Virus record (IMG/VR): IMGVR_UViG_3300025626_000007
Coordinates: 41,045 to 105,044 of that record
DNA: 64,000 bases
From: a virus
Reading direction: 5' to 3' (one strand)
Notes under the pieces: model-generated
The model's database searches: none
Told to the model about the DNA's origin: nothing
Seen by the model: only the letters and a program-made list of their open reading frames with translations
In this document: one piece after another, positions 1 to 64,000 of the stretch
How the letters are laid out: each line of letters starts with the position of its first letter
How positions within the stretch are numbered: the stretch's first letter is position 1
Program-made: the position numbers and the translations under genes

Positions 1-42
1 GGAGAAATTTCTCTCCGTGAAGTAATAGATAACAACAATTAG
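1..42 (+). CDS. 3' end of an upstream gene (partial)
   Basis: Frame 1 is open from the window edge to a TAG at 40-42 and would give a C-terminus ending in VIDNNN. The stop lies directly against a late promoter, as expected for the end of a preceding late gene. Only 13 codons are visible, so no family can be named; position would suit a baseplate gene. A competing reading is that frame 3, which stops at 18-20, is the real one. Confidence 0.4.
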   Translation, partial: GEISLREVIDNNN

Positions 43-50
43 TATAAATA
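43..50 (+). promoter_or_regulatory. late promoter TATAAATA
   Basis: Exact match to the T4 late promoter box, 29 bases upstream of the first complete gene. In T4 this box is recognised by the gp55-type sigma factor; a gp55 homologue is encoded at 46236-46820. Confidence 0.75.
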
Positions 51-78
51 GAACATATAATCTTTAGGTAAAAAGAGA

Positions 79-1080
79 ATGACTAGACAAGTATTAAACA
101 GAGGCACAATCGCGAACGATGGTACGGGTGATACACTTCGTACTGCATCGTTGAAGATTGAACAAAACTTCCAAGAGATCTACAACAAACTTGGAGATGG
201 TGCATCTCTGATGGCGTTGATCGACTTTGACTCTTCGGGTATTATATTCGAAGGATCTGTCGAGAACAATTTTGAGACTCGTTTGCAAGTCGCTAACCCA
301 ACAGCAGATAACACGGTTACAATACCGAACTATTCTGGTGCATTGGTTATGGACTCTGCAACACAAACATTGTCTAACAAGACTTTACTAAGTCCTATTT
401 TGACTACCCCACAGATTAATGACACTTCATCGAATCACAGATATGTGGTTGCAGTGAATGAGTTGGCTGCGAATAGAACAATTACATTACCACTGTTGGG
501 TGCGGCAGATACTTTTGTATTTAATAACCACACCGCAATATTAAAGAACAAGACACTTCAGAATCCTACTCTTAACTCTCCGGTTATCGGTAAAGAGATT
601 CTTGATAGTGCGGGTAACGAATTAATACAATTCCAAGACTCCGGTTCTGCAACAAACTTTATTCGAATTGGTAACTCCCCCACTAGCGTACCTGCAATAG
701 TGCAAGCTGCGGGTGAAGCAAACTCCGCACTATCACTCAAGGGTTCGGGTAATGGTGGAGTTAAAGTTGACTCTAAACTTGTATTAAAAACACAGGGTAT
801 TTCGACAAATGGTGGTACCGTGAGTGCAAATTCACCAATAACATTATTCACCAATACAACTACTGGCGCACATAGTCTCGCAAGTGGTACCAGTGGACTA
901 AATGGTGAAGTTAAGTATCTTGTTAATAAGGGTGCGGGTACACAGACCATTAATGAAACTTCAAGTAATCTTGCTGCATACGCAAGTCTTATAATACCAC
1001 AGAACGAATCGGTTACTTTGATGTGGTTTGGGACTCAGTGGATTGTGATAAATAAAACTGATAACGTAACAACTTCGTAG
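79..1080 (+). CDS. virion structural protein, fibre-like
   Basis: 333 aa. The N-terminus (about residues 1-40, with NDGTGDTLR and a following amphipathic NFQEIYN stretch) is a module I associate with structural proteins of marine T4-like phages. The middle is Ser/Thr/Asn/Gly-rich with phrases such as NKTL and DSAGN, typical of fibre shafts. The last 50 residues form a compact-looking domain ending in an aromatic patch (MWFGTQW). No signal peptide or membrane segment is seen. It lies behind a late promoter and just before gp8, so a baseplate-proximal fibre or appendage is likely. The exact role is not known to me. Confidence 0.75.
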   Translation: MTRQVLNRGTIANDGTGDTLRTASLKIEQNFQEIYNKLGDGASLMALIDFDSSGIIFEGSVENNFETRLQVANPTADNTVTIPNYSGALVMDSATQTLSNKTLLSPILTTPQINDTSSNHRYVVAVNELAANRTITLPLLGAADTFVFNNHTAILKNKTLQNPTLNSPVIGKEILDSAGNELIQFQDSGSATNFIRIGNSPTSVPAIVQAAGEANSALSLKGSGNGGVKVDSKLVLKTQGISTNGGTVSANSPITLFTNTTTGAHSLASGTSGLNGEVKYLVNKGAGTQTINETSSNLAAYASLIIPQNESVTLMWFGTQWIVINKTDNVTTS

Positions 1081-1093
1081 GAATATATAAAAA

Positions 1094-2464
1094 ATGCCAG
1101 TAATCACCGATCAATTTAAAAAGCAGGTCTTAGATGACCTTCTTACGGACTTGGATTCAACTTCCGTAAGATACTATGCGGCCATTGGTAGATCCGAGGA
1201 TTGGAATGCTTCTGACCTTGCGACTGTTCCTACTAATGATGCACGTTCTGTCAGAGAGTCAAGAGGATCTTTGCAGTCTATCAAACTCATCGAAGATGCA
1301 TCATATGTGATTCCTCGTAGAATATGGGTTGCAAACCTTATCTACTCTCCATATGATGACAACGATGTAGGTTTCCCCGAGAACCCTTTCTATGTAATCA
1401 ACTCGAACAACGAAGTTTATGTTTGTTTGGAACAGGGTAAGAAACAGGATGGTTCATCTCAGTTATCTACTCTCCAACCTACAGGTAACACTACCGGTAC
1501 ACCTTTCCGTACTGCGGATGGTTATACTTGGAAGTTCTTATACTCTATCGGTGCACTTCGTGCAGATAAGTTCCTGTCTTCTGCGTATATGCCAGTTAAA
1601 TTTGTTGCTTCAACTGACTCGGATTCTCCGGCAGAAGATCTACAACAACAACTAGTTCAGAATGCAGCGGTTAAAGGACAAATCCTTGGTTATAAAGTAA
1701 CTAATGGTGGTTCTGGATATACCTCTGCACCTTCGGTAAGTATCGTAGGTAATGGTACTGGTGCAATTGCATATGCAGTACGCGCAGGTGAGACCATCGT
1801 TGACATTAAAGTCAAGGCTGACTCTGCGGGTAACTCTGGTAATTCTTACTTCGGTTCGGGGTATGAATATGCGAATGTAGTTATATCTGGAGGTGGTGGT
1901 GACTCTTGTATTGTTCGTCCTATACTCGGACAATACAATGGTATTGGTTCAGACCCTGTTATTGACCTGAAGGCAAATGGTGTTATGTTTAACTCCAAAC
2001 CAGATGGTATTGAGGGTGGTGACTTTATTACTGGTGACGAGATATTCCGTCAAGTATTGTTGTTACGTAACCCTAGAGTAGATAGTTCAGAAGGTACTTT
2101 ACTTACATCTACTTCTGCCCGAGCACTTGATAGTATTATACACGATGGCAGTGGATTTGTCAAGTCTACAGTTCAGAAATCTCAGATTCAAGGTGTTACC
2201 TCTGGTGCTAAAGCAATCATCGATGACACTAATGATTCGGATACAATCTGGTATCACCAAAATGAAACAACCGGATTCACCTCCTTCCAAGTTGCAGAAG
2301 AGATTCAGGTGGTGGGAAACACAAATATCAACGGAACAATAAGTAGCAAAGTAGACGGTGGGTTTAATCCGTACACTGGAGATCTACTATATATTGATAA
2401 CCGTTCAGCAGTCACGCGATCCACTGATCAAACCGAAGACCTGAAAATCGTAATTACTATCTAG
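1094..2464 (+). CDS. 8: baseplate wedge protein gp8-like
   Basis: 456 aa; T4 gp8 is 334 aa. The first 190 residues carry the family pattern: an early YYAAIGRSEDW phrase, a VIPRRIW segment, FYVINSNNEVYVCL and DGYTWKFLYSI. From about residue 200 there is an extra region with GGSGYTSAP, a turn-rich phrase often found in phage baseplate and fibre proteins, and the same phrase recurs in gp14 of this genome. Starts 13 bases after the previous gene and runs almost directly into the 1957-aa gene, as in cyanophage baseplate clusters. gp8 joins the wedge arms of the baseplate. The assignment is by remembered family pattern. Confidence 0.75.
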   Translation: MPVITDQFKKQVLDDLLTDLDSTSVRYYAAIGRSEDWNASDLATVPTNDARSVRESRGSLQSIKLIEDASYVIPRRIWVANLIYSPYDDNDVGFPENPFYVINSNNEVYVCLEQGKKQDGSSQLSTLQPTGNTTGTPFRTADGYTWKFLYSIGALRADKFLSSAYMPVKFVASTDSDSPAEDLQQQLVQNAAVKGQILGYKVTNGGSGYTSAPSVSIVGNGTGAIAYAVRAGETIVDIKVKADSAGNSGNSYFGSGYEYANVVISGGGGDSCIVRPILGQYNGIGSDPVIDLKANGVMFNSKPDGIEGGDFITGDEIFRQVLLLRNPRVDSSEGTLLTSTSARALDSIIHDGSGFVKSTVQKSQIQGVTSGAKAIIDDTNDSDTIWYHQNETTGFTSFQVAEEIQVVGNTNINGTISSKVDGGFNPYTGDLLYIDNRSAVTRSTDQTEDLKIVITI

Positions 2465-2473
2465 GATTAAGAA

Positions 2474-5400
2474 ATGCCAAACACATTTACAGAACAAACA
2501 TTCAGATCGACCTATAAGGATGATCATGCGGATAGTGATAATTATTCACGAATCTTGTTCAATGCCGGCCGTGCATTGCAAGCACGTGAACTTACGCAGA
2601 TGCAAACCATCATCCAAAAAGAAATCAAAAGGTTTGCTGATAACATATTTCAAAAGGATGGTGTTCCTACTAAGTCTGGTGGAATCGCACCCAATAACAC
2701 TTATGCTTTCGTCAAGATAGAGAATGATCAGAACAACTCTTTTGATGATATTGCAGCACTGAAGGGTGTTGTACTGACTGGTGCAAATTCTAGTATCAAA
2801 GTCAAAGTTTATGAGGCAGTTGCTTCAGAGAACAGTGATCCGGATACTCTTTATGTACAATACTTAGATAATCCAAATACACAAAGTCCTTCGGTTGCTC
2901 TTACGTCATCTGCGTTTGTTACGCCTGGCGAAGTACTCTCTAACGGGTCTAACATCAACCTAACTGTTCAGACTACCAATACCTCTACCAATCCCGCAGT
3001 TGGATTTGGTTCACAGGTCGAAGTTGGTCAATCCGAATTTTACGTTCAGGGACATTTTGTATTCTGTCCTAAACAAAATGTATTTCTCAGTAAGTATAAC
3101 AACAACCAGACAGCAGATATTGGTTTCAAGGTTGTTCAAGATGTTGTGACGGTAACAGATACCGATGCACTATACGACAATCAGAATGCGACACCTAACC
3201 GTTCTTCGCCTGGCGCAGACCGTTATCGTATCCGACTTGTTCTTACTAGACGAGATCAGATAGTAACCGGAGATACTTTCGTATACTTCTGTCGTATCGA
3301 ATCTGGTCAACTAGTTGATCAACAATCAGCAGACGAAAGTTTTGATAAAGTAAGAAACCACGTTGCTACACGAGTAAGAGAAATCAACGGTGACTTCATT
3401 CAGAAGTACTGGAAACTTCGTGTAGAACCTAATGGTACAAATGCAAGTTCTACTTTAATGTTGAAGGTAGATCCAGGCACTGCATACATCGATGGATTCC
3501 GAGCTGCAACTACTGCAACTCGGAATATACCTATTCCTAAGGCAAGAGATACAATACTTAGAGAAGAAGAACAAATAGGTATCGACTACGGAAACTACTA
3601 CTATTTCGATAGTGGTGTTGGTATGTTGGATATCGATACTTGCGAAGAAGTAACTCTATATGCAGGTTTCGATGGTGCAGATAGTGCAATTGGTACTGCA
3701 CACATTCGTGCGATTACCGAAGGAACAAGTTCACTTCGTACTGGTGGATATACGTATACTCGTGCACCTTTATACAAGGCACACCTATTTGACATCTTCC
3801 GAGACAACTATAACTATAGTTTACGTGATGTTAAATCTATCAAATCTACTACCAACTCACACCTAGTAAACCTTGTTCAAGTAACAGGTAATGTGGGAAG
3901 TGTTGTACATGAACCTAAGAAAAATGCGTTGTTGTTTGATACTCCGTTGAGACGACCCAAGTCTTTTACTGATGTCACACTGACGTTCATGAAGAAGTAT
4001 AACTTTACTGCTTCAGGTACTACCCATACTATTACTCTAACCGATTCTGGTGAGAGTTTTGTAGGTGAGTCTGACATTATTGTTGCATCCGCAACTGAGT
4101 TTGCTCCCGCAGGTATTACCCCAAATATTCAATCAGGTAACAAAGACGTTTTGTTCTCTGGTCTTACCAATGGTGTTGCGTATGAAGCAATAGTATTTGT
4201 ACGAAAGACTAATGCAAGTGCCAAGACAAAGACACTGACCGAAACTACTGTTACAACATCATTAGATTCTGATGGAAAGGGTGTTAATTACCTTGCCCTC
4301 GGTAAATCAGATGTTTACAGTGTTGAACGTGTAACACTCAATGACTCTGATGGTGCAGATGTATTCACCAGTTTCTTGTTTGATGCAGGTGGCCGTGTTA
4401 CTCACCAAGATGACAGTAGACTCATTTACTCTGGTGGTGGTTTTGATAGTGCAGGACAATCTATATTTGTACGATTCAAGTACCTAGAACCTTCGGTAAG
4501 TGGACAGTTCTTTGCTGTAAACTCTTATGATGGTCAACTAGATTATCTGAAAGTTCCTGGCCAGAAATTACCGGATGGTGGTATCCTATCTTTACGAGAT
4601 GCAATCGACTTCCGTCCATCAACTGATGGTTCTGGTTCGTTCTCCTCGGGTAGTATATGTCCTCTACCAGTACCTACAGACACTATCATTACCGATGCAG
4701 AGTATTACTTACCTCGTGCAGACCGTTTGGTTGTATCTAAACAGGGTGAACTACGTTATATCACTGGTTCTTCCTCGTTGAATCCGAAATATCCTGATGT
4801 TCCTGTGGATTGTATCGACCTTTATAAACTGAGACTGAATGCTAATACCATGCATACTCAGGATTTAAGATCAACTCTTATTCCACGTAAGGGTTATACG
4901 ATGCAGGACATCAACAAACTAGAAGAGAAAGTTGATCGTCTTGAAGAGATGACTACATTATCACTTCTCGAACTGAATACCAAGATGATGAACGTTTTGG
5001 ATTCTGCGGGTAATGATCGTGCCAAGTCTGGTTTCTTTGTAGACAACTTTAAGTCACACTCTCATTCTCAAACTAAGTCTCCTGAATATCGTGCTGCGAT
5101 TGATAAGAGAGGAAAACTGTTACGTCCTACTTTCGTAGAAGACTGTGCAGATCTTTTCTATGACAGTGACCATGTTGGTCAACTACGTACCGGTGTATTC
5201 GGTGACTTCGTTATGTTGGATCATACTGAAATTGCATATGAAGCCCAAGAACTTGCCTCTGGTACAGAAAACCTTGCACCCTTCTATGTTCCTACTATTG
5301 TCGGTAATCTAGAACTTTCTCCTGAAACTGATTCTTGGAAAGAGACTCAGAAAATTGGTGAGACTGTTGTTGGTCGTTCAAGTGAATTTGACCTTAGACA

Positions 5401-8347
5401 TGCATTGAACTGGAACAACTCAGAGAACGAGTGGTTCGGTGTAGATCCTTCTGACTTAGAAGCAGGTGATGCCGCAACTTCATTTGTAAGTGGTACCGCA
5501 ACTTCTGTTGTACATAATAGTTCTGACCCTGTTCTCATTGGTAGTGAGACAACCGAAACTCTTGGTGAGTGGGTTGAAGTCGGTCATGTGACTGATGTTG
5601 AAACTCTCTATACCGAAACCGTAGAAGTCTCGCGTGAACGTGAAGAAGAAATCTCTCGTACCGTAATTGACTCTGGGTGGAACAATGATTATTGGAATGG
5701 TTGGTATGGTGGTTGGGCTGGTAACTGGGGTGGTTCTTACTTTGGTCTAGGTGGATCGGGTTATGGTTATAGTTATTCCATTCCTTGGACACAAGAACAA
5801 ATTACCACTGATATGTGGGATGTTGTTACTACCGAAACTAGAGACAAAGTTAAAACTGTTAACACCTCTACTTACGAAACTACACGTACAATCGAAACTG
5901 AAAACGCATATGAGAGTACTACTGACACCACGACTACGACTACTACCTCTAATACAGTAAACCGTATCGCGAGTGAGTCTACTATCCGTGACGTAGTTGG
6001 TAAGAAGATTATTGATGTGTCGGTCATTCCTTTCATGCGTTCAATCGATATTCGATTCAAGGCTGAAGGTCTTCGTCCTAATACACAGTACTTCCCATTC
6101 TTTGATGGTTCTAATGTATCTTCTTTCTGTAGAGAAGAGACTGATTTCAAGACTTATCAAAATAGAAAATACCTAGACTCTAAAAGTACTAGTGATGAAG
6201 AAGGGGTACAACGTACTACCCAAGAACATAGTTCTGGTAAGACCAACCTCATATCTGATGCTGAAGGTACTATCACGGGTTCTTTCGAGGTACCGAACAA
6301 CCAAGCGATGCGTTTCTATACGGGTCAACGTGAGTTCGCATTACTTGATGTGAATGTTAACGATTTCTCTGCCGCAATGTCATTCGGTAAAGCGGTGTTC
6401 CACTCTAGAGGTGTCCTCGAAGAGTATGAAGATGAAATCGAAGTAACTCGTGTACTCAAGGTTGTTGGTAATAGTACAACTGATGTTGATAGATCAGTGA
6501 CTACTAAAAACACCGTATGGACTGAATCTGTAATTTCAACTGAAGTTGCAACTGATGTTAAGTCAACCGAAACATACACGACACTTACTGGTGATACAAC
6601 AACTACCACAGAACATGTGGGCGAAACTTCGGAACTCAATTACCAAAATCAAATCACTCCGGTAGATCACGTTACGGATACCACTACTCCTCCAGGCGGT
6701 TCTGGAAGTGTTGGTTTCAGTAAAGGTGGTTACCATTATGATAAAAATGTTACTGCGTATAACGATCATTATACTTACCACGATCCGGTCGCACAGACTT
6801 TCTTGATTAAACAGATTGCGGGTGCGTTTATTACTTCGGTTGATGTTTACTTTGCAACTAAGTCTTCTAGTGCTCCTGTATTCTGTGAGTTGAGACCTAC
6901 CGTAAATGGTGTTCCTTCTTCAAGTAAGATTATTGCAACTAAGAAACTGTCTGCTAGTCAAGTAAATCTTGTTCCTCAAGGATCTAACAACAAACAGATG
7001 TTACAGAATGCTACTACATTCTCATTCGATCATCCGGTATTTGTTGCAGGTGGAGAGTACGCCATTGTACTGAGACCCGGCAACAATGATCCAGATTACA
7101 ATGTATATGTTGCGACTGTTGGTGAGAGACAATTGAACTCCAACGAAGCATTCATTTCACAACAAACAACTCTGGGTGGATTCTTTAAGTCTCAGAATGG
7201 TAAGTTGTGGGAGCCTTCTTCTGGTCAAGATCTTGCATACAGAATCAACGTTGCTAGGTTCGAAACTTCTGGTAATGCGATTCTTGAGAATGCAAACATA
7301 CCTCCGGTGTCTCTGTCTAAAGACCCATTGGTCGTAGATTCTGGATCTGACACTGTACGTGTTATGTTCAAAGGTCATGGACTTAGAGATGGAGATAAGA
7401 CTTGGATTCGTGGTATCGACTCTGCAACTGATTTCGGTAATGGATTGACCGGTGCAGATGTGAATGGTGTGCGTACTGTTATCGCCTTTGATAACTCGGG
7501 TTACACATATCAAGCAACTTCTTCTGCAACTTCACGTAAGTGGTTCGGTGGACAGTCTGTAACTTCACAGAGAAACTTGAACTACGAAGTGTTGAGACCA
7601 GAGATTGATATCAAACAACCAAGTGAGACTAACTATACAATGTCTATTAAGACTACTAGTCAGTCTGCATTGGCTGGAAGTCAGACCAGATTCGTCAAAG
7701 ATGCCTCATATCAAATCATCGAGAACAAGAAGAATAATGAGTTTTCAAATCCTCGTGCACTTTATAACAGACGTACCGAGAACCTAACCGGTGCAGGTAA
7801 ACTTGTAGGAGAACGTTCTGCAACTGTACAGGTAACAATGAAGACAACTAACCCATACTTGTCTCCAGTAATTGACTTGCAACGTGCCAAGGTGAATACC
7901 ATTCACAACTTGATATCTAAACAAGACTCTGCTGCGACTGATGGGTTCAATGTTCCGTTATCTTATGTCAATGAGTTAAATCCTCTATATGGTACTGAGT
8001 CTGCGAAACATGTTACTAAGATAACAACCCTTACGGAAGAGGCTGTTGGTCTGAAGATCTTACTTGCTGCGAACAGACCTCCTGAGTCAGATTTCCAAGT
8101 TTATTGGAAAACTGCAAGTGCGGGTGACGACATCAAGAGATCTTCATGGAATTTGGTCAACTCAGAAACTACTTTACCGGTAGATACTAACAGAAACATT
8201 TTCCGTGAGTATCGTTATCTTGTCGGTGGTGATGGTGGTACTATGGCACCATTCACACAGTTCCAAGTAAAAATCGTTATGAGATCAACTAATAGTGCGC
8301 AAGTACCTAGTTTCCGTGACTTGAGGATTATATCACTGGCAGTATAA
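2474..8347 (+). CDS. giant baseplate/fibre structural protein, DUF4815-type N-terminus
   Basis: 1957 aa, the largest protein in the window. The N-terminus (FTEQTFRSTYKDDH, then FNAGRALQARELTQMQTIIQ) matches the DUF4815 module of large structural proteins that follow gp8 in marine T4-like phages. Residues about 810-840 contain a short coiled coil (INKLEEKVDRLEEM). Residues about 1069-1105 are a Trp/Gly/Tyr-rich segment flanked by Thr/Glu-rich repeats, including a run of six or more Thr. A phrase DPVAQTFLI near residue 1437 opens a C-terminal region also typical of cyanophage structural proteins. Probably part of the baseplate rim or fibre attachment, comparable in position to T4 gp10. This function is inferred. 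Confidence 0.75.
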   Translation: MPNTFTEQTFRSTYKDDHADSDNYSRILFNAGRALQARELTQMQTIIQKEIKRFADNIFQKDGVPTKSGGIAPNNTYAFVKIENDQNNSFDDIAALKGVVLTGANSSIKVKVYEAVASENSDPDTLYVQYLDNPNTQSPSVALTSSAFVTPGEVLSNGSNINLTVQTTNTSTNPAVGFGSQVEVGQSEFYVQGHFVFCPKQNVFLSKYNNNQTADIGFKVVQDVVTVTDTDALYDNQNATPNRSSPGADRYRIRLVLTRRDQIVTGDTFVYFCRIESGQLVDQQSADESFDKVRNHVATRVREINGDFIQKYWKLRVEPNGTNASSTLMLKVDPGTAYIDGFRAATTATRNIPIPKARDTILREEEQIGIDYGNYYYFDSGVGMLDIDTCEEVTLYAGFDGADSAIGTAHIRAITEGTSSLRTGGYTYTRAPLYKAHLFDIFRDNYNYSLRDVKSIKSTTNSHLVNLVQVTGNVGSVVHEPKKNALLFDTPLRRPKSFTDVTLTFMKKYNFTASGTTHTITLTDSGESFVGESDIIVASATEFAPAGITPNIQSGNKDVLFSGLTNGVAYEAIVFVRKTNASAKTKTLTETTVTTSLDSDGKGVNYLALGKSDVYSVERVTLNDSDGADVFTSFLFDAGGRVTHQDDSRLIYSGGGFDSAGQSIFVRFKYLEPSVSGQFFAVNSYDGQLDYLKVPGQKLPDGGILSLRDAIDFRPSTDGSGSFSSGSICPLPVPTDTIITDAEYYLPRADRLVVSKQGELRYITGSSSLNPKYPDVPVDCIDLYKLRLNANTMHTQDLRSTLIPRKGYTMQDINKLEEKVDRLEEMTTLSLLELNTKMMNVLDSAGNDRAKSGFFVDNFKSHSHSQTKSPEYRAAIDKRGKLLRPTFVEDCADLFYDSDHVGQLRTGVFGDFVMLDHTEIAYEAQELASGTENLAPFYVPTIVGNLELSPETDSWKETQKIGETVVGRSSEFDLRHALNWNNSENEWFGVDPSDLEAGDAATSFVSGTATSVVHNSSDPVLIGSETTETLGEWVEVGHVTDVETLYTETVEVSREREEEISRTVIDSGWNNDYWNGWYGGWAGNWGGSYFGLGGSGYGYSYSIPWTQEQITTDMWDVVTTETRDKVKTVNTSTYETTRTIETENAYESTTDTTTTTTTSNTVNRIASESTIRDVVGKKIIDVSVIPFMRSIDIRFKAEGLRPNTQYFPFFDGSNVSSFCREETDFKTYQNRKYLDSKSTSDEEGVQRTTQEHSSGKTNLISDAEGTITGSFEVPNNQAMRFYTGQREFALLDVNVNDFSAAMSFGKAVFHSRGVLEEYEDEIEVTRVLKVVGNSTTDVDRSVTTKNTVWTESVISTEVATDVKSTETYTTLTGDTTTTTEHVGETSELNYQNQITPVDHVTDTTTPPGGSGSVGFSKGGYHYDKNVTAYNDHYTYHDPVAQTFLIKQIAGAFITSVDVYFATKSSSAPVFCELRPTVNGVPSSSKIIATKKLSASQVNLVPQGSNNKQMLQNATTFSFDHPVFVAGGEYAIVLRPGNNDPDYNVYVATVGERQLNSNEAFISQQTTLGGFFKSQNGKLWEPSSGQDLAYRINVARFETSGNAILENANIPPVSLSKDPLVVDSGSDTVRVMFKGHGLRDGDKTWIRGIDSATDFGNGLTGADVNGVRTVIAFDNSGYTYQATSSATSRKWFGGQSVTSQRNLNYEVLRPEIDIKQPSETNYTMSIKTTSQSALAGSQTRFVKDASYQIIENKKNNEFSNPRALYNRRTENLTGAGKLVGERSATVQVTMKTTNPYLSPVIDLQRAKVNTIHNLISKQDSAATDGFNVPLSYVNELNPLYGTESAKHVTKITTLTEEAVGLKILLAANRPPESDFQVYWKTASAGDDIKRSSWNLVNSETTLPVDTNRNIFREYRYLVGGDGGTMAPFTQFQVKIVMRSTNSAQVPSFRDLRIISLAV

Positions 8348-8348
8348 T

Positions 8349-8582
8349 ATGAAAAAGAGAGAACTGGTACACGTAAAAGATGAACCCGATTTTGCAAGAG
8401 ATGCAGAATCGGGTGCCATTATTAATATAAATAGAAGTGAAATACAACTTGCACGGGAACAGAAGAAACTCCGTAAACAAAAGATGCAAGATGAAAAGAA
8501 TCTTAAAGTAAAGGTTGATAGACTAGAGTCAGATATCCATGATATCAAATCCTTACTTTCACAACTAGTAGAGAAACTATAG
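8349..8582 (+). CDS. small coiled-coil protein next to fibre genes
   Basis: 77 aa, highly charged. The N-terminus (VHVKDEPDFARD) resembles small proteins found beside fibre genes in T4-like cyanophages. Residues about 35-77 form a Lys/Glu/Leu-rich coiled coil (KVKVDRLESDIHDIKSLLSQLVEKL region). It starts one base after the preceding stop and ends at the base before the next start, so it is co-translated with the giant structural gene and the following fibre gene. A fibre assembly or trimerisation helper is a guess. Confidence 0.7.
   Translation: MKKRELVHVKDEPDFARDAESGAIININRSEIQLAREQKKLRKQKMQDEKNLKVKVDRLESDIHDIKSLLSQLVEKL
8426..8433 (+). promoter_or_regulatory. late promoter-like TATAAATA inside the preceding gene
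   Basis: Exact TATAAATA lying in the coiled-coil gene, 150 bases upstream of the 8583 fibre gene. Sequence identity to the other late boxes is complete; its internal position makes activity less certain. Confidence 0.45.
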
Positions 8583-11500
8583 ATGTCAAGACCATTTACG
8601 AAACTAAGTGACTCGTTCAAGACAATGCGAGACAACCAGAACACTGTCTCTTATAATATTGGCGATCCGGTGGATCTTCTCACTCACGGTGATAGTGATG
8701 TGGTCATGGCCATCAACGAAATCGAAAGGGTGTTTGACGCATCTTCCGGTGAAATCATTTATCCTACGGGAAATGCCCTCCAAGGGGAAACTCAAACTCG
8801 TTTACTAATCAGTACTAATCAAGCAAGTGGTACTGATGTACAATTCAATGTCGGTGCAAACTTCAACGTTGATGCGGTAGGTGATATTAATTTAGATGCC
8901 GGTGGATCTAACATCAACTTCCTTGATGATTCGGTCAGTCGTATTGCATTTACTTTGGGTGCGACTAACACTGTTGGTGTGACTGGTGTACTTGACCTTG
9001 ATGTCTCTTCTAATCTCGACATCGATGTGTCTGGTAATACGACTCTTACCTCCACCGGCACAACTACTATCGAAACAACTACATTCACTGTAGACGCATC
9101 CGGAGATGTAATCCTTGATGCAGATGGCGGAAATGTAACTTTCAAAGATGGTGGTGTCACAGAGTACGACTTTGCTACTGACGGTACAGTTTCTCGTACC
9201 GGAAACTTGACATTTGACATCTCGGGTGATATAATCTTCGATGCAGATGGGGCAAACATTACATACAAAGATGGTGGTGTTACTCGTATTGCATATACGA
9301 TGGGTACCACTAACACCGAAACCATAACTGGTAATTATACTCTTGATGTGTCTGGTAATATTATACTAGATGCGGACGGTGGAAACATCGACCTAAAAGA
9401 GAATGGAATATCTAGATTTGAATATGGTTTGGGTTCATCTAACACCGTAGACGTAACAGGTAATCTAGCCCAAACCGTCTCAGGTAACTTCTCAGACAGT
9501 GTTGGCGGTGCTTATGATATCACCTCAACTGGTGGAATGTCTCATACCACTCTTGGTACTCTCACCACAACCTCATTGGGACAAACCCATAATGTGACAG
9601 GTGACTTCACTGTTGATGCATCCGGAGATATTACTCTCGATGCTGATGGTGGACAACTATATCTAACAGATGGTGGTGCCAATAAGGTAACATATAATTT
9701 CGGTACGAATCAAGAGATTGATATTGTCGGTTCGTTGATCTTTGATGTTGCCAATGATATTGTATTGGATGCCGGTGGTGGTGACATTGACCTCAAACAA
9801 GCTGGAACGACTCGTTTTGCTTACGGACTAGGTTCAGCAAATACTTTAGATGTTACAGGTACACTCACTACTACTACTTCGGGTAACAACACCCTTACAG
9901 TGGCAGGAGATCACTCTGACAGTGCTTCTGGTACTCGTGACATCTCTTCGACTGCCGGTATCAATATCGACACTCGTGGCCCGATGACGAATACTGCGGG
10001 TGGTGCATTCAATCTTGTTACCGAATCAAACATGGGTCTTACCGCTGGTGGTAACCTAACCGCAGATATTGAGGGTGATATCAACCTTGATGCGAACGGT
10101 GGTAATGTTACACTTAAAGATAATGGTGCAGTAAGATTTGATTTCCAGATGGGTGCGAATCAAGAGATTGACGTACCCACCGGCAACTTAACTGTCGATG
10201 TGGCAGGTGATATAGTACTGGATGCAGGTGGAAACGATATAGACCTGAAAGGTGCGGGAACAACTCGTTTCGCATATGGTCTAGGTGCATCGAACACATT
10301 GGACGTAACTGGTAATCTTGCACAAACAGTATCAGGTAACCAGTCTGACAGTGTTGGAGGTACTTACTCAGTTACTTCTATTGGTGCAATGTCTCATACT
10401 ACTTTGGGTACATTGACCACAACATCATTGGGACAAACCCATACAGCAGACGGTAATTACTTGATCGATGTTTCTGGTGATATTACACTTGACGCAGATG
10501 GAAACGACATTTACTTCAAAGACGGTGCATCCACACGCATCCGTCATCAATTAGGTGCAACAAACAACATCACTGTTACCGGAGATTATAATATATCGGT
10601 AAGTGATTCTGCATCTTTGTCTACTACAAATGGTTATAGTCTAACTATTGGTGGTTCGGTAAAAGAGAATATTACTGTAAACAAAACTACTACTGTTGGT
10701 GGCACATTAGTAAATGCCATCATCGGTGCATTAAATGATAGTGCGGACTCGTATGGTCTGACTACTACAGGTAATATTATACAGACTGCCGGTGGGTCTA
10801 CATCTACTACCGCAGGAACAACTGCAACCATCAATGCAGGAACAGATATTCTTCTTGATGCATCTGGAGATATTACTCTCGATGCTGATGGTGCGGACAT
10901 CTACTTCAAGGATGGCGGTGTAACTAAGTTCACCTATAACCTTGGTGCAAACCAAGAAGTTGATGTTGTAGGAAATCTGACGTATGATGTCTCCGGTGAT
11001 ATTACACTTGATGCAGACGGTGGTGACATATATCTCAAGGATGCAGGAACTCAGTTTGGTCGTTTACAGAACAGCAGTAATCAACTAGATATCTGGTCTG
11101 GATCTACTCTTGCAATCGAAATGGATTCAAGTAAGGTAGAGATTCATGGTCGTGCATTCTACACTGACGAAGATCTAGACACTACCGCACAAGATGTTGC
11201 GGGTGGTATCAATGAACTTCATTTGCAACTAGATAGTGCAGTTGGCGAGATAGAGTCCGAGAAACTTATAACCCGTGCGCATCTGGACATTATACAGTCC
11301 GGTGGTACAACTGCGAACATGTCAGGAACAGGTATCTCTACACTGGATACAACAAGTAAGTTTATTGTTCCGGCTATCAATGAGATCCACACACAGTTGG
11401 ATAGTGCAGTTGGTGAGATTGAAGTTGTAAAGGGTAGAGTCACAAGTAATGACACGGACATTCTTAACTTGAGTAATCGAGTAGGACAGTTGAATCAACT

Positions 11501-11624
11501 TGATAGTTCTGCGCCAGGCAACTTCTTTGAAGGTATAAATAATGATAGTATTGTTAAAGCGTTAAATGAACTGGCATCTAGAACTGTCTTAATCTATGAC
11601 GAAAACGGTACTCTTCTAAACTAA
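8583..11624 (+). CDS. long tail-fibre protein with LDADGG beta repeats
   Basis: 1013 aa. The N-terminal 65 residues (VSYNIGDPVDLLTHG, VVMAINEIERVF) look like the capsid-proximal module of marine T4-like fibres. From about residue 95 to 860 there is an irregular repeat of roughly 30-65 residues, each carrying a version of DVSGDITLDADGG followed by LKDGG or similar and a YGLG/FNLG turn; this is a typical beta-structured shaft. The C-terminus has two INEIH/INELH segments with heptad-like QLDSAVGEIE stretches and ends in YDENGTLLN, an ending shared with the 24747 fibre. Likely a receptor-binding or long tail-fibre component. No enzymatic motif is visible. Confidence 0.8.
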   Translation: MSRPFTKLSDSFKTMRDNQNTVSYNIGDPVDLLTHGDSDVVMAINEIERVFDASSGEIIYPTGNALQGETQTRLLISTNQASGTDVQFNVGANFNVDAVGDINLDAGGSNINFLDDSVSRIAFTLGATNTVGVTGVLDLDVSSNLDIDVSGNTTLTSTGTTTIETTTFTVDASGDVILDADGGNVTFKDGGVTEYDFATDGTVSRTGNLTFDISGDIIFDADGANITYKDGGVTRIAYTMGTTNTETITGNYTLDVSGNIILDADGGNIDLKENGISRFEYGLGSSNTVDVTGNLAQTVSGNFSDSVGGAYDITSTGGMSHTTLGTLTTTSLGQTHNVTGDFTVDASGDITLDADGGQLYLTDGGANKVTYNFGTNQEIDIVGSLIFDVANDIVLDAGGGDIDLKQAGTTRFAYGLGSANTLDVTGTLTTTTSGNNTLTVAGDHSDSASGTRDISSTAGINIDTRGPMTNTAGGAFNLVTESNMGLTAGGNLTADIEGDINLDANGGNVTLKDNGAVRFDFQMGANQEIDVPTGNLTVDVAGDIVLDAGGNDIDLKGAGTTRFAYGLGASNTLDVTGNLAQTVSGNQSDSVGGTYSVTSIGAMSHTTLGTLTTTSLGQTHTADGNYLIDVSGDITLDADGNDIYFKDGASTRIRHQLGATNNITVTGDYNISVSDSASLSTTNGYSLTIGGSVKENITVNKTTTVGGTLVNAIIGALNDSADSYGLTTTGNIIQTAGGSTSTTAGTTATINAGTDILLDASGDITLDADGADIYFKDGGVTKFTYNLGANQEVDVVGNLTYDVSGDITLDADGGDIYLKDAGTQFGRLQNSSNQLDIWSGSTLAIEMDSSKVEIHGRAFYTDEDLDTTAQDVAGGINELHLQLDSAVGEIESEKLITRAHLDIIQSGGTTANMSGTGISTLDTTSKFIVPAINEIHTQLDSAVGEIEVVKGRVTSNDTDILNLSNRVGQLNQLDSSAPGNFFEGINNDSIVKALNELASRTVLIYDENGTLLN
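11534..11541 (+). promoter_or_regulatory. late promoter-like TATAAATA upstream of repeat protein 1
   Basis: Exact TATAAATA within the 3' end of the fibre gene, 97 bases before the start at 11639. Probably supplies extra late transcripts for the repeat proteins. Confidence 0.5.
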
Positions 11625-11638
11625 TAGTAGGAAAGAGA

Positions 11639-14600
11639 ATGTCAGATAATAAGACATTACCGTTAAAATTAAAAGACATTAATGGTAATCTCCAACAGAT
11701 AAATGCAACCGAGAAAAATTATGTTGCCTACCTCGCAGGACTACAGAACGCAATTGCGGACAGTAGCGATGTAGGGCTTCTTACGCTCAGTGCAAGTGGA
11801 AATAGGTCTCTTGGGTCTCTGACGGATACCTATTATCCAGAACCCGTTGGAACTCATCCATATAATGCCCAATCGGTTATTACCACCACAACAAATTTAT
11901 ATCAGATCAATGGTACCGCACTAGAGAATGATAGTGATTGGAGAAAACCAGTCGGACATTATGAAAGTAATGTATATGAAATGTCGGATAATGATCTGAA
12001 CACTTTCATCGATGATATCAATGGTCGTATCGCACTATCTGACTATCCAGGCTCTCTCAAGTTGTCTTCGACCAGACCTAGTGCAGACTATGACATTCTA
12101 GTCCCTAGTGTTTTGCATGATCAACGTGCTGACTCTTCGGGGAACCCATATACTGTAAATGACTATAGTATATGGCGTAGAACTGCAATGACTGCTCCAA
12201 CTTCGGTCACTCTCGCGGGACTGAAGAGAAGTAGTGGCGACTCTGGTACTTATGAAGGATTACAAGCATTAACAAATCGTCAAGTTCAAGTGACTATTGG
12301 TCAACGTGCAAAGACTAGACGTGCAATTGATGGTGCGGTCGGATCATATGAACTTAGAACTTCTTCGCAGGGTATACCTGTCGGTGGTACTTGGAAGAAT
12401 GTAGGTAGTGCTGCAAACACCATTCGTGTTGTCAGTGAACAGAACTATACTCGCACACGAGCATCTTTATACACGAGAACTAGACCTTCGGCTTACGCTG
12501 ATGATTACACTCGCACAGGGACAGTTTCATATGCAGGCAACTATACTGGAAATTACACCAGAGACTTTATAGGAGACTATACCAGAGAATTTACGGGCAA
12601 TTATACCGGTGATTATACTGGCGACTATGGTAGAACTTTTGTCGGAGACTATTCTAGAGACTTTGCAGGCAACTATATTGGAAATTACACAGGTAACTTC
12701 AATCGCAACTTTTCACGTACCTTTTTTAGAGATTTCATAGCGACACGTATCAGTTCATTTGCCGGTGAATTTATAGGCAATTATACCGGAGCCTTCACAC
12801 GGACTCGGGAATCGACTTATAGTAGATTCCGTTCATCTAGTTATTCCAGAGACTTTGCAGGCGAATATACTAGATTGTTTCTTGGCAACTATGCTGGTAA
12901 CTATGTAGGTGAATACACACGCATCTCGACACGTGATAGACAATCTACCTATACCCGAACAAGAATAGTAAGTAGAAATTCCAGTTACACTGGCGATTAT
13001 ACCAGATTTTTCTCTGGACAATATTCACGTGACTTCACTAGAATTAGGGCATCAACTTACACTGGCAATTACTCCAGACTTTTCTCTGGACAATATTCAC
13101 GTGACTTCACTAGAATTAGGGAATCAACTTACACTGGCAATTATACTGCCACATATATTGGTAACTATGCACGTGACTTCACTAGAGATAGAGGTTCTTC
13201 ATACTCCAGAAGTTTCATTGGTAACTATGCACGTGACTTCACTAGAGATAGAAGTTCTTCATACTCCAGAAGCTTCATAGGTAACTTTTCACGTGACTTC
13301 ACAAGAGATAGAATTTCTACATATAATAGAAACTTCAGCAGAACTCGTTTCTCAACATATATTGGCAACTTCACTCGAATATTAAACTCTACACGCACTT
13401 CGACATCCACATATGGTGCTGTTAGAGTAAGTAATTATACTCGAATCCGTTCATCACTCCTAAAAGCTTCTGTATACTATACTGGTGATTACACAAGAGA
13501 CTTTGTGGGTGCTGGTTATTTAGGAGTGCCGGGGGCAACATATACTCTTAACCGTACATCTACTTTTGCGGGATTTACGTATTATACCAGATTAGACAAA
13601 TCGGGTGGTACACTTGCCTTTGCTGGCCCTGCTACGTATACCGGTGACTTTATAACTACTAGGACGGTTCCTTCATACATTGGTGATTACACAAGAGTCA
13701 GTTCATATTTGCAGGGATTCACTCGCGAATTTACTAGGACTCGGGTATCTACTTATTCTAGAGAGTTTGCTGGGGAATACTCAAGAAACTTCGAAAGAGC
13801 CAGAGTATCAAGTTATAATAGATTGTTTGTTGGCGAATACTCAAGAAACTATGAAAGAACTAGAAATTCGAATTACAACAGATCGTTTGCTGGGGAATAC
13901 TCAAGAAACTTTACCAGAAATAGAGATTCTAGTTACATAAGAGTTAGATCTTCTACTTTTGCGGGAGAATATGCGAGGGACTTTACCAGAAATAGAGATT
14001 CTAGTTACATAAGAGTTAGGTCTTCTACTTTCTCGGGACAATATGCAAGAGACTTTACCCGAGAAAGAAACAGTAATTATATACGGACTAGGGTTTCACT
14101 CTATACTGGTAACTATACCGGTGAATATACGAGAGACTTTGCCGGTAACTATACCGGTGATTATGCAGGTCTATTTACCAGAGTTAGTTTAAATGATCGT
14201 TATTCGACATATATCAGAACTCGGGTATCGTCTTACCTTAAAGCGTTTGCTGGGAATTATACAAGAGACTTTGCCGGTAACTATACCGGAGATTTCCTAC
14301 GAATATCAACCAGAACAAGGTTCGATTCTTTCAGTAGAACTCGGGCTTCGTCATACATAACTTTGAGAGCATCTACATACGTTGGAGTTTATGCTGCGGA
14401 TTATGTCGGTGATTATACTGGTGAGTTTACCAGAGATAGAAACTCCAACTATACCCGAGAAAGAAACAGTAATTATATAAGAAATCGTGGGTCTACATAT
14501 ACCAGAACTAGAGGATCTTCATATACTAGAGAGTCTACTCGAACAAGTACTGTAGATTTTGGCGGCAACTATATTGGTAATTATAGTAGAAACTTTGCCG

Positions 14601-14701
14601 GTAATTATTCCAGAGACTTTGTAGGAGACTACGTGGGTCAGACTATTAGGGATACTACATTCTCAGTTGAAACATATACTCTGTATGTAAGAACCGCATA
14701 A
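11639..14701 (+). CDS. tetrapeptide-repeat structural protein 1 (YxG/R-N/D repeats)
   Basis: 1020 aa. Residues 1-265 are a non-repetitive domain (PLKLKDINGNL, ENYVAYLAGL-like, YPEPVGTHP) shared with the next gene, so the two are paralogues. From about residue 269 to 1000 the protein is nearly all tandem tetrads of the form Tyr/Phe-x-Gly/Arg-Asn/Asp/Glu, for example YTGN, YTRD, FAGN, FVGD, mixed with octads of the type YTRTRxSx. An interruption near 620-670 (GYLGVPGATYTLNR) breaks the pattern. It ends in ETYTLYVRTA. No signal peptide, membrane segment or enzyme motif is seen. The setting among fibres suggests an adhesin or fibre. The repeat is also visible in the DNA, with 60-72 base direct repeats. 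Arg codons in the repeat are mostly AGA and CGT by eye. Confidence 0.8.
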   Translation: MSDNKTLPLKLKDINGNLQQINATEKNYVAYLAGLQNAIADSSDVGLLTLSASGNRSLGSLTDTYYPEPVGTHPYNAQSVITTTTNLYQINGTALENDSDWRKPVGHYESNVYEMSDNDLNTFIDDINGRIALSDYPGSLKLSSTRPSADYDILVPSVLHDQRADSSGNPYTVNDYSIWRRTAMTAPTSVTLAGLKRSSGDSGTYEGLQALTNRQVQVTIGQRAKTRRAIDGAVGSYELRTSSQGIPVGGTWKNVGSAANTIRVVSEQNYTRTRASLYTRTRPSAYADDYTRTGTVSYAGNYTGNYTRDFIGDYTREFTGNYTGDYTGDYGRTFVGDYSRDFAGNYIGNYTGNFNRNFSRTFFRDFIATRISSFAGEFIGNYTGAFTRTRESTYSRFRSSSYSRDFAGEYTRLFLGNYAGNYVGEYTRISTRDRQSTYTRTRIVSRNSSYTGDYTRFFSGQYSRDFTRIRASTYTGNYSRLFSGQYSRDFTRIRESTYTGNYTATYIGNYARDFTRDRGSSYSRSFIGNYARDFTRDRSSSYSRSFIGNFSRDFTRDRISTYNRNFSRTRFSTYIGNFTRILNSTRTSTSTYGAVRVSNYTRIRSSLLKASVYYTGDYTRDFVGAGYLGVPGATYTLNRTSTFAGFTYYTRLDKSGGTLAFAGPATYTGDFITTRTVPSYIGDYTRVSSYLQGFTREFTRTRVSTYSREFAGEYSRNFERARVSSYNRLFVGEYSRNYERTRNSNYNRSFAGEYSRNFTRNRDSSYIRVRSSTFAGEYARDFTRNRDSSYIRVRSSTFSGQYARDFTRERNSNYIRTRVSLYTGNYTGEYTRDFAGNYTGDYAGLFTRVSLNDRYSTYIRTRVSSYLKAFAGNYTRDFAGNYTGDFLRISTRTRFDSFSRTRASSYITLRASTYVGVYAADYVGDYTGEFTRDRNSNYTRERNSNYIRNRGSTYTRTRGSSYTRESTRTSTVDFGGNYIGNYSRNFAGNYSRDFVGDYVGQTIRDTTFSVETYTLYVRTA
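13009..13143 (+). repeat. direct repeat, 63-base copies 72 bases apart
   Basis: The 63-base stretch at 13009-13071 recurs at 13081-13143 with a single mismatch (C at 13050, A at 13122). The 72-base offset equals 24 codons, or six tetrapeptides, so the copy is in frame. It indicates recent in-frame duplication within the repeat protein. Confidence 0.9.
13161..13260 (+). repeat. direct repeat, about 40-base copies 60 bases apart
   Basis: The segment starting GTAACTATGCACGTGACTTC at 13161 recurs at 13221 with one early difference (GAGG versus GAAG) before continuing through the same Ser-Ser-Tyr-Ser-Arg codons. The 60-base offset is 20 codons, five tetrads. A third, more diverged unit follows at about 13281. 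Confidence 0.85.
13909..14032 (+). repeat. direct repeat, about 50-base copies 72 bases apart
   Basis: CTTTACCAGAAATAGAGATT at 13909 recurs at 13981 and both continue for about 50 bases with one difference (AGATC versus AGGTC). It is again in frame, with a 24-codon offset. Confidence 0.85.
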
Positions 14702-14708
14702 ATAAACT

Positions 14709-14716
14709 TATAAATA
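14709..14716 (+). promoter_or_regulatory. late promoter TATAAATA
   Basis: Exact late box in the short gap between the two repeat-protein genes, 33 bases before the GTG start at 14750. Confidence 0.75.
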
Positions 14717-14749
14717 GAAATAAGTTTAATAAATTAGAGAAGTGAATTT

Positions 14750-17700
14750 GTGGCCGCATCTGATATCCCACTAAAGTTAGAAGGTACGAATGGTGATCTG
14801 AAGGAGATGACTCCTACGGAAGAGAACTATCTCGCCTATCGTGCAGGTATTCAACTAAAGAATTCTGCGGGTTCTTCTGCTGGAGACTTGCATCTCTCTA
14901 GTGGTACTATCATTGGTTCTTTCGTTGATACTTTCTACAATGAACCTGATGGTACCCATCCCGCATCATCTATCACTTCCGGCACAACTACGACTAATCT
15001 AAGACAACTATCTAATGATGCGAACTATAATGGTGGTTTTTATAACAGACCGGTTGGTTGGAACACTTCGGGTGATGTAGGTATTCATGAATTCACTGAT
15101 TCAGATATGGATACCTTATGTACTCGTCTGAATGCACGTATTGCAATATCTGATTATCCAGGCACCTTTTACCTTGGTTCTTCTGCACCTAGTGCGGACT
15201 ATGGTACATTTATCCCTACTGTATACACAGACACATTAGGTAACGGAACTTCTACAGTATACAATATCTATCAACGTGATGCAATGACTGCACCGACAGC
15301 CACGTCTCCGATTGGTATGATTGGGTCAGATTCTGCCGCCAGTTTTGGTGGATTACAAGAACAATCTGTTAACCAGATTACTTACACTTATGGACAACAC
15401 TGTAAAACTCTTAGGGGAAAGGTGGGTAATATTGGTTCTTACCAATTAAGATCTGCGACTCAGGGAACTCCGGTAAGTGCAGGAACTTGGGCCGCAAAAG
15501 GTACTGCGACCAATACTAAAAGAACAACTTCAGAACTTGCATATGTTCGTACTCGTGCATCTTCTTATACTCGTGATCGTTCATCCGCATACGCAAGAAC
15601 AAGAACTTCACTATACACTCGTAATAGCACAAATACGTTCACCCGAGATTTTAGTGGAAATTATATTGGCAACTACACTCGAAACTTTTCGGGACAATAT
15701 ATCAGAGATTATGTGGGTGAGTATGTCGGTAATTACGTAGGTGAGTACACAAGAAACCGTGCTTCAACTTTCACTAGAAACAGTACTGATACTTTCTCTA
15801 GAATCTTTGTGGGCGAGTATGTTCGCAATAGATCTTCTGCATATACCAGAGATAGTATCAATACTTTCACAGGTAACTTTGTAGGCAATTATTCTAGAAC
15901 AAGAGTATCTGCATACAGTAGAAATAGTATTCGCAACAGGTTGAGTACATATACTCGTAACAGAACATCTACATACACAACCGTGTTTTCGGGAAACTAT
16001 ATTGGTAATTTTGTTGGGGATTATTCCCGTACTAGAGTATCCGCATACGCAGGAACATACTCACGTAATCGCATATCAACATATTCGCGAACACGTACCA
16101 GTGCATATATTCGTGATCGAGTAACATCCTTTATTGGCGACTTTGTTGGCAACTATGCACGTAACAGAGTATCATCATACTCTAGAATAAGTACCCGTAC
16201 TCGTATCTCCGCATATACCCGAACTAGAAGCTCCACATACACCAGAGATCAACTAACGACTTTTACCGGTAACTATGTTGGTAACTACGGCCGTACTCGT
16301 ATCTCTGCATACGCAAGAATTCGTGTTTCTAATTATGCAGGTAATTATACAGGCAATTATACACGCACGAGAATATCCGCATATACACGTGATCGAGTAA
16401 CAGACTTTACCGGTGACTTTATTGGTAACTACACTCGTGGCCGAGTTTCCAATTATGTTCGGGATAGACTTGTAACTTTTACCGGTGACTATGTTGGTAA
16501 CTATAATAGAACATTTGTTGGTAATTATAATAGAACATTTATAGGTAACTATTCACGTGGGTTTGCGGGTGACTATACCGGCAACTATTCTCGTATATCA
16601 ACACGTATTAGTGCAAGAACAAGAGGTTCCAACTACACTCGTATTTCTTCACGGAATTCATTGGTAACATATACTCGCGACAGATTCCAAGGATATGTCG
16701 GTAACTTTGGTGGTAATTACGCAAGAACATTTGTCGGTAATTATGTCGGCGACTATGGTAGATCATTTGCTGGTAACTATACCGGAAATTATAACCGTGC
16801 GTTTGCTGGCGACTATACTGGTAACTACCAAAGAACATTTGCCGGAAACTACATTGGTAACTATACCGGAAATTATACTCGTGCGTTTGCTGGCAATTAT
16901 ACTGGCAATTATAATAGAGGGTTCGTAGGAGAATATGGCCGTACTCGTCCTTCTGCATATACCAGAAACAGCACACGTATTTCAGTTCGCACACTCAACT
17001 ATATCCGAACGAGTCTTCGAACTTCAGTTCGCACACTCAACTATATCCGAACGAGTCTTCGAACTAGTAGTCGAATTTTAACATATACTCGTGATTCGAC
17101 CTATACTGGTAACTATACCGGAAATTATACTCGTATAAGAATTGCAACTGGTGACTATATCAGAACCAGAACTGCCACCGGAACATATATTCGTACCAGA
17201 ACTGCCACCGGAACATATATTCGTACCAGAATTGCGACTGGTAACTACCAACGTATATCAATAAGAGACAGAATTGCTACATTATACTACCAACGTACAT
17301 CATATTATGCAGGTGATTTCACAGGTAACTACACTCGTACATTGTATTACATTGGTAATTTCACAGGTAACTACACTCGTACATTGTATTATGTTGGTAA
17401 TTTTGTAGGTAACTATAATAGAATAGTTAACTATGTAGGTGACTATACTCGAATAGTTAAACAGACAGTGTATTATACCGGTGATTATTTGGGGGTTGCG
17501 AATTACCTGAGATATTCTTCGAGAACCAGAACTGCGACCGGATATTATATCAGAACATCTATACGTACTAGAATTGGAACCGGTACGTACATTAGAACAA
17601 GTACCCGTACTTCGAATCGAATCGATACCTATATCCGAACCGGATATTATATAGGTAACTTTACGGGCGACTATACTCGAACTCTATATTACACCGGTAA

Positions 17701-20110
17701 CTATACTCGTACATTGTATTATACAGGCGACTATACTCGAACTCTATATTACATCGGTAACTATACTCGCACATTGTACTATACCGGAGACTATACTCGC
17801 ATATCTATTCGTAATAGAATAACTCCATTATACTTTACTCGCATTGGATATTACGCAGGTGACTTTACGGGTGACTATACTCGCATTGGATCTTATGCAG
17901 GTGACTACATAGGCGACTACACTCGCATTGGATATTATACCGGAGACTACATAGGAAACTATTCGCGAAACTTTATAGGTGACTATTCGCGAACTCGCAT
18001 CTCTGCGTATACTAGAATATCGACCCGTAGTAGAAATTCTTCATATATTCGCACTTCAATAAACCCATCGACCCGCGGCCGTCTCTCCACATATACTCGT
18101 ATATCGGCACGTAGTAGATCATCCGCATACATTAGAATATCTACACGCAGTAGACCTAGTAATTACACAAGAACTCGTATTCAAAACAGAAGTTCTACGT
18201 ATACTCGTACATCAACTCGTGATAGTATCGTTCAGTTCGTAGGTACAACTGGTACACGTTACTCAGATCAATCTAACTTGTTGTGGCAGAACTTTCCTGC
18301 TTGGACAGTTGGTACTGGTTCTGCAACTAACTATAATCAGAACGGGGACGGTAACTCACGTATTTCCGACACTTCTCCGAAGGGTACTGATATCGTTTGG
18401 GATGTGTCAAATCAAGATGCGACATCTAATGCAGATGGTGGTTGGAATACTTCAGCTTTCTCAGTTGATAAAACCAAACTATACAGATTCTCTACATGGG
18501 TAAGACGTAAAGTTATTGGTAATGGTTCATTCTATCTTGGTGTTGGCGGAACAGTATTGAACAGAAGTAATGGTGCATCTAACAGTAATCCGTACTTCCA
18601 AGCGAGAGGTTGGTGGTATGGTACCGAATCTCAAAACGAATGGTTTTTGGTAGTCGGTCACGTTTTCCCCGAAGGTTCTGGTACCGGTGCGGCTCATGCT
18701 GACTCTGGTATCTATAATATGGCGGGTGAGAAAGTTGTATCCGCTCAGAATGATTTTGTCTGGAGTGGTAACACTACTGCATACCACAGAACATACTTGT
18801 ATTACTCAACAGATACCGCGACCAATCAACAGTTCTGGGAACCTCGTGTAGATGATACTACAAACGCAGCAAGTCCTAGTATCACTGATATGCTCACATT
18901 GTCATCGAACTATACTCGCACGTTCGCAGGTAATTTCACTGGTGATTATACTCGTGGATTTGCAGGCAACTACACCGGCAACTATACTGGTGAATATACT
19001 CGTATATCGACCCGTAGTAGAATATCCACATATATACGTACTCGTGCATCGTCTTATATTCGTAATCGTGTATCTGCCTACGCAAGAACTCGTATAACCG
19101 ACTCTATTGGAAACTTTGTTGGTGACTATGGTAGAACCTTTACCGGAAACTATACCAGAAATAGTATCAGTACATTCGCAGGTAATTTTGTCGGTAACTA
19201 TAATAGAGGATTCGTTGGTAACTATACCCGTATATCTCTCCGCACTTCGACTCGTGCATTTGAAGGTAACTATGCTCGTGCATTCGCAGGTAACTATTCT
19301 AGGACTCGGGTAACCGACTCTATTGGAAACTTTATTGGTGACTATGCTCGTGCATTCGCAGGTAATTACAATCGTGGATTTGGGGGTAATTATACCGGCA
19401 ATTTCAATAGAACTTTTGTTGGGGAATACACAAGAAATAGTATCAGTACATTCGCGGGTAATTTTGTCGGTAACTACAATAGAGGATTTGTTGGTAACTA
19501 TGCAAGAGGTTTTGCGGGTAACTATGTCGGCAACTACAACAGAAACTTTGTGGGAGAATATGCAAGAACTCGTGCGACTGATTTTGTAGGAGAATACACT
19601 GGTAACTTCTCAAGAATATTTGGTGGTAATTATGGCCGGACTTTCGTAGGAGATTTTGTTGGTAACTACAACAGAAACTTTGTAGGAGAATATACTCGGG
19701 ATTCTACTTCAGACTTTGCGGGTAACTTTGTGGGTAACTACAATAGAACCTTTGTTGGTGAATATGCAAGAACCCGATCTTCTAATTATGTCGGAGACTT
19801 TACTGGTAACTATAGTAGAACTTTTGTTGGGGACTACTCAAGAACTTCGGTCAGAACCTCTGCACGAACTAGAGTATCCACTTTTAGTAGAAGTCGAAAT
19901 TCAGCATATACCATAGATTCTACTAGAACTAGAACCTCGTCATACTTAGGTGACTTTACTGGTAATTATAGTAGAGGTTTTGCGGGTAACTATAGTAGAA
20001 CATTCGCAGGAAATTATGCCAGAAACTTTACTGGTAATTATACCGGAACAACTGTTGATTCCGGAACAGGAGTGATTGAGACATATACCTTGTACGTAAG
20101 GGTTGCTTAA
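14750..20110 (+). CDS. tetrapeptide-repeat structural protein 2 with embedded carbohydrate-binding-like domain
   Basis: 1786 aa, starting at GTG with AGAGAAG seven bases upstream. Residues 1-260 are homologous to the N-terminus of the 11639 protein (PLKLEGTNGDLK, ENYLAYRAG, NEPDGTHP). Residues about 264-1160 and 1385-1770 are tandem tetrads Tyr/Phe-x-Gly/Arg-Asn/Asp plus YxRxRxSx octads. Between them, residues about 1163-1385 form an unrelated globular domain (LYRFSTWVRR, NEWFLVVGHVFPEG, HRTYLYYSTD, FWEPRVDD) resembling jelly-roll carbohydrate-binding domains seen in phage fibres. The C-terminus ETYTLYVRVA matches that of its paralogue. Probably a very long adhesin whose shaft carries a sugar-binding knob. 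Function is inferred; the repeat itself is plain. Confidence 0.8.
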   Translation: MAASDIPLKLEGTNGDLKEMTPTEENYLAYRAGIQLKNSAGSSAGDLHLSSGTIIGSFVDTFYNEPDGTHPASSITSGTTTTNLRQLSNDANYNGGFYNRPVGWNTSGDVGIHEFTDSDMDTLCTRLNARIAISDYPGTFYLGSSAPSADYGTFIPTVYTDTLGNGTSTVYNIYQRDAMTAPTATSPIGMIGSDSAASFGGLQEQSVNQITYTYGQHCKTLRGKVGNIGSYQLRSATQGTPVSAGTWAAKGTATNTKRTTSELAYVRTRASSYTRDRSSAYARTRTSLYTRNSTNTFTRDFSGNYIGNYTRNFSGQYIRDYVGEYVGNYVGEYTRNRASTFTRNSTDTFSRIFVGEYVRNRSSAYTRDSINTFTGNFVGNYSRTRVSAYSRNSIRNRLSTYTRNRTSTYTTVFSGNYIGNFVGDYSRTRVSAYAGTYSRNRISTYSRTRTSAYIRDRVTSFIGDFVGNYARNRVSSYSRISTRTRISAYTRTRSSTYTRDQLTTFTGNYVGNYGRTRISAYARIRVSNYAGNYTGNYTRTRISAYTRDRVTDFTGDFIGNYTRGRVSNYVRDRLVTFTGDYVGNYNRTFVGNYNRTFIGNYSRGFAGDYTGNYSRISTRISARTRGSNYTRISSRNSLVTYTRDRFQGYVGNFGGNYARTFVGNYVGDYGRSFAGNYTGNYNRAFAGDYTGNYQRTFAGNYIGNYTGNYTRAFAGNYTGNYNRGFVGEYGRTRPSAYTRNSTRISVRTLNYIRTSLRTSVRTLNYIRTSLRTSSRILTYTRDSTYTGNYTGNYTRIRIATGDYIRTRTATGTYIRTRTATGTYIRTRIATGNYQRISIRDRIATLYYQRTSYYAGDFTGNYTRTLYYIGNFTGNYTRTLYYVGNFVGNYNRIVNYVGDYTRIVKQTVYYTGDYLGVANYLRYSSRTRTATGYYIRTSIRTRIGTGTYIRTSTRTSNRIDTYIRTGYYIGNFTGDYTRTLYYTGNYTRTLYYTGDYTRTLYYIGNYTRTLYYTGDYTRISIRNRITPLYFTRIGYYAGDFTGDYTRIGSYAGDYIGDYTRIGYYTGDYIGNYSRNFIGDYSRTRISAYTRISTRSRNSSYIRTSINPSTRGRLSTYTRISARSRSSAYIRISTRSRPSNYTRTRIQNRSSTYTRTSTRDSIVQFVGTTGTRYSDQSNLLWQNFPAWTVGTGSATNYNQNGDGNSRISDTSPKGTDIVWDVSNQDATSNADGGWNTSAFSVDKTKLYRFSTWVRRKVIGNGSFYLGVGGTVLNRSNGASNSNPYFQARGWWYGTESQNEWFLVVGHVFPEGSGTGAAHADSGIYNMAGEKVVSAQNDFVWSGNTTAYHRTYLYYSTDTATNQQFWEPRVDDTTNAASPSITDMLTLSSNYTRTFAGNFTGDYTRGFAGNYTGNYTGEYTRISTRSRISTYIRTRASSYIRNRVSAYARTRITDSIGNFVGDYGRTFTGNYTRNSISTFAGNFVGNYNRGFVGNYTRISLRTSTRAFEGNYARAFAGNYSRTRVTDSIGNFIGDYARAFAGNYNRGFGGNYTGNFNRTFVGEYTRNSISTFAGNFVGNYNRGFVGNYARGFAGNYVGNYNRNFVGEYARTRATDFVGEYTGNFSRIFGGNYGRTFVGDFVGNYNRNFVGEYTRDSTSDFAGNFVGNYNRTFVGEYARTRSSNYVGDFTGNYSRTFVGDYSRTSVRTSARTRVSTFSRSRNSAYTIDSTRTRTSSYLGDFTGNYSRGFAGNYSRTFAGNYARNFTGNYTGTTVDSGTGVIETYTLYVRVA
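16981..17064 (+). repeat. exact 42-base tandem duplication
   Basis: Bases 16981-17022 are repeated without mismatch at 17023-17064. The unit encodes 14 residues (SVRTLNYIRTSLRT), which is not a multiple of four, so the duplication shifts the tetrad phase while keeping the reading frame. Perfect identity implies it is recent or maintained by conversion. Confidence 0.95.
17165..17224 (+). repeat. exact 30-base tandem duplication
   Basis: Bases 17165-17194 and 17195-17224 are identical and encode the ten-residue unit TRTATGTYIR twice. A further diverged unit follows directly (IATGNYQR). Confidence 0.95.
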
Positions 20111-20131
20111 TCTTTTGATATATAGTATAAT
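20103..20131 (+). promoter_or_regulatory. possible sigma-70 promoter
   Basis: TTGCTT at 20103-20108, a 17-base spacer and TATAAT at 20126-20131, placed just before the coiled-coil gene at 20160. The -10 is perfect and the -35 matches four of six. Confidence 0.4.
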
Positions 20132-20159
20132 GTAAATAATATACAATTGGAGAACTGAA

Positions 20160-20615
20160 ATGAGTTATAAAAGATGGATGGATAATGCGTTCTGGGAAAC
20201 AGAGGAGAAAGAAAAACTCAACTGTATCCTAGAAATGAAAGATGATCTGGATCGCGAGACCCGACAAGTAATGATGTTGAGTCGCAAGAATAAGGATGGT
20301 AGTGAAAATGAATTGTTCAATGAAGTCATTGATGCTTTAGGTGAAGAGTCTGTAGATAGAAATACCGAAGACCGTAAGATTCGTAAAGCTGCCGAAAAAG
20401 AAGAAGATAAACAACGTGATGTGGAACACGCACGTGCACGTAAGTTAGAAGAACTCTTTAACTATAAATTAGAAATCTTCGAAACCGAAGAAATTAAAAA
20501 CTCTAAGAACAGAAAACTCAAGTCTAAACTTAGACGAGCAAAGTCCAAGGTAGAAGCGAATCTTTTTGCTATGTTGCTTTTAAAAGAAGAACTTGGAGTT
20601 GAGGAAGATGTCTGA
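20160..20615 (+). CDS. hypothetical charged coiled-coil protein
   Basis: 151 aa, very rich in Lys, Glu and Arg; a long helical stretch covers about residues 60-150. GGAGA lies eight bases before the ATG. It overlaps the next gene by eight bases, so the two are probably co-translated. No recognised domain. It lies in the accessory insert between the repeat proteins and the next fibre cluster. It could be a fibre assembly chaperone, but there is no direct evidence. Confidence 0.65.
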   Translation: MSYKRWMDNAFWETEEKEKLNCILEMKDDLDRETRQVMMLSRKNKDGSENELFNEVIDALGEESVDRNTEDRKIRKAAEKEEDKQRDVEHARARKLEELFNYKLEIFETEEIKNSKNRKLKSKLRRAKSKVEANLFAMLLLKEELGVEEDV

Positions 20616-21342
20616 GAAGTCTAAAGGTTATGTGTTGGTTGCATCGAATAAGATTAACTTCTATCGGTATGCGATCAATCTAGCAGAATCTATTCTGGAT
20701 TATTACGAAGATGCGAAGATTACACTATTCTGCGAAGAGTGGATGTTCGAAGAAATACACCGAGATTTATTTGATAATGTTGAATGGTGTTCATCCCACT
20801 ACCGTGCAAAACTAGATGGTATGGCTCGTTCTCCATATGACCTAACCATGTACCTCGATGTTGATATGGAAGTGGAACACGAAGATATCCGCATTTGTTT
20901 TGATGAATTGGAAAGACGTGACGAAGACATCTTATTCTCTGAATTGACCGATGATCGTGAATATGTCTATGCCGAAAGAAGTTTTGATACTCCCGATGGC
21001 CCATCCAAGTTCACTCTATGTGGTGGTGTTGCACTTTACGATATGACCAAACCTATTGTACGTGAGTTCATGGATGATTGGTGGGATCTCACACGCAGAC
21101 AAATGGATCGTGACTGGTGGCCTGAAGGATATATAGAAAGTCTTCGGTCATGGGATCAGTTCAGTCTTTGGTGGTTGACCGAGAAAGAACCTAAATACAA
21201 AGACCTGAAGTATGGTATCTTGGAAGATGATTTGCGTTGGAACTATTATAACGCATTCAACTGGGCAAGGACTAGACCAGAAGGTGAAGTTATTGTCAGA
21301 CATTATTCCTGTGGATTAGATAAGGACGGATATATTATATGA
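20608..21342 (+). CDS. GT-A type glycosyltransferase-like protein
   Basis: 244 aa from the ATG at 20608, chosen because GGAG sits nine bases upstream; a TTG at 20593 would add five residues. The N-terminus is a Rossmann-like strand (GYVLVASNKINFY), followed by the DxD-type motif YLDVDMEV (D84, D86), which in GT-A enzymes holds the metal and sugar nucleotide. LCGGVALYDM near residue 140 fits the acceptor side. A second, similar protein is at 55910. Overlaps its neighbours on both sides, forming a three-gene unit with the coiled-coil protein and a 2OG oxygenase-like protein. The substrate could be host surface glycan or a virion protein; unknown. Confidence 0.6.
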   Translation: MSEKSKGYVLVASNKINFYRYAINLAESILDYYEDAKITLFCEEWMFEEIHRDLFDNVEWCSSHYRAKLDGMARSPYDLTMYLDVDMEVEHEDIRICFDELERRDEDILFSELTDDREYVYAERSFDTPDGPSKFTLCGGVALYDMTKPIVREFMDDWWDLTRRQMDRDWWPEGYIESLRSWDQFSLWWLTEKEPKYKDLKYGILEDDLRWNYYNAFNWARTRPEGEVIVRHYSCGLDKDGYII

Positions 21343-22034
21343 GTTATATGCAAGACATTCCGGTGATGAACCAAGACTTATTGGTGAAATTAAATGCCTA
21401 TCGAGATTTCTTGACCAGAGATATCCCTGACTTCGAGGAAACATTTCATAAGAGTTGTTCTCACGAATCACGGAATAGACATTTCTGGGCGGGTAAAGGT
21501 CATCTGGAAGAAATATTAGATCAAGGAACCCGACACGAAGGATTTCCCGATCAGATGTATGGTTATGAAATGAGTGTTGGTCGCAAGGGACATGAATTTT
21601 TCAATAACGGGGTTCATCCCTCGGTAAGAAAAGATAGAACCGCAGAACTCGCGCACATGAATCAAGGACTTATGAATTGGTTGGGTGTGAAAAATAATGC
21701 ACTAACCGCATGGTATCCGCCCGGTGGTTTTATCTCTTGGCACAATAATGCAAATGCAGCAGCGTATAATTTGATCTTCACGTGGTCGGAAACTGGAGAA
21801 GGTCAATTCGAATATGTAGATCCTATATCAAAAGAAGTTGTGGTGATGGAAGATAAGCCAGGGTGGCAGTGCAAGGCAGCATACTTTGGTCATTACGGTG
21901 AACCCGAAAGATTGTTCTATCATGCCGCGAAGACTGACTGTTGGAGATGTACAGTATCTTTCACTTTCGATACTTCCCAACTATCCGCTGAACTTCGCGA
22001 AGATTTACTCGAAGAAATTAGTTCAGACGAATAA
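21339..22034 (+). CDS. 2OG-Fe(II) oxygenase-like protein, HxN variant (paralogue 1)
   Basis: 231 aa, overlapping the glycosyltransferase by four bases (ATGA). The C-terminal half has the double-stranded beta-helix pattern: WYPPGGFISWHNNAN gives a proximal H135-x-N137, SETGEGQFEYVDP follows, and YHAAKTDCWRC gives the distal H195 and R203, which would bind 2-oxoglutarate. The usual carboxylate of the HxD/E triad is replaced by Asn. A clear paralogue with the same substitution is at 42520. Such enzymes hydroxylate proteins, nucleobases or small molecules; the target is unknown. Being last in this cluster before a late promoter, it may act during virion or fibre maturation. Confidence 0.65.
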   Translation: MSYMQDIPVMNQDLLVKLNAYRDFLTRDIPDFEETFHKSCSHESRNRHFWAGKGHLEEILDQGTRHEGFPDQMYGYEMSVGRKGHEFFNNGVHPSVRKDRTAELAHMNQGLMNWLGVKNNALTAWYPPGGFISWHNNANAAAYNLIFTWSETGEGQFEYVDPISKEVVVMEDKPGWQCKAAYFGHYGEPERLFYHAAKTDCWRCTVSFTFDTSQLSAELREDLLEEISSDE

Positions 22035-22061
22035 ATATCTCGTTTTCCAGTTTCCAAAACA

Positions 22062-22069
22062 TATAAATA
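22062..22069 (+). promoter_or_regulatory. late promoter TATAAATA
   Basis: Exact late box in the 72-base gap before the second fibre cluster, 38 bases upstream of the ATG at 22107. Confidence 0.75.
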
Positions 22070-22106
22070 AAACCATAGACACAACTTTGGTTTGATGGGA
22101 ACTGGA

Positions 22107-22466
22107 ATGGCAGATTACGAAGACTTTACAATTGATCAAGGCGCAGACGTTGCAATCGAGTTGCACCTTCAGGAAACTGACGGTTCCAAGAAAAACTTGA
22201 CTGGACATACCGTTAACGCAAAAATGAAACGTAGTTACACTTCTGTTGACAGTGATGAGATCCTAGATTTCACCACTATCGTTAGCGAACCCGCAACAGA
22301 TGGTATTGCAGTTTTATCCCTCACAAATACTCAAACTGACACCCTCAATACCAGAACACGTTACGTCTATGACGTTGAATTAGCGGTCAATGATAGTGAC
22401 GGTAATATTCTCATTGAACGAATTTTAGAGGGTAAGATCAAAGTCTCACCTTCGGTAACAAGGTAA
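22107..22466 (+). CDS. small structural protein of the fibre cluster
   Basis: 119 aa from ATG 22107, favoured because GGGA lies six bases upstream; ATG 22095 and TTG 22092 are in frame but have weaker sites. The sequence is beta-rich (VAIELHLQET, NAKMKRSYT, RYVYDVELAV, RILEGKIKVSP), resembling the N-terminal baseplate-attachment domains of upper-baseplate or fibre proteins. It is followed four bases later by another small gene and then two large fibres. A fibre-attachment or adaptor role is inferred. Confidence 0.65.
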   Translation: MADYEDFTIDQGADVAIELHLQETDGSKKNLTGHTVNAKMKRSYTSVDSDEILDFTTIVSEPATDGIAVLSLTNTQTDTLNTRTRYVYDVELAVNDSDGNILIERILEGKIKVSPSVTR

Positions 22467-22470
22467 ATAT

Positions 22471-22695
22471 ATGGCTGTCACGGTATCCCTTAGAGGAAAA
22501 ACTAAAGTTAAAAGGGTCGTTGTTGGGAAACCAATCAGACGTATCACATCAACTACAGGCAATATCAATAATATCGGTGGTGTAGATACCAGTAATGTTA
22601 CGGATGGTGCAGTTCTAGTATTCAGTGAATCCACAGGCAATTTTGAGGCAAAAACTGAATTAAACAATCAAGAAGTTAACGGAGGCCAATACTAA
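22471..22695 (+). CDS. small fibre-cluster protein
   Basis: 74 aa. The basic N-terminus (LRGKTKVKRVVVGKPIRR) is followed by a Gly/Asn/Val-rich part with VTDGAVLVFSESTGNFEA, a phrase common in fibre proteins of marine T4-like phages. Its TAA overlaps the ATG of the next fibre (TAATG), indicating coupled translation. Probably structural; the exact role is unknown. Confidence 0.6.
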   Translation: MAVTVSLRGKTKVKRVVVGKPIRRITSTTGNINNIGGVDTSNVTDGAVLVFSESTGNFEAKTELNNQEVNGGQY

Positions 22696-24686
22696 TGGCA
22701 TCATTATTAAGAATAAAACGGTCGGGGACTTCGGGAGATCCGTCCACACTTGGCCAAGGTGAATTAGCATATTCATACTTGCCCGATAATGGTTCCAATG
22801 GTGGTGACCGTTTATATATCGGTACTGGTACTGAAATCGCAGGTAATGCAGTCAACCACGAAGTTATTGGTGGTAAATTCTTCACTCAAATGCTCGACCA
22901 TGACAAAGGCACAGTTACCCCGAATAGTGCACTCATTGTTGATGCGGATAGCAAACTTGATATTTTAAAAGTCGATGACATTATTATTGATGGGAGTTCT
23001 ATCAGTGTAACTGGTGGACTTACAATTGACACTCAAGGTAATGAAGTCGATTTTCTAAACGTACAACTTCACGGTGTTGCGACTCCTACCCATGACTCGG
23101 ATGCTGCGAACAAAGGATATGTAGATGATCAAATTGCTACCAACACTTTTACTATCGGTGCAGATAACGGTACTAATGACACGTTCAATACTTCTACCGG
23201 TATATTGACATTCGGTGGTGGTACAGGTCTGACATCTACTGTTACTGATGATGCAATTACTTTTGACTTAGACAGTACTGCGGTAACGCCTGGGTCATAT
23301 GGTTCTACCACACAGATTCCAACTTTCACAGTTGATGCACAAGGTCGTTTGACTGCGGCTTCTGTTGCGAACGTTGCAACAAACTTGACTGTCAACTCAG
23401 ATCCTATCAGTCTACTTGACTCGGACTTGACATTTACCGCAACCGGTAATGGTCTCACTCTTACATATACCGCAACTACAAATACTGTAGACTATGCAAT
23501 TGATGATGCGACTACTTCTTCGAAGGGTGTTGCTCAGTTCCTCTCTGATGACTTTGATGTAACTTCCGGTTCAGTATCTTTGGTGGATGATGTAGTAAAA
23601 CTCATCATTACAGACTCTGGATCTGTAACTCCTACTGGACATGATTTCAATATCCTCGGTAATGGCGTACAGGGTCTGGATGTAACTGGTGCAGGTGCAA
23701 CAGTAACTATTACACCAAGAACCGCATCGTATTCACAACTGGGTACCGCTAAATTTAATTCGAGTGACTTCACACTCAACTCTGGTGACGTAAGTCTCGA
23801 TTCTTCGGTAGTGAAACAAATCACAACTGATGATGGTATTGTTCCTATTACTGGTCACATGGTATCTATCCTTGGTGGAGAAGGTATCAATGTAGGTCAT
23901 GCAGGTACTAACATCTCTATCGAAGGTGAAGATGCGAATGGTGCCAACAAAGGTATTGCATCTTTCGAAGATACTGACTTTGATATATCGAATGGTCACG
24001 TAAGTCTGAAGGCTGCGTCTATTGCAAATGCAGATTTAGTAAATGATGACATCACAATAGGTGATACTACGGTTGCACTTGGTGCGACTATTACAGATCT
24101 CACCGGTCTAACCGGTATTACTACCGATACAATTCGTATCGATGGTAACAAGATCTCTACTAACAGTTCTACCGAGGTTCTTGTACTTGACCCTAAAGGT
24201 GGAGACTCTAACGGTGGTCAAGTTCTTGTACTGGGTGACCTTGTTGTACAGGGTACGCAGACAATCATTAACTCGACTACTATGTCGATCAATGACCTTA
24301 ACCTTGTTCTTGCAGATAGTGCCGCAGATGCGACCGCTGCAAATGGTGCAGGTATTACGGTCAATGGTGCAAATGCAACAATCACTTACTCTGTTGCAGG
24401 AGACAAGTGGAACACCAACAAAGATCTAGATGTTGGTGGTGAGATCTATCGCAATGGTACGGTTCTTCGTGAATATATCGAAGACCATCTAGGTAACACA
24501 TTCTTCGCTGCCGGTGAAGGTATGGACATTACCTATGGTGCTGCACAAGACAGTGATAATACTATCACATTCGCGGCAGAGATTGCAAGTTATACTAACA
24601 AAGGTGTTGCGTCTTTTGACTCAGACCAATTCACCATTACATCTGGTTTTGTGACTATCGCAACACTCGATGGTGGAACATACTAA
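22695..24686 (+). CDS. tail-fibre protein
   Basis: 663 aa. The N-terminal module LLRIKRSGTSGDPS...GELAYSYLP...DRLYIGTG is the fibre-base module also found at the start of the 24747 gene. The shaft is Thr/Asp/Gly-rich with three related blocks of about 65-90 residues, each containing VxLxDxVVKxIxTD(D/S)G or similar (near residues 290, 370 and 600). No cleavage, enzyme or membrane motif is seen. It ends in a strong terminator that separates it from the next fibre. Confidence 0.8.
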   Translation: MASLLRIKRSGTSGDPSTLGQGELAYSYLPDNGSNGGDRLYIGTGTEIAGNAVNHEVIGGKFFTQMLDHDKGTVTPNSALIVDADSKLDILKVDDIIIDGSSISVTGGLTIDTQGNEVDFLNVQLHGVATPTHDSDAANKGYVDDQIATNTFTIGADNGTNDTFNTSTGILTFGGGTGLTSTVTDDAITFDLDSTAVTPGSYGSTTQIPTFTVDAQGRLTAASVANVATNLTVNSDPISLLDSDLTFTATGNGLTLTYTATTNTVDYAIDDATTSSKGVAQFLSDDFDVTSGSVSLVDDVVKLIITDSGSVTPTGHDFNILGNGVQGLDVTGAGATVTITPRTASYSQLGTAKFNSSDFTLNSGDVSLDSSVVKQITTDDGIVPITGHMVSILGGEGINVGHAGTNISIEGEDANGANKGIASFEDTDFDISNGHVSLKAASIANADLVNDDITIGDTTVALGATITDLTGLTGITTDTIRIDGNKISTNSSTEVLVLDPKGGDSNGGQVLVLGDLVVQGTQTIINSTTMSINDLNLVLADSAADATAANGAGITVNGANATITYSVAGDKWNTNKDLDVGGEIYRNGTVLREYIEDHLGNTFFAAGEGMDITYGAAQDSDNTITFAAEIASYTNKGVASFDSDQFTITSGFVTIATLDGGTY

Positions 24687-24700
24687 ATAATAGAATATCA

Positions 24701-24721
24701 CCCCCTTCTATAAGGGGGTTT
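24701..24721 (+). terminator. rho-independent terminator
   Basis: Perfect 7-bp stem CCCCCTT/AAGGGGG with a four-base loop followed by TTTA, 15 bases after the fibre stop codon. Confidence 0.85.
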
Positions 24722-24746
24722 ATCCAATATTGGAAAAGGTTGACAA

Positions 24747-27700
24747 ATGTCGAATACACTTTTTAGATTAAAGAGAAGTGCAGTTAAGGGCAAGAGCCCG
24801 ACTACATCAAATATAGAACTTGGCGAATTAGCGATCAACACAAATGATGGTCGTCTTTTCTTCAAGACAACGGATTCTGCATCCTCTAGTTCTATCGTAA
24901 CACTCAGACAAGTATCTGGTGGAACCGGCATTACCGAGACCAACGGTGAGTTAAGTATCACCAACACTGGTGTCGGTGCAGGTACCTATGGTTCTACCAC
25001 AACCATTCCAGTATTGACTATCAATGCGCAAGGTCAAATTGATAGTGCGGGAACTGTTACTGTTGCAGGTGTTTCGGGGTTATCCTTCGATTCCTCTAAT
25101 GCAACTCTTACACTGGCCACCGCAGATGGTGGTTCATTCAATGCACGAATTGGTCTGCAACATTTCTCGACTTCGGATTTAAGTGAAGGGACTAACCTTT
25201 ACTACACAACTGCACGTGCAGACTCCGCATTCGATGATCGTCTTGCTCTTAAAACAACAGACGATCTTACCCAAGGTAGCACAAACAAATATTATGCAAC
25301 ATCTCTATTCAATACAGATCTTGCAACCAAAACAACAGACGACCTAACACAAGGCTCGACTAACCTCTATTACGATTCCGCAACCACCACAACTACCGCA
25401 CGAAATGCGATTGGTGTAAGTGGTTTACCGTTGACATATAACGCTGCAACTGGTACACTAGGTTATACCGAAGTATCATATGCAGGATTTGATTCTGACT
25501 TTGCGTTAAAAACTACCAATGATTTAAGTGAAGGTGGTTCTACCAATCTCTATTTCAACAATGCCAGAGCACGTGCTGCGGTATCTGCGACTGACAATGG
25601 CGGAGATGGTTCATTCTCGTATGATAGTTCTACAGGTACGTTCTCCTTTACCGGCCCTTCTGCGGCCGAAGTCCGTGCACATTTTAGTGCAGGTACAGGT
25701 ATTGGTATCACCAATGGTCAAATCTCGACAAGTATTACACAATATACAGATGCAGACGCACGTGGCACAGTATCAGTAAACGATGCTGGGGGTGATGGGT
25801 CTCTTTCATATGATTCATCCACAGGTATCTTTACATACACTGGCCCAAATGCGAGTGAAGTCCGTGCGCATTTATCTGCCGGTGGTGATTTATCATATGA
25901 CTCTGCGACTGGTAGATACTCTTTCACACAAAGAACAGACTCAGAAGTACGTGGTCTGGTCTCAGTAACAGATGCAGGTGGAGATGGTTCTCTATCTTAT
26001 AATAACGGTACTGGTGTAATTACATACACAGGCCCTAGTGCATCCGAGACTCGTGCACATTTCTCTGGTGGAACTGGTGTCACAATCACTGACGGGTCTA
26101 TTGCGATTGCACAGTCTGTCGGAACTACCGATGATATTGTATTCGGTAAGGTAACTGTTGACTCCGCAGAGATTGGATGTCTACACTTAACTAAACAAGA
26201 AACTGCACCTAATAGTCTTGCGGGTTTACTCTACTATGATTCAAACCCACAGAAAGGTATATCGTTTATACCAACAACCAATGAATTGGTTCAAGATGTA
26301 ACAATCAACCTCGGTCAAGAACATTTAATATATGTTCATAACTTGACCGGTGGACAGATTAACAATGGTGATGCAGTATACGTATCCGGTACTGCACACG
26401 GTATCCACCCCCAAATATCTCTTGCAAAGGCAGATGCTTCTTCTACAGCAAATGTTACTGGTATTGCAACTATGGATATCCCGAACGGGAACCACGGTTA
26501 TGTGACTCAGTTCGGTTTAGTAAATGGTCTGAATACTTCTGGTATGACCCAAGGTGCATTTGCATACCTTTCTGCTGATAGTGCGGGTAAGTGGTCTACA
26601 ACTGAAGTATCAATCGACCAAGGTTATCCTACACACGTAGGTCGTGTAATCTCAGTAGATTCTACTTCGGGTTCACTACTTGTAAACGTTGAGAAAGAAC
26701 ACGCAGAATATATCCGTGTTGAAGACCGTATGATTGTTGATGGTAAAATCACTGCGGATTCTGGTGACTTCAAACTACTTAACGTAGACATATCATCCTA
26801 CTCGGATATCGATGTTCCCAATAACCTTCCTGCTTTCCGTGAAGGTAACTTGTTTTATATGCAAGGCCCTGATGCACTTGTATACTCGAACTCATCAATC
26901 AATGTCAAAGTTGGTCAAGATGAAATCATGCGAGTTTTCAACAACTCGGGATCATCTATTCCCAAGGGTAAAGTTGTATATGTAACTGGTGCTGCAAATG
27001 ACTTCCCGACAATCTCACTTGCAAAGTCAGATAACTTCAGTACAACATACACAACATCTGGACTTGCATCAAGTACTATCGCTAATGGTGCATATGGTTA
27101 TGTAACAGTACGTGGTCTATACGGTGGGTTGAATACTGCATCCTTTAATGTGGGTGATATCCTTCACGTTTCTCCTGATAGTGCGGGTGAAATGGTAGCA
27201 TTTTCTCCTGATTATCCTAACTGGCCATATCAAGTTGGTACGGTACTTGTTTCGGATTCCGCAACTGGTGGTAATGTCGGTGGTTGTATTCAGATCAGTC
27301 TTGCTCCAGAGATTGCAGAGAACCTTCGTGTTCAAGGTAACCAACGTGTAGATGGTAATGTCACTATCGCAGGTAATCTGAACATCCTTGGTTCTGAAAC
27401 AACAACTACTGTACAGTCTCTAAACGTTGGTGATCAGTTCATCTATGTTGGTGCAGGTGATACCATCGAAACAGTATTCGGTGCGGGTATATCTGGACTT
27501 AATGATGCGACTTTCAAAGAATATTATGAAGGTGATTCTGACAGAACGTATTTTGTCAAGATAACCGGAACCGATAGTGCAGGTGATACTATCCAATGGG
27601 GTTTCGACTCTGCGGAAGGTATTGGCGAGTTTACTCCGTTATCGTTTGATTCGGACGGTGGTACAGGCCCTACCTCTTGGAACTTGGGTGTAGATAATAC

Positions 27701-28976
27701 TCTTGTACCATTAAGATATAATGTCAAGGTAACTTTCTCGTCTCCTACTGGTCACACTTTAAACAACTACTGGAAAGGTGACGCACAACCAATCAATCAA
27801 GATTTTGGTATTGTCGGTAACTACAATACGATTGATGCGCCATATACCCATGCGGGTGTCTTCCGTGATACCACAGATAGTCGTTGGAAGTTCTTCAACA
27901 AATACGATCCAGAAGTTGGTGGAAACATCAATACTTCAGACCCATCTTTTGAACTCGCAGACTTGCAAGTCAACAGATTATATGGTAATGTTACTGGTGC
28001 AGTAACGGGTAATGCGTCTACCGCAAATAGTCTTCTCACTTCAAGAACTATTGGTATTTCTGGTGATGTGACTGGTACCGCAACTTCGTTTGATGGTACT
28101 AGTAACATTACTATTACGACTGGGATTACTGCTAATACTATTGTCAATGCAGACATCAATACAAATGCTGCGATTGCAGATACTAAACTCGGAACAATCT
28201 CAACTGCGGGTAAGGTACAGAATTCTGCAACTACTGCGACTTCTGCGAATACCGCAAGTACAATTGTTGAACGTGATGGTTCAGGTAACTTTACTGCAAC
28301 TGCAATCACCGCAAACCTAACAGGTGACGTAACTGGTACTGTATCGAGTCTATCCAACCATACGTCTACTATCCGTAACTTATTCAGTGTAGATAATTCG
28401 GGTCTTGGATATGATAGTGCGACCGGACAGTTTAGTTTAGCAAATCCTGGCGTAGACTCTGCGTCAACTCTTGCATTGTTCTCTGCTGCAAATAGTGGTA
28501 CCGGATATGGTACACTCTCATATTCAAATGGAGAGTTTAGTTTTGCGAAGGTAACAGATGCAAACATCCGTTCTGCAATATCCGCAAGTACTGGTATCTC
28601 AATCACCGATGGGGCGATTTCAACTACCATTACACAGTATACTGATACTCTTGCACGTGGTGCAATCGGTATCAATAATAATGGTACTGGATTCGGTTCT
28701 TTAAGTTATAACTCTGGAACTGGTACAATTACCTATAACAAGGTCACGACACAAAACATTCGTGATCAATTCAGTGTTACTGGTGATATCGCATATGACT
28801 CTGCGACTGGTCAGTTCTCGGTAGATGAAACATACTCTACTGCAAATGAACTGTTGACTGCGGTCAAGACTGTAGATGGATCGGGTTCAGGTCTGGATGC
28901 TGATGTTCTTGATGGTCAACAAGGTTCGCATTATCGAATCAACGTATATAACTCTGCGGGAACGCTACTTAACTAA
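24747..28976 (+). CDS. long tail-fibre protein
   Basis: 1409 aa. The N-terminal module (LFRLKRSAVKG, ELGELAINTNDGRLFF) is shared with the 22695 fibre. Residues about 140-450 are repeats around TDDLTQGSTNLYY and YDSSTGTFSFTGP, with ADARG/VRAHFSAG between. A middle section (about 480-880) has a twice-repeated domain recognisable by MQGPDALVY / YYDSNPQKG and SLAKxD; YGYVTVRGL and HGYVTQFGL mark the two copies. The C-terminal part returns to the YDSATGQFS repeats and ends VYNSAGTLLN, like the 8583 fibre. Most likely a long tail fibre carrying host-recognition regions. The terminator upstream and lack of a late box in the gap leave its transcription start unclear. Confidence 0.8.
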   Translation: MSNTLFRLKRSAVKGKSPTTSNIELGELAINTNDGRLFFKTTDSASSSSIVTLRQVSGGTGITETNGELSITNTGVGAGTYGSTTTIPVLTINAQGQIDSAGTVTVAGVSGLSFDSSNATLTLATADGGSFNARIGLQHFSTSDLSEGTNLYYTTARADSAFDDRLALKTTDDLTQGSTNKYYATSLFNTDLATKTTDDLTQGSTNLYYDSATTTTTARNAIGVSGLPLTYNAATGTLGYTEVSYAGFDSDFALKTTNDLSEGGSTNLYFNNARARAAVSATDNGGDGSFSYDSSTGTFSFTGPSAAEVRAHFSAGTGIGITNGQISTSITQYTDADARGTVSVNDAGGDGSLSYDSSTGIFTYTGPNASEVRAHLSAGGDLSYDSATGRYSFTQRTDSEVRGLVSVTDAGGDGSLSYNNGTGVITYTGPSASETRAHFSGGTGVTITDGSIAIAQSVGTTDDIVFGKVTVDSAEIGCLHLTKQETAPNSLAGLLYYDSNPQKGISFIPTTNELVQDVTINLGQEHLIYVHNLTGGQINNGDAVYVSGTAHGIHPQISLAKADASSTANVTGIATMDIPNGNHGYVTQFGLVNGLNTSGMTQGAFAYLSADSAGKWSTTEVSIDQGYPTHVGRVISVDSTSGSLLVNVEKEHAEYIRVEDRMIVDGKITADSGDFKLLNVDISSYSDIDVPNNLPAFREGNLFYMQGPDALVYSNSSINVKVGQDEIMRVFNNSGSSIPKGKVVYVTGAANDFPTISLAKSDNFSTTYTTSGLASSTIANGAYGYVTVRGLYGGLNTASFNVGDILHVSPDSAGEMVAFSPDYPNWPYQVGTVLVSDSATGGNVGGCIQISLAPEIAENLRVQGNQRVDGNVTIAGNLNILGSETTTTVQSLNVGDQFIYVGAGDTIETVFGAGISGLNDATFKEYYEGDSDRTYFVKITGTDSAGDTIQWGFDSAEGIGEFTPLSFDSDGGTGPTSWNLGVDNTLVPLRYNVKVTFSSPTGHTLNNYWKGDAQPINQDFGIVGNYNTIDAPYTHAGVFRDTTDSRWKFFNKYDPEVGGNINTSDPSFELADLQVNRLYGNVTGAVTGNASTANSLLTSRTIGISGDVTGTATSFDGTSNITITTGITANTIVNADINTNAAIADTKLGTISTAGKVQNSATTATSANTASTIVERDGSGNFTATAITANLTGDVTGTVSSLSNHTSTIRNLFSVDNSGLGYDSATGQFSLANPGVDSASTLALFSAANSGTGYGTLSYSNGEFSFAKVTDANIRSAISASTGISITDGAISTTITQYTDTLARGAIGINNNGTGFGSLSYNSGTGTITYNKVTTQNIRDQFSVTGDIAYDSATGQFSVDETYSTANELLTAVKTVDGSGSGLDADVLDGQQGSHYRINVYNSAGTLLN

Positions 28977-28987
28977 TAGGTAATAAC

Positions 28988-29749
28988 ATGGCCAATCCAA
29001 ATACAAGAGACGAACATATTGACTACTGTCTACGGGCATTAGGATCTCCTGTACTCGAAATTAATGTGGCGGACGAACAGATCGAAGATCGTATTGACGA
29101 AGCTTTACAATGGTTTCGTGAATATCACCCTGATGGTAAAAGACGATTTTACATTACACATCAACTTGTTCAGGCAGAAATTGACGCAGGGTTTTTCGAA
29201 CTACAAGAAGATCTATTAACTGTTGTACGCATGTTCCGTGTGGATAGTGTGACTGCATCAACCAACTTCTTTGATATTAAGTATCAGATGAGATTGAATG
29301 ATATTAGTGATCTAAATAGACATAGTGGTGACATGGCATACTATGAACAAATGCAACAACACCTATCATTACTTGATATGAAACTAAGTGGGGAACCACA
29401 GATTACATTTGACCGACAGAATGACAGAGTATATTTCTATCATGATAAGGCAGATTTCACAGTAGGTAACTATGTGGTCTTTGAGGTATATGGTGATATT
29501 GATCCTAATGCGGGAACAAACTCGGATTTGAATTCACTATGGAACCATAAGTTTTTAAAACAATATTCTATCGCACTACTCAAGAAACAGTGGGGACAGA
29601 ATATGTCTAAGTTCGAAGGTATGCAATTACCTGGCGGTGTTACTATTTCGGGACGACAGATCTATGATGATGCTGTTGCAGAGATAGAACAAATCATGAT
29701 TAAATTCAGAGAAGAAGAAGACATTGGCCCAATGTTCTTTGTAGGATAA
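28988..29749 (+). CDS. 13: neck protein gp13 (head completion)
   Basis: 253 aa (T4 gp13 309). Begins the canonical gp13-14-15-16-17-18-19-20 order, which is the main support. The N-terminus TRDEHIDYCLRALGSP...IEDRIDEALQWFREYH and the end IMIKFREEEDIGPMFF follow the cyanophage gp13 pattern as I remember it. gp13 closes the filled head and joins gp14 to accept the tail. Four bases separate it from gp14, so they are one transcription unit. Confidence 0.85.
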   Translation: MANPNTRDEHIDYCLRALGSPVLEINVADEQIEDRIDEALQWFREYHPDGKRRFYITHQLVQAEIDAGFFELQEDLLTVVRMFRVDSVTASTNFFDIKYQMRLNDISDLNRHSGDMAYYEQMQQHLSLLDMKLSGEPQITFDRQNDRVYFYHDKADFTVGNYVVFEVYGDIDPNAGTNSDLNSLWNHKFLKQYSIALLKKQWGQNMSKFEGMQLPGGVTISGRQIYDDAVAEIEQIMIKFREEEDIGPMFFVG

Positions 29750-29752
29750 AAA

Positions 29753-31504
29753 ATGGCAACGAATCCGTGGGTTTCCCAAGCAGTACGTGGCGAACAGAAC
29801 TTATACGAGGACTTGGTAATCGAGTCCTTGAAGTTCTATGGTCAAGATGTATATTATTTACCCCGTGAACTTGTCAATGTAGATAAAGTGTTCCTTGATG
29901 ACGTTCCTTCGCATTTCAGTGACGCATACAAAATAGAAATGTATGTAGAGAATGTAGATGGGTTTGGAGGAGAGGCTGACTTATTCTCCAAGTTCGGAGT
30001 AGAGTTACGTGATCAAGCAACATTTGTTTGTGCACGAAGAAGATGGAAAGGACTCATCGGTGATAAACTAGATGCGTATAACTTCCGTCCAAGAGAAGGT
30101 GATATCATATACATCCCATTCTCTCAGTCTATGTTTGAGATCTTCAAAGTAGAAACCGAAACACCTTTCTATCAACTAAGTCAATTACCTACGTTCAGAC
30201 TTCAGTGTGAGTTATTCGAATATAATGACGAAGACTTTGATACTGACATCGAAGGTATTGATGACGTGGAGGTTGAGAGTGCATACCAATACAAACTGGT
30301 TATGGATTCTCCGGAGGTTGCGAGAGCAACTGCAACTACACTGATCAATCTCGATGGACAAGTGACACAGTTTCAAACTGGTTTCGCAGGTAAGGGATAT
30401 ACTTCTGCACCCACAATAACTCTAGAATCTGCCTTGGGTAGTAATTCACAGTTCGGTAATGCGTCTCTAGATGTAGGTCGTGGTCGTGGTTCAGAATCTA
30501 ATTACACACAAACCGGATTGCATGGTGTAATTGAAGCTTGGATATATATTGACGATTTGCCTTCTTCTGGACAGTCAATCTTTTTCGAGACAGGTGGAAG
30601 TGATGACGATCTTCCCGCCCGATATTTCTGGGGTGTAAATAGTCTTGGACAGTTAACATATAGTCGTGGTGATAATTCTGGCGGTGGTGTCACAGTACTT
30701 ACTGGTAATAACGTTTTATTCCAAGAAGATACTTGGCATCACATACTTATCGGTGCATTTGATACAAATAATCTAGTTATATACTTTGATTTCGAGAAAA
30801 AGTTTGATGATAATCTTGCAGGTGTTACTTTCGACTGGGTGTCTGATAATGGTTACTCGGTAGGCGGAACTGCGGCACGTACAGTCGATGGTGTTGACTG
30901 GAGTGGATTGAATGGATTCATCGATGAATTCCGTGTTCAAGTTGGCACGAAGGCAGAACTTCTAGAACCAAGATATACTGTTGTTGGTGTTGATAACGTA
31001 ATAGTAACTACTGAAGCCGCATATAGTGCAGATGATAAAGATGCCGTACTGTTACATTTCGATGCAATCAGTGCAACCGCTACATCTACAATCGATTCGG
31101 ATGGTGTGATAGATTCATTTATCTTGACAAACTCGGGTATATATTACAACGAACCACCGACCGTAACGATTTCTGCTCCATACAGTGTTAATGATTACAA
31201 ACGTGGTGAGATAGTAACACAGTCTGGTAGTGGATACTCCATGACCGGCGAGGTTGCAAAATGGTCTGACTCGGACAATACTTTGTATCTGGCTCATGTG
31301 GGTGCGACAGACGGTAAGTATCATACATTCAATACAACAAGAGCGGTAGTTTCTCCTAGTGCAACCTATGCACCGAATCTGGTAGAAGAGTTACAACAAA
31401 TAGAAGAGGTGGCCGCAGGTCTTTCTCAGGGAGATTACTTTGATGATTTCGAAAGTGATTTTTTAGATTTTTCTGAAGGAAATCCGTTTGGAGATATGTC
31501 ATAA
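29753..31504 (+). CDS. 14: neck protein gp14 with inserted LamG-like domain
   Basis: 583 aa, more than twice T4 gp14 (256 aa). Residues 1-190 (NPWVSQAVRGEQNLYEDL, YYLPRELVN, RPREGDIIYIP) and the last 40 (FDDFESDFLDFSEGNPFGD) match gp14 of marine T4-like phages. Between them, residues about 234-402 look like a LamG/concanavalin-type sandwich (VIEAWIYIDDLP, DTWHHILIGAF, GFIDEFRVQVG), preceded by a GKGYTSAPTITL phrase. Such domains bind sugars or decorate virions. The insertion puts a possible glycan-binding domain on the neck, where whiskers attach in T4. The reading frame is intact, so it is a real fusion. Confidence 0.8.
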   Translation: MATNPWVSQAVRGEQNLYEDLVIESLKFYGQDVYYLPRELVNVDKVFLDDVPSHFSDAYKIEMYVENVDGFGGEADLFSKFGVELRDQATFVCARRRWKGLIGDKLDAYNFRPREGDIIYIPFSQSMFEIFKVETETPFYQLSQLPTFRLQCELFEYNDEDFDTDIEGIDDVEVESAYQYKLVMDSPEVARATATTLINLDGQVTQFQTGFAGKGYTSAPTITLESALGSNSQFGNASLDVGRGRGSESNYTQTGLHGVIEAWIYIDDLPSSGQSIFFETGGSDDDLPARYFWGVNSLGQLTYSRGDNSGGGVTVLTGNNVLFQEDTWHHILIGAFDTNNLVIYFDFEKKFDDNLAGVTFDWVSDNGYSVGGTAARTVDGVDWSGLNGFIDEFRVQVGTKAELLEPRYTVVGVDNVIVTTEAAYSADDKDAVLLHFDAISATATSTIDSDGVIDSFILTNSGIYYNEPPTVTISAPYSVNDYKRGEIVTQSGSGYSMTGEVAKWSDSDNTLYLAHVGATDGKYHTFNTTRAVVSPSATYAPNLVEELQQIEEVAAGLSQGDYFDDFESDFLDFSEGNPFGDMS

Positions 31505-32280
31505 TGTTCGGAACACATTTTTATCACAAGAGAGTAAGAACTGCGGTATCCGTATTCGGTTCTTTATTTAATAACATATATGTGTTGAGAACTAACTCGG
31601 CAGGAGAGACTATCTCTCAAGTCAAAGTTCCGTTATCATATGCCCCCAAGAGAAGTTTCATTCAACGTCTTCAGGAAATGAGAGAAGGTGAAGAACAGGA
31701 ACGTAGAGTTGCAATTAAGTTGCCTCGGATGTCTTTCGAGATTACTTCTATGGCGTATGACCCTCAGAGACAACTACCCAAGACAAATACGTTCTCGACA
31801 ACACTGCAAGGTAGTGAGACTAAACGTAATAACTTCTATGTGTCCGTACCATATGATATGACATTTGATGTCAACGTATATGCAAAGAGTCAAGATGACG
31901 CATTGCAAATGGTCGAACAGATTATACCATATTTCAACCCATCATATACGGTTGGTGTAAAACCTTTCAGTTCAGAGTTCCCCGAGATAAAAGAAGACGT
32001 ACCTATTACATTACAGGCAATATCTTTCTCGGACGACTTTGAAGGTTCTGTTGGTGATCGAAGAACCATCATATACACACTATCATTCGGTATGAAAATA
32101 AACTTCTACGGCCCAACCTCACAATCACCGGTCATACGCGAAGTTAATAATAATCTATATACTATAGGAGCAGACGGAGATCTGTTTCACACACGCATCC
32201 AAACTACACCAACTCCGGTTGGAATTAGTGCAGATAGCGACTATGGATTTTTAGAATTATATTTGGATAGTGCATTTTAA
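31504..32280 (+). CDS. 15: tail sheath stabiliser / tail completion gp15
   Basis: 258 aa (T4 gp15 272). The start MFGTHFYHKRVRTAVSVFGSLFNNIYV is the cyanophage gp15 signature; LPRMSFEITSMAYDPQRQLP is also characteristic. Its ATG overlaps the gp14 stop (TAATG) and its stop overlaps the gp16 start in the same way. gp15 forms the hexamer that caps the finished tail and binds the neck. Confidence 0.85.
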   Translation: MFGTHFYHKRVRTAVSVFGSLFNNIYVLRTNSAGETISQVKVPLSYAPKRSFIQRLQEMREGEEQERRVAIKLPRMSFEITSMAYDPQRQLPKTNTFSTTLQGSETKRNNFYVSVPYDMTFDVNVYAKSQDDALQMVEQIIPYFNPSYTVGVKPFSSEFPEIKEDVPITLQAISFSDDFEGSVGDRRTIIYTLSFGMKINFYGPTSQSPVIREVNNNLYTIGADGDLFHTRIQTTPTPVGISADSDYGFLELYLDSAF

Positions 32281-32633
32281 TGTCAGATGATAGTAATGAT
32301 AACATCAAAAGTGATTATGACTATTCTAGAGAGACCTACTACGACCTAATTGAAAAGGGACGTGAATCTCTGGAACTCATGATTGAAGTTGCACGTGAGA
32401 GTGAACACCCTCGCGCATTCGAAGTATTGTCTGGTATGATAAAAGGTATTGCTGATGTTAACGATAAGTTAATGGATCTCCAGAAAAAGAAAAAGGATGT
32501 CGAGAAGTCTGATGTTCCAGCTCTGGAGAATAGAGGTAATACCACCAACAATGTTTTTCTGGGTTCAACAACTGAACTCCAACGATTTTTACAGAATGAG
32601 AAACAAGTGATCCCGCATGACGACTCAGACTAA
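32280..32633 (+). CDS. 16: small terminase subunit gp16
   Basis: 117 aa, shorter than T4 gp16 (164). Central helices (YDLIEKGRESLELMIEVARESEHPRAFEVLSGMIK) fit the coiled-coil core of small terminases; the C-terminus NNVFLGSTTELQRFL matches cyanophage gp16. It overlaps gp17 by 17 bases. It recognises replicated concatemer DNA and stimulates the gp17 motor. Confidence 0.85.
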   Translation: MSDDSNDNIKSDYDYSRETYYDLIEKGRESLELMIEVARESEHPRAFEVLSGMIKGIADVNDKLMDLQKKKKDVEKSDVPALENRGNTTNNVFLGSTTELQRFLQNEKQVIPHDDSD

Positions 32634-34224
32634 GGAATCATATCTTGGAAACCCCCAAGTTAAACGGGATGGGGTTGCCGAGAATTGGACAGAAGAGAAG
32701 ATAAAAGAATACCAAAAGTGTATGGGAGACCCCGTACACTTCTGTCGTACATACGTAAAGGTGGTGCATCTTGACCGTGGTCTGGTTAATTTTGATTTAT
32801 ACGAATATCAAGAAAAGATGTTTGACCATTTCGAAAAGAATCGTTTCTCTATCGTACTTGCATGTCGTCAATCCGGTAAGTCAATCAGTTCGGTTGGGTA
32901 CCTTCTATGGTATGCTTGTTTCCATTCCGAGAAAACTATCGCAGTACTTGCAAACAAAGGTGCAACCGCACGAGAGATGCTCGCACGTGTTACACTCATG
33001 TTGGAAAACCTTCCTTTCTTTTTGCAGCCGGGTTGTAAGGCACTCAACAAAGGTTCTATTGAGTTTAGTAATAATTCTAGAATCATTGCCGCTGCTACTA
33101 GTGGGTCTTCTATTCGTGGTATGTCTGTTAATCTTCTTTTTCTCGATGAGTTTGCTTTCGTTGAGAATGCGGCTGAGTTCTATACGTCAACGTATCCTGT
33201 TGTATCTTCGGGTAAAGACACCAAAGTAATCATCACCTCTACCGCAAATGGTATTGGTAATCAGTACGAAAAGATTTGGACTGGTGCCGTTCAAGGAACG
33301 AATGCATACCAACCATTCCGTGTGGATTGGTGGGATGTGCCGGGCAGGGATGAGAAATGGAAGTTGCAAACAATTGCGAACACTTCTCAATTACAGTTCG
33401 ACCAAGAATTTGGTAATACTTTCTTTGGTACGGGTGATACACTCATAGGTGCAGAAACCCTGATGGGTCTCAGAGCACAAAATCCTTCAAGTGTTCTTGA
33501 AGGGGGTGACTGCCTTATATATGACGAACCAATTAAGGATTACGAATACATCATGGCAGTTGATGTATCGAAGGGAAGAGGACAGGATTATTCTACGTTT
33601 AACGTAATCGATATTACCTCACGACCTTTCAAACAAGTCGCGGTGTATCGGTGCAATACTATTTCTCCACTACTCTTTCCTAACATTATATATAAGTATG
33701 CGAATCTCTACAATCAATCGTGGGTAGTCGTTGAATCAAATGATCAGGGTACAGTAGTTTGTAATGGACTATATTATGACTTAGAATATGAGAACCTCCA
33801 CACCTCCAGTGCAACCAAGGCAGACGCACTCGGTATAGAAATGAACCGAAAAGTCAAGAGACTTGGGTGTTCCTCAATCAAAGACATTATAGAAACAAAC
33901 AAAATAAACATAGTGGATGAGAACACCATCCTAGAGATATCAACATTCATAGGTAAAGGACAATCATACGAAGCCTCTAGTGGTAACCACGATGACCTTA
34001 TGATGAACCTAGTGATGTTTGGATATTTCGTATCCACCCAATTCTTTGCGGATATGACAGACATTAATCTAAAGGACATGATGTTCCGAGATAAGATGTC
34101 CGCAATAGAAAATGATATAGTACCGTTCGGTTTCATTGATGATGGATCGGATTATATCGAAGAACAAGATAACACATACCAAGGATGGCACTCTATAGAC
34201 ACGATAGGTGATCGAGACTGGTAG
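32617..34224 (+). CDS. 17: large terminase gp17 (ATPase and nuclease)
   Basis: 535 aa (T4 610). The Walker A variant RQSGKS is at residues 84-89 and Walker B LLFLDE at 173-178, with the coupling motif TSTANG near 207. The RNase H-like nuclease half starts with AVDVSKGRGQDYS (D316) and includes VVESND near 374 and GNHDDLMMNL near 467. This is the packaging motor that translocates DNA into the prohead and cuts the concatemer. It is the last gene before the sheath promoter. Confidence 0.95.
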   Translation: MTTQTKESYLGNPQVKRDGVAENWTEEKIKEYQKCMGDPVHFCRTYVKVVHLDRGLVNFDLYEYQEKMFDHFEKNRFSIVLACRQSGKSISSVGYLLWYACFHSEKTIAVLANKGATAREMLARVTLMLENLPFFLQPGCKALNKGSIEFSNNSRIIAAATSGSSIRGMSVNLLFLDEFAFVENAAEFYTSTYPVVSSGKDTKVIITSTANGIGNQYEKIWTGAVQGTNAYQPFRVDWWDVPGRDEKWKLQTIANTSQLQFDQEFGNTFFGTGDTLIGAETLMGLRAQNPSSVLEGGDCLIYDEPIKDYEYIMAVDVSKGRGQDYSTFNVIDITSRPFKQVAVYRCNTISPLLFPNIIYKYANLYNQSWVVVESNDQGTVVCNGLYYDLEYENLHTSSATKADALGIEMNRKVKRLGCSSIKDIIETNKINIVDENTILEISTFIGKGQSYEASSGNHDDLMMNLVMFGYFVSTQFFADMTDINLKDMMFRDKMSAIENDIVPFGFIDDGSDYIEEQDNTYQGWHSIDTIGDRDW

Positions 34225-34237
34225 AGAATAGTATTCT

Positions 34238-34245
34238 TATAAATA
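34238..34245 (+). promoter_or_regulatory. late promoter TATAAATA
   Basis: Exact late box in the 87-base gap between gp17 and gp18, 66 bases before the gp18 ATG; it should drive the abundant sheath and tube proteins. Confidence 0.8.
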
Positions 34246-34311
34246 CTAGTATTGAAAATAACCGTATTATGATTTACTTATCATTCGTTAACGAAACTAA
34301 AGGAAAATGCT

Positions 34312-36120
34312 ATGGCTGTAAAACCCGCATCTCCACGGATCAATATCAGTGAGATCGACAAAACGGCAATCGTGCCTGCTGTCGGTGCTTCTGGTGCTGG
34401 TTTCGTAGGAAACTTCCGTTGGGGCCCTGTGCATGAACGAACTCTTATCTCTGACGAGACGGGTTTAGTTACTGCATTTGCCGCACCTAACGACACGAAC
34501 TCAGTGGATTTTCATTCCGCTGCGTATTTCTTAAAATACTCACAAACTCTTCAAGTTGTTCGCGAGAACAATGGTGGACAAAACGCACACGGTGCAGTGA
34601 CCAAACTTGCAGGTGACTCTGACCTTAACTCTATGATTGTCAACAATGGCTCTCACTGGGAAAATACTGTCAAAGACGCAGTAGGTGAAGGTGTTTCAAA
34701 AACTTCTAGTGGTACTTGGATTGCAAAATATCCAGGCGACATTGGTAACGCTTTGACTGTATCTTTCTGTCCTGCTGGCGACTCTGCAAGTGTTGATCAC
34801 TTTACTGGTTGGTCATACGCATCACAGTTCAATGGCGCGCCCGGATCTTCTACTTATGCAACCAGCAATGGTGCATCTAATGACGAAGTTCACGTTGCTA
34901 TTATTGACCGTACCGGTCTAATCTCTGGTACTGTTGGTGCAGTTCTTGAAAAGTTTGAATATCTCTCTGTTGCTAAAGGCGCAGTAACTCCTGACAATTC
35001 ACCTAACTATATCTCTGACGTACTGAATGCAAACTCTCAGTATATCTGGAATGGTTACTTCGGTGATGACTCTGCCTTCGGTTCTGACTTCTTAGATCTT
35101 GGCGGAAACTGGGGAACTACTCCTGATGTAGATACTGCGACCAACTATGGTCTCGGTGCAGCTCTTGTAGATGGTGTTCGTACAGTAAATCTTGGTGGTG
35201 GACAAGCGTCTGCAACTCTATCTACTGGCGATATCTCAGAAGGTTACGATCTGTTCGAAGACAAACTCACTACCGAGATTGACTTCCTGATTGCTCCTAT
35301 GCACCCAACTGCCGCACAAGGCGCGACTGTTACAAATGACCTAACGTCAATTGCAACTGCACGTAAAGATTGTGTTGTAATAACTTCTGTAGACAGAGAC
35401 AATCTTGTGGGTAAGACCGATGCACAAGCAACAACCAATGCGGTTTCCTTCGTTGGCGGATTAACTAAATCCTCTTACTTAATTGTCGATAACAACTTCA
35501 TCAAGATCTTTGATAAGTACAACGACAAGTACATCAACATCCCTGCTGCTTCAAGCACTGCGGGTCTGATGGCTGCTACTGACATTATCGCAGATCCTTG
35601 GTACTCACCTGCCGGACAGAGACGTGGTAATTATCGTGGTGTTACCGATATCTTAACTAACCCTAATCAAACCCAACGTGATTCTCTGTATAAAGCAGGT
35701 GTCAACCCTATCGCAAACATTCCAGGCACTGGTCTGATCTTGTTTGGTGATAAGACGTTGGAAAGCCGACCTTCTGCCTTTGACCGTATCAACGTAAGAC
35801 GTTTGTTTATTGCGATTGAGAAGTCTATTGGTGAAGCTGCGAAAAACGTGATGTTCGAATTCAATGACGAGTTTACTCGTGCAGAGTTCGTAAATATCGT
35901 TGAACCTTTCCTCCGTAGAGTTAAGGGTCGTAGAGGTATAACTGACTTCCGTGTTGTATGTGATGAAACAAACAACAATCAAGAAGTTGTGGACAATAAC
36001 CAATTTGTTGCAAGTATCTTCGTTAAACCCGCACGTTCTATCAACTTCGTTCAATTGAACTTTGTTGCTGTTAGAAGTGGTGTGGACTTTGAAGAAGTTA
36101 TCGGCACGGTAGGAGCATAA
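34312..36120 (+). CDS. 18: contractile tail sheath gp18
   Basis: 602 aa (T4 659). The N-terminus PRINISEIDKTAIVP, GFVGNFRWGPV and a C-terminal domain with RRVKGRRGITDFRVVCDETNN and SIFVKPARSINFVQLNFVAVR are standard sheath features (the C-terminal part is the conserved inner domain). Adjacent to gp19, and preceded by AAGGAAAA. The sheath contracts to drive the tube through the host envelope. Confidence 0.95.
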   Translation: MAVKPASPRINISEIDKTAIVPAVGASGAGFVGNFRWGPVHERTLISDETGLVTAFAAPNDTNSVDFHSAAYFLKYSQTLQVVRENNGGQNAHGAVTKLAGDSDLNSMIVNNGSHWENTVKDAVGEGVSKTSSGTWIAKYPGDIGNALTVSFCPAGDSASVDHFTGWSYASQFNGAPGSSTYATSNGASNDEVHVAIIDRTGLISGTVGAVLEKFEYLSVAKGAVTPDNSPNYISDVLNANSQYIWNGYFGDDSAFGSDFLDLGGNWGTTPDVDTATNYGLGAALVDGVRTVNLGGGQASATLSTGDISEGYDLFEDKLTTEIDFLIAPMHPTAAQGATVTNDLTSIATARKDCVVITSVDRDNLVGKTDAQATTNAVSFVGGLTKSSYLIVDNNFIKIFDKYNDKYINIPAASSTAGLMAATDIIADPWYSPAGQRRGNYRGVTDILTNPNQTQRDSLYKAGVNPIANIPGTGLILFGDKTLESRPSAFDRINVRRLFIAIEKSIGEAAKNVMFEFNDEFTRAEFVNIVEPFLRRVKGRRGITDFRVVCDETNNNQEVVDNNQFVASIFVKPARSINFVQLNFVAVRSGVDFEEVIGTVGA

Positions 36121-36124
36121 TACA

Positions 36125-36652
36125 ATGGCTATTTTAGGTGTAGATGATTTTAAATCAAAACTAAAAGGCGGTGGTGCTCGTCCTAACCTCTTCAACTGTA
36201 AGTTGAACTTTCCTGCATATGCCCTTGGTGATGCAGAACTGACTTCTTTCATGGTGAAGGGTGCACAGTTACCTTCTTCTAACGTTGCTCCGATCACGGT
36301 ACCTTTCCGTGGTCGTCAACTGAAGATTGCCGGTGACCGTACATTCGAAGAGTGGACAGTAACCGTCATTAACGACACAGGTTTTGAAATACGTGATGCA
36401 ATGGAACGTTGGATGAACGGTATCAATTCGCACAATGCGAATACCGGATTCAATGATCCTGCGGATTACCAAACTGACCTGTCAGTAGACCAGTTGGACA
36501 AAGATGGACTTGTAATTAAGACTTACAACTTCCGTTCTTGTTTCCCAACCGTGATTTCTGCTATTGACTTGAACTATGATACAGTAGACACTATCGAAGA
36601 GTTTACCGTAACATTCCAAGTACAATATTGGGAGTCAGGCACAACTAGTTAA
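36125..36652 (+). CDS. 19: tail tube protein gp19
   Basis: 175 aa (T4 163). LKIAGDRTFEEWTVTVINDTGFEIRD corresponds to the T4 gp19 phrase NVAGDRTFDDWTVTVMND. Four bases after gp18 and closed by its own terminator, so the sheath and tube form one late transcript. A second protein with this fold is at 42019. Confidence 0.95.
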   Translation: MAILGVDDFKSKLKGGGARPNLFNCKLNFPAYALGDAELTSFMVKGAQLPSSNVAPITVPFRGRQLKIAGDRTFEEWTVTVINDTGFEIRDAMERWMNGINSHNANTGFNDPADYQTDLSVDQLDKDGLVIKTYNFRSCFPTVISAIDLNYDTVDTIEEFTVTFQVQYWESGTTS

Positions 36653-36667
36653 GTTGTGACTAAATAT

Positions 36668-36703
36668 ATGCGTAGGGGGATTTTCCCCCTGCGTATTATT
36701 TTT
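36668..36703 (+). terminator. rho-independent terminator after gp19
   Basis: AGGGGG (36674-36679) and CCCCCT (36685-36690) pair around an ATTTT loop; the stem can extend outward by about six weaker pairs, and a T-rich tract follows. Confidence 0.8.
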
Positions 36704-36717
36704 ACTTTGAGGCAAAG

Positions 36718-38241
36718 ATGGCAGACGACAATAACAGTATTATGAAATTATTCGGTTTCGAACTCAAAAGAGCATCGAAAAAAGAAACCGGTAAAGAAAA
36801 TGATAAATTACCTTCTATCGTTCCGAAAGCGGATGACGATGGTGCGGGTTATGTAACTGCGTCTGGTTCTCACTATGGTCAGTACATTGACATTAATGGT
36901 GATAACGCAAAGGACAATGCAGAACTCATCATGAAGTATCGCGGTGTGGCCAACCATCCAGAAGTTGACGCAGCGATTGAAGATATTGTAAACGAAAGTA
37001 TTTCTGGTTCGGAGACAACCTCTCCTGTAGAACTGAATCTAGACGGTATCGAAACGTCAGATAAAATTAAAAAATTAATGGTAGAAGAGTTTGATGGGAT
37101 ATGTTCCATGTTAAACTTTTCCGAGATGGGACACGACATATTCCGTTCATGGTATATTGACGGTCGTCTTGTCCATCACTTAGTAGTAAACGAATCTAAT
37201 GCGAAGGCCGGTATCCAAGAGATCCGTCCTATAGACACCCCCAAGATTCGTAAAGTAAAAGAAGTAAAGTATAAAAAAGATACACTGACTGGTGCAAAGA
37301 TCGTAGATAAAACCGAAGAGTTCTACGTGTTCCAAGAGAAGAGTTCTACGCAGAGTGCGGTAAAGATTTCTCCGGATGCAGTATCATATGTGACTTCGGG
37401 TCTTACAGATCCTAGTAAGAAACGTATTTTATCTTACTTACAGAAAGCAATTAAACCCATCAACCAGTTACGTATGATGGAAGATAGTCTGGTAATTTAT
37501 CGTCTCGCACGTGCACCAGAACGTAGAATCTTTTATATTGATGTTGGTAACTTACCTGCTAACAAAGCAGAACAACACATGAAGGATATCATGGGTCGTT
37601 ATCGTAATAAGTTAGTATACGATGCGAGTACCGGTAACCTTAAAGATGACCGTAAACATATGTCTATGTTGGAGGACTTCTGGTTACCTCGTAGAGAAGG
37701 TGGTCGTGGTACCGAGATTAGTACACTACCTGGCGGTGAGAACCTTGGGCAGATTGACGATATTGTATACTTCCAGAAGAGATTGTATCGTTCTTTGAAT
37801 GTACCTATCAACCGTTTAGAACAAGAGTCACAGTTTAGTCTGGGTCGTTCTACCGAGATTTCTAGGGATGAAGTTAAATTCCAGAAGTTTATCGATAGAT
37901 TACGTAAACGTTTTTCTGGCCTATTCACTGGTATCCTGAAGAAACAATTAATCCTCAAAGGTATCTGTACAGAACAGGATTGGGATATTTGGAAGAATGA
38001 TATTCAGATAGACTTTGTTCGTGATAATCATTTCACCGAGTTGAAGGATTCTGAGATACTTAGAGAAAGACTAAGTACCCTTGACCAAGTATCACAGTAC
38101 GTAGGTGAATACTTCTCACGTGAGTGGGTAATGAAGAATGTCATGATGATGTCTGATGATGATATTGAAGAAATGAAAAACCAAGTCGAAGCCGAGAACG
38201 CAAAGGGCGGAGATGATAATGAAGAAGACCTTGGAGTATAA
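36718..38241 (+). CDS. 20: portal protein gp20
   Basis: 507 aa (T4 524). Hallmarks are NHPEVDAAIEDIVNESI, the crown/wing region RRIFYIDVGNLPANKAEQ, and FWLPRREGGRGTEISTLPGG with YFQKRLYRSLNVPINRL, all close to T4-type portals. It forms the dodecameric ring for DNA entry and nucleates the prohead. Two bases separate it from the gp67-like gene. Confidence 0.95.
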   Translation: MADDNNSIMKLFGFELKRASKKETGKENDKLPSIVPKADDDGAGYVTASGSHYGQYIDINGDNAKDNAELIMKYRGVANHPEVDAAIEDIVNESISGSETTSPVELNLDGIETSDKIKKLMVEEFDGICSMLNFSEMGHDIFRSWYIDGRLVHHLVVNESNAKAGIQEIRPIDTPKIRKVKEVKYKKDTLTGAKIVDKTEEFYVFQEKSSTQSAVKISPDAVSYVTSGLTDPSKKRILSYLQKAIKPINQLRMMEDSLVIYRLARAPERRIFYIDVGNLPANKAEQHMKDIMGRYRNKLVYDASTGNLKDDRKHMSMLEDFWLPRREGGRGTEISTLPGGENLGQIDDIVYFQKRLYRSLNVPINRLEQESQFSLGRSTEISRDEVKFQKFIDRLRKRFSGLFTGILKKQLILKGICTEQDWDIWKNDIQIDFVRDNHFTELKDSEILRERLSTLDQVSQYVGEYFSREWVMKNVMMMSDDDIEEMKNQVEAENAKGGDDNEEDLGV

Positions 38242-38243
38242 CT

Positions 38244-38507
38244 ATGACTGAAGAAGTAGAAACTAATCCCATCCATGATTTGATTGATGCGATCCAACAA
38301 CAAGATTTTAACTCAGCACAGGGTTCTTTAGATGCCGTGTTGGCTGATAAGATGCATGACGCATTGGAAGTTGAAAAGATTTCTGTTGCAGACACTATCT
38401 TTAACGGTGCAGAAGAAGATCAACTGGAGATAGACTTCGAAGATGACGATCTCATCGAAGATGAAATAGAAGATGAAACAGAATACGAGTCTGACGATAT
38501 CGAATAA
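38244..38507 (+). CDS. 67: prohead core protein gp67-like
   Basis: 87 aa (T4 gp67 80). The N-terminal half is helical (IHDLIDAIQQQDFNSAQGSLDAVLADKMHDAL) and the C-terminal third is almost wholly acidic (EDDDLIEDEIEDETEY). Size, acidity and position between portal and protease match gp67, a scaffold component degraded during head maturation. Confidence 0.75.
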   Translation: MTEEVETNPIHDLIDAIQQQDFNSAQGSLDAVLADKMHDALEVEKISVADTIFNGAEEDQLEIDFEDDDLIEDEIEDETEYESDDIE

Positions 38508-38533
38508 AAGTTTAATGTTAAAGATGGAATTTG

Positions 38534-38541
38534 TATAAATA
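38534..38541 (+). promoter_or_regulatory. late promoter TATAAATA
   Basis: Exact late box in the 58-base gap after the gp67-like gene, 24 bases before the ATG at 38566; it probably drives the head genes through gp23. Confidence 0.75.
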
Positions 38542-38565
38542 ATACCATAAACGGAAAAACTTAAA

Positions 38566-38769
38566 ATGAAAACATTCGGTCAATTAAGAGAAGCTGTCGC
38601 TTCCAAAGGTAAAGTCGTCTTCAATAAGAAGATCGATAAAGTACCTGTTAAGATCGTGAAAGACTCGAAGGGTTTCGTTTTGTATATTGACGGTGATATG
38701 TTAGACACCTTCAAGGATCAAAAAGAAGCTGAGAAGACTGCAAAGACAGTCGTAAAGGAATTAAAATGA
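38566..38769 (+). CDS. small protein in the gp68 position
   Basis: 67 aa, basic (many Lys). MKTFGQLREA is a start I associate with T4-like late proteins; the rest (VPVKIVKDSKGFVLYIDGDMLDTF) is a compact beta-hairpin-like region followed by a helix. In T4 gene 68, a prohead core protein, lies here, but this protein is half that size and I do not see clear homology. It overlaps gp21 by four bases. Confidence 0.6.
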   Translation: MKTFGQLREAVASKGKVVFNKKIDKVPVKIVKDSKGFVLYIDGDMLDTFKDQKEAEKTAKTVVKELK

Positions 38770-39425
38770 AACTGATTAGCGAATACTACGAAAACGACAT
38801 TCAGTGTATCGTAGAAAAGAAAGAAGACGGTGCCAAGAAATATGTCATCGAGGGCGTATTCGCTCAAGCAGATCAAAAGAATCGCAATGGGCGAATTTAC
38901 CCCAAAGCAATTATGGAACGTGCTGTAAATAAGTACGTTACCGAACAAGTTAGCAAGAAACGTGCGGTCGGTGAATTGAATCACCCCGAAGGCCCAACTG
39001 TTAACTTGGATAAAGTTTCGCATCTCATCACAGACCTCAGATTTGAGGGAAATGATGTGGTCGGAAAGGCACAAATATTGGATACTCCGATGGGTAAGAT
39101 CGTTCAAGGTCTCCTAGAAGGTGGTGTACAACTAGGTGTGTCAACTCGTGGTATGGGAAGTCTAGTGAACCGAAATGGTGTCGCATATGTTGGTGAAGAT
39201 TTTCACCTTGCAACTATCGACATAGTACAAGACCCCTCCGCACCTGATGCTTTTGTTAATGGTATTATGGAAGGTGTGGATTGGATCTGGAATAACGGTA
39301 TTTTGGAACAACAGATAATTGAAGATATGGAGACAGAAATCAAAAATGCACCGAAGGCGTACAGTTCTGCTGTTCAAATTCGTGAGTTTAAAAATTTCCT
39401 CTCGTTAATCAAATCTAATATGTAA
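38766..39425 (+). CDS. 21: prohead protease gp21
   Basis: 219 aa (T4 212). Catalytic signatures are GELNHPEG (H73) and GVSTRGMG (S126), as in the T4/herpes assemblin-type serine proteases. NRNGRIYPKAIME near residue 40 is also conserved. It cleaves scaffold and gp23 at I/L-x-E sites and itself is removed. Overlaps the previous gene by four bases. Confidence 0.95.
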   Translation: MKLISEYYENDIQCIVEKKEDGAKKYVIEGVFAQADQKNRNGRIYPKAIMERAVNKYVTEQVSKKRAVGELNHPEGPTVNLDKVSHLITDLRFEGNDVVGKAQILDTPMGKIVQGLLEGGVQLGVSTRGMGSLVNRNGVAYVGEDFHLATIDIVQDPSAPDAFVNGIMEGVDWIWNNGILEQQIIEDMETEIKNAPKAYSSAVQIREFKNFLSLIKSNM

Positions 39426-39435
39426 GGAGTCTATA

Positions 39436-40473
39436 ATGACTGATGAAACTAATGTCGAAGTAGAACTTCACGATGATATTAACGAAATCGTGGAGGAAAC
39501 TCTCGAAGAAAAAGCAGAACCTAAAGGCGCAGGCGCAACATCAACTGATGGTGTAACTGAACCTGAGTCTGTAGCGTCAGTAGATAAGGCGGCCGATGCA
39601 ACTAAGAAAGCAACATTACCCAAGACAAAAGCGGGCATGATTAACTCTATGTACCAGAAGATGAACTCCATGAAAAAAATGGATCTTCAGGCTGCATACG
39701 GTAAAATGATGGGCGAAGATGTCGAGTTTGATGTTGAAGTAGTTGCAGAAAAAATTGATACAGTAAGTGAACTTGATGCACTCGTAGAGTCAGAGGCAAC
39801 TTTGTCTGATGAGTTCAAAGAGAAAACTTCAGTTATCTTTGAAGCTGCTGTTAAATCTAAACTGTCCGAAGAAGTTTCTCGTTTAGAGGAACAATACCAA
39901 GAAGAACTATCTGAAGAAGTCGCGTCTATTAAGAGTGATCTTGTTGAGAAAGTTGATTCTTACTTAAACTACGTAGTTGAAACTTGGATGGAAGATAATA
40001 AAGTTGCTGTTCAGAACGGTCTCCGTACTGAAATCGCAGAAAACTTTATGGACAAGATGAAGGATCTATTCATAGAATCTCACATCGAAGTACCTGAAGC
40101 CAAGGTAGACCTAGTAGATGAACTCGCAAGTCAGGTTGAAGAACTTGAAGAGAAGTTAAATTCTCAAACTGGTGAGTCCATCAAACTGTCAGAAGAACTC
40201 GAAGTGTTGAAGCGTGATTCTATCATTGCTGAAGCCGCTCGTGGTTTGGCAGACACCCAAGTCGAGAAACTGAAAGGTCTCGTTGAAAGTATCGATTTCG
40301 AAAGTGCGGAAGTATTCGCATCTAAAGTTGCTACTATCCGCGAATCTTACTTTTCTCAAAAAATTAGTGAAGAAGTTGCTGCCGTAGATGAGGAACCTGA
40401 AACAACAGTTGAAGTGTCTTCAAGCATGGACTCTTACCTCACTGCAATTAGAAAAACTTCTAGAACTCAATAA
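39436..40473 (+). CDS. 22: prohead core scaffold gp22
   Basis: 345 aa (T4 269). Strongly acidic and helical with long coiled coils (for example ELASQVEELEEKLNSQTGES near 230). The first 60 residues are a low-complexity acidic/Ala/Thr stretch, possibly the part that lengthens it. Position between gp21 and gp23 and composition identify the main scaffold, which is degraded by gp21. Confidence 0.9.
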   Translation: MTDETNVEVELHDDINEIVEETLEEKAEPKGAGATSTDGVTEPESVASVDKAADATKKATLPKTKAGMINSMYQKMNSMKKMDLQAAYGKMMGEDVEFDVEVVAEKIDTVSELDALVESEATLSDEFKEKTSVIFEAAVKSKLSEEVSRLEEQYQEELSEEVASIKSDLVEKVDSYLNYVVETWMEDNKVAVQNGLRTEIAENFMDKMKDLFIESHIEVPEAKVDLVDELASQVEELEEKLNSQTGESIKLSEELEVLKRDSIIAEAARGLADTQVEKLKGLVESIDFESAEVFASKVATIRESYFSQKISEEVAAVDEEPETTVEVSSSMDSYLTAIRKTSRTQ

Positions 40474-40485
40474 GGAATAACCAAT

Positions 40486-41838
40486 ATGAATTCTTACGAT
40501 ACTCTTATCGAAAAATGGGCTCCCGTCCTGAACGAAAGTTCTGCTGGCGAGATTAAAGATCATCAACGTAGAGCTGTTACTGCTGCAATCTTGGAAAACC
40601 AAGAGAAAGCAATGATGGAAGAACGCGCTCAACACGCAGGTTTCGGTTCTTTGAACGAAGCTGCGCCGGGCAACAACACCACTTCTGCGGGTAACTGGGA
40701 TCCAGTATTGATCTCTCTCGTTCGCCGTGCAATGCCTAACTTGATGGCATATGACGTATGTGGCGTTCAACCAATGTCTGGCCCAACTGGTCTCATCTTC
40801 GCGATGAAGGCACGTTATGGTGCAGGTTCAACTTCTTCACGTGAAGCATTGTTCCAAGAAGCAGAAACTCAGTTCTCTGGTGACCGTACCGGTACTCACG
40901 ATTCTGATAACGCTTCTGGTTTCAACGGCATCTCTGATGACTCTGCAACTGGTGTTCGCACTGTTGACTCAAGTGTAGACGATTCTCGTCTGACTTCACT
41001 TGCTGCAACTGGTATGACTACCGCTGCTGCTGAAGCACTGGGTGATGGTGTTGGTGCACCTTTCGCAGAAATGGGTTTCACCATCGAGAAGGCAACTGTA
41101 ACTGCCGTATCTCGTGCGTTGAAAGCTGAGTACAGTTTAGAACTTGCACAAGACCTGAAAGCAATCCATGGTCTGGATGCAGAAACTGAACTTGCTAACA
41201 TCCTCTCTACTGAGATCCTTGCGGAAATCAACCGTGAAGTTGTTCGTACTATCAACAGTCAAGCAAAAACTGGTGCTCTCCAGTCTAACGTTGCTACTAA
41301 AGGTATCTTTGACTTGTCAACTGATGCTGACGGTCGTTGGTCTGCTGAGAAGTTCAAAGGTCTGGTTGTACAGATCGACCGCGAAGCAAACGTAATTGCA
41401 AAAGAAACTCGCCGTGGAAAGGGTAACGTTGTTATCTGTTCTTCTGACGTTGCTACTGCACTTGCCGCTTCTGGTATGTTGGACTACACTCCTGCAATGT
41501 CTACCAACCTTCAGGTTGATGACACTGGTAATACTTTTGCTGGTACTTTGAACGGTCGCACTAAGGTCTATATTGACCCATATGCCTCTGCTGACTACAT
41601 CACTGTAGGTTACAAAGGTACTAACGCATATGACGCAGGTGTATTCTACTGCCCATACGTTCCACTGCAAATGGTTAAAGCCGTTGGCGAGAATGACTTC
41701 CAACCACGTATCGGGTTCAAGACTCGTTATGGTATGGCGTCTAACCCGTTTGTCGGTTCTACTCCAAGTAACGGTCTTGCCGCTGCTAAGAGCAATGTTT
41801 ACTACAGAATCTTCCGAGTTGACAATATTCTCGCGTAG
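40486..41838 (+). CDS. 23: major capsid protein gp23
   Basis: 450 aa (T4 521). The N-terminal 58 residues are a delta domain ending in SLNE (LNE at 56-58), which fits the L-x-E cleavage site of gp21 before AAPGNN. The body has WDPVLISLVRRAMPNLMAYDVCGVQPMSGPTGLIF, the classic gp23 segment, and a C-terminal YYRIFRVDNI. A gp24 vertex gene was not seen in this window. Followed by a strong terminator, as expected for the most abundant virion protein. Confidence 0.95.
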   Translation: MNSYDTLIEKWAPVLNESSAGEIKDHQRRAVTAAILENQEKAMMEERAQHAGFGSLNEAAPGNNTTSAGNWDPVLISLVRRAMPNLMAYDVCGVQPMSGPTGLIFAMKARYGAGSTSSREALFQEAETQFSGDRTGTHDSDNASGFNGISDDSATGVRTVDSSVDDSRLTSLAATGMTTAAAEALGDGVGAPFAEMGFTIEKATVTAVSRALKAEYSLELAQDLKAIHGLDAETELANILSTEILAEINREVVRTINSQAKTGALQSNVATKGIFDLSTDADGRWSAEKFKGLVVQIDREANVIAKETRRGKGNVVICSSDVATALAASGMLDYTPAMSTNLQVDDTGNTFAGTLNGRTKVYIDPYASADYITVGYKGTNAYDAGVFYCPYVPLQMVKAVGENDFQPRIGFKTRYGMASNPFVGSTPSNGLAAAKSNVYYRIFRVDNILA

Positions 41839-41898
41839 ATGGTAGTATAAAATAATAAGAGTGATAGATCGGGAACGCCCGGTTAAATCACCTTTTGA

Positions 41899-41926
41899 CC
41901 CTCATCTTCGGATGGGGGTTTTTTTT
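41899..41926 (+). terminator. rho-independent terminator after gp23
   Basis: Stem CCCTCATC/GATGGGGG closed by a TTCG tetraloop, followed by eight T. One G-T pair interrupts the stem. A very stable hairpin. Confidence 0.92.
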
Positions 41927-41932
41927 GTGTCT

Positions 41933-41983
41933 ATTATAGTGGTCTATATTTTAGATAATTGTCCATTAATAGACCACTATAAT
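41933..41983 (+). promoter_or_regulatory. 15-bp perfect inverted repeat between terminator and late promoter
   Basis: ATTATAGTGGTCTAT at 41933-41947 and its exact complement at 41969-41983, separated by 21 AT-rich bases. It lies just downstream of the gp23 terminator and ends three bases before a late box. It may be a protein-binding dyad, a second RNA hairpin or a processing site. Confidence 0.8.
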
Positions 41984-41986
41984 GTG

Positions 41987-41994
41987 TATAAATA
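41987..41994 (+). promoter_or_regulatory. late promoter TATAAATA
   Basis: Exact late box 24 bases before the tail-tube-like gene at 42019, immediately after the 15-bp dyad. Confidence 0.8.
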
Positions 41995-42018
41995 AAAGTA
42001 AAATCAACGAGAGTTATA

Positions 42019-42519
42019 ATGGCAGAGTTAACATCAAATAAAAATTATCTACAACCCACGGGATTTAAGATTATTATATCCGGTGATGGTTATAAGAATC
42101 TGAGTTATTTTGCGCAGAGTGTAACACATCCTGGCTCCTCAGTTAATCCAACAGAACTACCAGTTGCACGTATTACTTCGGTTCCTCTTGCGGGTGATAA
42201 AATTACCTATGGGGAACTCACCGTAGAGATCATTCTTGATGAAGATATTGTTGCATACAAAGAGATGCAGAACTGGTTGGAACGTATCGTGAATCAGGGA
42301 CAAGACAATAGTGTAGGCGCAGAGGGTACTACACGAAGTAGTTATGCAGATATAACATTGATTATCATGTCTAGTCACAACAACAAGAATGTGCAGATAA
42401 AGTATTTTGATGCCCTTCCTACAAACTTGAGTCCTATCACTTTACAATCTAATGTTAGTGATATACAATACCCTACATTCACAGTAAGCTTTAGGTTTAG
42501 TTCTTTCGAGTTGTTATAA
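42019..42519 (+). CDS. tail-tube-fold protein (gp19 paralogue)
   Basis: 166 aa. Order of elements follows gp19: FKIIISGDGYKN, LSYFAQSVTHPGSSV, PLAGDKITYGELTVEIILDED, EMQNWLERI, then YPTFTVSFRFSSFELL at the end, comparable to FTVTFQVQYWE in gp19. It is transcribed separately from gp19, under its own late promoter. It could be a tube initiator or terminator (T4 gp54 or gp3 role), or a minor tube subunit. The fold is a reasonable inference; the exact role is open. Confidence 0.65.
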   Translation: MAELTSNKNYLQPTGFKIIISGDGYKNLSYFAQSVTHPGSSVNPTELPVARITSVPLAGDKITYGELTVEIILDEDIVAYKEMQNWLERIVNQGQDNSVGAEGTTRSSYADITLIIMSSHNNKNVQIKYFDALPTNLSPITLQSNVSDIQYPTFTVSFRFSSFELL

Positions 42520-43143
42520 ATGAGACACGTCTATATTATGAATGAGAATCTTCTGGATATACTAGAAGGTTTTAGAGAGTTGTTTATTGACAAATACGAT
42601 GTTACCAAGACCAATACCTTTCTTGATGGAGAGAATAGAGATCATTGGATTAGTGACGAATACTTACAATCTATACAAGTAGGTCATGATGGATCACCCG
42701 AATCAGCAAGGTCTTATTGTCTCAAGCCCGATCATGACGATTCATCTAATCTGGACTACCGAAAATCCTATATAACATTGGATGAAAGATTGAAGACTGA
42801 ACTAGGAGTGCGCAATTCTGCGCTTAGTCAGTTATATCCGGTTGGTGGATATATTGGATGGCATACAAATCAAAACGCATCTTCATACAATCTTATATTC
42901 ACATGGAGCGAGACCGGTGATGGTTATTTTGAGTGGGTCGATCCCATAACAAAAGATCATATTCGCATGAAGGATAAGAAGGGGTGGACATGTAAGGCTG
43001 GATACTTTGGTTCTTCCGAAGAGACAGATAAAATTATATACCATTGCGCATCAACAGACAGTAAAAGAATTACCCTCTCATATACTCTCGGGTTCAATCT
43101 AGAGTTCTGGGAAGACGTTATTGATCATATAAATACAGTTTGA
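42520..43143 (+). CDS. 2OG-Fe(II) oxygenase-like protein, HxN variant (paralogue 2)
   Basis: 207 aa, starting directly after the preceding stop. Same pattern as the 21339 protein: LYPVGGYIGWHTNQN (H115-x-N117), SETGDGYFEWVDP, KKGWTCKAGYFG and YHCASTDSKRITLSY (H175, R183). Both copies have Asn where the usual Fe ligand is Asp or Glu. The sequences are aligned without gaps over about 70 residues of the core but differ strongly in the N-terminal third, suggesting different substrates. Lies between a virion gene and uvsY. Confidence 0.65.
   Translation: MRHVYIMNENLLDILEGFRELFIDKYDVTKTNTFLDGENRDHWISDEYLQSIQVGHDGSPESARSYCLKPDHDDSSNLDYRKSYITLDERLKTELGVRNSALSQLYPVGGYIGWHTNQNASSYNLIFTWSETGDGYFEWVDPITKDHIRMKDKKGWTCKAGYFGSSEETDKIIYHCASTDSKRITLSYTLGFNLEFWEDVIDHINTV
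43128..43135 (+). promoter_or_regulatory. late promoter TATAAATA upstream of uvsY
   Basis: Exact late box at the end of the oxygenase-like gene, 23 bases before the UvsY ATG. T4 uvsY is also known to have a late promoter, which supports function. Confidence 0.65.
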
Positions 43144-43158
43144 TTATTGGAGATTATT

Positions 43159-43605
43159 ATGTTAGACCTTGAAAGTATATTATCAGAGTGGAAAGAGGAT
43201 TCCCAAATTCCACAACACCAACTGGACGAGGCGTCTCGACACACACCTAGTCTACATGCAAAATATTTACAGTACCTATCTCTCACAAAGTTACAACTCA
43301 AACGTGCAGAGAACTCTCAGAAGACTCTCTTGTTACAAAAATGGAAGTACTATAATGGTAAGATGGATCAAAAAGAGTTACTTGCTACTGGATGGGATTT
43401 AGATCCATTCGATGGACTCAAAGTACTCAAGGGTGACATGGATTTGTATTATGATGCAGATCCTGAGATTCAGAAATCCGAAGAGAAGTTACAGTACTAT
43501 AATACAATTATAGATACATTGAAAGAAATCGTACAAAGTCTCAACTGGAGACACCAAACGATTGGAAATATGATTCGGTATAGAGCGTTTGAAGCGGGTG
43601 CATAA
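43159..43605 (+). CDS. uvsY: recombination mediator UvsY
   Basis: 148 aa from ATG 43159 (T4 UvsY 137), chosen because TTGGAG lies upstream; an in-frame TTG at 43147 would add four residues. The C-terminus MIRYRAFEAGA parallels T4 MRAFEAGK, and the helical middle with KLQYYNTIIDTLKEIVQ fits. UvsY loads the UvsX recombinase on gp32-coated single-stranded DNA. It is followed by a small gene and uvsW, as in T4. Confidence 0.85.
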   Translation: MLDLESILSEWKEDSQIPQHQLDEASRHTPSLHAKYLQYLSLTKLQLKRAENSQKTLLLQKWKYYNGKMDQKELLATGWDLDPFDGLKVLKGDMDLYYDADPEIQKSEEKLQYYNTIIDTLKEIVQSLNWRHQTIGNMIRYRAFEAGA

Positions 43606-43606
43606 G

Positions 43607-43771
43607 ATGCGACAGTACGATGACGAAGACTTAGACAAAGCGAATTGGTTACACGAACATGGTATGTGTGTACAATTTAATATGATCGACTTGGCAAAGA
43701 GACTATATGAACAAAGACAACACGATACGAATAAGGATGTTAAACCACTCGTATCTGGCGATAGAGAGTAA
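43607..43771 (+). CDS. small protein between uvsY and uvsW
   Basis: 54 aa, highly charged (MRQYDDEDLDKANWLHEHG). One base after the UvsY stop; it overlaps the start of uvsW by 65 bases in another frame. T4 also has small genes (uvsY.-1, uvsY.-2) in this interval, although homology is not evident to me. The ribosome site is weak, so expression may depend on coupling to uvsY. Confidence 0.5.
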   Translation: MRQYDDEDLDKANWLHEHGMCVQFNMIDLAKRLYEQRQHDTNKDVKPLVSGDRE

Positions 43772-45218
43772 CGCATCCCAAGAGATGGAACTCCGTGAGT
43801 TCTTTGCATTTTTTGTGCCTGGATATAAGTACATGCCGGCATACAAACGTAAGGTTTGGGACGGCCGCGTAAAACTTTACAACACCGTGACCAAGACTTT
43901 GAACGTGGGTCTTTATCATCACTTGCGTAAATTCTGTGGTGATAGATTCTATCCCCTACAGATATTAGAACATGAAGAGTATGGTGTACCTAGTGCAACT
44001 ACGAAGGTTAATCATCCTGAGTTGGTAAAGTATCTAGGAAACCTCGGTAGTCCGTTCGATACAAGAGATTATCAGTATGAAGCGATATCTCATGGTATTG
44101 AAAACAAGCGGTGTTTGTTACTATCTCCAACCGGCAGCGGCAAGAGTTTTATTATATACAATTTATTACGGTTTGTCAAGGATAAAGAAGGTGTAGGTAA
44201 AACTTTAGTTATTGTTCCTACAACAAGTCTAGTTGAACAGATGTATAAAGACTTCGCTGACTATGGTTATGACGTAGAGAACGAATGTCACAAGATCTAC
44301 TCCGGTAAGGAGAAGGTTACTGATAAAGATGTCATCATCTCTACTTGGCAGTCAATCTATAAGTTTGGCCCGGAGTGGTTCGAACAATTCGATGCAGTGT
44401 TTGGTGACGAAGTTCACTTATTCAAGGCAAAGTCTCTGTCTACCATGATGGACAAATGTGTTAATGCGAAGTATAGGTTTGGTACTACGGGTACACTGGA
44501 TGGTACCGAGACGAACAAACTTGTACTTGAGGGTTTGTTTGGCCCTGTATATAAGGTAACTACTACTGCAAAGTTGCAGGAAGAGAAGACACTTGCAGAC
44601 CTAGAGATCTCTATTCTTCTTCTGAGGTATCACAATGATATCTGTCAACGGATGAAGGACAAAACCTATCAGGAAGAGATTGACTACATAGTTACAAATG
44701 AACGCAGGAATAAGTTCATTACTAAACTTACAAAGGACTTGGAAGGTAATAGTCTGGTCATGTTTCAGTTCGTTGAGAAACACGGTAAAGTTCTGTATGA
44801 GATGATAAAGGATTCGGTATCAGATACCGACCGAAAAGTATTCTATGTATCGGGAGAAGTTGATGCAACTGACCGAGAGAAAATTAGGGGAATAGTGGAG
44901 AAAGAAAATGATGCAATTATTGTCGCTAGTCTGGGGACTTTTAGTACTGGTATCAACATTAGGAATCTTCACAATATTGTGTTTGGGACTCCATCAAAGT
45001 CTCAAGTCAAAGTACTTCAGTCAATCGGACGAGGACTCAGACAATCCGACAACGAAGCAGTGACAAAGTTATTCGATATTGCTGACGACTTCTCTGTAAA
45101 AGGACACCGTAACTTTACTTTAAACCATTCGGGTGAACGTGTTAAGATGTACACGAAAGAGGGTTTTAAGTATAAGATATATAAGATAGACCTAAAAGGA
45201 AACGATGATGATATATGA
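43707..45218 (+). CDS. uvsW: UvsW helicase
   Basis: 503 aa, exactly the T4 length. Start at 43707 is supported by alignment of IRIRMLNHSYLAIE... with the first strand of T4 UvsW. Walker A SPTGSGKS is at about 141-148, GDEVHLF (DExH box) at about 232, and the motif VI-like QSIGRGLRQSD near 435. YQEEIDYIV and VMFQFVEKHGK match T4 (TYQEEI, FVMFKHVSHGK). It is an SF2 helicase that unwinds R-loops and branched DNA, turning off origin replication late in infection. Confidence 0.93.
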   Translation: MNKDNTIRIRMLNHSYLAIESNASQEMELREFFAFFVPGYKYMPAYKRKVWDGRVKLYNTVTKTLNVGLYHHLRKFCGDRFYPLQILEHEEYGVPSATTKVNHPELVKYLGNLGSPFDTRDYQYEAISHGIENKRCLLLSPTGSGKSFIIYNLLRFVKDKEGVGKTLVIVPTTSLVEQMYKDFADYGYDVENECHKIYSGKEKVTDKDVIISTWQSIYKFGPEWFEQFDAVFGDEVHLFKAKSLSTMMDKCVNAKYRFGTTGTLDGTETNKLVLEGLFGPVYKVTTTAKLQEEKTLADLEISILLLRYHNDICQRMKDKTYQEEIDYIVTNERRNKFITKLTKDLEGNSLVMFQFVEKHGKVLYEMIKDSVSDTDRKVFYVSGEVDATDREKIRGIVEKENDAIIVASLGTFSTGINIRNLHNIVFGTPSKSQVKVLQSIGRGLRQSDNEAVTKLFDIADDFSVKGHRNFTLNHSGERVKMYTKEGFKYKIYKIDLKGNDDDI

Positions 45219-45594
45219 TTTAAAACAAGTGAAACAACTCAAGTTATCCACTGGTGAAGAGATCATGTGTGAGATCCTTGAGGAAGATGATTATGATCTT
45301 ATTATTAGAAATCCTCTTACCATCCAGTTTGCGCAAGCCGAAGATGGCCAGAGAATGTGGTCGTTCCGTTTGTTCATGTGTTATCAGGATGATCCGGATA
45401 GATTCATTCTTTTGAAGTTGGATAAGATTGTCAGTATCGCTAATCCAGTTGACGAAATTTTGAAACAGTATGTTCAAGCAGTTGATTCTATAATGGATTA
45501 TGAAGGTACTGAACCAGAGTATGACGATGAGTTTGTTTCGATGGATAGTGACTCACCTAATAACATTTTAAAGTTCCCTACAACCATTCACTAA
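45205..45594 (+). CDS. small acidic protein, possibly Sm-like fold
   Basis: 129 aa, overlapping uvsW by 14 bases; it starts ATGATG, so either Met may be used. LKLSTGEEIMCEILEEDDYDLIIRNP resembles the first strands of Sm/LSm-type small beta barrels, and the C-terminal 40 residues are an acidic tail. This pattern recurs in small proteins of T4-like cyanophages. Function is unknown; RNA binding is a guess from the fold only. Confidence 0.6.
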   Translation: MMIYDLKQVKQLKLSTGEEIMCEILEEDDYDLIIRNPLTIQFAQAEDGQRMWSFRLFMCYQDDPDRFILLKLDKIVSIANPVDEILKQYVQAVDSIMDYEGTEPEYDDEFVSMDSDSPNNILKFPTTIH

Positions 45595-45687
45595 ACGTTA
45601 CATTGACTGGGGGGCAGACAACATGCTTATTTTATCACATAAAAAAGATTATGTCAAGTTATATTTTAATTATATTAGGATTATTTT
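45595..45687 (+). other. intergenic gap without a clear signal
   Basis: 93 bases. It contains TTGACT at 45603-45608 followed by a G6 run and AT-rich sequence, but no good -10 at 16-18 bases. No terminator hairpin was found. Confidence 0.5.
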
Positions 45688-46176
45688 ATGAAAGTTGGTT
45701 TAACCGCCTCTACATTTGATTTGTTACATGCAGGTCATATATCAATGTTACGTGAATCGAAGACACAGTGTGACTACCTTATATGCGCACTTCAGATAGA
45801 CCCTTCTACTGATCGTTCAGAAAAAAACTCTCCTGTCCAGACGTTGGTCGAAAGATACACCCAACTATCTGCGGTTAAGTATGTGGATGAGATAATCCCG
45901 TACCAGACCGAAAAGGACTTGGAGGACATTCTAAAGATGGTTGATATCGATGTGAGAATCATTGGTAGTGAATATAAAGACACGACCTTCACCGGACGTG
46001 CAACTTGTGCAGCCCGTGGTATAGAGATATACTTTAATAAGAGAGACCACAGATTTTCGACCAGTGACCTCCGCAAACGAGTATCCATGAAAGACCCCCT
46101 GATGGGTATGAAAGTTACCCAAGAAGAAGCGGTAAGAAAGAAAGCAGAAGATTGGTTACAACTACAGAACAGTTAA
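45688..46176 (+). CDS. cytidylyltransferase-like nucleotidyltransferase
   Basis: 162 aa. Nucleotidyltransferase HxGH motif HAGH at residues 14-17 in TASTFDLLHAGHISML, and a C-terminal HRFSTSDLRKRV that fits the ST-x-x-R/K motif of glycerol-3-phosphate cytidylyltransferase-type enzymes. These enzymes activate a phosphorylated alcohol or sugar with CTP. It is somewhat longer than TagD (about 130 aa). Together with the glycosyltransferases, sulfotransferase and epimerase in this window it points to a surface-glycan pathway. The true substrate cannot be read from the sequence. Confidence 0.8.
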   Translation: MKVGLTASTFDLLHAGHISMLRESKTQCDYLICALQIDPSTDRSEKNSPVQTLVERYTQLSAVKYVDEIIPYQTEKDLEDILKMVDIDVRIIGSEYKDTTFTGRATCAARGIEIYFNKRDHRFSTSDLRKRVSMKDPLMGMKVTQEEAVRKKAEDWLQLQNS

Positions 46177-46179
46177 CCC

Positions 46180-46208
46180 TTGACATTCATACCCTAAGAT
46201 AGTATAAT
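46180..46208 (+). promoter_or_regulatory. sigma-70 promoter of gp55
   Basis: TTGACA, 17-base spacer, TATAAT, all perfect. A 7-bp dyad TACCCTA/TAGGGTA (46190-46196 and 46208-46214) brackets the -10 and may be an operator. Confidence 0.88.
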
Positions 46209-46235
46209 AGGGTAAATATAAAGTGAGAGTACCAA

Positions 46236-46820
46236 ATGAAACCTAAAGATAGACCGCACTACGTAAACAACAAAGAGTTCTCCTTAGCGGTAGTAGATTA
46301 CTGTGAAAGTGTGCAGAACGCCACCTTAAACGGTAATGAACGTCCGATGATTAACGATTATATCGCATTGTGTTTTCTGAAGATTGCAGAAGGACTTTCA
46401 CACAAGTCCAACTTTGTTCGTTACACTTACCGTGAAGAGATGGTCATGGATGCAGTAGAAAACTGTCTCAAGGCTATCGAGAACTATGACATCACTAAAG
46501 TTACTCGCACCAACGCACCCAATGCTTTCGCATACTTTACACAGATCTCTTGGTACGCATTCCTCCGAAGAATCCAGAAAGAGAAGAAACAACAAGACAT
46601 CAAGATGAAGTATATCGCAGAAGCGGACGTGAGTATGTTTGTTGATGAATCTGGTGACGGCGAATCCTATGGACAACATGTCGTGGAAGGATTACGGCAT
46701 CGAATTGATACTGTTAAAGATGCGGATAAACAGTTCAAAGAGTATGTTAAAGAAGAAAAGAAACAGCGGAAGAGACGTGCAGTTAATGTCGATTCTGATC
46801 TTAGTGATTTTCTTACTTGA
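46236..46820 (+). CDS. 55: late-transcription sigma factor gp55
   Basis: 194 aa (T4 185). Aligned features: YVNNKEF (T4 YVNNKEL), LKIAEGLSHKSNF, YREEMVMDAVENCLKAIENYD, NAFAYFTQISWYAFLRRIQKEKK (T4 [23 protein letters not shown]). The C-terminus SDLSDFLT is a hydrophobic/acidic tail like that used by T4 gp55 to bind the sliding clamp gp45. It directs host RNA polymerase to the TATAAATA boxes listed here. Confidence 0.93.
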   Translation: MKPKDRPHYVNNKEFSLAVVDYCESVQNATLNGNERPMINDYIALCFLKIAEGLSHKSNFVRYTYREEMVMDAVENCLKAIENYDITKVTRTNAPNAFAYFTQISWYAFLRRIQKEKKQQDIKMKYIAEADVSMFVDESGDGESYGQHVVEGLRHRIDTVKDADKQFKEYVKEEKKQRKRRAVNVDSDLSDFLT

Positions 46821-46845
46821 CAGACTGATTTTTATCATGTATAAT
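46817..46845 (+). promoter_or_regulatory. sigma-70 promoter of gp47
   Basis: TTGACA overlapping the gp55 stop codon, 17-base spacer, TATAAT; all perfect. Predicted start about 24 bases before the gp47 ATG. Confidence 0.88.
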
Positions 46846-46875
46846 AGTAACATCTATTAATAAAATGAGTATTAT

Positions 46876-47940
46876 ATGAAGCTGGCAATCCTAAACGACA
46901 CTCATGCAGGGTGTCGTAATTCTTCTGATATCTTTATGGGTTACCAAGAACGTTTCTATTCCGAAGTGTTCTTCCCGTATCTGTTAGAGAATAATATTAC
47001 ACAGATTCTCCATCTCGGAGATTACTACGACAATCGTAAGACTATTAACTTCAAAGCACTTGCGCATAATCGTAAGATCTTCCTAGAGAAGTTACGAGAG
47101 TATGGTATCACTATGGATATCATTCCGGGCAATCATGACGTGTACTACAAGAACACCAATGAACTAAACGCACTGAAGGAACTCCAAGGTCACTACATGA
47201 ATGAGGTTAACCTTATCATGGAACCGACTACTATGGAGTATGGTGGACTGAAGGTTGCAATGGTTCCTTGGATCAATCCCGAGAACGAGAAAGAAACACT
47301 TGAGTTTCTGAAGAACACTAAAGCAGAAGTTGTGGGTGCACACCTTGAACTTGCAGGATTCGAGATGGCTCGTGGTCAAGTCTGTAAGGATGGTATGGAT
47401 AAGTCTGCGTTTGATCGGTTCGAAACTGTACTGACCGGACACTTCCATGCCAAATCATCACAGGGTAATATCCACTACCTTGGTGCACAGATGGAATTCT
47501 TCTGGAATGATTGCGGTGACCCTAAACACTTCCATGTCCTTGATACCAAAACAAGAGAAGTGGAAGCGATCCGTAACCCAATCACCATCTACGAAAAGAT
47601 TTACTATGACCACGAAGAGATGGGTGAGTGGAAGTTCAAGGATATGTCTTACTTAGATAATAAGTTTGTCAAGATCATAGTGAACAATAAGGGTGATGCT
47701 CTACAGTTCGAACGTTTTGTGGATCGTGTACAACAACAGAAGATTCATGAACTGAAGATTGCAGAAGACTTCAAAGATTTCCTTGGTGAGAATGTCGGTG
47801 ATGAAAACATATCTGTTGACGATACTCATACCTTAGTCAACGATTATATTGACAATGTTAATACTGATCTGAATAAGGACAGGATCAAAACAGAGATTTC
47901 ATACCTTATGAAAGAAGCCCAAAGTATGGAAGTAATTTAA
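46876..47940 (+). CDS. 47: recombination endonuclease subunit gp47 (Mre11-like)
   Basis: 354 aa (T4 339). Metallophosphatase motifs in order: NDTHAG near 8, HLGDYYDNR near 52, PGNHDVYY near 84, GAHLEL near 154 and TGHFHAKS near 185. With gp46 it forms the nuclease that resects DNA ends for recombination-dependent replication. A Mom-like gene separates it from gp46, which normally follows more closely. Confidence 0.94.
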   Translation: MKLAILNDTHAGCRNSSDIFMGYQERFYSEVFFPYLLENNITQILHLGDYYDNRKTINFKALAHNRKIFLEKLREYGITMDIIPGNHDVYYKNTNELNALKELQGHYMNEVNLIMEPTTMEYGGLKVAMVPWINPENEKETLEFLKNTKAEVVGAHLELAGFEMARGQVCKDGMDKSAFDRFETVLTGHFHAKSSQGNIHYLGAQMEFFWNDCGDPKHFHVLDTKTREVEAIRNPITIYEKIYYDHEEMGEWKFKDMSYLDNKFVKIIVNNKGDALQFERFVDRVQQQKIHELKIAEDFKDFLGENVGDENISVDDTHTLVNDYIDNVNTDLNKDRIKTEISYLMKEAQSMEVI

Positions 47941-47941
47941 T

Positions 47942-48469
47942 TTGAAGAGTGAATATGGTGTTCGAGAGATAACCATGAGTCAAGGATCAGATTGTATTAA
48001 GAGGTACCACTATCTTGGTACCCCATACATGGATGCACCGACCAATAAGTTTTATGGTTTGATCCACGGTGAGGATGTCGTGGGGGTGGTTCAGTTCAGT
48101 GACGGTCATTGTCATCCGTCTTTCGTTCCAATCTACTTTGGAGTGGACTCCCCCACGACCGGACTCTGGGACATGGCCAGACTGGTCGTATCCGCCAAAC
48201 ACCAAAACGAATATAACATTACCTCGTGGTTTCTATCGCGAGCATTGAAGATGTTGAAACCTAGGTATGTGTTGACAATGGCAGACCGTAGGATGCACAA
48301 TGGTACTATCTATGCGGCAACTGGGTTCGACTACTATGGACTTCAGAAGGGCGGGGACAGAGCCATTCGGGGTTATGAGGACGTGGAGTTTCATGTATTC
48401 ACTAAGTCATATGACCCTTCTATTAAATGCGTGTGGGATAAAATAAAGTTTGACAAGACTGACTATTAA
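47942..48469 (+). CDS. Mom-like GNAT-fold protein (possible DNA modification)
   Basis: 175 aa from TTG 47942 (GGAAG nearby upstream); ATG 47975 is an alternative that would remove the probable first strand VREIT. The pattern fits the phage Mu Mom family: RYHYLGTPY (21-29), a GL..GEDVVGVVQFSDG hairpin, WDMARLVVSAKHQ (76-88) then SWFLSRALKML (95-105), and VLTMADRRMHNGTIYAATGFDYYG (110-133). Mom proteins carry out an adenine modification that blocks host restriction enzymes. Sits between gp47 and gp46, upstream of the gp46 promoter, so it is expressed early. The family assignment is by remembered pattern and needs a profile search; a plain GNAT acetyltransferase is the alternative. Confidence 0.55.
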   Translation: MKSEYGVREITMSQGSDCIKRYHYLGTPYMDAPTNKFYGLIHGEDVVGVVQFSDGHCHPSFVPIYFGVDSPTTGLWDMARLVVSAKHQNEYNITSWFLSRALKMLKPRYVLTMADRRMHNGTIYAATGFDYYGLQKGGDRAIRGYEDVEFHVFTKSYDPSIKCVWDKIKFDKTDY

Positions 48470-48478
48470 TGGTATAAT
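48450..48478 (+). promoter_or_regulatory. sigma-70 promoter of gp46 (predicted leaderless)
   Basis: TTGACA, 17-base spacer, TATAAT; all perfect. The -10 ends six bases before the gp46 ATG, so transcription would begin at or next to the start codon. It lies inside the 3' end of the Mom-like gene. Confidence 0.85.
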
Positions 48479-48484
48479 ACCTGT

Positions 48485-50206
48485 ATGATAAAATTTAGTA
48501 AACTACGATATAAAAACTTCCTGTCATCTGGTAATGCCTTTACAGAGATAGACTTTGCAGCATCCTCTACGACATTGGTCGTGGGTCACAATGGTGCGGG
48601 TAAGTCTACTATGTTGGACGCATTATCCTTTGGTTTGTTTGGCAAACCCCACCGCAAGATCTCTAAAGGACAACTGGTCAATACCATTAATGGTAAAGGA
48701 ACAGTTGTTGAAGTTGAGTTCTCTATGGGTTCACAGGAATATAAGATTGTTCGTGGGATAAAACCTAACATATTCGAAATCTGGGTTGGTGGTAATATGA
48801 TCAACCAAGACTCTCATGCAAAAGAATATCAGTCTATGCTTGAGAAGAATATACTAAAACTTACCCACAAATCTTTTCACCAGATTGTTGTTCTCGGATC
48901 AAGTTCCTTTGTTCCGTTTATGCAGTTGACTGGTGGTGCGAGACGTGAGGTAATCGAGGATCTTCTCGACATCAATATCTTCTCTAAGATGAATAGTATT
49001 CTGAAAGAAAAGATGTCTGTGTTGAGAGATCAGATAACCACGAATGGTTACAACATAGAGATGTGTAAGACCAAGATAAACTCACAGAAGAAGTATCTAC
49101 GTGATTTGTCTGCAATCAATACTGCACATCGTAAAGAGAAAGAGTCGGAGATTGAGGCTAACCAGACTGAGATTGAGTTTCTTCAGGGGTACAATACTGA
49201 ACACATGGAGATTGTGACGACACAACTAGAAGACGTGTCGAAGAAAATCGAAGGTATAAACTCAAATCGTAACAAACTGATCGAGTACCAATCGACCTTC
49301 AAATCACAGATTAAGACTGTGGTTAAGGAAGCGAAGTTCTTTGACGAGAACGAACACTGTCCTACCTGTGACCAAGGTATTGCCGAAGACCTACGTGAGT
49401 CTAAGAAGGTATCTGCGAAGTCACGTGCAAAGGAACTGAACTCTGCAATGTCTAAGTCAACTCAACAGATGGGGACTTACGATGAACAACTTGTAGAACT
49501 CCATAGTCAGTTAGAAGAGGCCAAGACTTTACAGAACAATGTGAATAACAATAACCAGATGATTGCTAGGTTATACAAACAGAATGATAGTATTCGTTCT
49601 GATATGGATTCACAGTCAGAAACCACCGGCGACCTCAAGAGTGCTAACGAAGAGTTAGAGACTTTGAACACCGAACTGCACAAAACTCAGGACGAGAAGT
49701 ATATCCTTGCTGAACAGTACTCGTACAACCAAGTGAATGCTGAGTTGTTACGTGATACCGGCATCAAGACCAAGATCATCAAACAGTACATTCCGGTCAT
49801 CAATCAACTGACCAACCAGTACCTACAGATCTTGGACTTCTTTGTACATTTCGATCTGGACGAGAGTTTTCAAGAGACTATCCGGTCACGTTTCCGTGAT
49901 AACTTCTCTTATGATTCTTTCTCGGAAGGTGAGAAACAACGAATCGATTTGTCTCTATTGTTTACGTGGAGACAGATTGCTAAGATGAAGAATTCAGTCG
50001 CAACCAATCTATTGATTTTGGACGAGACTTTTGATTCATCATTAGACGATGATGGGGTTGACAATCTTATGAAAATCCTGTATAGTCTAGGGGAAGAGAC
50101 AAACGTTTTTGTTATCTCTCACAAGTCGGAACTTGAGGATGCTCAATTCCAACGTAAACTGGAATTTGTTAAAGAGAAAAACTTTTCCAAATTAAAAGCT
50201 GCATAA
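48485..50206 (+). CDS. 46: recombination endonuclease subunit gp46 (Rad50-like ATPase)
   Basis: 573 aa (T4 560). Walker A VGHNGAGKST near 34-43, then LFGKPHRKISKGQLVN as in T4. Zn-hook CPTC near residue 296, flanked by coiled coils. ABC signature FSEGEKQRI near 478 and Walker B LLILDETFDSS near 510. Start 48485 agrees with alignment to T4. Partner of gp47. Confidence 0.95.
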   Translation: MIKFSKLRYKNFLSSGNAFTEIDFAASSTTLVVGHNGAGKSTMLDALSFGLFGKPHRKISKGQLVNTINGKGTVVEVEFSMGSQEYKIVRGIKPNIFEIWVGGNMINQDSHAKEYQSMLEKNILKLTHKSFHQIVVLGSSSFVPFMQLTGGARREVIEDLLDINIFSKMNSILKEKMSVLRDQITTNGYNIEMCKTKINSQKKYLRDLSAINTAHRKEKESEIEANQTEIEFLQGYNTEHMEIVTTQLEDVSKKIEGINSNRNKLIEYQSTFKSQIKTVVKEAKFFDENEHCPTCDQGIAEDLRESKKVSAKSRAKELNSAMSKSTQQMGTYDEQLVELHSQLEEAKTLQNNVNNNNQMIARLYKQNDSIRSDMDSQSETTGDLKSANEELETLNTELHKTQDEKYILAEQYSYNQVNAELLRDTGIKTKIIKQYIPVINQLTNQYLQILDFFVHFDLDESFQETIRSRFRDNFSYDSFSEGEKQRIDLSLLFTWRQIAKMKNSVATNLLILDETFDSSLDDDGVDNLMKILYSLGEETNVFVISHKSELEDAQFQRKLEFVKEKNFSKLKAA

Positions 50207-50209
50207 GGG

Positions 50210-50238
50210 TTGACAAACGTTGCCCAATGTTATATAAT
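50210..50238 (+). promoter_or_regulatory. sigma-70 promoter of gp45
   Basis: TTGACA, 17 bases, TATAAT; all perfect, 29 bases before the gp45 ATG. Confidence 0.88.
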
Positions 50239-50267
50239 GACTGTATATTAACTGAGAGAACTAAATC

Positions 50268-50945
50268 ATGGAACTATCTGATCGTACCTTATCGGTACTT
50301 AAAAACTTCGCAAACATCAATTCTAACATTGTGTTTCGTGAAGGCAATGAACTAAAAACTATTTCGGTCGCAAAGAACATTCTTGCAAAAGTTACCCTAG
50401 ATGACGATATCCCATCCACCTTCGGTATCTACGACCTTAATGAATTCCTTAGTGTGTTGGGTCTAGTTGAGAAACCCGCACTAAGATTCGAAAAGACTCA
50501 CGTAGTAGTCTCTGACTCTACCGGTCTTCGTGGTAACCGTTACTTCTATTCTGACATTGATATGTTGTCTGCACCTAGTAAAGATGTCATCATGCCAGAA
50601 CCAGAAGTTAAGTTTACCCTAGATACTGATACATTGAGTCGATTGAAGCGTGCGTCCTCTGTCCTAGGACACGATTCGATTTCTATCACCCCCGAAGGTA
50701 AGTCTATCAAACTTACTGTGGTTGATAACGATGACGCAACTTCTAATAGTTTCTTCTCATATGTTGAAGGAGAGTTCCAAGAAGGAGTTGATTTCAACTT
50801 TGTCCTGAATGTGAACAACTTGAAGATTGTTTCCGAAGACTTTGAGGTTGGTATTTCTAAGAAATTGATCTCTAACTTTAAGTCGAAACAATCGTCCATT
50901 GAATATTTTATTGCACTTGAAAAATCATCTACTTACGGAGTATAA
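50268..50945 (+). CDS. 45: sliding clamp gp45
   Basis: 225 aa (T4 228). Start MELSDRTLSVLKNFANINSN and segments such as TFGIYDLNEFLSVLGL and SIEYFIALEKSS match the T4-type trimeric clamp. It tethers the polymerase gp43 and acts with gp55 in late transcription. Has its own strong promoter. Confidence 0.93.
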   Translation: MELSDRTLSVLKNFANINSNIVFREGNELKTISVAKNILAKVTLDDDIPSTFGIYDLNEFLSVLGLVEKPALRFEKTHVVVSDSTGLRGNRYFYSDIDMLSAPSKDVIMPEPEVKFTLDTDTLSRLKRASSVLGHDSISITPEGKSIKLTVVDNDDATSNSFFSYVEGEFQEGVDFNFVLNVNNLKIVSEDFEVGISKKLISNFKSKQSSIEYFIALEKSSTYGV

Positions 50946-50948
50946 GAA

Positions 50949-51167
50949 ATGAGTAACAAAGAAAAGGCACCAACACCACCAGTTAAAGACGAACGTATCG
51001 CAGTACTGTTAGACCTCGCTAATCGAGTCTCACGATCTACTGTCGCAGTAATCGATACTGTAGTACAACGTGGTGGCTTCAAAGGTGAAGAATTGTCTAC
51101 GATTGGTCAGTTGCGAGATCAAGCAATTGAATCTATCCAACTAGTTGAACAGTTACAAGACCAGTAA
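50949..51167 (+). CDS. small hypothetical protein after gp45
   Basis: 72 aa: a Pro/Lys-rich head (KEKAPTPPVKDERI) and a helical body (LLDLANRVSRSTVAVIDTVVQ, IGQLRDQAIESIQLVEQLQ). Starts three bases after gp45, so it is part of that transcript. T4 has rpbA and 45.2 close to gp45, but similarity is not apparent. Function unknown. Confidence 0.65.
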   Translation: MSNKEKAPTPPVKDERIAVLLDLANRVSRSTVAVIDTVVQRGGFKGEELSTIGQLRDQAIESIQLVEQLQDQ

Positions 51168-51175
51168 CCAACTAA

Positions 51176-51252
51176 GCGTTTGTCGTCTAATTGGATAAGG
51201 CATCCGCCTTCTAAGCGGATTATTGCAGGTTCGAGTCCTGCCAGACGCGCCA
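51176..51252 (+). tRNA. tRNA-Arg (anticodon TCT)
   Basis: Full cloverleaf: acceptor GCGTTTG/CAGACGC (one G-T pair), anticodon loop CTTCTAA, T loop TTCGAGT, discriminator G and encoded CCA at 51250-51252. Reads AGA (and AGG) codons. Confidence 0.95.
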
Positions 51253-51258
51253 AATAAT

Positions 51259-51332
51259 GCGGGTGTAGTATAGTGGTATTACAGGAGGTTTCCAACCTTT
51301 TGATGGGAGTTCGATTCTCTCCACCCGCTCCA
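51259..51332 (+). tRNA. tRNA-Gly (anticodon TCC)
   Basis: Acceptor GCGGGTG/CACCCGC perfectly paired, anticodon loop TTTCCAA, T loop TTCGATT, encoded CCA at 51330-51332. Six bases after the tRNA-Arg. Reads GGA (and GGG). Confidence 0.93.
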
Positions 51333-51351
51333 TATTATTATAGGAGAACGA

Positions 51352-51882
51352 ATGTTGTTTAAAACATATATCCCCGATGTTGTACACCATATGCGGGAAC
51401 GTGATGAATCTATTGGAGGAGACAATCCTTACAAGTGGGTTCGTAAGATGACAAGTGAATTGCTTGGGGGGAAGAAGGTTGTTGTGTTTGGACTGCCTGG
51501 CGCATTTACTCCCACTTGCACTAATGAACAACTACCTAACTTCGAACGACTCCATGACGAGTTTGTTGCAGAAGGTATTGAAGAGATCTGGTGCACTTCG
51601 GTGAATGATGCATTCTCGATGAACAAGTGGGCCAAAGACCTTGGTATCATCAAGGTGAAGATGTTACCTGACGGTAACGGTCAGTTTGCAGATGGTATGG
51701 GTTACTTAGTTGATAAGTCTAATCTGGGATTCGGCAAACGTTCTTGGCGTTACGCACTAGTCATTGATAACATGAGTATTGAACGTTGGTTCGATGAAGA
51801 CGGTATGTCTGACAATTGTCCGGACGACCCATACGAAGTATCTGACCCACAGAATGTTCTTGATACAATACGAAACAGTTAA
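51352..51882 (+). CDS. peroxiredoxin (Prx5/AhpC-TSA type)
   Basis: 176 aa. VVVFGLPGAFTPTCTNEQLPNF holds the peroxidatic Cys56 in the standard P-x-x-x-T-x-x-C motif. The rest (VNDAFSMNKWAKDLG, MLPDGNGQFADGMG, WRYALVIDN) matches Prx5-type enzymes that reduce peroxides with thiol partners. A host-derived metabolic gene, probably protecting the infected cell from oxidative stress. It sits between the tRNAs and gp44 with its own terminator. Confidence 0.88.
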   Translation: MLFKTYIPDVVHHMRERDESIGGDNPYKWVRKMTSELLGGKKVVVFGLPGAFTPTCTNEQLPNFERLHDEFVAEGIEEIWCTSVNDAFSMNKWAKDLGIIKVKMLPDGNGQFADGMGYLVDKSNLGFGKRSWRYALVIDNMSIERWFDEDGMSDNCPDDPYEVSDPQNVLDTIRNS

Positions 51883-51885
51883 TAT

Positions 51886-51908
51886 CCCCCCCGAAAGGGG
51901 GGTTTTTT
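51886..51908 (+). terminator. rho-independent terminator, abutting the gp44 promoter
   Basis: CCCCCC-GAAA-GGGGGG hairpin followed by six T. The T tract ends two bases before the -35 of the gp44 promoter. Confidence 0.93.
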
Positions 51909-51909
51909 A

Positions 51910-51938
51910 TTGACAATGAAACACAGGTGTGTTATAAT
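51910..51938 (+). promoter_or_regulatory. sigma-70 promoter of gp44
   Basis: TTGACA, 17 bases, TATAAT; all perfect. A 6-bp dyad ACAGGT/ACCTGT (51923-51928, 51940-51945) brackets the -10. Confidence 0.88.
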
Positions 51939-51967
51939 TACCTGTAAATTAAATTATGGAGCAATAC

Positions 51968-52906
51968 ATGAAAGATGAATTCTTATGGGTCGAGCGGTTT
52001 CGTCCACAGAAAGTATCAGACACTATCCTGTCGTCTGACCTAAAAGTAACATTCCAAAAGATCGTAGATGGTGGTGAACTACCTAACATGTTGTTCTCTG
52101 GTACTGCGGGTACTGGTAAGACGACTATCGCACGTGCCATGTGTGACGAACTTGGTCTTGACTATATTGTCATCAACGGATCTGAAGAGGGTAACATTGA
52201 TACTCTTCGTGGTAAGATCAAACAGTTTGCATCCTCGGTATCACTGTCCGGTGGTTACAAGGTTGTTATCCTAGATGAGGCTGACTATCTCAATCCTCAA
52301 TCTACCCAACCCGCTCTCCGTGGGTTTATCGAGGAGTTCTCTAATAACTGTCGGTTCATTCTGACATGTAACTTCAAGAACCGTGTAATCGAACCATTAC
52401 ACAGTCGTTGTTCTAATTATGAGTTTAACTTCTCTAAGAAGATTATGCAACAGTTGTGCGGTCAGTTTATGGTACGTGCACAGGATATTCTGGAAGGTGA
52501 GAATGTCAACTATAACAAAGATGTACTTGCACAGTTGATTATGAAACACGCACCGGACTGGAGACGTGTACTCAACGAACTACAACGACACAGTATCTCT
52601 GGTCAGTTGGAAACTACGTCTATTATCACTGACGCAAACTCAAACTACAGTCTTTTGTTCAAGGCACTGAAGGGTAAAGACTTTAAGAAGATGCGTGGAT
52701 GGGTTGTCAATAACATGGATGTAGAACCTGCGTCTATCTTCCGTGGTATATACGATGCAATGTCCGAGTATGTACAACCCCAATCGATTCCGCAACTGGT
52801 ATTGATTCTTGCTGATTATCAATACAAGAATTCTTTTGTTGCGGATCACGAACTAAATCTGGTCGCATGTATGACCGAAATTATGGCTAATGTAGAGGTG
52901 AAATGA
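51968..52906 (+). CDS. 44: clamp loader large subunit gp44
   Basis: 312 aa (T4 319) from ATG 51968, preferred because TGGAG lies six bases upstream; ATG 51956 would add four residues. Walker A GTAGTGKTT, Walker B VVILDEADYL and the sensor-1 region FILTCNFKNRVIEPLHSRC (SRC arginine-finger motif) identify an AAA+ clamp loader. It opens gp45 with gp62 to load it on primed DNA. In T4 gp62 follows directly; here three genes come between. Confidence 0.94.
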   Translation: MKDEFLWVERFRPQKVSDTILSSDLKVTFQKIVDGGELPNMLFSGTAGTGKTTIARAMCDELGLDYIVINGSEEGNIDTLRGKIKQFASSVSLSGGYKVVILDEADYLNPQSTQPALRGFIEEFSNNCRFILTCNFKNRVIEPLHSRCSNYEFNFSKKIMQQLCGQFMVRAQDILEGENVNYNKDVLAQLIMKHAPDWRRVLNELQRHSISGQLETTSIITDANSNYSLLFKALKGKDFKKMRGWVVNNMDVEPASIFRGIYDAMSEYVQPQSIPQLVLILADYQYKNSFVADHELNLVACMTEIMANVEVK

Positions 52907-53280
52907 TGAATGATTATCAAAAAGATGTAGAAGATTTTATGGTGATTGGAGGACACGAAGTTCCTGACCATAGTGGGATGGAGAGCGATCAAGCAAATCT
53001 GTATATGGATTTAATTGAGGAAGAATTTTGGGAGACCAAACAGGCATTCTTACACGGTGATATTGTAGAAGTCGCAGATGGTCTTGCAGATATGGTATGG
53101 GTTATCATGGGTCTGGCCTCTACTCTAGATATGGACTTCAATGATATTTGGAAAGAAGTTAAACGTTCTAACATGTCTAAGTTTCCCGATGGCGTTGCGA
53201 TTCGTAATCCCGAGACAGGTAAGATTATGAAACCAGATACATTCTCTGAACCAGATCTTGCGAGTGTGTTGGGTGTCTAA
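52903..53280 (+). CDS. MazG-like nucleotide pyrophosphohydrolase
   Basis: 125 aa; overlaps gp44 by four bases and begins ATGATG (52906 may be the actual start). All-alpha NTP-pyrophosphatase metal sites: EEEFWE (E41, E44) and EVADGLADMVW (E56, D59). Family members hydrolyse (d)NTPs or related signals to the monophosphate. Next to a dCMP deaminase, so nucleotide-pool remodelling is the likely role; cyanophage MazG has also been linked to alarmone control. Confidence 0.8.
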   Translation: MMNDYQKDVEDFMVIGGHEVPDHSGMESDQANLYMDLIEEEFWETKQAFLHGDIVEVADGLADMVWVIMGLASTLDMDFNDIWKEVKRSNMSKFPDGVAIRNPETGKIMKPDTFSEPDLASVLGV

Positions 53281-53707
53281 GTGGAGTGATGCGCACATGG
53301 CGGTTGCCGAGACATATGCAAAATTGTCTTCGGCTAACCGACTGAAGGTTGGTTGTGTCATTGTGAAAGAGAACCGCATCATCTCTATCGGATACAACGG
53401 TATGCCTTCTGGTTGGGACAACAACTGCGAACATGAAGTGAAGACTGGCAACACAGGTTACGGTAGGAAACTAGTCACTAAAGACGAAGTTCTACACGCA
53501 GAAACTAATGCGATTGCGAAGGTTGCACAATCCTCGGAATCGTGTTATAATAGTGATCTATATACTACAACGGCACCGTGTTTAGACTGTGCTAAACTAA
53601 TATATCAATCAGGTATCAAGAATGTTTATTACCGTACTCCGCACTTGCGCAGTACAGACGGTATAGATTTTCTTGGAAAATGTGGAATACCCGTATGTCA
53701 AATATAA
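53273..53707 (+). CDS. cd: dCMP deaminase (zinc cytidine deaminase family)
   Basis: 144 aa from GTG 53273, chosen so that KWSDAHMAVAET is kept; an ATG at 53297 with GGAG ten bases upstream is a real alternative, and TTG 53258 is less likely. Zn ligands and catalytic Glu are in HAETNA, and PCLDC gives the Cys pair; ISIGYNGMPSGWDNNCE is family-specific. Converts dCMP to dUMP for dTTP synthesis. Overlaps both neighbours. Confidence 0.88.
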   Translation: MSKWSDAHMAVAETYAKLSSANRLKVGCVIVKENRIISIGYNGMPSGWDNNCEHEVKTGNTGYGRKLVTKDEVLHAETNAIAKVAQSSESCYNSDLYTTTAPCLDCAKLIYQSGIKNVYYRTPHLRSTDGIDFLGKCGIPVCQI

Positions 53708-54354
53708 TGATTAATGATATTTACGAGATGACTCCGGCAGACAATGTACTGTATTTTCCTAATAACATAGATGTTAGGATATGTCCTAAAAATGGTATGT
53801 CTTCCGTGAAAGAGGCTCTTCGTAGATCTTTGGCTTCTAGAGCTCCTCTGGGACTCGTGGATAGAGTTTTATCGGTGAAGAAACACGCAGATCAATTCGA
53901 TATCCCCTTCAGAAAAGGTTCTTATCGCATTGCTATAAGACGCGATCCGATTGATAGATTCAAATCTGCGTGTGAATTCATTCAATCCGCACGTGCTTTC
54001 TACATTAAAAATGGCAGAGATTTACCAGATATATCACTACAGATTGATCGAGTTATTGATGATATGGAACGGGGTTTGGTGAAAAATAGTCACTTCTATA
54101 CACAGTCTTGGTACATGGGTCATCCCGATGATTATGATATGGTTTATCATATTAGCGAGATACCGAAACTTCTTGACTTCCTCCAAGAAGCCTGTACAAT
54201 AGAACGTGACATTAGTGGATTACATGAAAACCGAACTACAATGAAATTATATAATGATGCGATATCACCAGAACATCTGGTGAAACTTCGCAACTTTTAC
54301 TTGAAGGATTACAAAAATGGCTGGTGCAAACAAGAAGACCGTCTCCCCGTTTGA
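53695..54354 (+). CDS. sulfotransferase-like protein
   Basis: 219 aa from ATG 53695 (GGAA seven bases upstream); ATG 53680 is also in frame. CPKNGMSS (30-37) resembles the 5'-phosphosulfate loop of PAPS-dependent sulfotransferases, and IRRDPIDRFKSAC (81-93) the 3'-phosphate site. Such proteins transfer sulfate to sugars or other acceptors. They are known as accessory genes in marine phages. Overlaps the dCMP deaminase by 13 bases and gp62 by 38 bases. Confidence 0.7.
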   Translation: MSNIMINDIYEMTPADNVLYFPNNIDVRICPKNGMSSVKEALRRSLASRAPLGLVDRVLSVKKHADQFDIPFRKGSYRIAIRRDPIDRFKSACEFIQSARAFYIKNGRDLPDISLQIDRVIDDMERGLVKNSHFYTQSWYMGHPDDYDMVYHISEIPKLLDFLQEACTIERDISGLHENRTTMKLYNDAISPEHLVKLRNFYLKDYKNGWCKQEDRLPV

Positions 54355-54712
54355 TTTTTTACAAAGCATAAACCACTCGAAGATAGATATATATGAGGGT
54401 AACGAGAAGGGTTATGTCCCTTTCGTTATCAATCGCAGTTTGTCGTACTTCCCCGACACAGTTGCACTGGCGAATGAGATGAATCGGTATCACCATATCG
54501 ATAGTAAGTTACAATATCAATTTCTTATAAATATAGTTAGGAAACGAAAACGGTTTTCTAAATGGGTAAAACCTGAAATAGAAAATGATATTGAATTGGT
54601 GAAAGAGTATTATGGATATAGCAATGATAAAGCGCGTCAAGTCCTACCGTTACTCTCCGCCACACAACTAACTATTATAAAAGATAAGGTGAATAAAGGT
54701 GGAAGAAAATAA
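54317..54712 (+). CDS. 62: clamp loader small subunit gp62
   Basis: 131 aa, shorter than T4 gp62 (187). PFDFLQSINHSK, VINRSLSYFPDTVALANEMN (T4 has NALSQFPECMPAVYAMN) and RKRKRFSKWVKP (T4 RGKRYGKWAK) are diagnostic. It has no ATPase motif, as expected. Works with gp44 in a 4:1 complex in T4. Separation from gp44 by three accessory genes is unusual. Confidence 0.85.
   Translation: MAGANKKTVSPFDFLQSINHSKIDIYEGNEKGYVPFVINRSLSYFPDTVALANEMNRYHHIDSKLQYQFLINIVRKRKRFSKWVKPEIENDIELVKEYYGYSNDKARQVLPLLSATQLTIIKDKVNKGGRK
54536..54543 (+). promoter_or_regulatory. late promoter-like TATAAATA inside gp62
   Basis: Exact TATAAATA within the gp62 reading frame, about 195 bases upstream of regA. It could give late transcription of regA and the oxygenase behind it, or be chance. 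Confidence 0.3.
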
Positions 54713-54737
54713 TATTGTAGAATGGAACTCTGGGTTG

Positions 54738-55109
54738 ATGTTAGAAATTATCCTAGCAGAACCAGATGACTTTTTGAAAGTCAAGGAAACTCTCACACGT
54801 ATTGGTATCGCCTCCAGACGTGATAATAAACTTTTCCAGTCCTGTCATATACTACACAAACAGGGAAGATATTTTATTGTACACTTCAAAGAACTCTTTA
54901 TGTTAGACGGTAAGAAGTCTAATCTAGAAACTGGAGATGTACAACGAAGAAATACAATCGCAACTTTACTGCAAGACTGGGGTCTGGTAGAGATCCACAA
55001 TAAAGAAGTTGCAAAAGACTGTGCGCCTATGCGTACAATCAAGATTATTGGATTTAAAGATAAAGACCAGTGGGAGCTTTGTCCTAAGTATAATATTGGA
55101 AATAAGTGA
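54738..55109 (+). CDS. regA: translational repressor RegA
   Basis: 123 aa from ATG 54738 (T4 122), chosen because MLEIILAEPDDFLKVKETLTRIGIA aligns from residue 1 with T4 RegA; a GTG at 54699, overlapping the gp62 stop region, would add 13 residues. FQSCHILHKQGRYFIVHFKE and LLQDWGLVEI are nearly identical to T4. It binds start regions of early mRNAs and shuts off their translation. Confidence 0.92.
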   Translation: MLEIILAEPDDFLKVKETLTRIGIASRRDNKLFQSCHILHKQGRYFIVHFKELFMLDGKKSNLETGDVQRRNTIATLLQDWGLVEIHNKEVAKDCAPMRTIKIIGFKDKDQWELCPKYNIGNK

Positions 55110-55639
55110 TGTTTGATATATTTACAGATAAAGATGAATTCATTGCGGATAAGATCCCGTTCTTTGGGAAACTTCCTCTTGAAATAAGTGATGTGTATGA
55201 TTGGAACAAACATATGCACCTACTCAATACTCATCCGGATAAACAAATAGATTCGAATACGAACAAGTTTCGTATCGGATTGAACTCTTTCCATAGTAGA
55301 CCTTCTGCACCTCAGTTCGCACGAGACATTGAACAAGAGATGCAGGACGTTTTTTCTTTGCATGGAAACAAGATTACCAATATCGCATTTACGGGTATTG
55401 GTAAGAACTCCGACTCTTACCCTTGGCACTTCGACCAGATGGACGTGTTTTTAGTACAAGTTCTGGCATCCGTTGAAATGCGAGTAGAGGGTCATAATAA
55501 CGATGAACCATTTTGGTTCAATCCTGGCGACTATGTATGGTTGCCTCGGGGTACCCACCATCAAGTGATTCCCCACGATAGTCGAGTAAGTTTTTCCTTC
55601 GGTGTTGAAGGAGACCCTGACCCATCCATTTATTTCTAA
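55109..55639 (+). CDS. cupin/JmjC-like 2OG oxygenase
   Basis: 176 aa from ATG 55109 (overlapping the RegA stop); an in-frame GTG at 55106 precedes it. SYPWHFDQMDVF gives H107-x-D109, and FNPGDYVWLPRGTHHQV gives the distal His (150 or 151) and the cupin turn. This is the layout of JmjC/ROXA-type Fe(II)/2OG hydroxylases, which modify proteins such as ribosomal subunits. It keeps a full HxD triad, unlike the two other oxygenase-like proteins here. Substrate unknown. Confidence 0.65.
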   Translation: MFDIFTDKDEFIADKIPFFGKLPLEISDVYDWNKHMHLLNTHPDKQIDSNTNKFRIGLNSFHSRPSAPQFARDIEQEMQDVFSLHGNKITNIAFTGIGKNSDSYPWHFDQMDVFLVQVLASVEMRVEGHNNDEPFWFNPGDYVWLPRGTHHQVIPHDSRVSFSFGVEGDPDPSIYF

Positions 55640-55909
55640 ATGCGGTATGATATTTTTGCATAGCCTCTATCAAGAGTATGCGTTTATATACATATATACG
55701 TAATGAAATAATTCATTATATAATTAAACAGAGGTTAGTAAAAGTTATGGAAAGGTCACGATCTGATAAAATATCAGAGAGATTAGGAATGACTATAGTC
55801 AGTTTAGCAAGTGCAATTACGTTCTATATAACATTTAGTGCACTGATGGTATAAAAAGAAAAACGGGTGAGGTCATGGGACTTTGCCCCAACCTTTAAGG
55901 AAATTTGTC
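55640..55909 (+). other. AT-rich gap holding one tiny reading frame
   Basis: 270 bases between the cupin oxygenase and the glycosyltransferase. Contains the 35-codon membrane peptide gene at 55747. A small dyad AATGAA/TTCATT lies near 55703-55718. No convincing promoter with 16-18 base spacing, and no terminator, were found. Confidence 0.6.
55747..55854 (+). CDS. 35-aa predicted membrane peptide
   Basis: ATG at 55747 to TAA at 55852-55854. The first 13 residues are charged (MERSRSDKISERLG) and the rest is one hydrophobic segment (MTIVSLASAITFYITFSAL), long enough to cross a membrane. GAGG lies 11 bases upstream, a little far. Small membrane peptides are common early phage proteins that act on host envelope proteins; the function here is unknown. 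Confidence 0.5.
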   Translation: MERSRSDKISERLGMTIVSLASAITFYITFSALMV

Positions 55910-56722
55910 ATGAACCTGATCTATCAATATTGGGATGGTGAAGTAAGAGAATCATGTCGTGCCGGTGTTATGGCCATGCAAGAATACGCAGAACGTATTG
56001 GTGCAGAGTACATCTTCGAAGAGAACCCTCAGTTTCTCAAAAATCATTTTGGTTACAACTTTGGTAACTACTCTCCCCACTACGGTGCATTCAAACCTAT
56101 CTACGATGAATCCTTCGACAAGTATGATAAGATTCTATTTGCAGATACTGATGTCTTTCCGGTAGAAGGTCTAGAGGCAAACATCTTTGACGAATTTACT
56201 GGTGAGATTGGTATCTGTACAGAACCAGAACAACCACGTATTCGTACTATTACCGGTGGTCGCATCACTCACGAACAAGACGAACGTTTCGCTGCGTTAT
56301 GTAAGAATATGTTCGGAACGGACTTACCTAGAAATTCATATGGTATTGATGTCTTCAATACTGGAATGGTCTTGTATTCAAAAGAAGGACGTGTGAAGGC
56401 ACGGGAGACTTGGTTAGATCCTAAAAGATATGTTGAGTTAGTTCGTCAAATGGGATTAGACTCGTTCTATACTTGTGATCAACCATACCTACATGCAATG
56501 ATGTTTGTACACGACTTTGAAGTACAACGTATGGATAATGGGTGGAACTCTTATATTCATTACAGTAGATATAAAGGTGTGGATGGAAGAGAACTCCATG
56601 ACTGGAGAGATGATAACACCAAGTTTGTACACGTGCAGTTTGCAGGTGCAGATAACCTAGACGCAGAGACCCATCACCGTATTGTGAACCTTCCTCAAGA
56701 AAAATGGAATCTCCCTAGTTGA
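55910..56722 (+). CDS. GT-A type glycosyltransferase-like protein
   Basis: 270 aa from ATG 55910, which has AAGGA eight bases upstream; TTG 55883 is in frame but unlikely. The N-terminus MNLIYQYWDGEVRES and the DxD motif ILFADTDVFP (D79, D81) fit GT8/GT-A enzymes; IDVFNTGMVLYSKEG and CDQPYLHAMM follow as in the family. It overlaps the next glycosyltransferase by four bases, so they are made together. The acceptor could be host LPS or a phage component. Confidence 0.65.
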   Translation: MNLIYQYWDGEVRESCRAGVMAMQEYAERIGAEYIFEENPQFLKNHFGYNFGNYSPHYGAFKPIYDESFDKYDKILFADTDVFPVEGLEANIFDEFTGEIGICTEPEQPRIRTITGGRITHEQDERFAALCKNMFGTDLPRNSYGIDVFNTGMVLYSKEGRVKARETWLDPKRYVELVRQMGLDSFYTCDQPYLHAMMFVHDFEVQRMDNGWNSYIHYSRYKGVDGRELHDWRDDNTKFVHVQFAGADNLDAETHHRIVNLPQEKWNLPS

Positions 56723-57522
56723 AGGCATATCAGATAGTAATAAAGGGTGATAAAGTATCCGAGGAGTACGCACGTATCTCTCGTGAATCTTTTCAGCCTG
56801 CAATTGACGCGGGTATCATCGATGAGATAATAACCTTTGATGCGATCACTCCAGACTCTGTAGATTTTGAAGAACATTTGTCAAGATATAATTGGCAAAC
56901 TTCTTTAATGCAGGCTGATCTATATGGTAGTGCCCCTGATGACCATTCTCCTACCGAGAAGGCAGGAATGTGTTCTCATTGGGAACTTATGCGCATGGCG
57001 TCCGAGTCTGATGAGAGATTCTTAGTATTGGAACATGATACCTTTTTCATAGAAGAATACTTAGATGTGTTGAAATCTATAATTAAGTTTATTGAAGAAA
57101 TGGATGTCTTGTATGGAAACATTGGTTTGTTTATGGGGTGTTATACCTTGGAGAAGGAAACCGCTGCATGGCAATACGATATGTTGACCCAAGGTAACTT
57201 CCCTATTAACTGTGGCCCATATTGCACACTACAGAGATTATATTCGACATACACTACACGTGTATTAAAATATGAAAATTATAGAGGTCGTGAGACAACT
57301 CTTGTGCATCCTTGGCACGGGTGTGACACTCTACATTTTGGTCGAAACATCCAAAAACCCTTCAACAAAAGGGATCCCAATATTACATTCAATCCATGGA
57401 GAACACCTACTACTCAGGTCATATCTAAGAAACTTTGTGTTACCCAAGATCATCACGGGTACAATCAAAAATACATAGATGCACCTTGGACTCGTCATCA
57501 CTATTTTCATATAATAGATTGA
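56719..57522 (+). CDS. glycosyltransferase family 25-like protein
   Basis: 267 aa, starting at TTG 56719 in a TTGA overlap with the previous stop. EKAGMCSHWEL (80-90) and FLVLEHDTFF (101-110) match the GT25 pattern (galactosyltransferases of LPS synthesis: G-x-x-x-SH and LE-D-D). The second Asp of the usual EDD is replaced (LEHD). Probably acts in the same glycan pathway as its upstream partner. Confidence 0.6.
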   Translation: MKAYQIVIKGDKVSEEYARISRESFQPAIDAGIIDEIITFDAITPDSVDFEEHLSRYNWQTSLMQADLYGSAPDDHSPTEKAGMCSHWELMRMASESDERFLVLEHDTFFIEEYLDVLKSIIKFIEEMDVLYGNIGLFMGCYTLEKETAAWQYDMLTQGNFPINCGPYCTLQRLYSTYTTRVLKYENYRGRETTLVHPWHGCDTLHFGRNIQKPFNKRDPNITFNPWRTPTTQVISKKLCVTQDHHGYNQKYIDAPWTRHHYFHIID

Positions 57523-57547
57523 CAAACTCCTCGTAATAGTATATAAT
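57519..57547 (+). promoter_or_regulatory. sigma-70 promoter of the DruA-like gene
   Basis: TTGACA overlapping the stop of the GT25-like gene, 17 bases, TATAAT; all perfect. Confidence 0.88.
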
Positions 57548-57570
57548 GGTTACATTGAGATGAGGAATTT

Positions 57571-58707
57571 ATGATACTAACTAAAGAAGATACACACTAC
57601 GCAGCAAACGTCTTTACCGAGTTCTTTTCGAACTTCGACCGTATTGATGACTATATGCGACAAATCAAGATGGAACGCATGAAGACGTTCCCTACGGGTC
57701 TTCTTGGTATGGGCCCCGAAGATGACCTATTCGATGACTTTGACATGCACCCCAATGACATGGAGTTTGTCATCGGTGATTGTCCACAGAACCAGTTTAT
57801 GCAGTACATGGAGATTGTTACTTCCGCCCCTGTAGAATCTAGTATTCCGGGCAAACAGATGTTGAAGATCGTCAAGGAGAAGAACTCTGGTAAGATCTTC
57901 GGTATGATTCGATTCGGTTCTCCGACAATCAACTCACGTCCTCGTAATGAATGGTTGGGTAATCCTCTGGACTCGTACAATCCCGCAGTGATGAAAAGAT
58001 TCAACGACTCTGTGATTATGTCGTTTAACATAATCCCCGTGCAGCCCGCAGCGTTCAATACTTTAGGTGGTAAACTACTTGCGGGTATTTGTTGTTCTCA
58101 CCAAATGAGAAAAGAAATCAATAAACGATATGGTTCTAACATAGCAATGATGGAGACCACATCACTATATGGGTCATCTACGTCTGCAAGTATGTATGAC
58201 GGTATGCGTCCATTCCTACGTTTTAATGGTTTGACAGACTCAAACTTCGCCCCACTGATCAACGATGATAACTTCCGTAGACTGAACGATTGGTTCAAAG
58301 AACGGAACGGTGGTGATTACTTGGTACCTGCTGACGCATCTTCTCGTAAGTTGAAGACGCAGACCAAGATGGTATCCATTATCAAAACCTCTCTCAAGCA
58401 ATATGATATGGATGGTTATGCGAAGTTCTGTCAGACCTTTAAAGATGCGAAGGGTTTGACCGAGAAGAAACGTTCCTTCTTCTCTACCTATGGTTATGAG
58501 GCACAGTCTGTTAAGGACTATCTAAACCTCAAGACCGATGAACTCAAACCCGCAGAGAACTTTGACCGATTCGAGATGGAGAACATCGTATCTTGGTGGC
58601 GCAAGAAGGCATCTAAGAGATTCGAACAGGTCAAGGCAGATGGTCGTCTACGTACTAAACTAGAAACGTGGAATACAAATGCGGATGAAATTGACATTAT
58701 TCGTTAA
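57571..58707 (+). CDS. DUF4338/DruA-like protein
   Basis: 378 aa with TGAGGA upstream of the ATG. The central part follows the DUF4338 order as I know it: GKIFGMIRFGSPT (about 106-118), RPRNEWLGNP (about 123), a long conserved block FNIIPVQPAAFNTLGGKLLAGICC (about 150), MRKEINKRYGSNIAMMETTSLYGSS and YDGMRPFLRFNGLT. DruA is the signature protein of the Druantia antiphage system, and DUF4338 also has a GNAT-like fold. The C-terminal 150 residues are helical and basic, without a known domain. Own promoter, set between glycosyltransferases and the DUF262 gene. The activity is unknown even for DruA. Confidence 0.55.
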   Translation: MILTKEDTHYAANVFTEFFSNFDRIDDYMRQIKMERMKTFPTGLLGMGPEDDLFDDFDMHPNDMEFVIGDCPQNQFMQYMEIVTSAPVESSIPGKQMLKIVKEKNSGKIFGMIRFGSPTINSRPRNEWLGNPLDSYNPAVMKRFNDSVIMSFNIIPVQPAAFNTLGGKLLAGICCSHQMRKEINKRYGSNIAMMETTSLYGSSTSASMYDGMRPFLRFNGLTDSNFAPLINDDNFRRLNDWFKERNGGDYLVPADASSRKLKTQTKMVSIIKTSLKQYDMDGYAKFCQTFKDAKGLTEKKRSFFSTYGYEAQSVKDYLNLKTDELKPAENFDRFEMENIVSWWRKKASKRFEQVKADGRLRTKLETWNTNADEIDIIR

Positions 58708-58724
58708 AAAAGTTTAAAAAAGTG

Positions 58725-58753
58725 TTGCCAAAGGCACTCTCTTTTGGTATTAT
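58725..58753 (+). promoter_or_regulatory. sigma-70-like promoter of the DUF262-HNH gene
   Basis: TTGCCA, 17 bases, TATTAT: one mismatch in each box compared with the other early promoters, so probably weaker. Confidence 0.65.
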
Positions 58754-58756
58754 ATA

Positions 58757-58805
58757 TGTGTAGGTTGATAGAACGACTCATGGTGACTCCTTCACTTCCT
58801 ACACA
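58757..58805 (+). promoter_or_regulatory. structured 5' leader, 8-bp closing stem
   Basis: TGTGTAGG (58757-58764) pairs exactly with CCTACACA (58798-58805) around a 33-base loop that contains two direct GACTC copies. It would lie at the very 5' end of the mRNA, 30 bases before the start codon. A regulatory hairpin or protein-binding leader is possible. Confidence 0.5.
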
Positions 58806-58834
58806 CCCTAACTAATTATATAAAGGTATATATT

Positions 58835-60190
58835 ATGAAAAATGTAACATACAAGTCTGTAGAATCAAAAACTTCAAACATTACTCTTGGTGCATACAAG
58901 AAGATGATTGATACGGTCTATGCTGATCTTAATTGTCAGTCGGTGACTCGATGGGAAGTACAGAATAAGCAATCATTCTTGGTTTCTCTTATTCTGAATA
59001 CTGCACCATCCAAGTTCATCCTTGCGCATGTGAAGAGTTGTTACAATTCCGCTGAGATTTCAAATGACAAAAAGTCCATGGAATATTTCACACAGTTCCT
59101 AAGTACATGTGACTACTTGAACCTCGACTCTAACAACCGCACTGTTACGATAGGCGAGTTTGTTGATGATAAGTTTGGTCTTCCTCTAGGGAACTATGTT
59201 ATCGGTGATGAGGTTTACACCATAACTAAAGACACCTGCAACTATTCTACACTTCCTACTGGTATGAAGTGTATCCTAGATTCGCGTAAATTGACTCTAG
59301 AGATTTACTTGAACGTCAATCAAGAAGACATTACTCGTTTGTTCTTAGTTGTTAATAGTGGTGTTGCGTTGAATGCGCCAGAATTGAGAAACCCGATTAT
59401 ATCTAATGTTGCGGAGGAAATCCGCAGTCTTGCTACAAAACACACTAAGACTTTCGTTAAGAATGTATTTTCACAAAAAGAAATTAACAGACGTAAAGTT
59501 GATGACTACTTATCTGGTCTTTTCATGATTTACATCGATGGACTGCAAAGTAAAATTACCGCCAAGTCTTTAGAAGAAATGTATTATAACGAGAATGCTA
59601 ACAAGTTAGTCAACAAGTTCTCTCGCGAGATGGATCGTTTCTTGAAAATTGTCGGTAAGAACATTTCCATCTTTAAACGTGAAAACGGATTGTTGGATTT
59701 GTTTGTGATCTACCTAGAACAGATCCGAGGTGGAAAGCGTATGATTGAACCAGAAACTTTCATTAAAGATTATATCGATGTTCAGATTGATCTGATGAAA
59801 GATAAGACCGAATACTCATACAATGAGAACGGTCGTTCTGCAAATTTCTCTGAGTTGTTGCGTTCACGTGAGATTCGTTTTAACAATCTACGTAATAAGT
59901 TAATCTCTGAAAAGTTTGATGCGTCTAAATATTTCGTACAGTTAGATTCTCGTAGAGGTGGAACTGCCGAAGAAAAACTTATTGCTGCAAAAGATCAGGG
60001 ATGGATAACTCCCGAAGGTGTAGAAATCCCATTAGAAGATGTCCTATCAACTGACTTCGAAATTGGTCACATCAAACCGTATGCTGATGGCGGCAAAACT
60101 AACCAAGACAACTTTGTGATACAAACCAAAGAAGATAACCGAAAACTGGGTAAGAATCCCGTGGTCATAGGGGATCTTGTTTCGTCATGA
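58835..60190 (+). CDS. DUF262-like plus HNH nuclease-like protein
   Basis: 451 aa. The N-terminal 200 residues follow DUF262 layout: SVTRWEVQNKQSFLVSLI (36-53), a degenerate DGQQR motif LDSNNRTVTI (97-106), and RLFLVVNSGVALNAPELRN near 170. The C-terminus (about 405-442) has TDFEIGHIKPYADGGKTNQDN plus KEDNRKLGKNP, an HNH-type fold with His near 411. This combination resembles DUF262 restriction systems such as GmrSD and BrxU, which cut modified DNA. The key QQ of DGQQR is changed to NN, so the NTPase half may be altered. Own promoter and terminator. A phage-encoded weapon against other phages or a host-DNA nuclease are possibilities. Confidence 0.6.
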   Translation: MKNVTYKSVESKTSNITLGAYKKMIDTVYADLNCQSVTRWEVQNKQSFLVSLILNTAPSKFILAHVKSCYNSAEISNDKKSMEYFTQFLSTCDYLNLDSNNRTVTIGEFVDDKFGLPLGNYVIGDEVYTITKDTCNYSTLPTGMKCILDSRKLTLEIYLNVNQEDITRLFLVVNSGVALNAPELRNPIISNVAEEIRSLATKHTKTFVKNVFSQKEINRRKVDDYLSGLFMIYIDGLQSKITAKSLEEMYYNENANKLVNKFSREMDRFLKIVGKNISIFKRENGLLDLFVIYLEQIRGGKRMIEPETFIKDYIDVQIDLMKDKTEYSYNENGRSANFSELLRSREIRFNNLRNKLISEKFDASKYFVQLDSRRGGTAEEKLIAAKDQGWITPEGVEIPLEDVLSTDFEIGHIKPYADGGKTNQDNFVIQTKEDNRKLGKNPVVIGDLVSS

Positions 60191-60198
60191 TAACTGCG

Positions 60199-60226
60199 AA
60201 GGGGGTTGACAAAACCCCCTTTTTTT
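60199..60226 (+). terminator. rho-independent terminator overlapping the gp43 promoter
   Basis: AAGGGGGTT (60199-60207) pairs with AACCCCCTT (60213-60221) around GACAA and is followed by T to 60226. The gp43 -35 box TTGACA (60206-60211) lies across the end of the left arm and the loop. Confidence 0.93.
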
Positions 60227-60234
60227 GTTATACT
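60206..60234 (+). promoter_or_regulatory. sigma-70 promoter of gp43
   Basis: TTGACA, 17 bases, TATACT. The spacer contains the right arm and T tract of the terminator for the preceding gene. Confidence 0.82.
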
Positions 60235-60262
60235 ATATACATTATTCTAAAGAAGTGAGTCT

Positions 60263-62752
60263 ATGTCCAATTTTTATACATCGGTTGTCCGTTTTGGCAA
60301 CAAACTTCTGTACCGTGGTTTCGAGAACGGCAAAGAAGTAAAACGCAGAATCCCATTCAAACCAACTCTTTTTATGTCCGGTACCGCAGAACAATCTGAT
60401 GGTTGGACTACACTTGACGGTCTACCCGTACAACCAGTAACCTTTGACTCTATGACAGAGGCGAAGGACTTTGACAAACGTTACGAACATGTCTCCAACT
60501 TTACTATTGCAGGCAATACTAATTATGTTGCCCAATTCCTCGGAGAAGTCTTCCCTGATAAGATTGACTATGACCGTAGTCTCATCAAGACTGCGAACAT
60601 CGATATCGAGGTTTTCTCTCAGGACGGATTCCCTACTCCTGGCGCGGCTGCATATCCTGTTACCGCAATCACTATGCGTCAAGACTGTGGTACGTACTGG
60701 GTCTGGGGTTGTCAAGACTATACAGTATCCCGTGATGACGTACTCTATATCAAATGCGACAACGAACTAGACCTACTTCGTAAGTTTGTCCGACAGTTCG
60801 AACAGTACGCACCCAATATTATTACTGGTTGGAACACACGATTCTTTGATATTCCGTATCTAGTCAATCGTATGGTTAAACTCCTCGGTGACGATACCAT
60901 GGCAAAACGCATGTCTCCGTGGGGTCTTATCCGTGAACGCAATACTACTATCAATGGTAAACCCAACCAAGAGTTTGTCCTTGAGGGTATCGAACAACTC
61001 GATTACCTTGAGGTCTTCAAGAAGTTCACCTACAATACTCTGGGTCAACAAGAATCCTATCGACTGGATCATATTGCCCATGTAGTACTGGGTGAACGCA
61101 AACTATCCTATGAAGAACATGGTTCTCTGTTTGCCCTGTATGAGAATGACTTCCAGAAGTTCATTGACTATAACATCAAAGACGTTGAGTTGGTACATCT
61201 CCTCGATGTTAAACTTGATTTGATTTCATTAATTCTCACCATGGCCTACAAGGCGGGTGTGAACTATAATGATACTCTGGGTACGACTGCTATCTGGGAC
61301 ACCATCATCTACCGACTTCTGAATAAGAACAAGGTTGCGGTTCCTAAGAAGATTGAGAAACCCAAGACCGCATATCCTGGCGGTTACGTGAAAGACCCAC
61401 AGGTTGGTTCGCACGACTGGGTAACCTCATTCGATTTGGCATCTCTGTATCCTAACATCATTGTACAATACAATATGTCACCCGAGACGGTAATGGACGG
61501 ATTCGTTAGCAATGTCTCGGTCGATAAGTTTCTGGACGGTTCGATTGACCTGACTGACCAGAATCTAGAATATTCTCTTGCACCTACTGGTGTTAGATTC
61601 ACCCAAGATAGAGAAGGTGTGATTCCCATAATCATTAAACAGTATTACTCGGAACGTAGAGTAATCAAGAAGAAGATGTTGGAATGTCAACAGGAGATGC
61701 AGACCAACCCATCTAAAACTCTAGAGTATACCATAACTTCTCTGAATAATCAACAGATGGCAATTAAGATTCTTATGAATTCACTTTATGGTGCCCTTGG
61801 GAATCGTTGGTTCAGATATTTCGACCAAAGAGTTGCAGAGTCCATTACTCTTGCTGGTCAACTTGCAATCAAATGGGCAGAGAGAGCAGTAAACAATGAA
61901 ATGCAAAAACTTCTTAACACGGATGAAGACTACGTTGTGGCAATTGATACCGACTCTGTTTATCTTCGTATGGGGGATCTCGTTGATAAGTTTTCTCCTA
62001 GTAATCCGGTAAAGTTTCTCGACAAGATCTGTTCGGAACACTTCGAGAAACTCCTTGTAAAGTCTTATGCGGATATGGCACTAGCGACCAATGCCTATGA
62101 GAATCGCATGGAGATGGAACGGGAGGTAATCGCAGACCGTGGTATCTGGATGGCCAAGAAACGTTACATCCTGAACGTGCATAATAACGAGGGTGTTCAG
62201 TACGCAGAACCCAAACTCAAGATGATGGGTATCGAGGCAATCAAGTCTAGTACTCCGCAGGTCGTCCGTGACAAGTTCAAGGAGATCTTTCGGGTCATCG
62301 TAGAAGGTACCGAAGTAGATACACAAAAGTACATTCGAGACTTTAAGTCCCATTTTAAGACCTTACCGCCCGAAGCGGTTTCGTTCCCTCGGGGTGTATC
62401 GGATGTGACCAAATGGTCTGACCGTAAGACGGTGTACAAGAAAGGCACTCCTATCCATGTTCGTGGTGCGTTGATGTTCAACAAAGCACTCAAGGAAAGT
62501 TCTCTGACCAAACGGTACGAGACTATCAAGAATGGTGAGAAGATCAAGTTTTGTTACCTGAAGATGCCCAATCCAATCGGTGAGAATGTGATCTCCTATC
62601 CACTGAACCTTCCCCGTGAACTGGGACTGGATAAGTATATCAATTATGATATGATGTTCAACAAAACATTCCTTGACCCACTCACTCCCATTCTGGATGC
62701 GGTTGGTTGGGATTCTGAACCTCAGGCGTCACTAGAGGATTTCTTTGGTTGA
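60263..62752 (+). CDS. 43: DNA polymerase gp43 (family B)
   Basis: 829 aa (T4 898). Exonuclease motif [12 protein letters not shown] (D114, E116); polymerase motif [13 protein letters not shown] near 388, motif [14 protein letters not shown] near 501 and motif [10 protein letters not shown] near 560. The C-terminus SLEDFFG is a clamp-binding type tail comparable with the end of gp55 here. No intein or split is seen. It is the replicative polymerase, tethered to gp45. Confidence 0.96.
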
Positions 62753-62777
62753 CAGGTGGTCAATTATTTGATATAAT
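62749..62777 (+). promoter_or_regulatory. sigma-70 promoter of the primase-like gene (predicted leaderless)
   Basis: TTGACA overlapping the gp43 stop, 17 bases, TATAAT; all perfect. The -10 ends six bases before the ATG at 62784, the same geometry as gp46. Confidence 0.85.
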
Positions 62778-62783
62778 GTATCT

Positions 62784-63728
62784 ATGAATTATGAATTAAC
62801 TATATTTAAATCTCAGTTCGATAACAAGACTCACCGAACAATGTCTCTGAAGAGTTGGGACAAGTTCGTTGAGTTGTTGTATGGATTGAGTCAAACTAAA
62901 GGTGAAAAGGGTGGTAGAAATTCTAGTCCTCTTATTACTCCTGCTGTGTTTGAAGCCGATAGCACACGTAGTAATAAATCTACTTTATATTGGGGTGGTT
63001 GGTGCGCTGTTGATGTGGACAACCATAATTTTACTAATGATTTGGATTCTCTAAGGGGTGAATTAATTGATAGGTTTCGCGATCTGGACTTCATCTGTTA
63101 TAGTACTGCTAGTTCTAGGGATCAGTATCTTAAATTCAGGATTGTCTTCCGACTATCGGAAACTATTGAACGAGATACGATCAAATCCTTCTGGTACGCC
63201 CTTAATACTGAAATTGGAGAAATTGGTGACCCGCAAACAAAAGATCTTGCACGGATGTACTATGTTCCTGCAATATATCCTAGTTCTACTAATTTCTTCT
63301 TCTCTCATCTGGGCGGCAATCCAATTAATGTGGGTGAACTGATTGCCAGACATCCTTATGTACAGAAGACCGGTAACTCTTTCCTAGATAGACTGCCACC
63401 AGAGATGCAGAAGGCAGTAGTAGAACATCGTAAGAATAGTCTAAATAATACTAACTTCAATTGGACTTCGTATCGCGATTGTCCGTTCTGGCCTAAAAGG
63501 TTGGGTATAGAATACCAGACCATTTCTGAAACTGGTTGGTATGCTAAAATGTACGCGATAATGATTGCGATTGCCGGAAGTGCGGTAAGTAGAGGTTACC
63601 CCATATCATCAAACCAAATCTCTCGGTTATGTGAAGAGTTTGATAAAGAAACAGGAAACTGGTACGAGAACCGTCCTCTCAGTGTAGAGGCAGATCGTGC
63701 ACTAGAATACGTTTATAGGAACGGATAA
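62784..63728 (+). CDS. primase-polymerase-like protein (tentative)
   Basis: 314 aa. [14 protein letters not shown] gives a D77-x-D79 acid pair, [11 protein letters not shown] and LKFRIVFRL follow, and [14 protein letters not shown] comes near residue 160. This order resembles archaeo-eukaryotic primase-type or VirE/BT4734-type N-terminal domains (hhhDxD, then S/T-x-S, then basic strand). The C-terminal 100 residues are helical. It follows gp43 with its own promoter, fitting a replication role. The family call is uncertain; the classical gp41/gp61 helicase-primase is not in this window. Confidence 0.45.
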
Positions 63729-64000
63729 TGAGAAAATATTTAGTAACAGGTGCGGCAGGATTCATCGGATCGCAATTATGTAACAGATTAAAACGAGAAG
63801 GTTATTGGGTTATTGGTATGGATAATTACAATGACCATTTGTATAGTCCCACACTGAAACATCATCGTGTCGAACATTTTGGTATTGATGTCCTGAATGT
63901 GGATCTTCGTGATGAAGAAGCGATGGACAATCTCATCGAAGGTATTAATCCCACGGATATTATTCACCTTGCAGCACATGCAGGTGTGCGTGATTCGTTT
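63728..64000 (+). CDS. NAD-dependent sugar epimerase (5' part, cut by window end)
   Basis: 91 codons visible, ATG overlapping the preceding TAA by one base. [13 protein letters not shown] holds the G-x-x-G-x-x-G NAD-binding motif (G8, G11, G14); [16 protein letters not shown] and [14 protein letters not shown] resemble UDP-glucuronate/UDP-glucose 4-epimerases of the extended SDR family. Supplies a nucleotide sugar, consistent with the glycosyltransferases encoded upstream. The catalytic YxxxK lies beyond the window. Confidence 0.8.

Follow-up and report, generated by a model that had tools for sequence, protein, structure and literature searches.

The window analysed here is a 64,000-nucleotide stretch (positions 41,045 to 105,044) of the 105,044-bp virus record IMGVR_UViG_3300025626_000007, in which the local gene order is uvsW-like, gp55, gp47, mom, gp46, gp45 and gp44 (Table 1). 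The initial annotation had placed a Mom-like protein between the gp47 and gp46 nuclease genes, and its reading frame proved correct to the base, running from a TTG start to a TAA stop, encoding 175 residues and beginning 1 nt after the gp47 stop codon. The motifs on which that annotation drew are all present in the order claimed: RYHYLG (residues 21–26), GVVQFSDG (48–55), ARLVVS (79–84), SWFLSRALKML (95–105) and MADRRMHNGTIYAATGFDYYG (113–133). Two features favour the TTG start: a putative ribosome-binding GGAAG sequence 9 nt upstream and a K(S/T)x(Y/F) motif after the start that is kept in distant relatives, which carry ATG, GTG or TTG at that codon; the close relatives L020 and L021 have CTG at the start codon. 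The frame is kept at 80–100% identity in 23 of 31 IMG/VR loci (two of the 23 truncated by a contig end), which, with the Pfam Mom score given below, argues against a chance open reading frame. The complete record contains one Mom profile match.

Table 1 Features of the mom locus and its surroundings, numbered from the first letter of the window
Feature	Position	Strand	Basis or remark
Perfect promoters before gp55, gp47, gp46, gp45 and gp44	46180, 46817, 48450, 50210, 51910	+	
Consensus sigma-70 promoter TTGACA-N17-TATAAT, likely for gp47 and mom	46817..46845	+	Sequence
Gene 47 (SbcD-like nuclease subunit), 5′ neighbour of mom	46876..47940	+	PHROG 100, E 5.6e-95
GGAAG, Shine–Dalgarno-like, within the end of gp47	47928..47932	+	Sequence; inference
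mom (compact Mom-family, GNAT-fold DNA-modification gene)	47942..48469	+	Pfam PF25680, PHROG 1384, model match to 8bv8
Consensus sigma-70 promoter TTGACA-N17-TATAAT for gp46, −35 box in the last mom codons	48450..48478	+	Sequence
Gene 46 (SbcC-like nuclease subunit), 3′ neighbour of mom and end of the slot	48485..50206	+	PHROG 77, E 1.2e-165
tRNA-Arg(TCT) and tRNA-Gly(TCC), between gp45 and the peroxiredoxin gene	51176–51332		2.7–2.8 kb downstream of mom
Peroxiredoxin gene, between sliding clamp gp45 and clamp loader gp44	51352–51882		PHROG 2281, E 3.6e-64
dCMP deaminase	53258		PHROGs
Clamp loader small subunit	54317		PHROGs
RegA	54699		PHROGs
CxWCG open reading frame at the 47/46 junction of relatives			Carriers L227, L228, L235, L236–L239, L242, L264–L267, L269, L270, L279–L281, L283, L284, L286–L290

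Against Pfam, the window protein matched Mom (PF25680) with an E-value of 2.5e-12 (47.3 bits, cut-off 27.1), and against the PHROGs it matched family 1384, 'Mom-like DNA modification protein', at 6.5e-17. UDG (E 0.0044) and DUF4305 (E 0.14), the only other Pfam matches at E ≤ 1, both fell under the Pfam cut-off and were rejected as identities. BLASTP of the window protein against Mu Mom gave 25% identity over 137 columns (E 2e-05, for this single comparison). With the single mom sequence as query, a search of the PDB gave no convincing match (best, citrate synthase, E 1.7), and 8bv8 was reached by profile only: a profile of 15 Moms headed by the window protein, run against 177,635 distinct PDB sequences, retrieved 8bv8, 'Methylcarbamoylase mom', at E 2.7e-58, which denotes a shared family rather than an independent match because Mu Mom is among the 15. 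The sole other entry under E 1 scored 0.59. The Mom profile matched record G000 and 8 of the 11 others searched, and a single scan of contigs from bacterial and archaeal genomes yielded one partial relative, 45% identical over 41 residues, in a Bacteroidales MAG.

An AlphaFold model of the mom protein, built with an alignment of 45 window and contig proteins (three Mu-type), reached a pLDDT of 85 and a pTM of 0.85. In a Foldseek comparison with the PDB, 8bv8, entitled 'Crystal structure of the phage Mu protein Mom inactive mutant S124A', took ranks 1 and 2 (E 2.7e-10, TMq 0.74–0.75), and among the matches listed the 48 remaining rows had a TMq of at most 0.66. VIA-align superposed the model on 8bv8 with a Z of 18.0 over 161 residues (r.m.s.d. 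2.7 Å), the best other GNAT scoring 13.7, and the last strand of the model was included in the superposition (model 2..172 to chain 37..241).

The candidate active site is also retained. S95 aligns with Mu S124, the residue mutated in 8bv8, and H23, Y24, R80, D115 and Y124 align with Mu H58, Y59, R111, D149 and Y159; all six are invariant in 15 Moms from the gp47/gp46 junction (slot Moms, comprising the window protein and its relatives). These five Mu positions we take to be H48, Y49, R101, D139 and Y149 in a numbering that is shorter by ten residues, reportedly the Mu Mom residues studied by Karambelkar in 2020; Mu Mom binds acyl-CoA and iron. A 15-protein alignment that includes more distant phages has H23, Y24, G48, R80, G121, Y124, A126 and G133 invariant, with N92, S95, D115 and H119 each in 14 of the 15 (exceptions: N92 is D in LP65, S95 is T in HGTV-1, D115 is E in CRP-902 and H119 is R in Mu). 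In the 45-protein alignment H23, Y24, G48, R80, N92, A114, D115, G121, Y124, A126 and G133 are invariant, and S95 is conserved in 90% or more.

The GNAT fold is widespread, with 526 PDB matches of the model at E ≤ 0.001 in Foldseek and a Z of at least 8 for 899 of 999 chains in VIA-align, and closeness to many other GNAT chains was rejected as a guide to identity, being a matter of shared fold only. An ordinary GNAT N-acetyltransferase that modifies a host protein during host take-over, like phiKMV Rac, would have this fold, which many acetyltransferases have in common, and phage GNATs acting on RNA polymerase are described (PMC7824862). However, scores for the Mom profile and for the Mu Mom structure clearly exceed those of all other listed GNATs, and the Mom-specific HY...R...N..S...D...H.G..Y set is kept; we consider a host-directed acetyltransferase very improbable. 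Mu Mom, not an ordinary N-acetyltransferase, was the top PDB match by profile, Foldseek and VIA-align, and the Mom/GNAT assignment made in the initial annotation is thus upheld by sequence profiles, fold and active-site residues alike.

Within the Mom family, the window protein belongs to a compact group. The slot Moms measure 172–176 residues (13 proteins) against 241 in Mu Mom and 194–218 in sister environmental Moms (L024–L030, L065–L129 and L177–L201 of the non-redundant set, minus MazG fusions), in which a tail 'KKDF..DG..KHSRG..KG..GEW..R..KHR' is conserved. In the slot Moms a short loop and a single strand stand in place of this tail and vary between sub-types, and the 'KHSRG..EW..R..KHR' block is absent from the clade. 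Pfam Mom covers the window protein at profile positions 2–132 of 202 only, leaving the C-terminal third unmatched, and its alignment ends at 135–139 in the slot relatives L229, L231, L251, L282 and L013; full profile length characterises other Mom members, and the family definition does not call for it. A longer C-terminus in L020 and L021 was considered, as a Mom profile search that ignored stops reached position 185 across a TAA, and rejected, as the protein ends at that TAA. In a tree of 49 proteins the 13 slot Moms form one clade with 100/100 support, found in all 200 bootstrap trees; the clade is long-branched (1.66 changes per column), and the tree program warned of long branches meeting, this one included. 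Remote slot Mom sub-types are 34–39% identical to the window protein. The compact subfamily has so far been seen only between genes 47 and 46. A search of titles and abstract starts, with few subscription papers among them, found no description of a compact Mom clade or of a Mom between genes 46 and 47, which is a weak negative; Mom genes of large phages are already reported (PMC7824862).

Loss of the C-terminal element could mean that the window protein is a Mom-family DNA modifier with a product other than that of Mu, differing in the acyl or amino-acyl group, in the target site or in acting on a single-stranded or RNA target. The long branch, the missing sister-Mom block and the variable tail are in keeping with such a change, as is the unsettled chemistry of Mom, for which an acyl-CoA such as glycyl-CoA is named as donor in one review (PMC7824862). 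Yet the window protein retains the residues that matter in Mu Mom, and its last strand superposes on 8bv8, and we regard a different product as unlikely, the preferred reading being an adenine modifier of the Mu kind.

The gp47/gp46 junction is a cargo slot. Among the 31 relatives retrieved with the window Mom, 23 adjoin gp47, and gp46 is also in view in 21 of these; the other eight are remote (30–34% identity) and have neither gp47 nor gp46 in the stretch inspected. For L251-type Mom relatives (n = 14, some of them contigs also found in the gp46 scan), gp47 and gp46 flank 12; the remaining two each have the single flank that their contig covers. A scan with gp46 alone, taking the best 80 of 305 relatives, had gp47 in reach in 76 loci, with mom in 23 and not in 53; the totals of 30 loci with and 54 without mom include eight added loci (seven with mom, and C48C1). 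To call mom absent, the window Mom served as tblastn query (E 1e-4), together with the list of open reading frames in gaps of more than 60 nt. Junctions that lack mom are either empty (gaps of −4 to 52 nt) or occupied: some hold small open reading frames, others a cell-wall hydrolase (E 1.4e-22) or a PhyH-like oxygenase (E 8e-10). The small frames include a cysteine-containing one, perhaps a zinc-ribbon, with no Pfam match for the one examined. A family of small frames ending in CxWCG (mostly 'CNWCG') fills the slot in many mom-less relatives (Table 1), and the one member examined had no Pfam match. Because the slot also holds an oxygenase, a hydrolase and a small cysteine-containing frame, none of them known to modify DNA, position alone does not predict DNA modification, and the suggestion that this block is a natural place for a modifying gene is one of the weaker parts of the initial annotation.

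Some of the mom-less loci are very close to the window. In L220 and L224 the gp47 and gp46 proteins are 98–99% identical to those of the window and mom is absent; L220 retains a few bases of the 5′ part of mom and its last 29 nt, a remnant of both ends that looks like a deletion, with an assembly error possible on this 4.5-kb contig. The closest named phage by gp46 (63% identical) is C48C1 (Kyanoviridae), in which genes 47 and 46 overlap by 4 nt and no Mom match was found in its 156 kb. These loci bear on the idea that Mom marks phage DNA and spares it from the phage's own gp46/gp47 nuclease while host DNA is broken down, which would explain the place of mom between the two genes and fits its predicted co-transcription with gp47. 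L220 and L224 have nearly the same nuclease and do without mom, and the junction carries other cargo or nothing in the 53 of 76 gp46-selected loci (from the best 80 of 305), so that we give this self-sparing role hardly any credence in comparison with protection against host restriction.

Synonymous distances were compared across the locus. Between the window and the L016/L017 clade, mom had a dS of 0.22/0.17 (dN 0.07/0.08), whereas 12 other genes ranged from 1.29 to saturated (gp44, with a dN of about 2, was left out since its codons were apparently paired across gaps); against L021, mom had a dS of 0.43 and six other genes 1.54 to saturated. Nucleotide identity to L016/L017 was 66–75% at the end of gp47, 87–95% inside mom and 75–79% at the start of gp46, and synonymous distance is the cleaner measure because some conserved gp47 and gp46 stretches also reach 82–90%. 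The remote mom sub-types L298 and L232 showed no comparable closeness to the window mom. A dS of about 0.2 for mom between two clades, against 1.3 to saturation nearby, indicates that the cassette moves, and the simplest reading of these sequence distances is that the window-type cassette was transferred between phage clades by homologous exchange at the 47/46 junction. The dN/dS of window-type mom was 0.12–0.54 in nine pairs, some resting on 3–5 synonymous changes, which points to selection on the protein; against L013 it was about 0.35 compared with 0.113/1.708 (0.07) for gp47, so that the constraint is weaker than on this core gene.

Promoter sequences suggest when mom might be expressed. 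TTGACA-N15-19-TATAAT occurs at 10 sites in the window against 0.18 expected. Besides the five listed in Table 1, perfect TTGACA-N17-TATAAT sites among these lie at 57519 and 62749 (+), and the series mostly fronts replication genes; the site at 57519 stands before the gene of a DruA (Druantia)-matching protein in the replication region (57571–58707, Pfam E 5e-09). No promoter of its own was found in the 70 nt upstream of mom (best score, four mismatches), so mom should be transcribed from the gp47 promoter, probably on one transcript with gene 47. A terminator-like hairpin at 46895–46917, one of four such in the region against 2.7 expected, lies between that promoter and mom and could weaken read-through. 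Of 86 valid loci (L268 was left out, its gp46 start being off the contig), 50 carry the perfect gp46 promoter, mom-bearing and mom-less loci among them; for comparison, 3000 random 70-nt stretches drawn from the window yielded 13. Nothing resembling it (at least four mismatches) stands before gp46 in 12 loci, the L229–L234 mom types included. The site is common to the mom-less L220, L224, L253 and L257, and in L220 it lies within the mom remnant. The T4-type late motif TATAAATA has 10 sites, all on the + strand, where 4.4 were expected on both strands and 2 of 100 shuffles reached 10, and none occurs from 43136 to 54525. The sigma-70 promoter before gp47 and the absence of the late motif from this region lead us to predict early expression of mom.

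Other genes were examined for links to mom. The tRNA pair downstream (Table 1) was considered since a glycyl donor is proposed for Mom (PMC7824862); the pair occurs in all 10 scanned window-type loci that extend far enough (L001 stops short of it) and in none of seven scanned sister-clade loci with window-like mom (L013, L014, L016, L017, L019, L020 and L021), and because of this absence from another clade with such a mom the link was rejected. The 105-kb record has no match to thymidylate synthase/hydroxymethylase (PF00303) or to D12 (PF02086) and C5 (PF00145) methylases, which is not proof of absence as the record may be incomplete. A D12 methylase as a replacement for mom was likewise rejected, none of 19 records (9 with and 10 without mom) having one and C48C1 having one, with no pattern. 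The psbA profile (PF00124) found nothing in G000 or C48C1 and did find a match in cyanophage S-IOM18. Outside the window, a carbamoyltransferase (L045, G000:5404–6900; Pfam C-terminus E 8e-45, N-terminus 2.4e-29) adjoins genes with weak glycosyltransferase matches, and the record has no thymidylate-synthase-like hydroxymethylase; carbamoyltransferases of this kind can modify hydroxymethylcytosine. In Roseobacter phage CRP-212 (L037, 2998–3924), Mom (E 4.5e-20) is fused to a C-terminal MazG nucleotide pyrophosphohydrolase (E 4.1e-9), as it is, judged by length and sequence end, in L164, L168 and L174; the public annotation of CRP-212 gp15 begins downstream of the start of Mom homology.

In the literature, Mu Mom is described as introducing an unusual adenine modification (PMC3874153), as shielding Mu DNA from restriction (PMC6483171), as a methylcarbamoylase (PMC10434257), the name also used in the PDB, and as toxic when expressed artificially (PMC12707154). 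From the family, fold, retained active-site residues, location, promoter sequences, presence and absence and horizontal-transfer signature observed at this locus, we infer the enzymatic activity, chemical product, early timing and anti-restriction role of the window mom. We suggest, as the probable reading, that it encodes a compact Mom, expressed early through the gp47 promoter, that modifies adenine at N6, counters restriction and forms an exchangeable cassette at the 47/46 junction. Under the host-type sigma-70 promoter of gp47, mom would be transcribed early and yield an enzyme that adds a bulky group, probably carbamoylmethyl as in Mu, to N6 of many adenines in replicating phage DNA, and the modified adenines would block a broad set of host restriction endonucleases. 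We propose that the need for it depends on the restriction systems of the host, so that phages could acquire, exchange and drop the cassette at the gp47/gp46 junction, with the surrounding core unchanged. Four findings count against this explanation: most of the C-terminal third of Mu Mom and other Moms is missing, close relatives lack mom, the dN/dS of mom is higher than that of gp47, and the terminator-like hairpin stands between the gp47 promoter and mom. A more far-reaching version is conceivable, if doubtful: an early, Com-independent anti-restriction cassette, compact, confined to the slot in one T4-like phage group and swapped between phage lineages by homologous recombination, whose truncated C-terminus would give a product or target site unlike that of Mu and hence an undescribed hypermodified adenine.

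On the probable reading, a group of uncultured T4-like phages is predicted to carry hypermodified adenine in its DNA, and a Mom of about 175 residues may serve as a minimal Mom for working out the unusual chemistry of the family. The natural pairs with and without mom (the window against L220 and L224, with near-identical flanks) permit a clean genetic test, and the locus indicates that a T4-like core replication region can dock accessory, probably counter-defence, genes.

Compared with known systems, the window protein shares with Mu Mom (P06018; PDB 8bv8) the GNAT fold, the profile family and six aligned candidates for the catalytic or metal site, but it has 175 residues against 241, is 22% identical, lacks the first 35 or so residues, has a shortened C-terminal third and carries H119 where Mu has R154. 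Mu mom overlaps com, whereas the window mom has gp47 directly upstream and no com-like overlap; and Mu mom is described as a late, C-activated and Com-dependent gene (PMC4461284, PMC6483171), in contrast to the consensus sigma-70 promoter before gp47 and the early expression predicted here. The Moms of HGTV-1, LP65, phiSA_BS1, DillTech15 (mycobacteriophage), CRP-212 (Roseobacter) and Phynn (Pantoea) have the family and its invariant residues in common with the window protein, but are 24–34% identical to it, have a longer C-terminus and lie in other genomic places; in Phynn, which is T4-like (Straboviridae), mom lies beside a DNA methyltransferase, with no gp47 or gp46 annotated within 3 kb. 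Mom–REase fusions of jumbo phages (PMC7824862) likewise place a Mom domain with predicted DNA protection in large phages, whereas the window Mom has no fused nuclease. Its gp46 and gp47 neighbours make up the recombination nuclease typical of T4-like phages, which occurs whether or not mom is there. Last, the T4 α-glucosyltransferase gene (a-gt), the precedent offered by the initial annotation, is indeed a DNA-modifying gene near gene 47 of a T4-like genome, but it encodes an unrelated enzyme with a different base and chemistry and does not occupy the same place: a-gt lies on the other side, upstream of gene 47 with 47.1 between, and in T4 it is 46.1 and 46.2 that stand between genes 47 and 46.

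Follow-up and report, generated by a model that had tools for sequence, protein, structure and literature searches.

The gene at positions 57571-58707 (plus strand) encodes a 378-aa protein that is genuinely related to DruA (DUF4338), a defence protein of bacteria, and for which an AlphaFold model predicts a GNAT-type fold. We consider it reasonably probable that this DruA-like protein is an acyl-CoA-dependent DNA base-modifying enzyme, probably acting on adenine, that marks phage DNA during replication. The residence of the gene in the replisome cluster, together with the presence of a methylase in the same place in related phages, suggests that the protein chemically marks the DNA of the phage itself and does not serve as a defence system. 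The window, by which we mean the whole stretch of 64,000 nucleotides that was analyzed, corresponds to positions 41045-105044 of a 105,044-base IMG/VR virus record (G000), which may itself be a fragment. The record can be assigned to a T4-like phage because it contains gp45, gp44, gp62, regA, gp43 and a primase gene; a search of its 105 kb for a psbA-type gene, a marker of cyanobacterial hosts, returned none.

The initial annotation had described an open reading frame with these boundaries and with its own consensus promoter, and both descriptions held. A sigma-70-type promoter (TTGACA-N17-TATAAT, agreeing with the consensus at 12/12 positions) lies directly 5' of the gene at 57519-57547, and a Shine-Dalgarno-like GAGGA can be read from the sequence at 57562-57566, both on the plus strand. 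The plus strand of the 105-kb record contains 10 perfect promoters of this type against 0.05 expected, and such promoters are found just 5' of gp45, gp44, the DruA-like gene and the primase gene. A near-perfect promoter is also kept 5' of homologues that lie in other gene contexts (for example in loci L008, L010-L016, L079, L081, L084 and L156). Early production of the protein, as the annotation had it, would be consistent with such a promoter. Purifying selection on the gene is strong, with a dN/dS of approximately 0.05 in the comparison with locus L004 and of 0.06, at a dS near saturation, in the comparison with L007.

Assignment to the DruA/DUF4338 family, also proposed in the initial annotation, proved correct: similarity to the Pfam profile PF14236 is significant (E 5e-9), the score of 36.2 bits exceeds the curated cut-off of 27, and the core residues of the family are shared, with the single-sequence match spanning only positions 67-181 of 297. 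The PADLOC DruA profile matches the protein at E 4e-6 and phrog_19197, a family of unknown function, matches it over its full length at E 1e-147, while nothing meaningful was matched in NCBIfam and sequence searches of the PDB returned no relative of known structure. A tblastn search identified 31 phage records with relatives, and in 30 of them the match spans no less than 80% of the query, with an identity of 42-52% (46.6% over the full length for S-PRM1); these records belong to T4-like phages of Synechococcus, the pelagiphage HTVC008M and two single-cell marine viruses, and no record named as a Prochlorococcus phage was among the phage records matched. Related gp44 genes occur in 513 phage records, of which 461 carry Synechococcus, Cyanophage or Prochlorococcus in their names, and comparison of this number with the 31 records above indicates that the DruA-like gene is accessory. 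In IMG/VR, at least 599 stretches encode relatives of the protein. In a bacterial genome, one locus (L177:33-2051) encodes a transposase, with its DNA-binding and DDE domains, to which a DUF4338 domain of the short type is fused.

The relationship to DruA itself was also seen in profile-profile comparison, where the phage family was aligned with a profile of six full-length Druantia-type DruA proteins at E 1.8e-12 over 182 columns; the phage-family profile also recovered full-length DruA proteins from a small local set at 1e-11 to 1e-9. One of the loci compared, L063 from P. putida pKF715A, is a type I Druantia locus in which the profiles of DruA, B, C, D and E all match. The most conserved parts of the phage family are GxIRxGSPxIN..RN, WLG, FxIxPxQPxxxNxLGGKLL, KYG..ETTSLYG and YDGM, among which are the segments (GMIRFGS, WLG, YDGM and others) on which the family had first been recognized. 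The GSPTINSRPRN motif (residues 116-126; 57916-57948, plus strand) is near-invariant in 54 family members and aligns with GDPVFNLGVRD of DruA, and the ETTSLYG...S.YDG motif (residues 195-211; 58153-58203, plus strand), in which E195-G201, S207 and Y209-G211 are invariant, is the aligned counterpart of TTSSMGRSSVYNRL in DruA. Examples of positions that are invariant in both the phage family and DruA are G111, R125, P159, L165, G167, K168, L169, Y187, S198, G201, Y209, G220 and T222.

The phylogeny of phage and bacterial proteins that the annotation had called for gave two separate clades on long branches. The proteins of T4-like phages form one clade (support 94/96 in IQ-TREE, or 96/98 when L162 is left out), and the Druantia-type DruA proteins form another (100/100) on a long stem, in an unrooted tree that carries a long-branch warning. 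A type I Druantia operon has DruB, DruC, DruD and DruE alongside DruA. Profiles of DruB, DruC and DruE had zero matches in the 105-kb record and in five relatives, with the positive control matched, and the DruA-like gene is therefore not a Druantia system.

In most viral loci examined the DruA-like gene resides in the replisome gene cluster. Within the window, the genes for the gp44 clamp-loader subunit (51956-52906; phrog_168, E 1e-112), the gp62 clamp-loader subunit (54317-54712; phrog_225, E 1e-43), the RegA translational repressor (54699-55109; PF01818, E 1e-43) and the gp43 DNA polymerase (60263-62752; phrog_262, E 4e-301) are all on the plus strand, and the DruA-like gene lies between regA and gp43. 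Its place inside the replisome module varies among loci: in most of the cyanophages examined, S-B68 being an exception, it is flanked by gp44 and gp62 and 4-base overlaps are frequent, and in HTVC008M it is 3' of gp43. In 66 of 140 IMG/VR loci with a full-length DruA-like gene, gp43, gp44 or gp62 is no more than 300 bp away from it; when the count is limited to loci flanked by 3 kb or more on each side, one of the three is present in 39 of 45, and in all but one of these the distance is at most 4 kb.

Other neighbors are less constant. Directly 3' of the DruA-like gene is a 451-aa gene (58835-60190, plus strand) with a C-terminal HNH nuclease motif, for which E 5e-4 was the best HNH-family match among five members of the family. 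In some relatives it adjoins the DruA-like gene, but many loci with that gene lack it, which means that the two are not obligatory partners; its product is possibly a modification-linked nuclease. A role as a DUF262/GmrSD-type partner is at most tentative, because its similarity to a DUF262 plasmid protein is weak (E 7e-3), its own model is of low confidence (pLDDT 50) and neither PADLOC nor the DUF262 Pfam profile matched it. Directly 5' of the DruA-like gene, at 55883-57522, are two glycosyltransferase-like genes (GT8-like and GT25-like, with weak Pfam scores), and the pair is retained in several relatives. Pelagiphages carry a second DUF4338 type (L197:2974-4116 in HTVC008M, L068:5551-6849 in Mosig and L090:2606-3994), located near gp46, peptidase and CobS genes and resembling the DruA model of Pfam more closely (E 2e-22 and 6e-18); HTVC008M carries both types and Mosig only the second.

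The gp44-gp62 slot was examined for what it holds when the DruA-like gene is missing. A gene for a D12 N6-adenine DNA methyltransferase occupies it in P-SSM4, two S-RIM14 isolates, S-RS29 and S-CAM1, none of which has the DruA-like gene, and neither gene is in the slot in ACG-2014f or in phages of the HTVC008M type. The ACG-2014f record (L206) has two D12 methylase genes elsewhere, at record positions 128762-129493 and 133467-134219. Because the phages first compared had been chosen partly after the methylase label was seen, slot content was tested on IMG/VR loci that were seeded with gp44 and fetched regardless of what the slot contained. With seeds from T4-like cyanophages the slot held the methylase in 142 cases, the DruA-like gene in 20, neither in 7 and both in 0 (Fisher p 2e-20), and the S-SSM7 seed alone gave 30, 17, 2 and 0, respectively (p 3e-11), both p-values being overstated since the fragments are related and not phylogenetically independent. 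The gp44 tree calls for approximately seven switches from one state to the other, and strong branches force three or more of them. Other slot genes co-occur with either the DruA-like gene or the methylase, so the exclusion is not simply a matter of limited room, and allelic replacement at one site could be part of its cause. At the level of whole records, the D12 methylase is absent from 10 of 11 phages with the DruA-like gene (a set including two partial contigs and one record with only the second pelagiphage DUF4338 type) and present in 6/6 of the phages examined that are without it (p 6e-4, for phages partly chosen by label). S-SCSM2R carries both genes, at different sites.

The AlphaFold model of the protein (pLDDT 90, pTM 0.85) accords with the fold of the GNAT superfamily, and DUF4338 has independently been named a GNAT domain (PMC10853773). 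The best PDB structure matches of the model are nearly all GNAT-type acyltransferases, although no single match is strong (the lowest E is 7.7e-3, and 7byy has a probability of 0.99). Giant-virus proteins from Faunusvirus, Yasminevirus and Dasosvirus have the same fold at E 9.5e-15 to 1.2e-8. In GNAT proteins the beta4-alpha3 segment is the place where acyl-CoA binds; the predicted equivalent here, Q-P...N.LGGKLL (residues 148-174; 58012-58092, plus strand), is defined by the model, with a strand at 148-156 and a helix at 166-174, and by conservation. N163, L165, G166, G167, K168 and L169 are invariant in the phage family, the segment aligns with LLGGKL of DruA, and the canonical GNAT motif Q/R-x-x-G-x-G/A is replaced by Q-P-x-x-x-N-x-L-G-G-K-L-L.

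Since the leading PDB match is a tRNA(Met) cytidine acetyltransferase, followed by a bacterial GNAT toxin, the protein might instead acylate tRNA or rRNA, in the manner of TmcA or the tRNA-acetylating GNAT toxins, and so steer translation during infection. We regard this as unlikely: the E-values are weak, many unrelated GNATs score alike, and a position among the replisome genes and the alternation with a DNA methylase both speak for DNA. Somewhat less probable still is a takeover factor that acetylates a host or phage protein such as RNA polymerase or a replisome subunit; the predicted GNAT-type fold, the early-type promoter and the precedent of Rac, a phage GNAT with host RNA polymerase as its target (PMC7824862), would agree with such a role, which leaves the alternation with an adenine methyltransferase unexplained.

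Among viral structures the matches of the model include Mom (probability 1.00, E 1.5e-3). Mom of phage Mu (PF25680) is a DNA-adenine modifier. Short DUF4338 proteins are related to Mom at E 6.6e-7 in hhalign, through the motif D...G..Y.A[AS]N[FW]...G, and the phage family is related to the short DUF4338 proteins at E only 3e-4 in profile comparison. Direct comparison of the phage family with Mom by hhalign gave E 0.57, that of DruA with Mom was likewise non-significant, and the Pfam Mom profile did not match the window protein at E 1; direct membership in the Mom family was therefore excluded, and the link runs via the short DUF4338 proteins. From the Mom motif D...G..Y.A[SA]N, the phage/DruA branch retains the Tyr and has replaced the Asp and A-S-N, so its chemistry may differ; the His-Tyr conserved in Mom and the short DUF4338 proteins is absent from it. 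The loss of the Mom-type residues and of the canonical GNAT CoA motif would suit a replisome accessory that retained the fold to bind DNA or sense its modification, with no catalysis. This is as improbable, in our estimate, as the acetylation of a protein, since the invariant or near-invariant K168, E195-T197, Y209 and D210 and the GGKLL segment resemble a preserved active site. Lastly, the defence roles offered in the initial annotation, whose homology, phage-borne location and promoter stood, are the least likely: defence against other phages, or a decoy or counter-defence against host Druantia, draws on the homology to DruA, but does not explain residence in the replisome cluster or alternation with an adenine methyltransferase, and is opposed by the lack of DruB, DruC and DruE profile matches and by the fact that the phage proteins form a conserved clade of their own whose genes stay with those for replication.

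For the DruA-like protein we thus favor DNA base modification, inferring an enzymatic activity, a DNA substrate, an adenine target and a protective purpose. The GNAT-fold DruA/DUF4338 enzyme would modify bases, most likely adenines, in the DNA of the phage itself, with acyl-CoA or a similar compound as donor and in step with phage replication, and the mark would shield progeny DNA from host nucleases or label the DNA as self; in related phages the D12 N6-adenine methyltransferase would do the same job. A broader and more tentative proposal is that T4-like marine phages draw two interchangeable DNA marks from one replisome slot, either D12 adenine methylation or an undescribed, bulkier modification by a DruA-family GNAT, and that by extension the DruA of Druantia may modify DNA, marking self or target. 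To our knowledge, DruA has no established biochemical activity. A stand-alone phage branch of the family, located among replication genes and swapping with an adenine methylase, provides a testable prediction of DNA base modification for DUF4338, and the virion DNA of cultured phages with the gene is open to direct analysis.

A DruA-like structure has already been described for Synechococcus phages, with S-PRM1 as the example (TM-score 0.73 to DruA; PMC12774648), so that the DruA likeness as such is not new. The proteins of that Phold paper belong to the same family as ours, and the passages found in it give no gene context, Mom link, alternation with an adenine methylase or function for them; searches of the literature that combined cyanophage with DruA, or with an adenine methylase and the clamp loader, had no result. 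What is new here is the predicted GNAT-type fold, the link to Mom via short DUF4338 proteins, the residence in the replisome cluster, the alternation with the D12 methylase and the absence of DruB, DruC and DruE matches. Compared with known systems, the DruA of type I Druantia has a domain homologous to the phage protein, with invariant positions common to both, whereas the phage gene stands alone, forms its own clade and can be aligned only over the core region. Mom of phage Mu has the same kind of fold according to the structure search and is related through the short DUF4338 proteins, but it shows no direct profile match and its conserved motif has been lost from the phage protein. The D12 methyltransferase of T4-like cyanophages (P-SSM4 dam, PF02086) occupies the same gp44-gp62 slot and replaces the DruA-like gene in relatives, although the two proteins belong to unrelated families.
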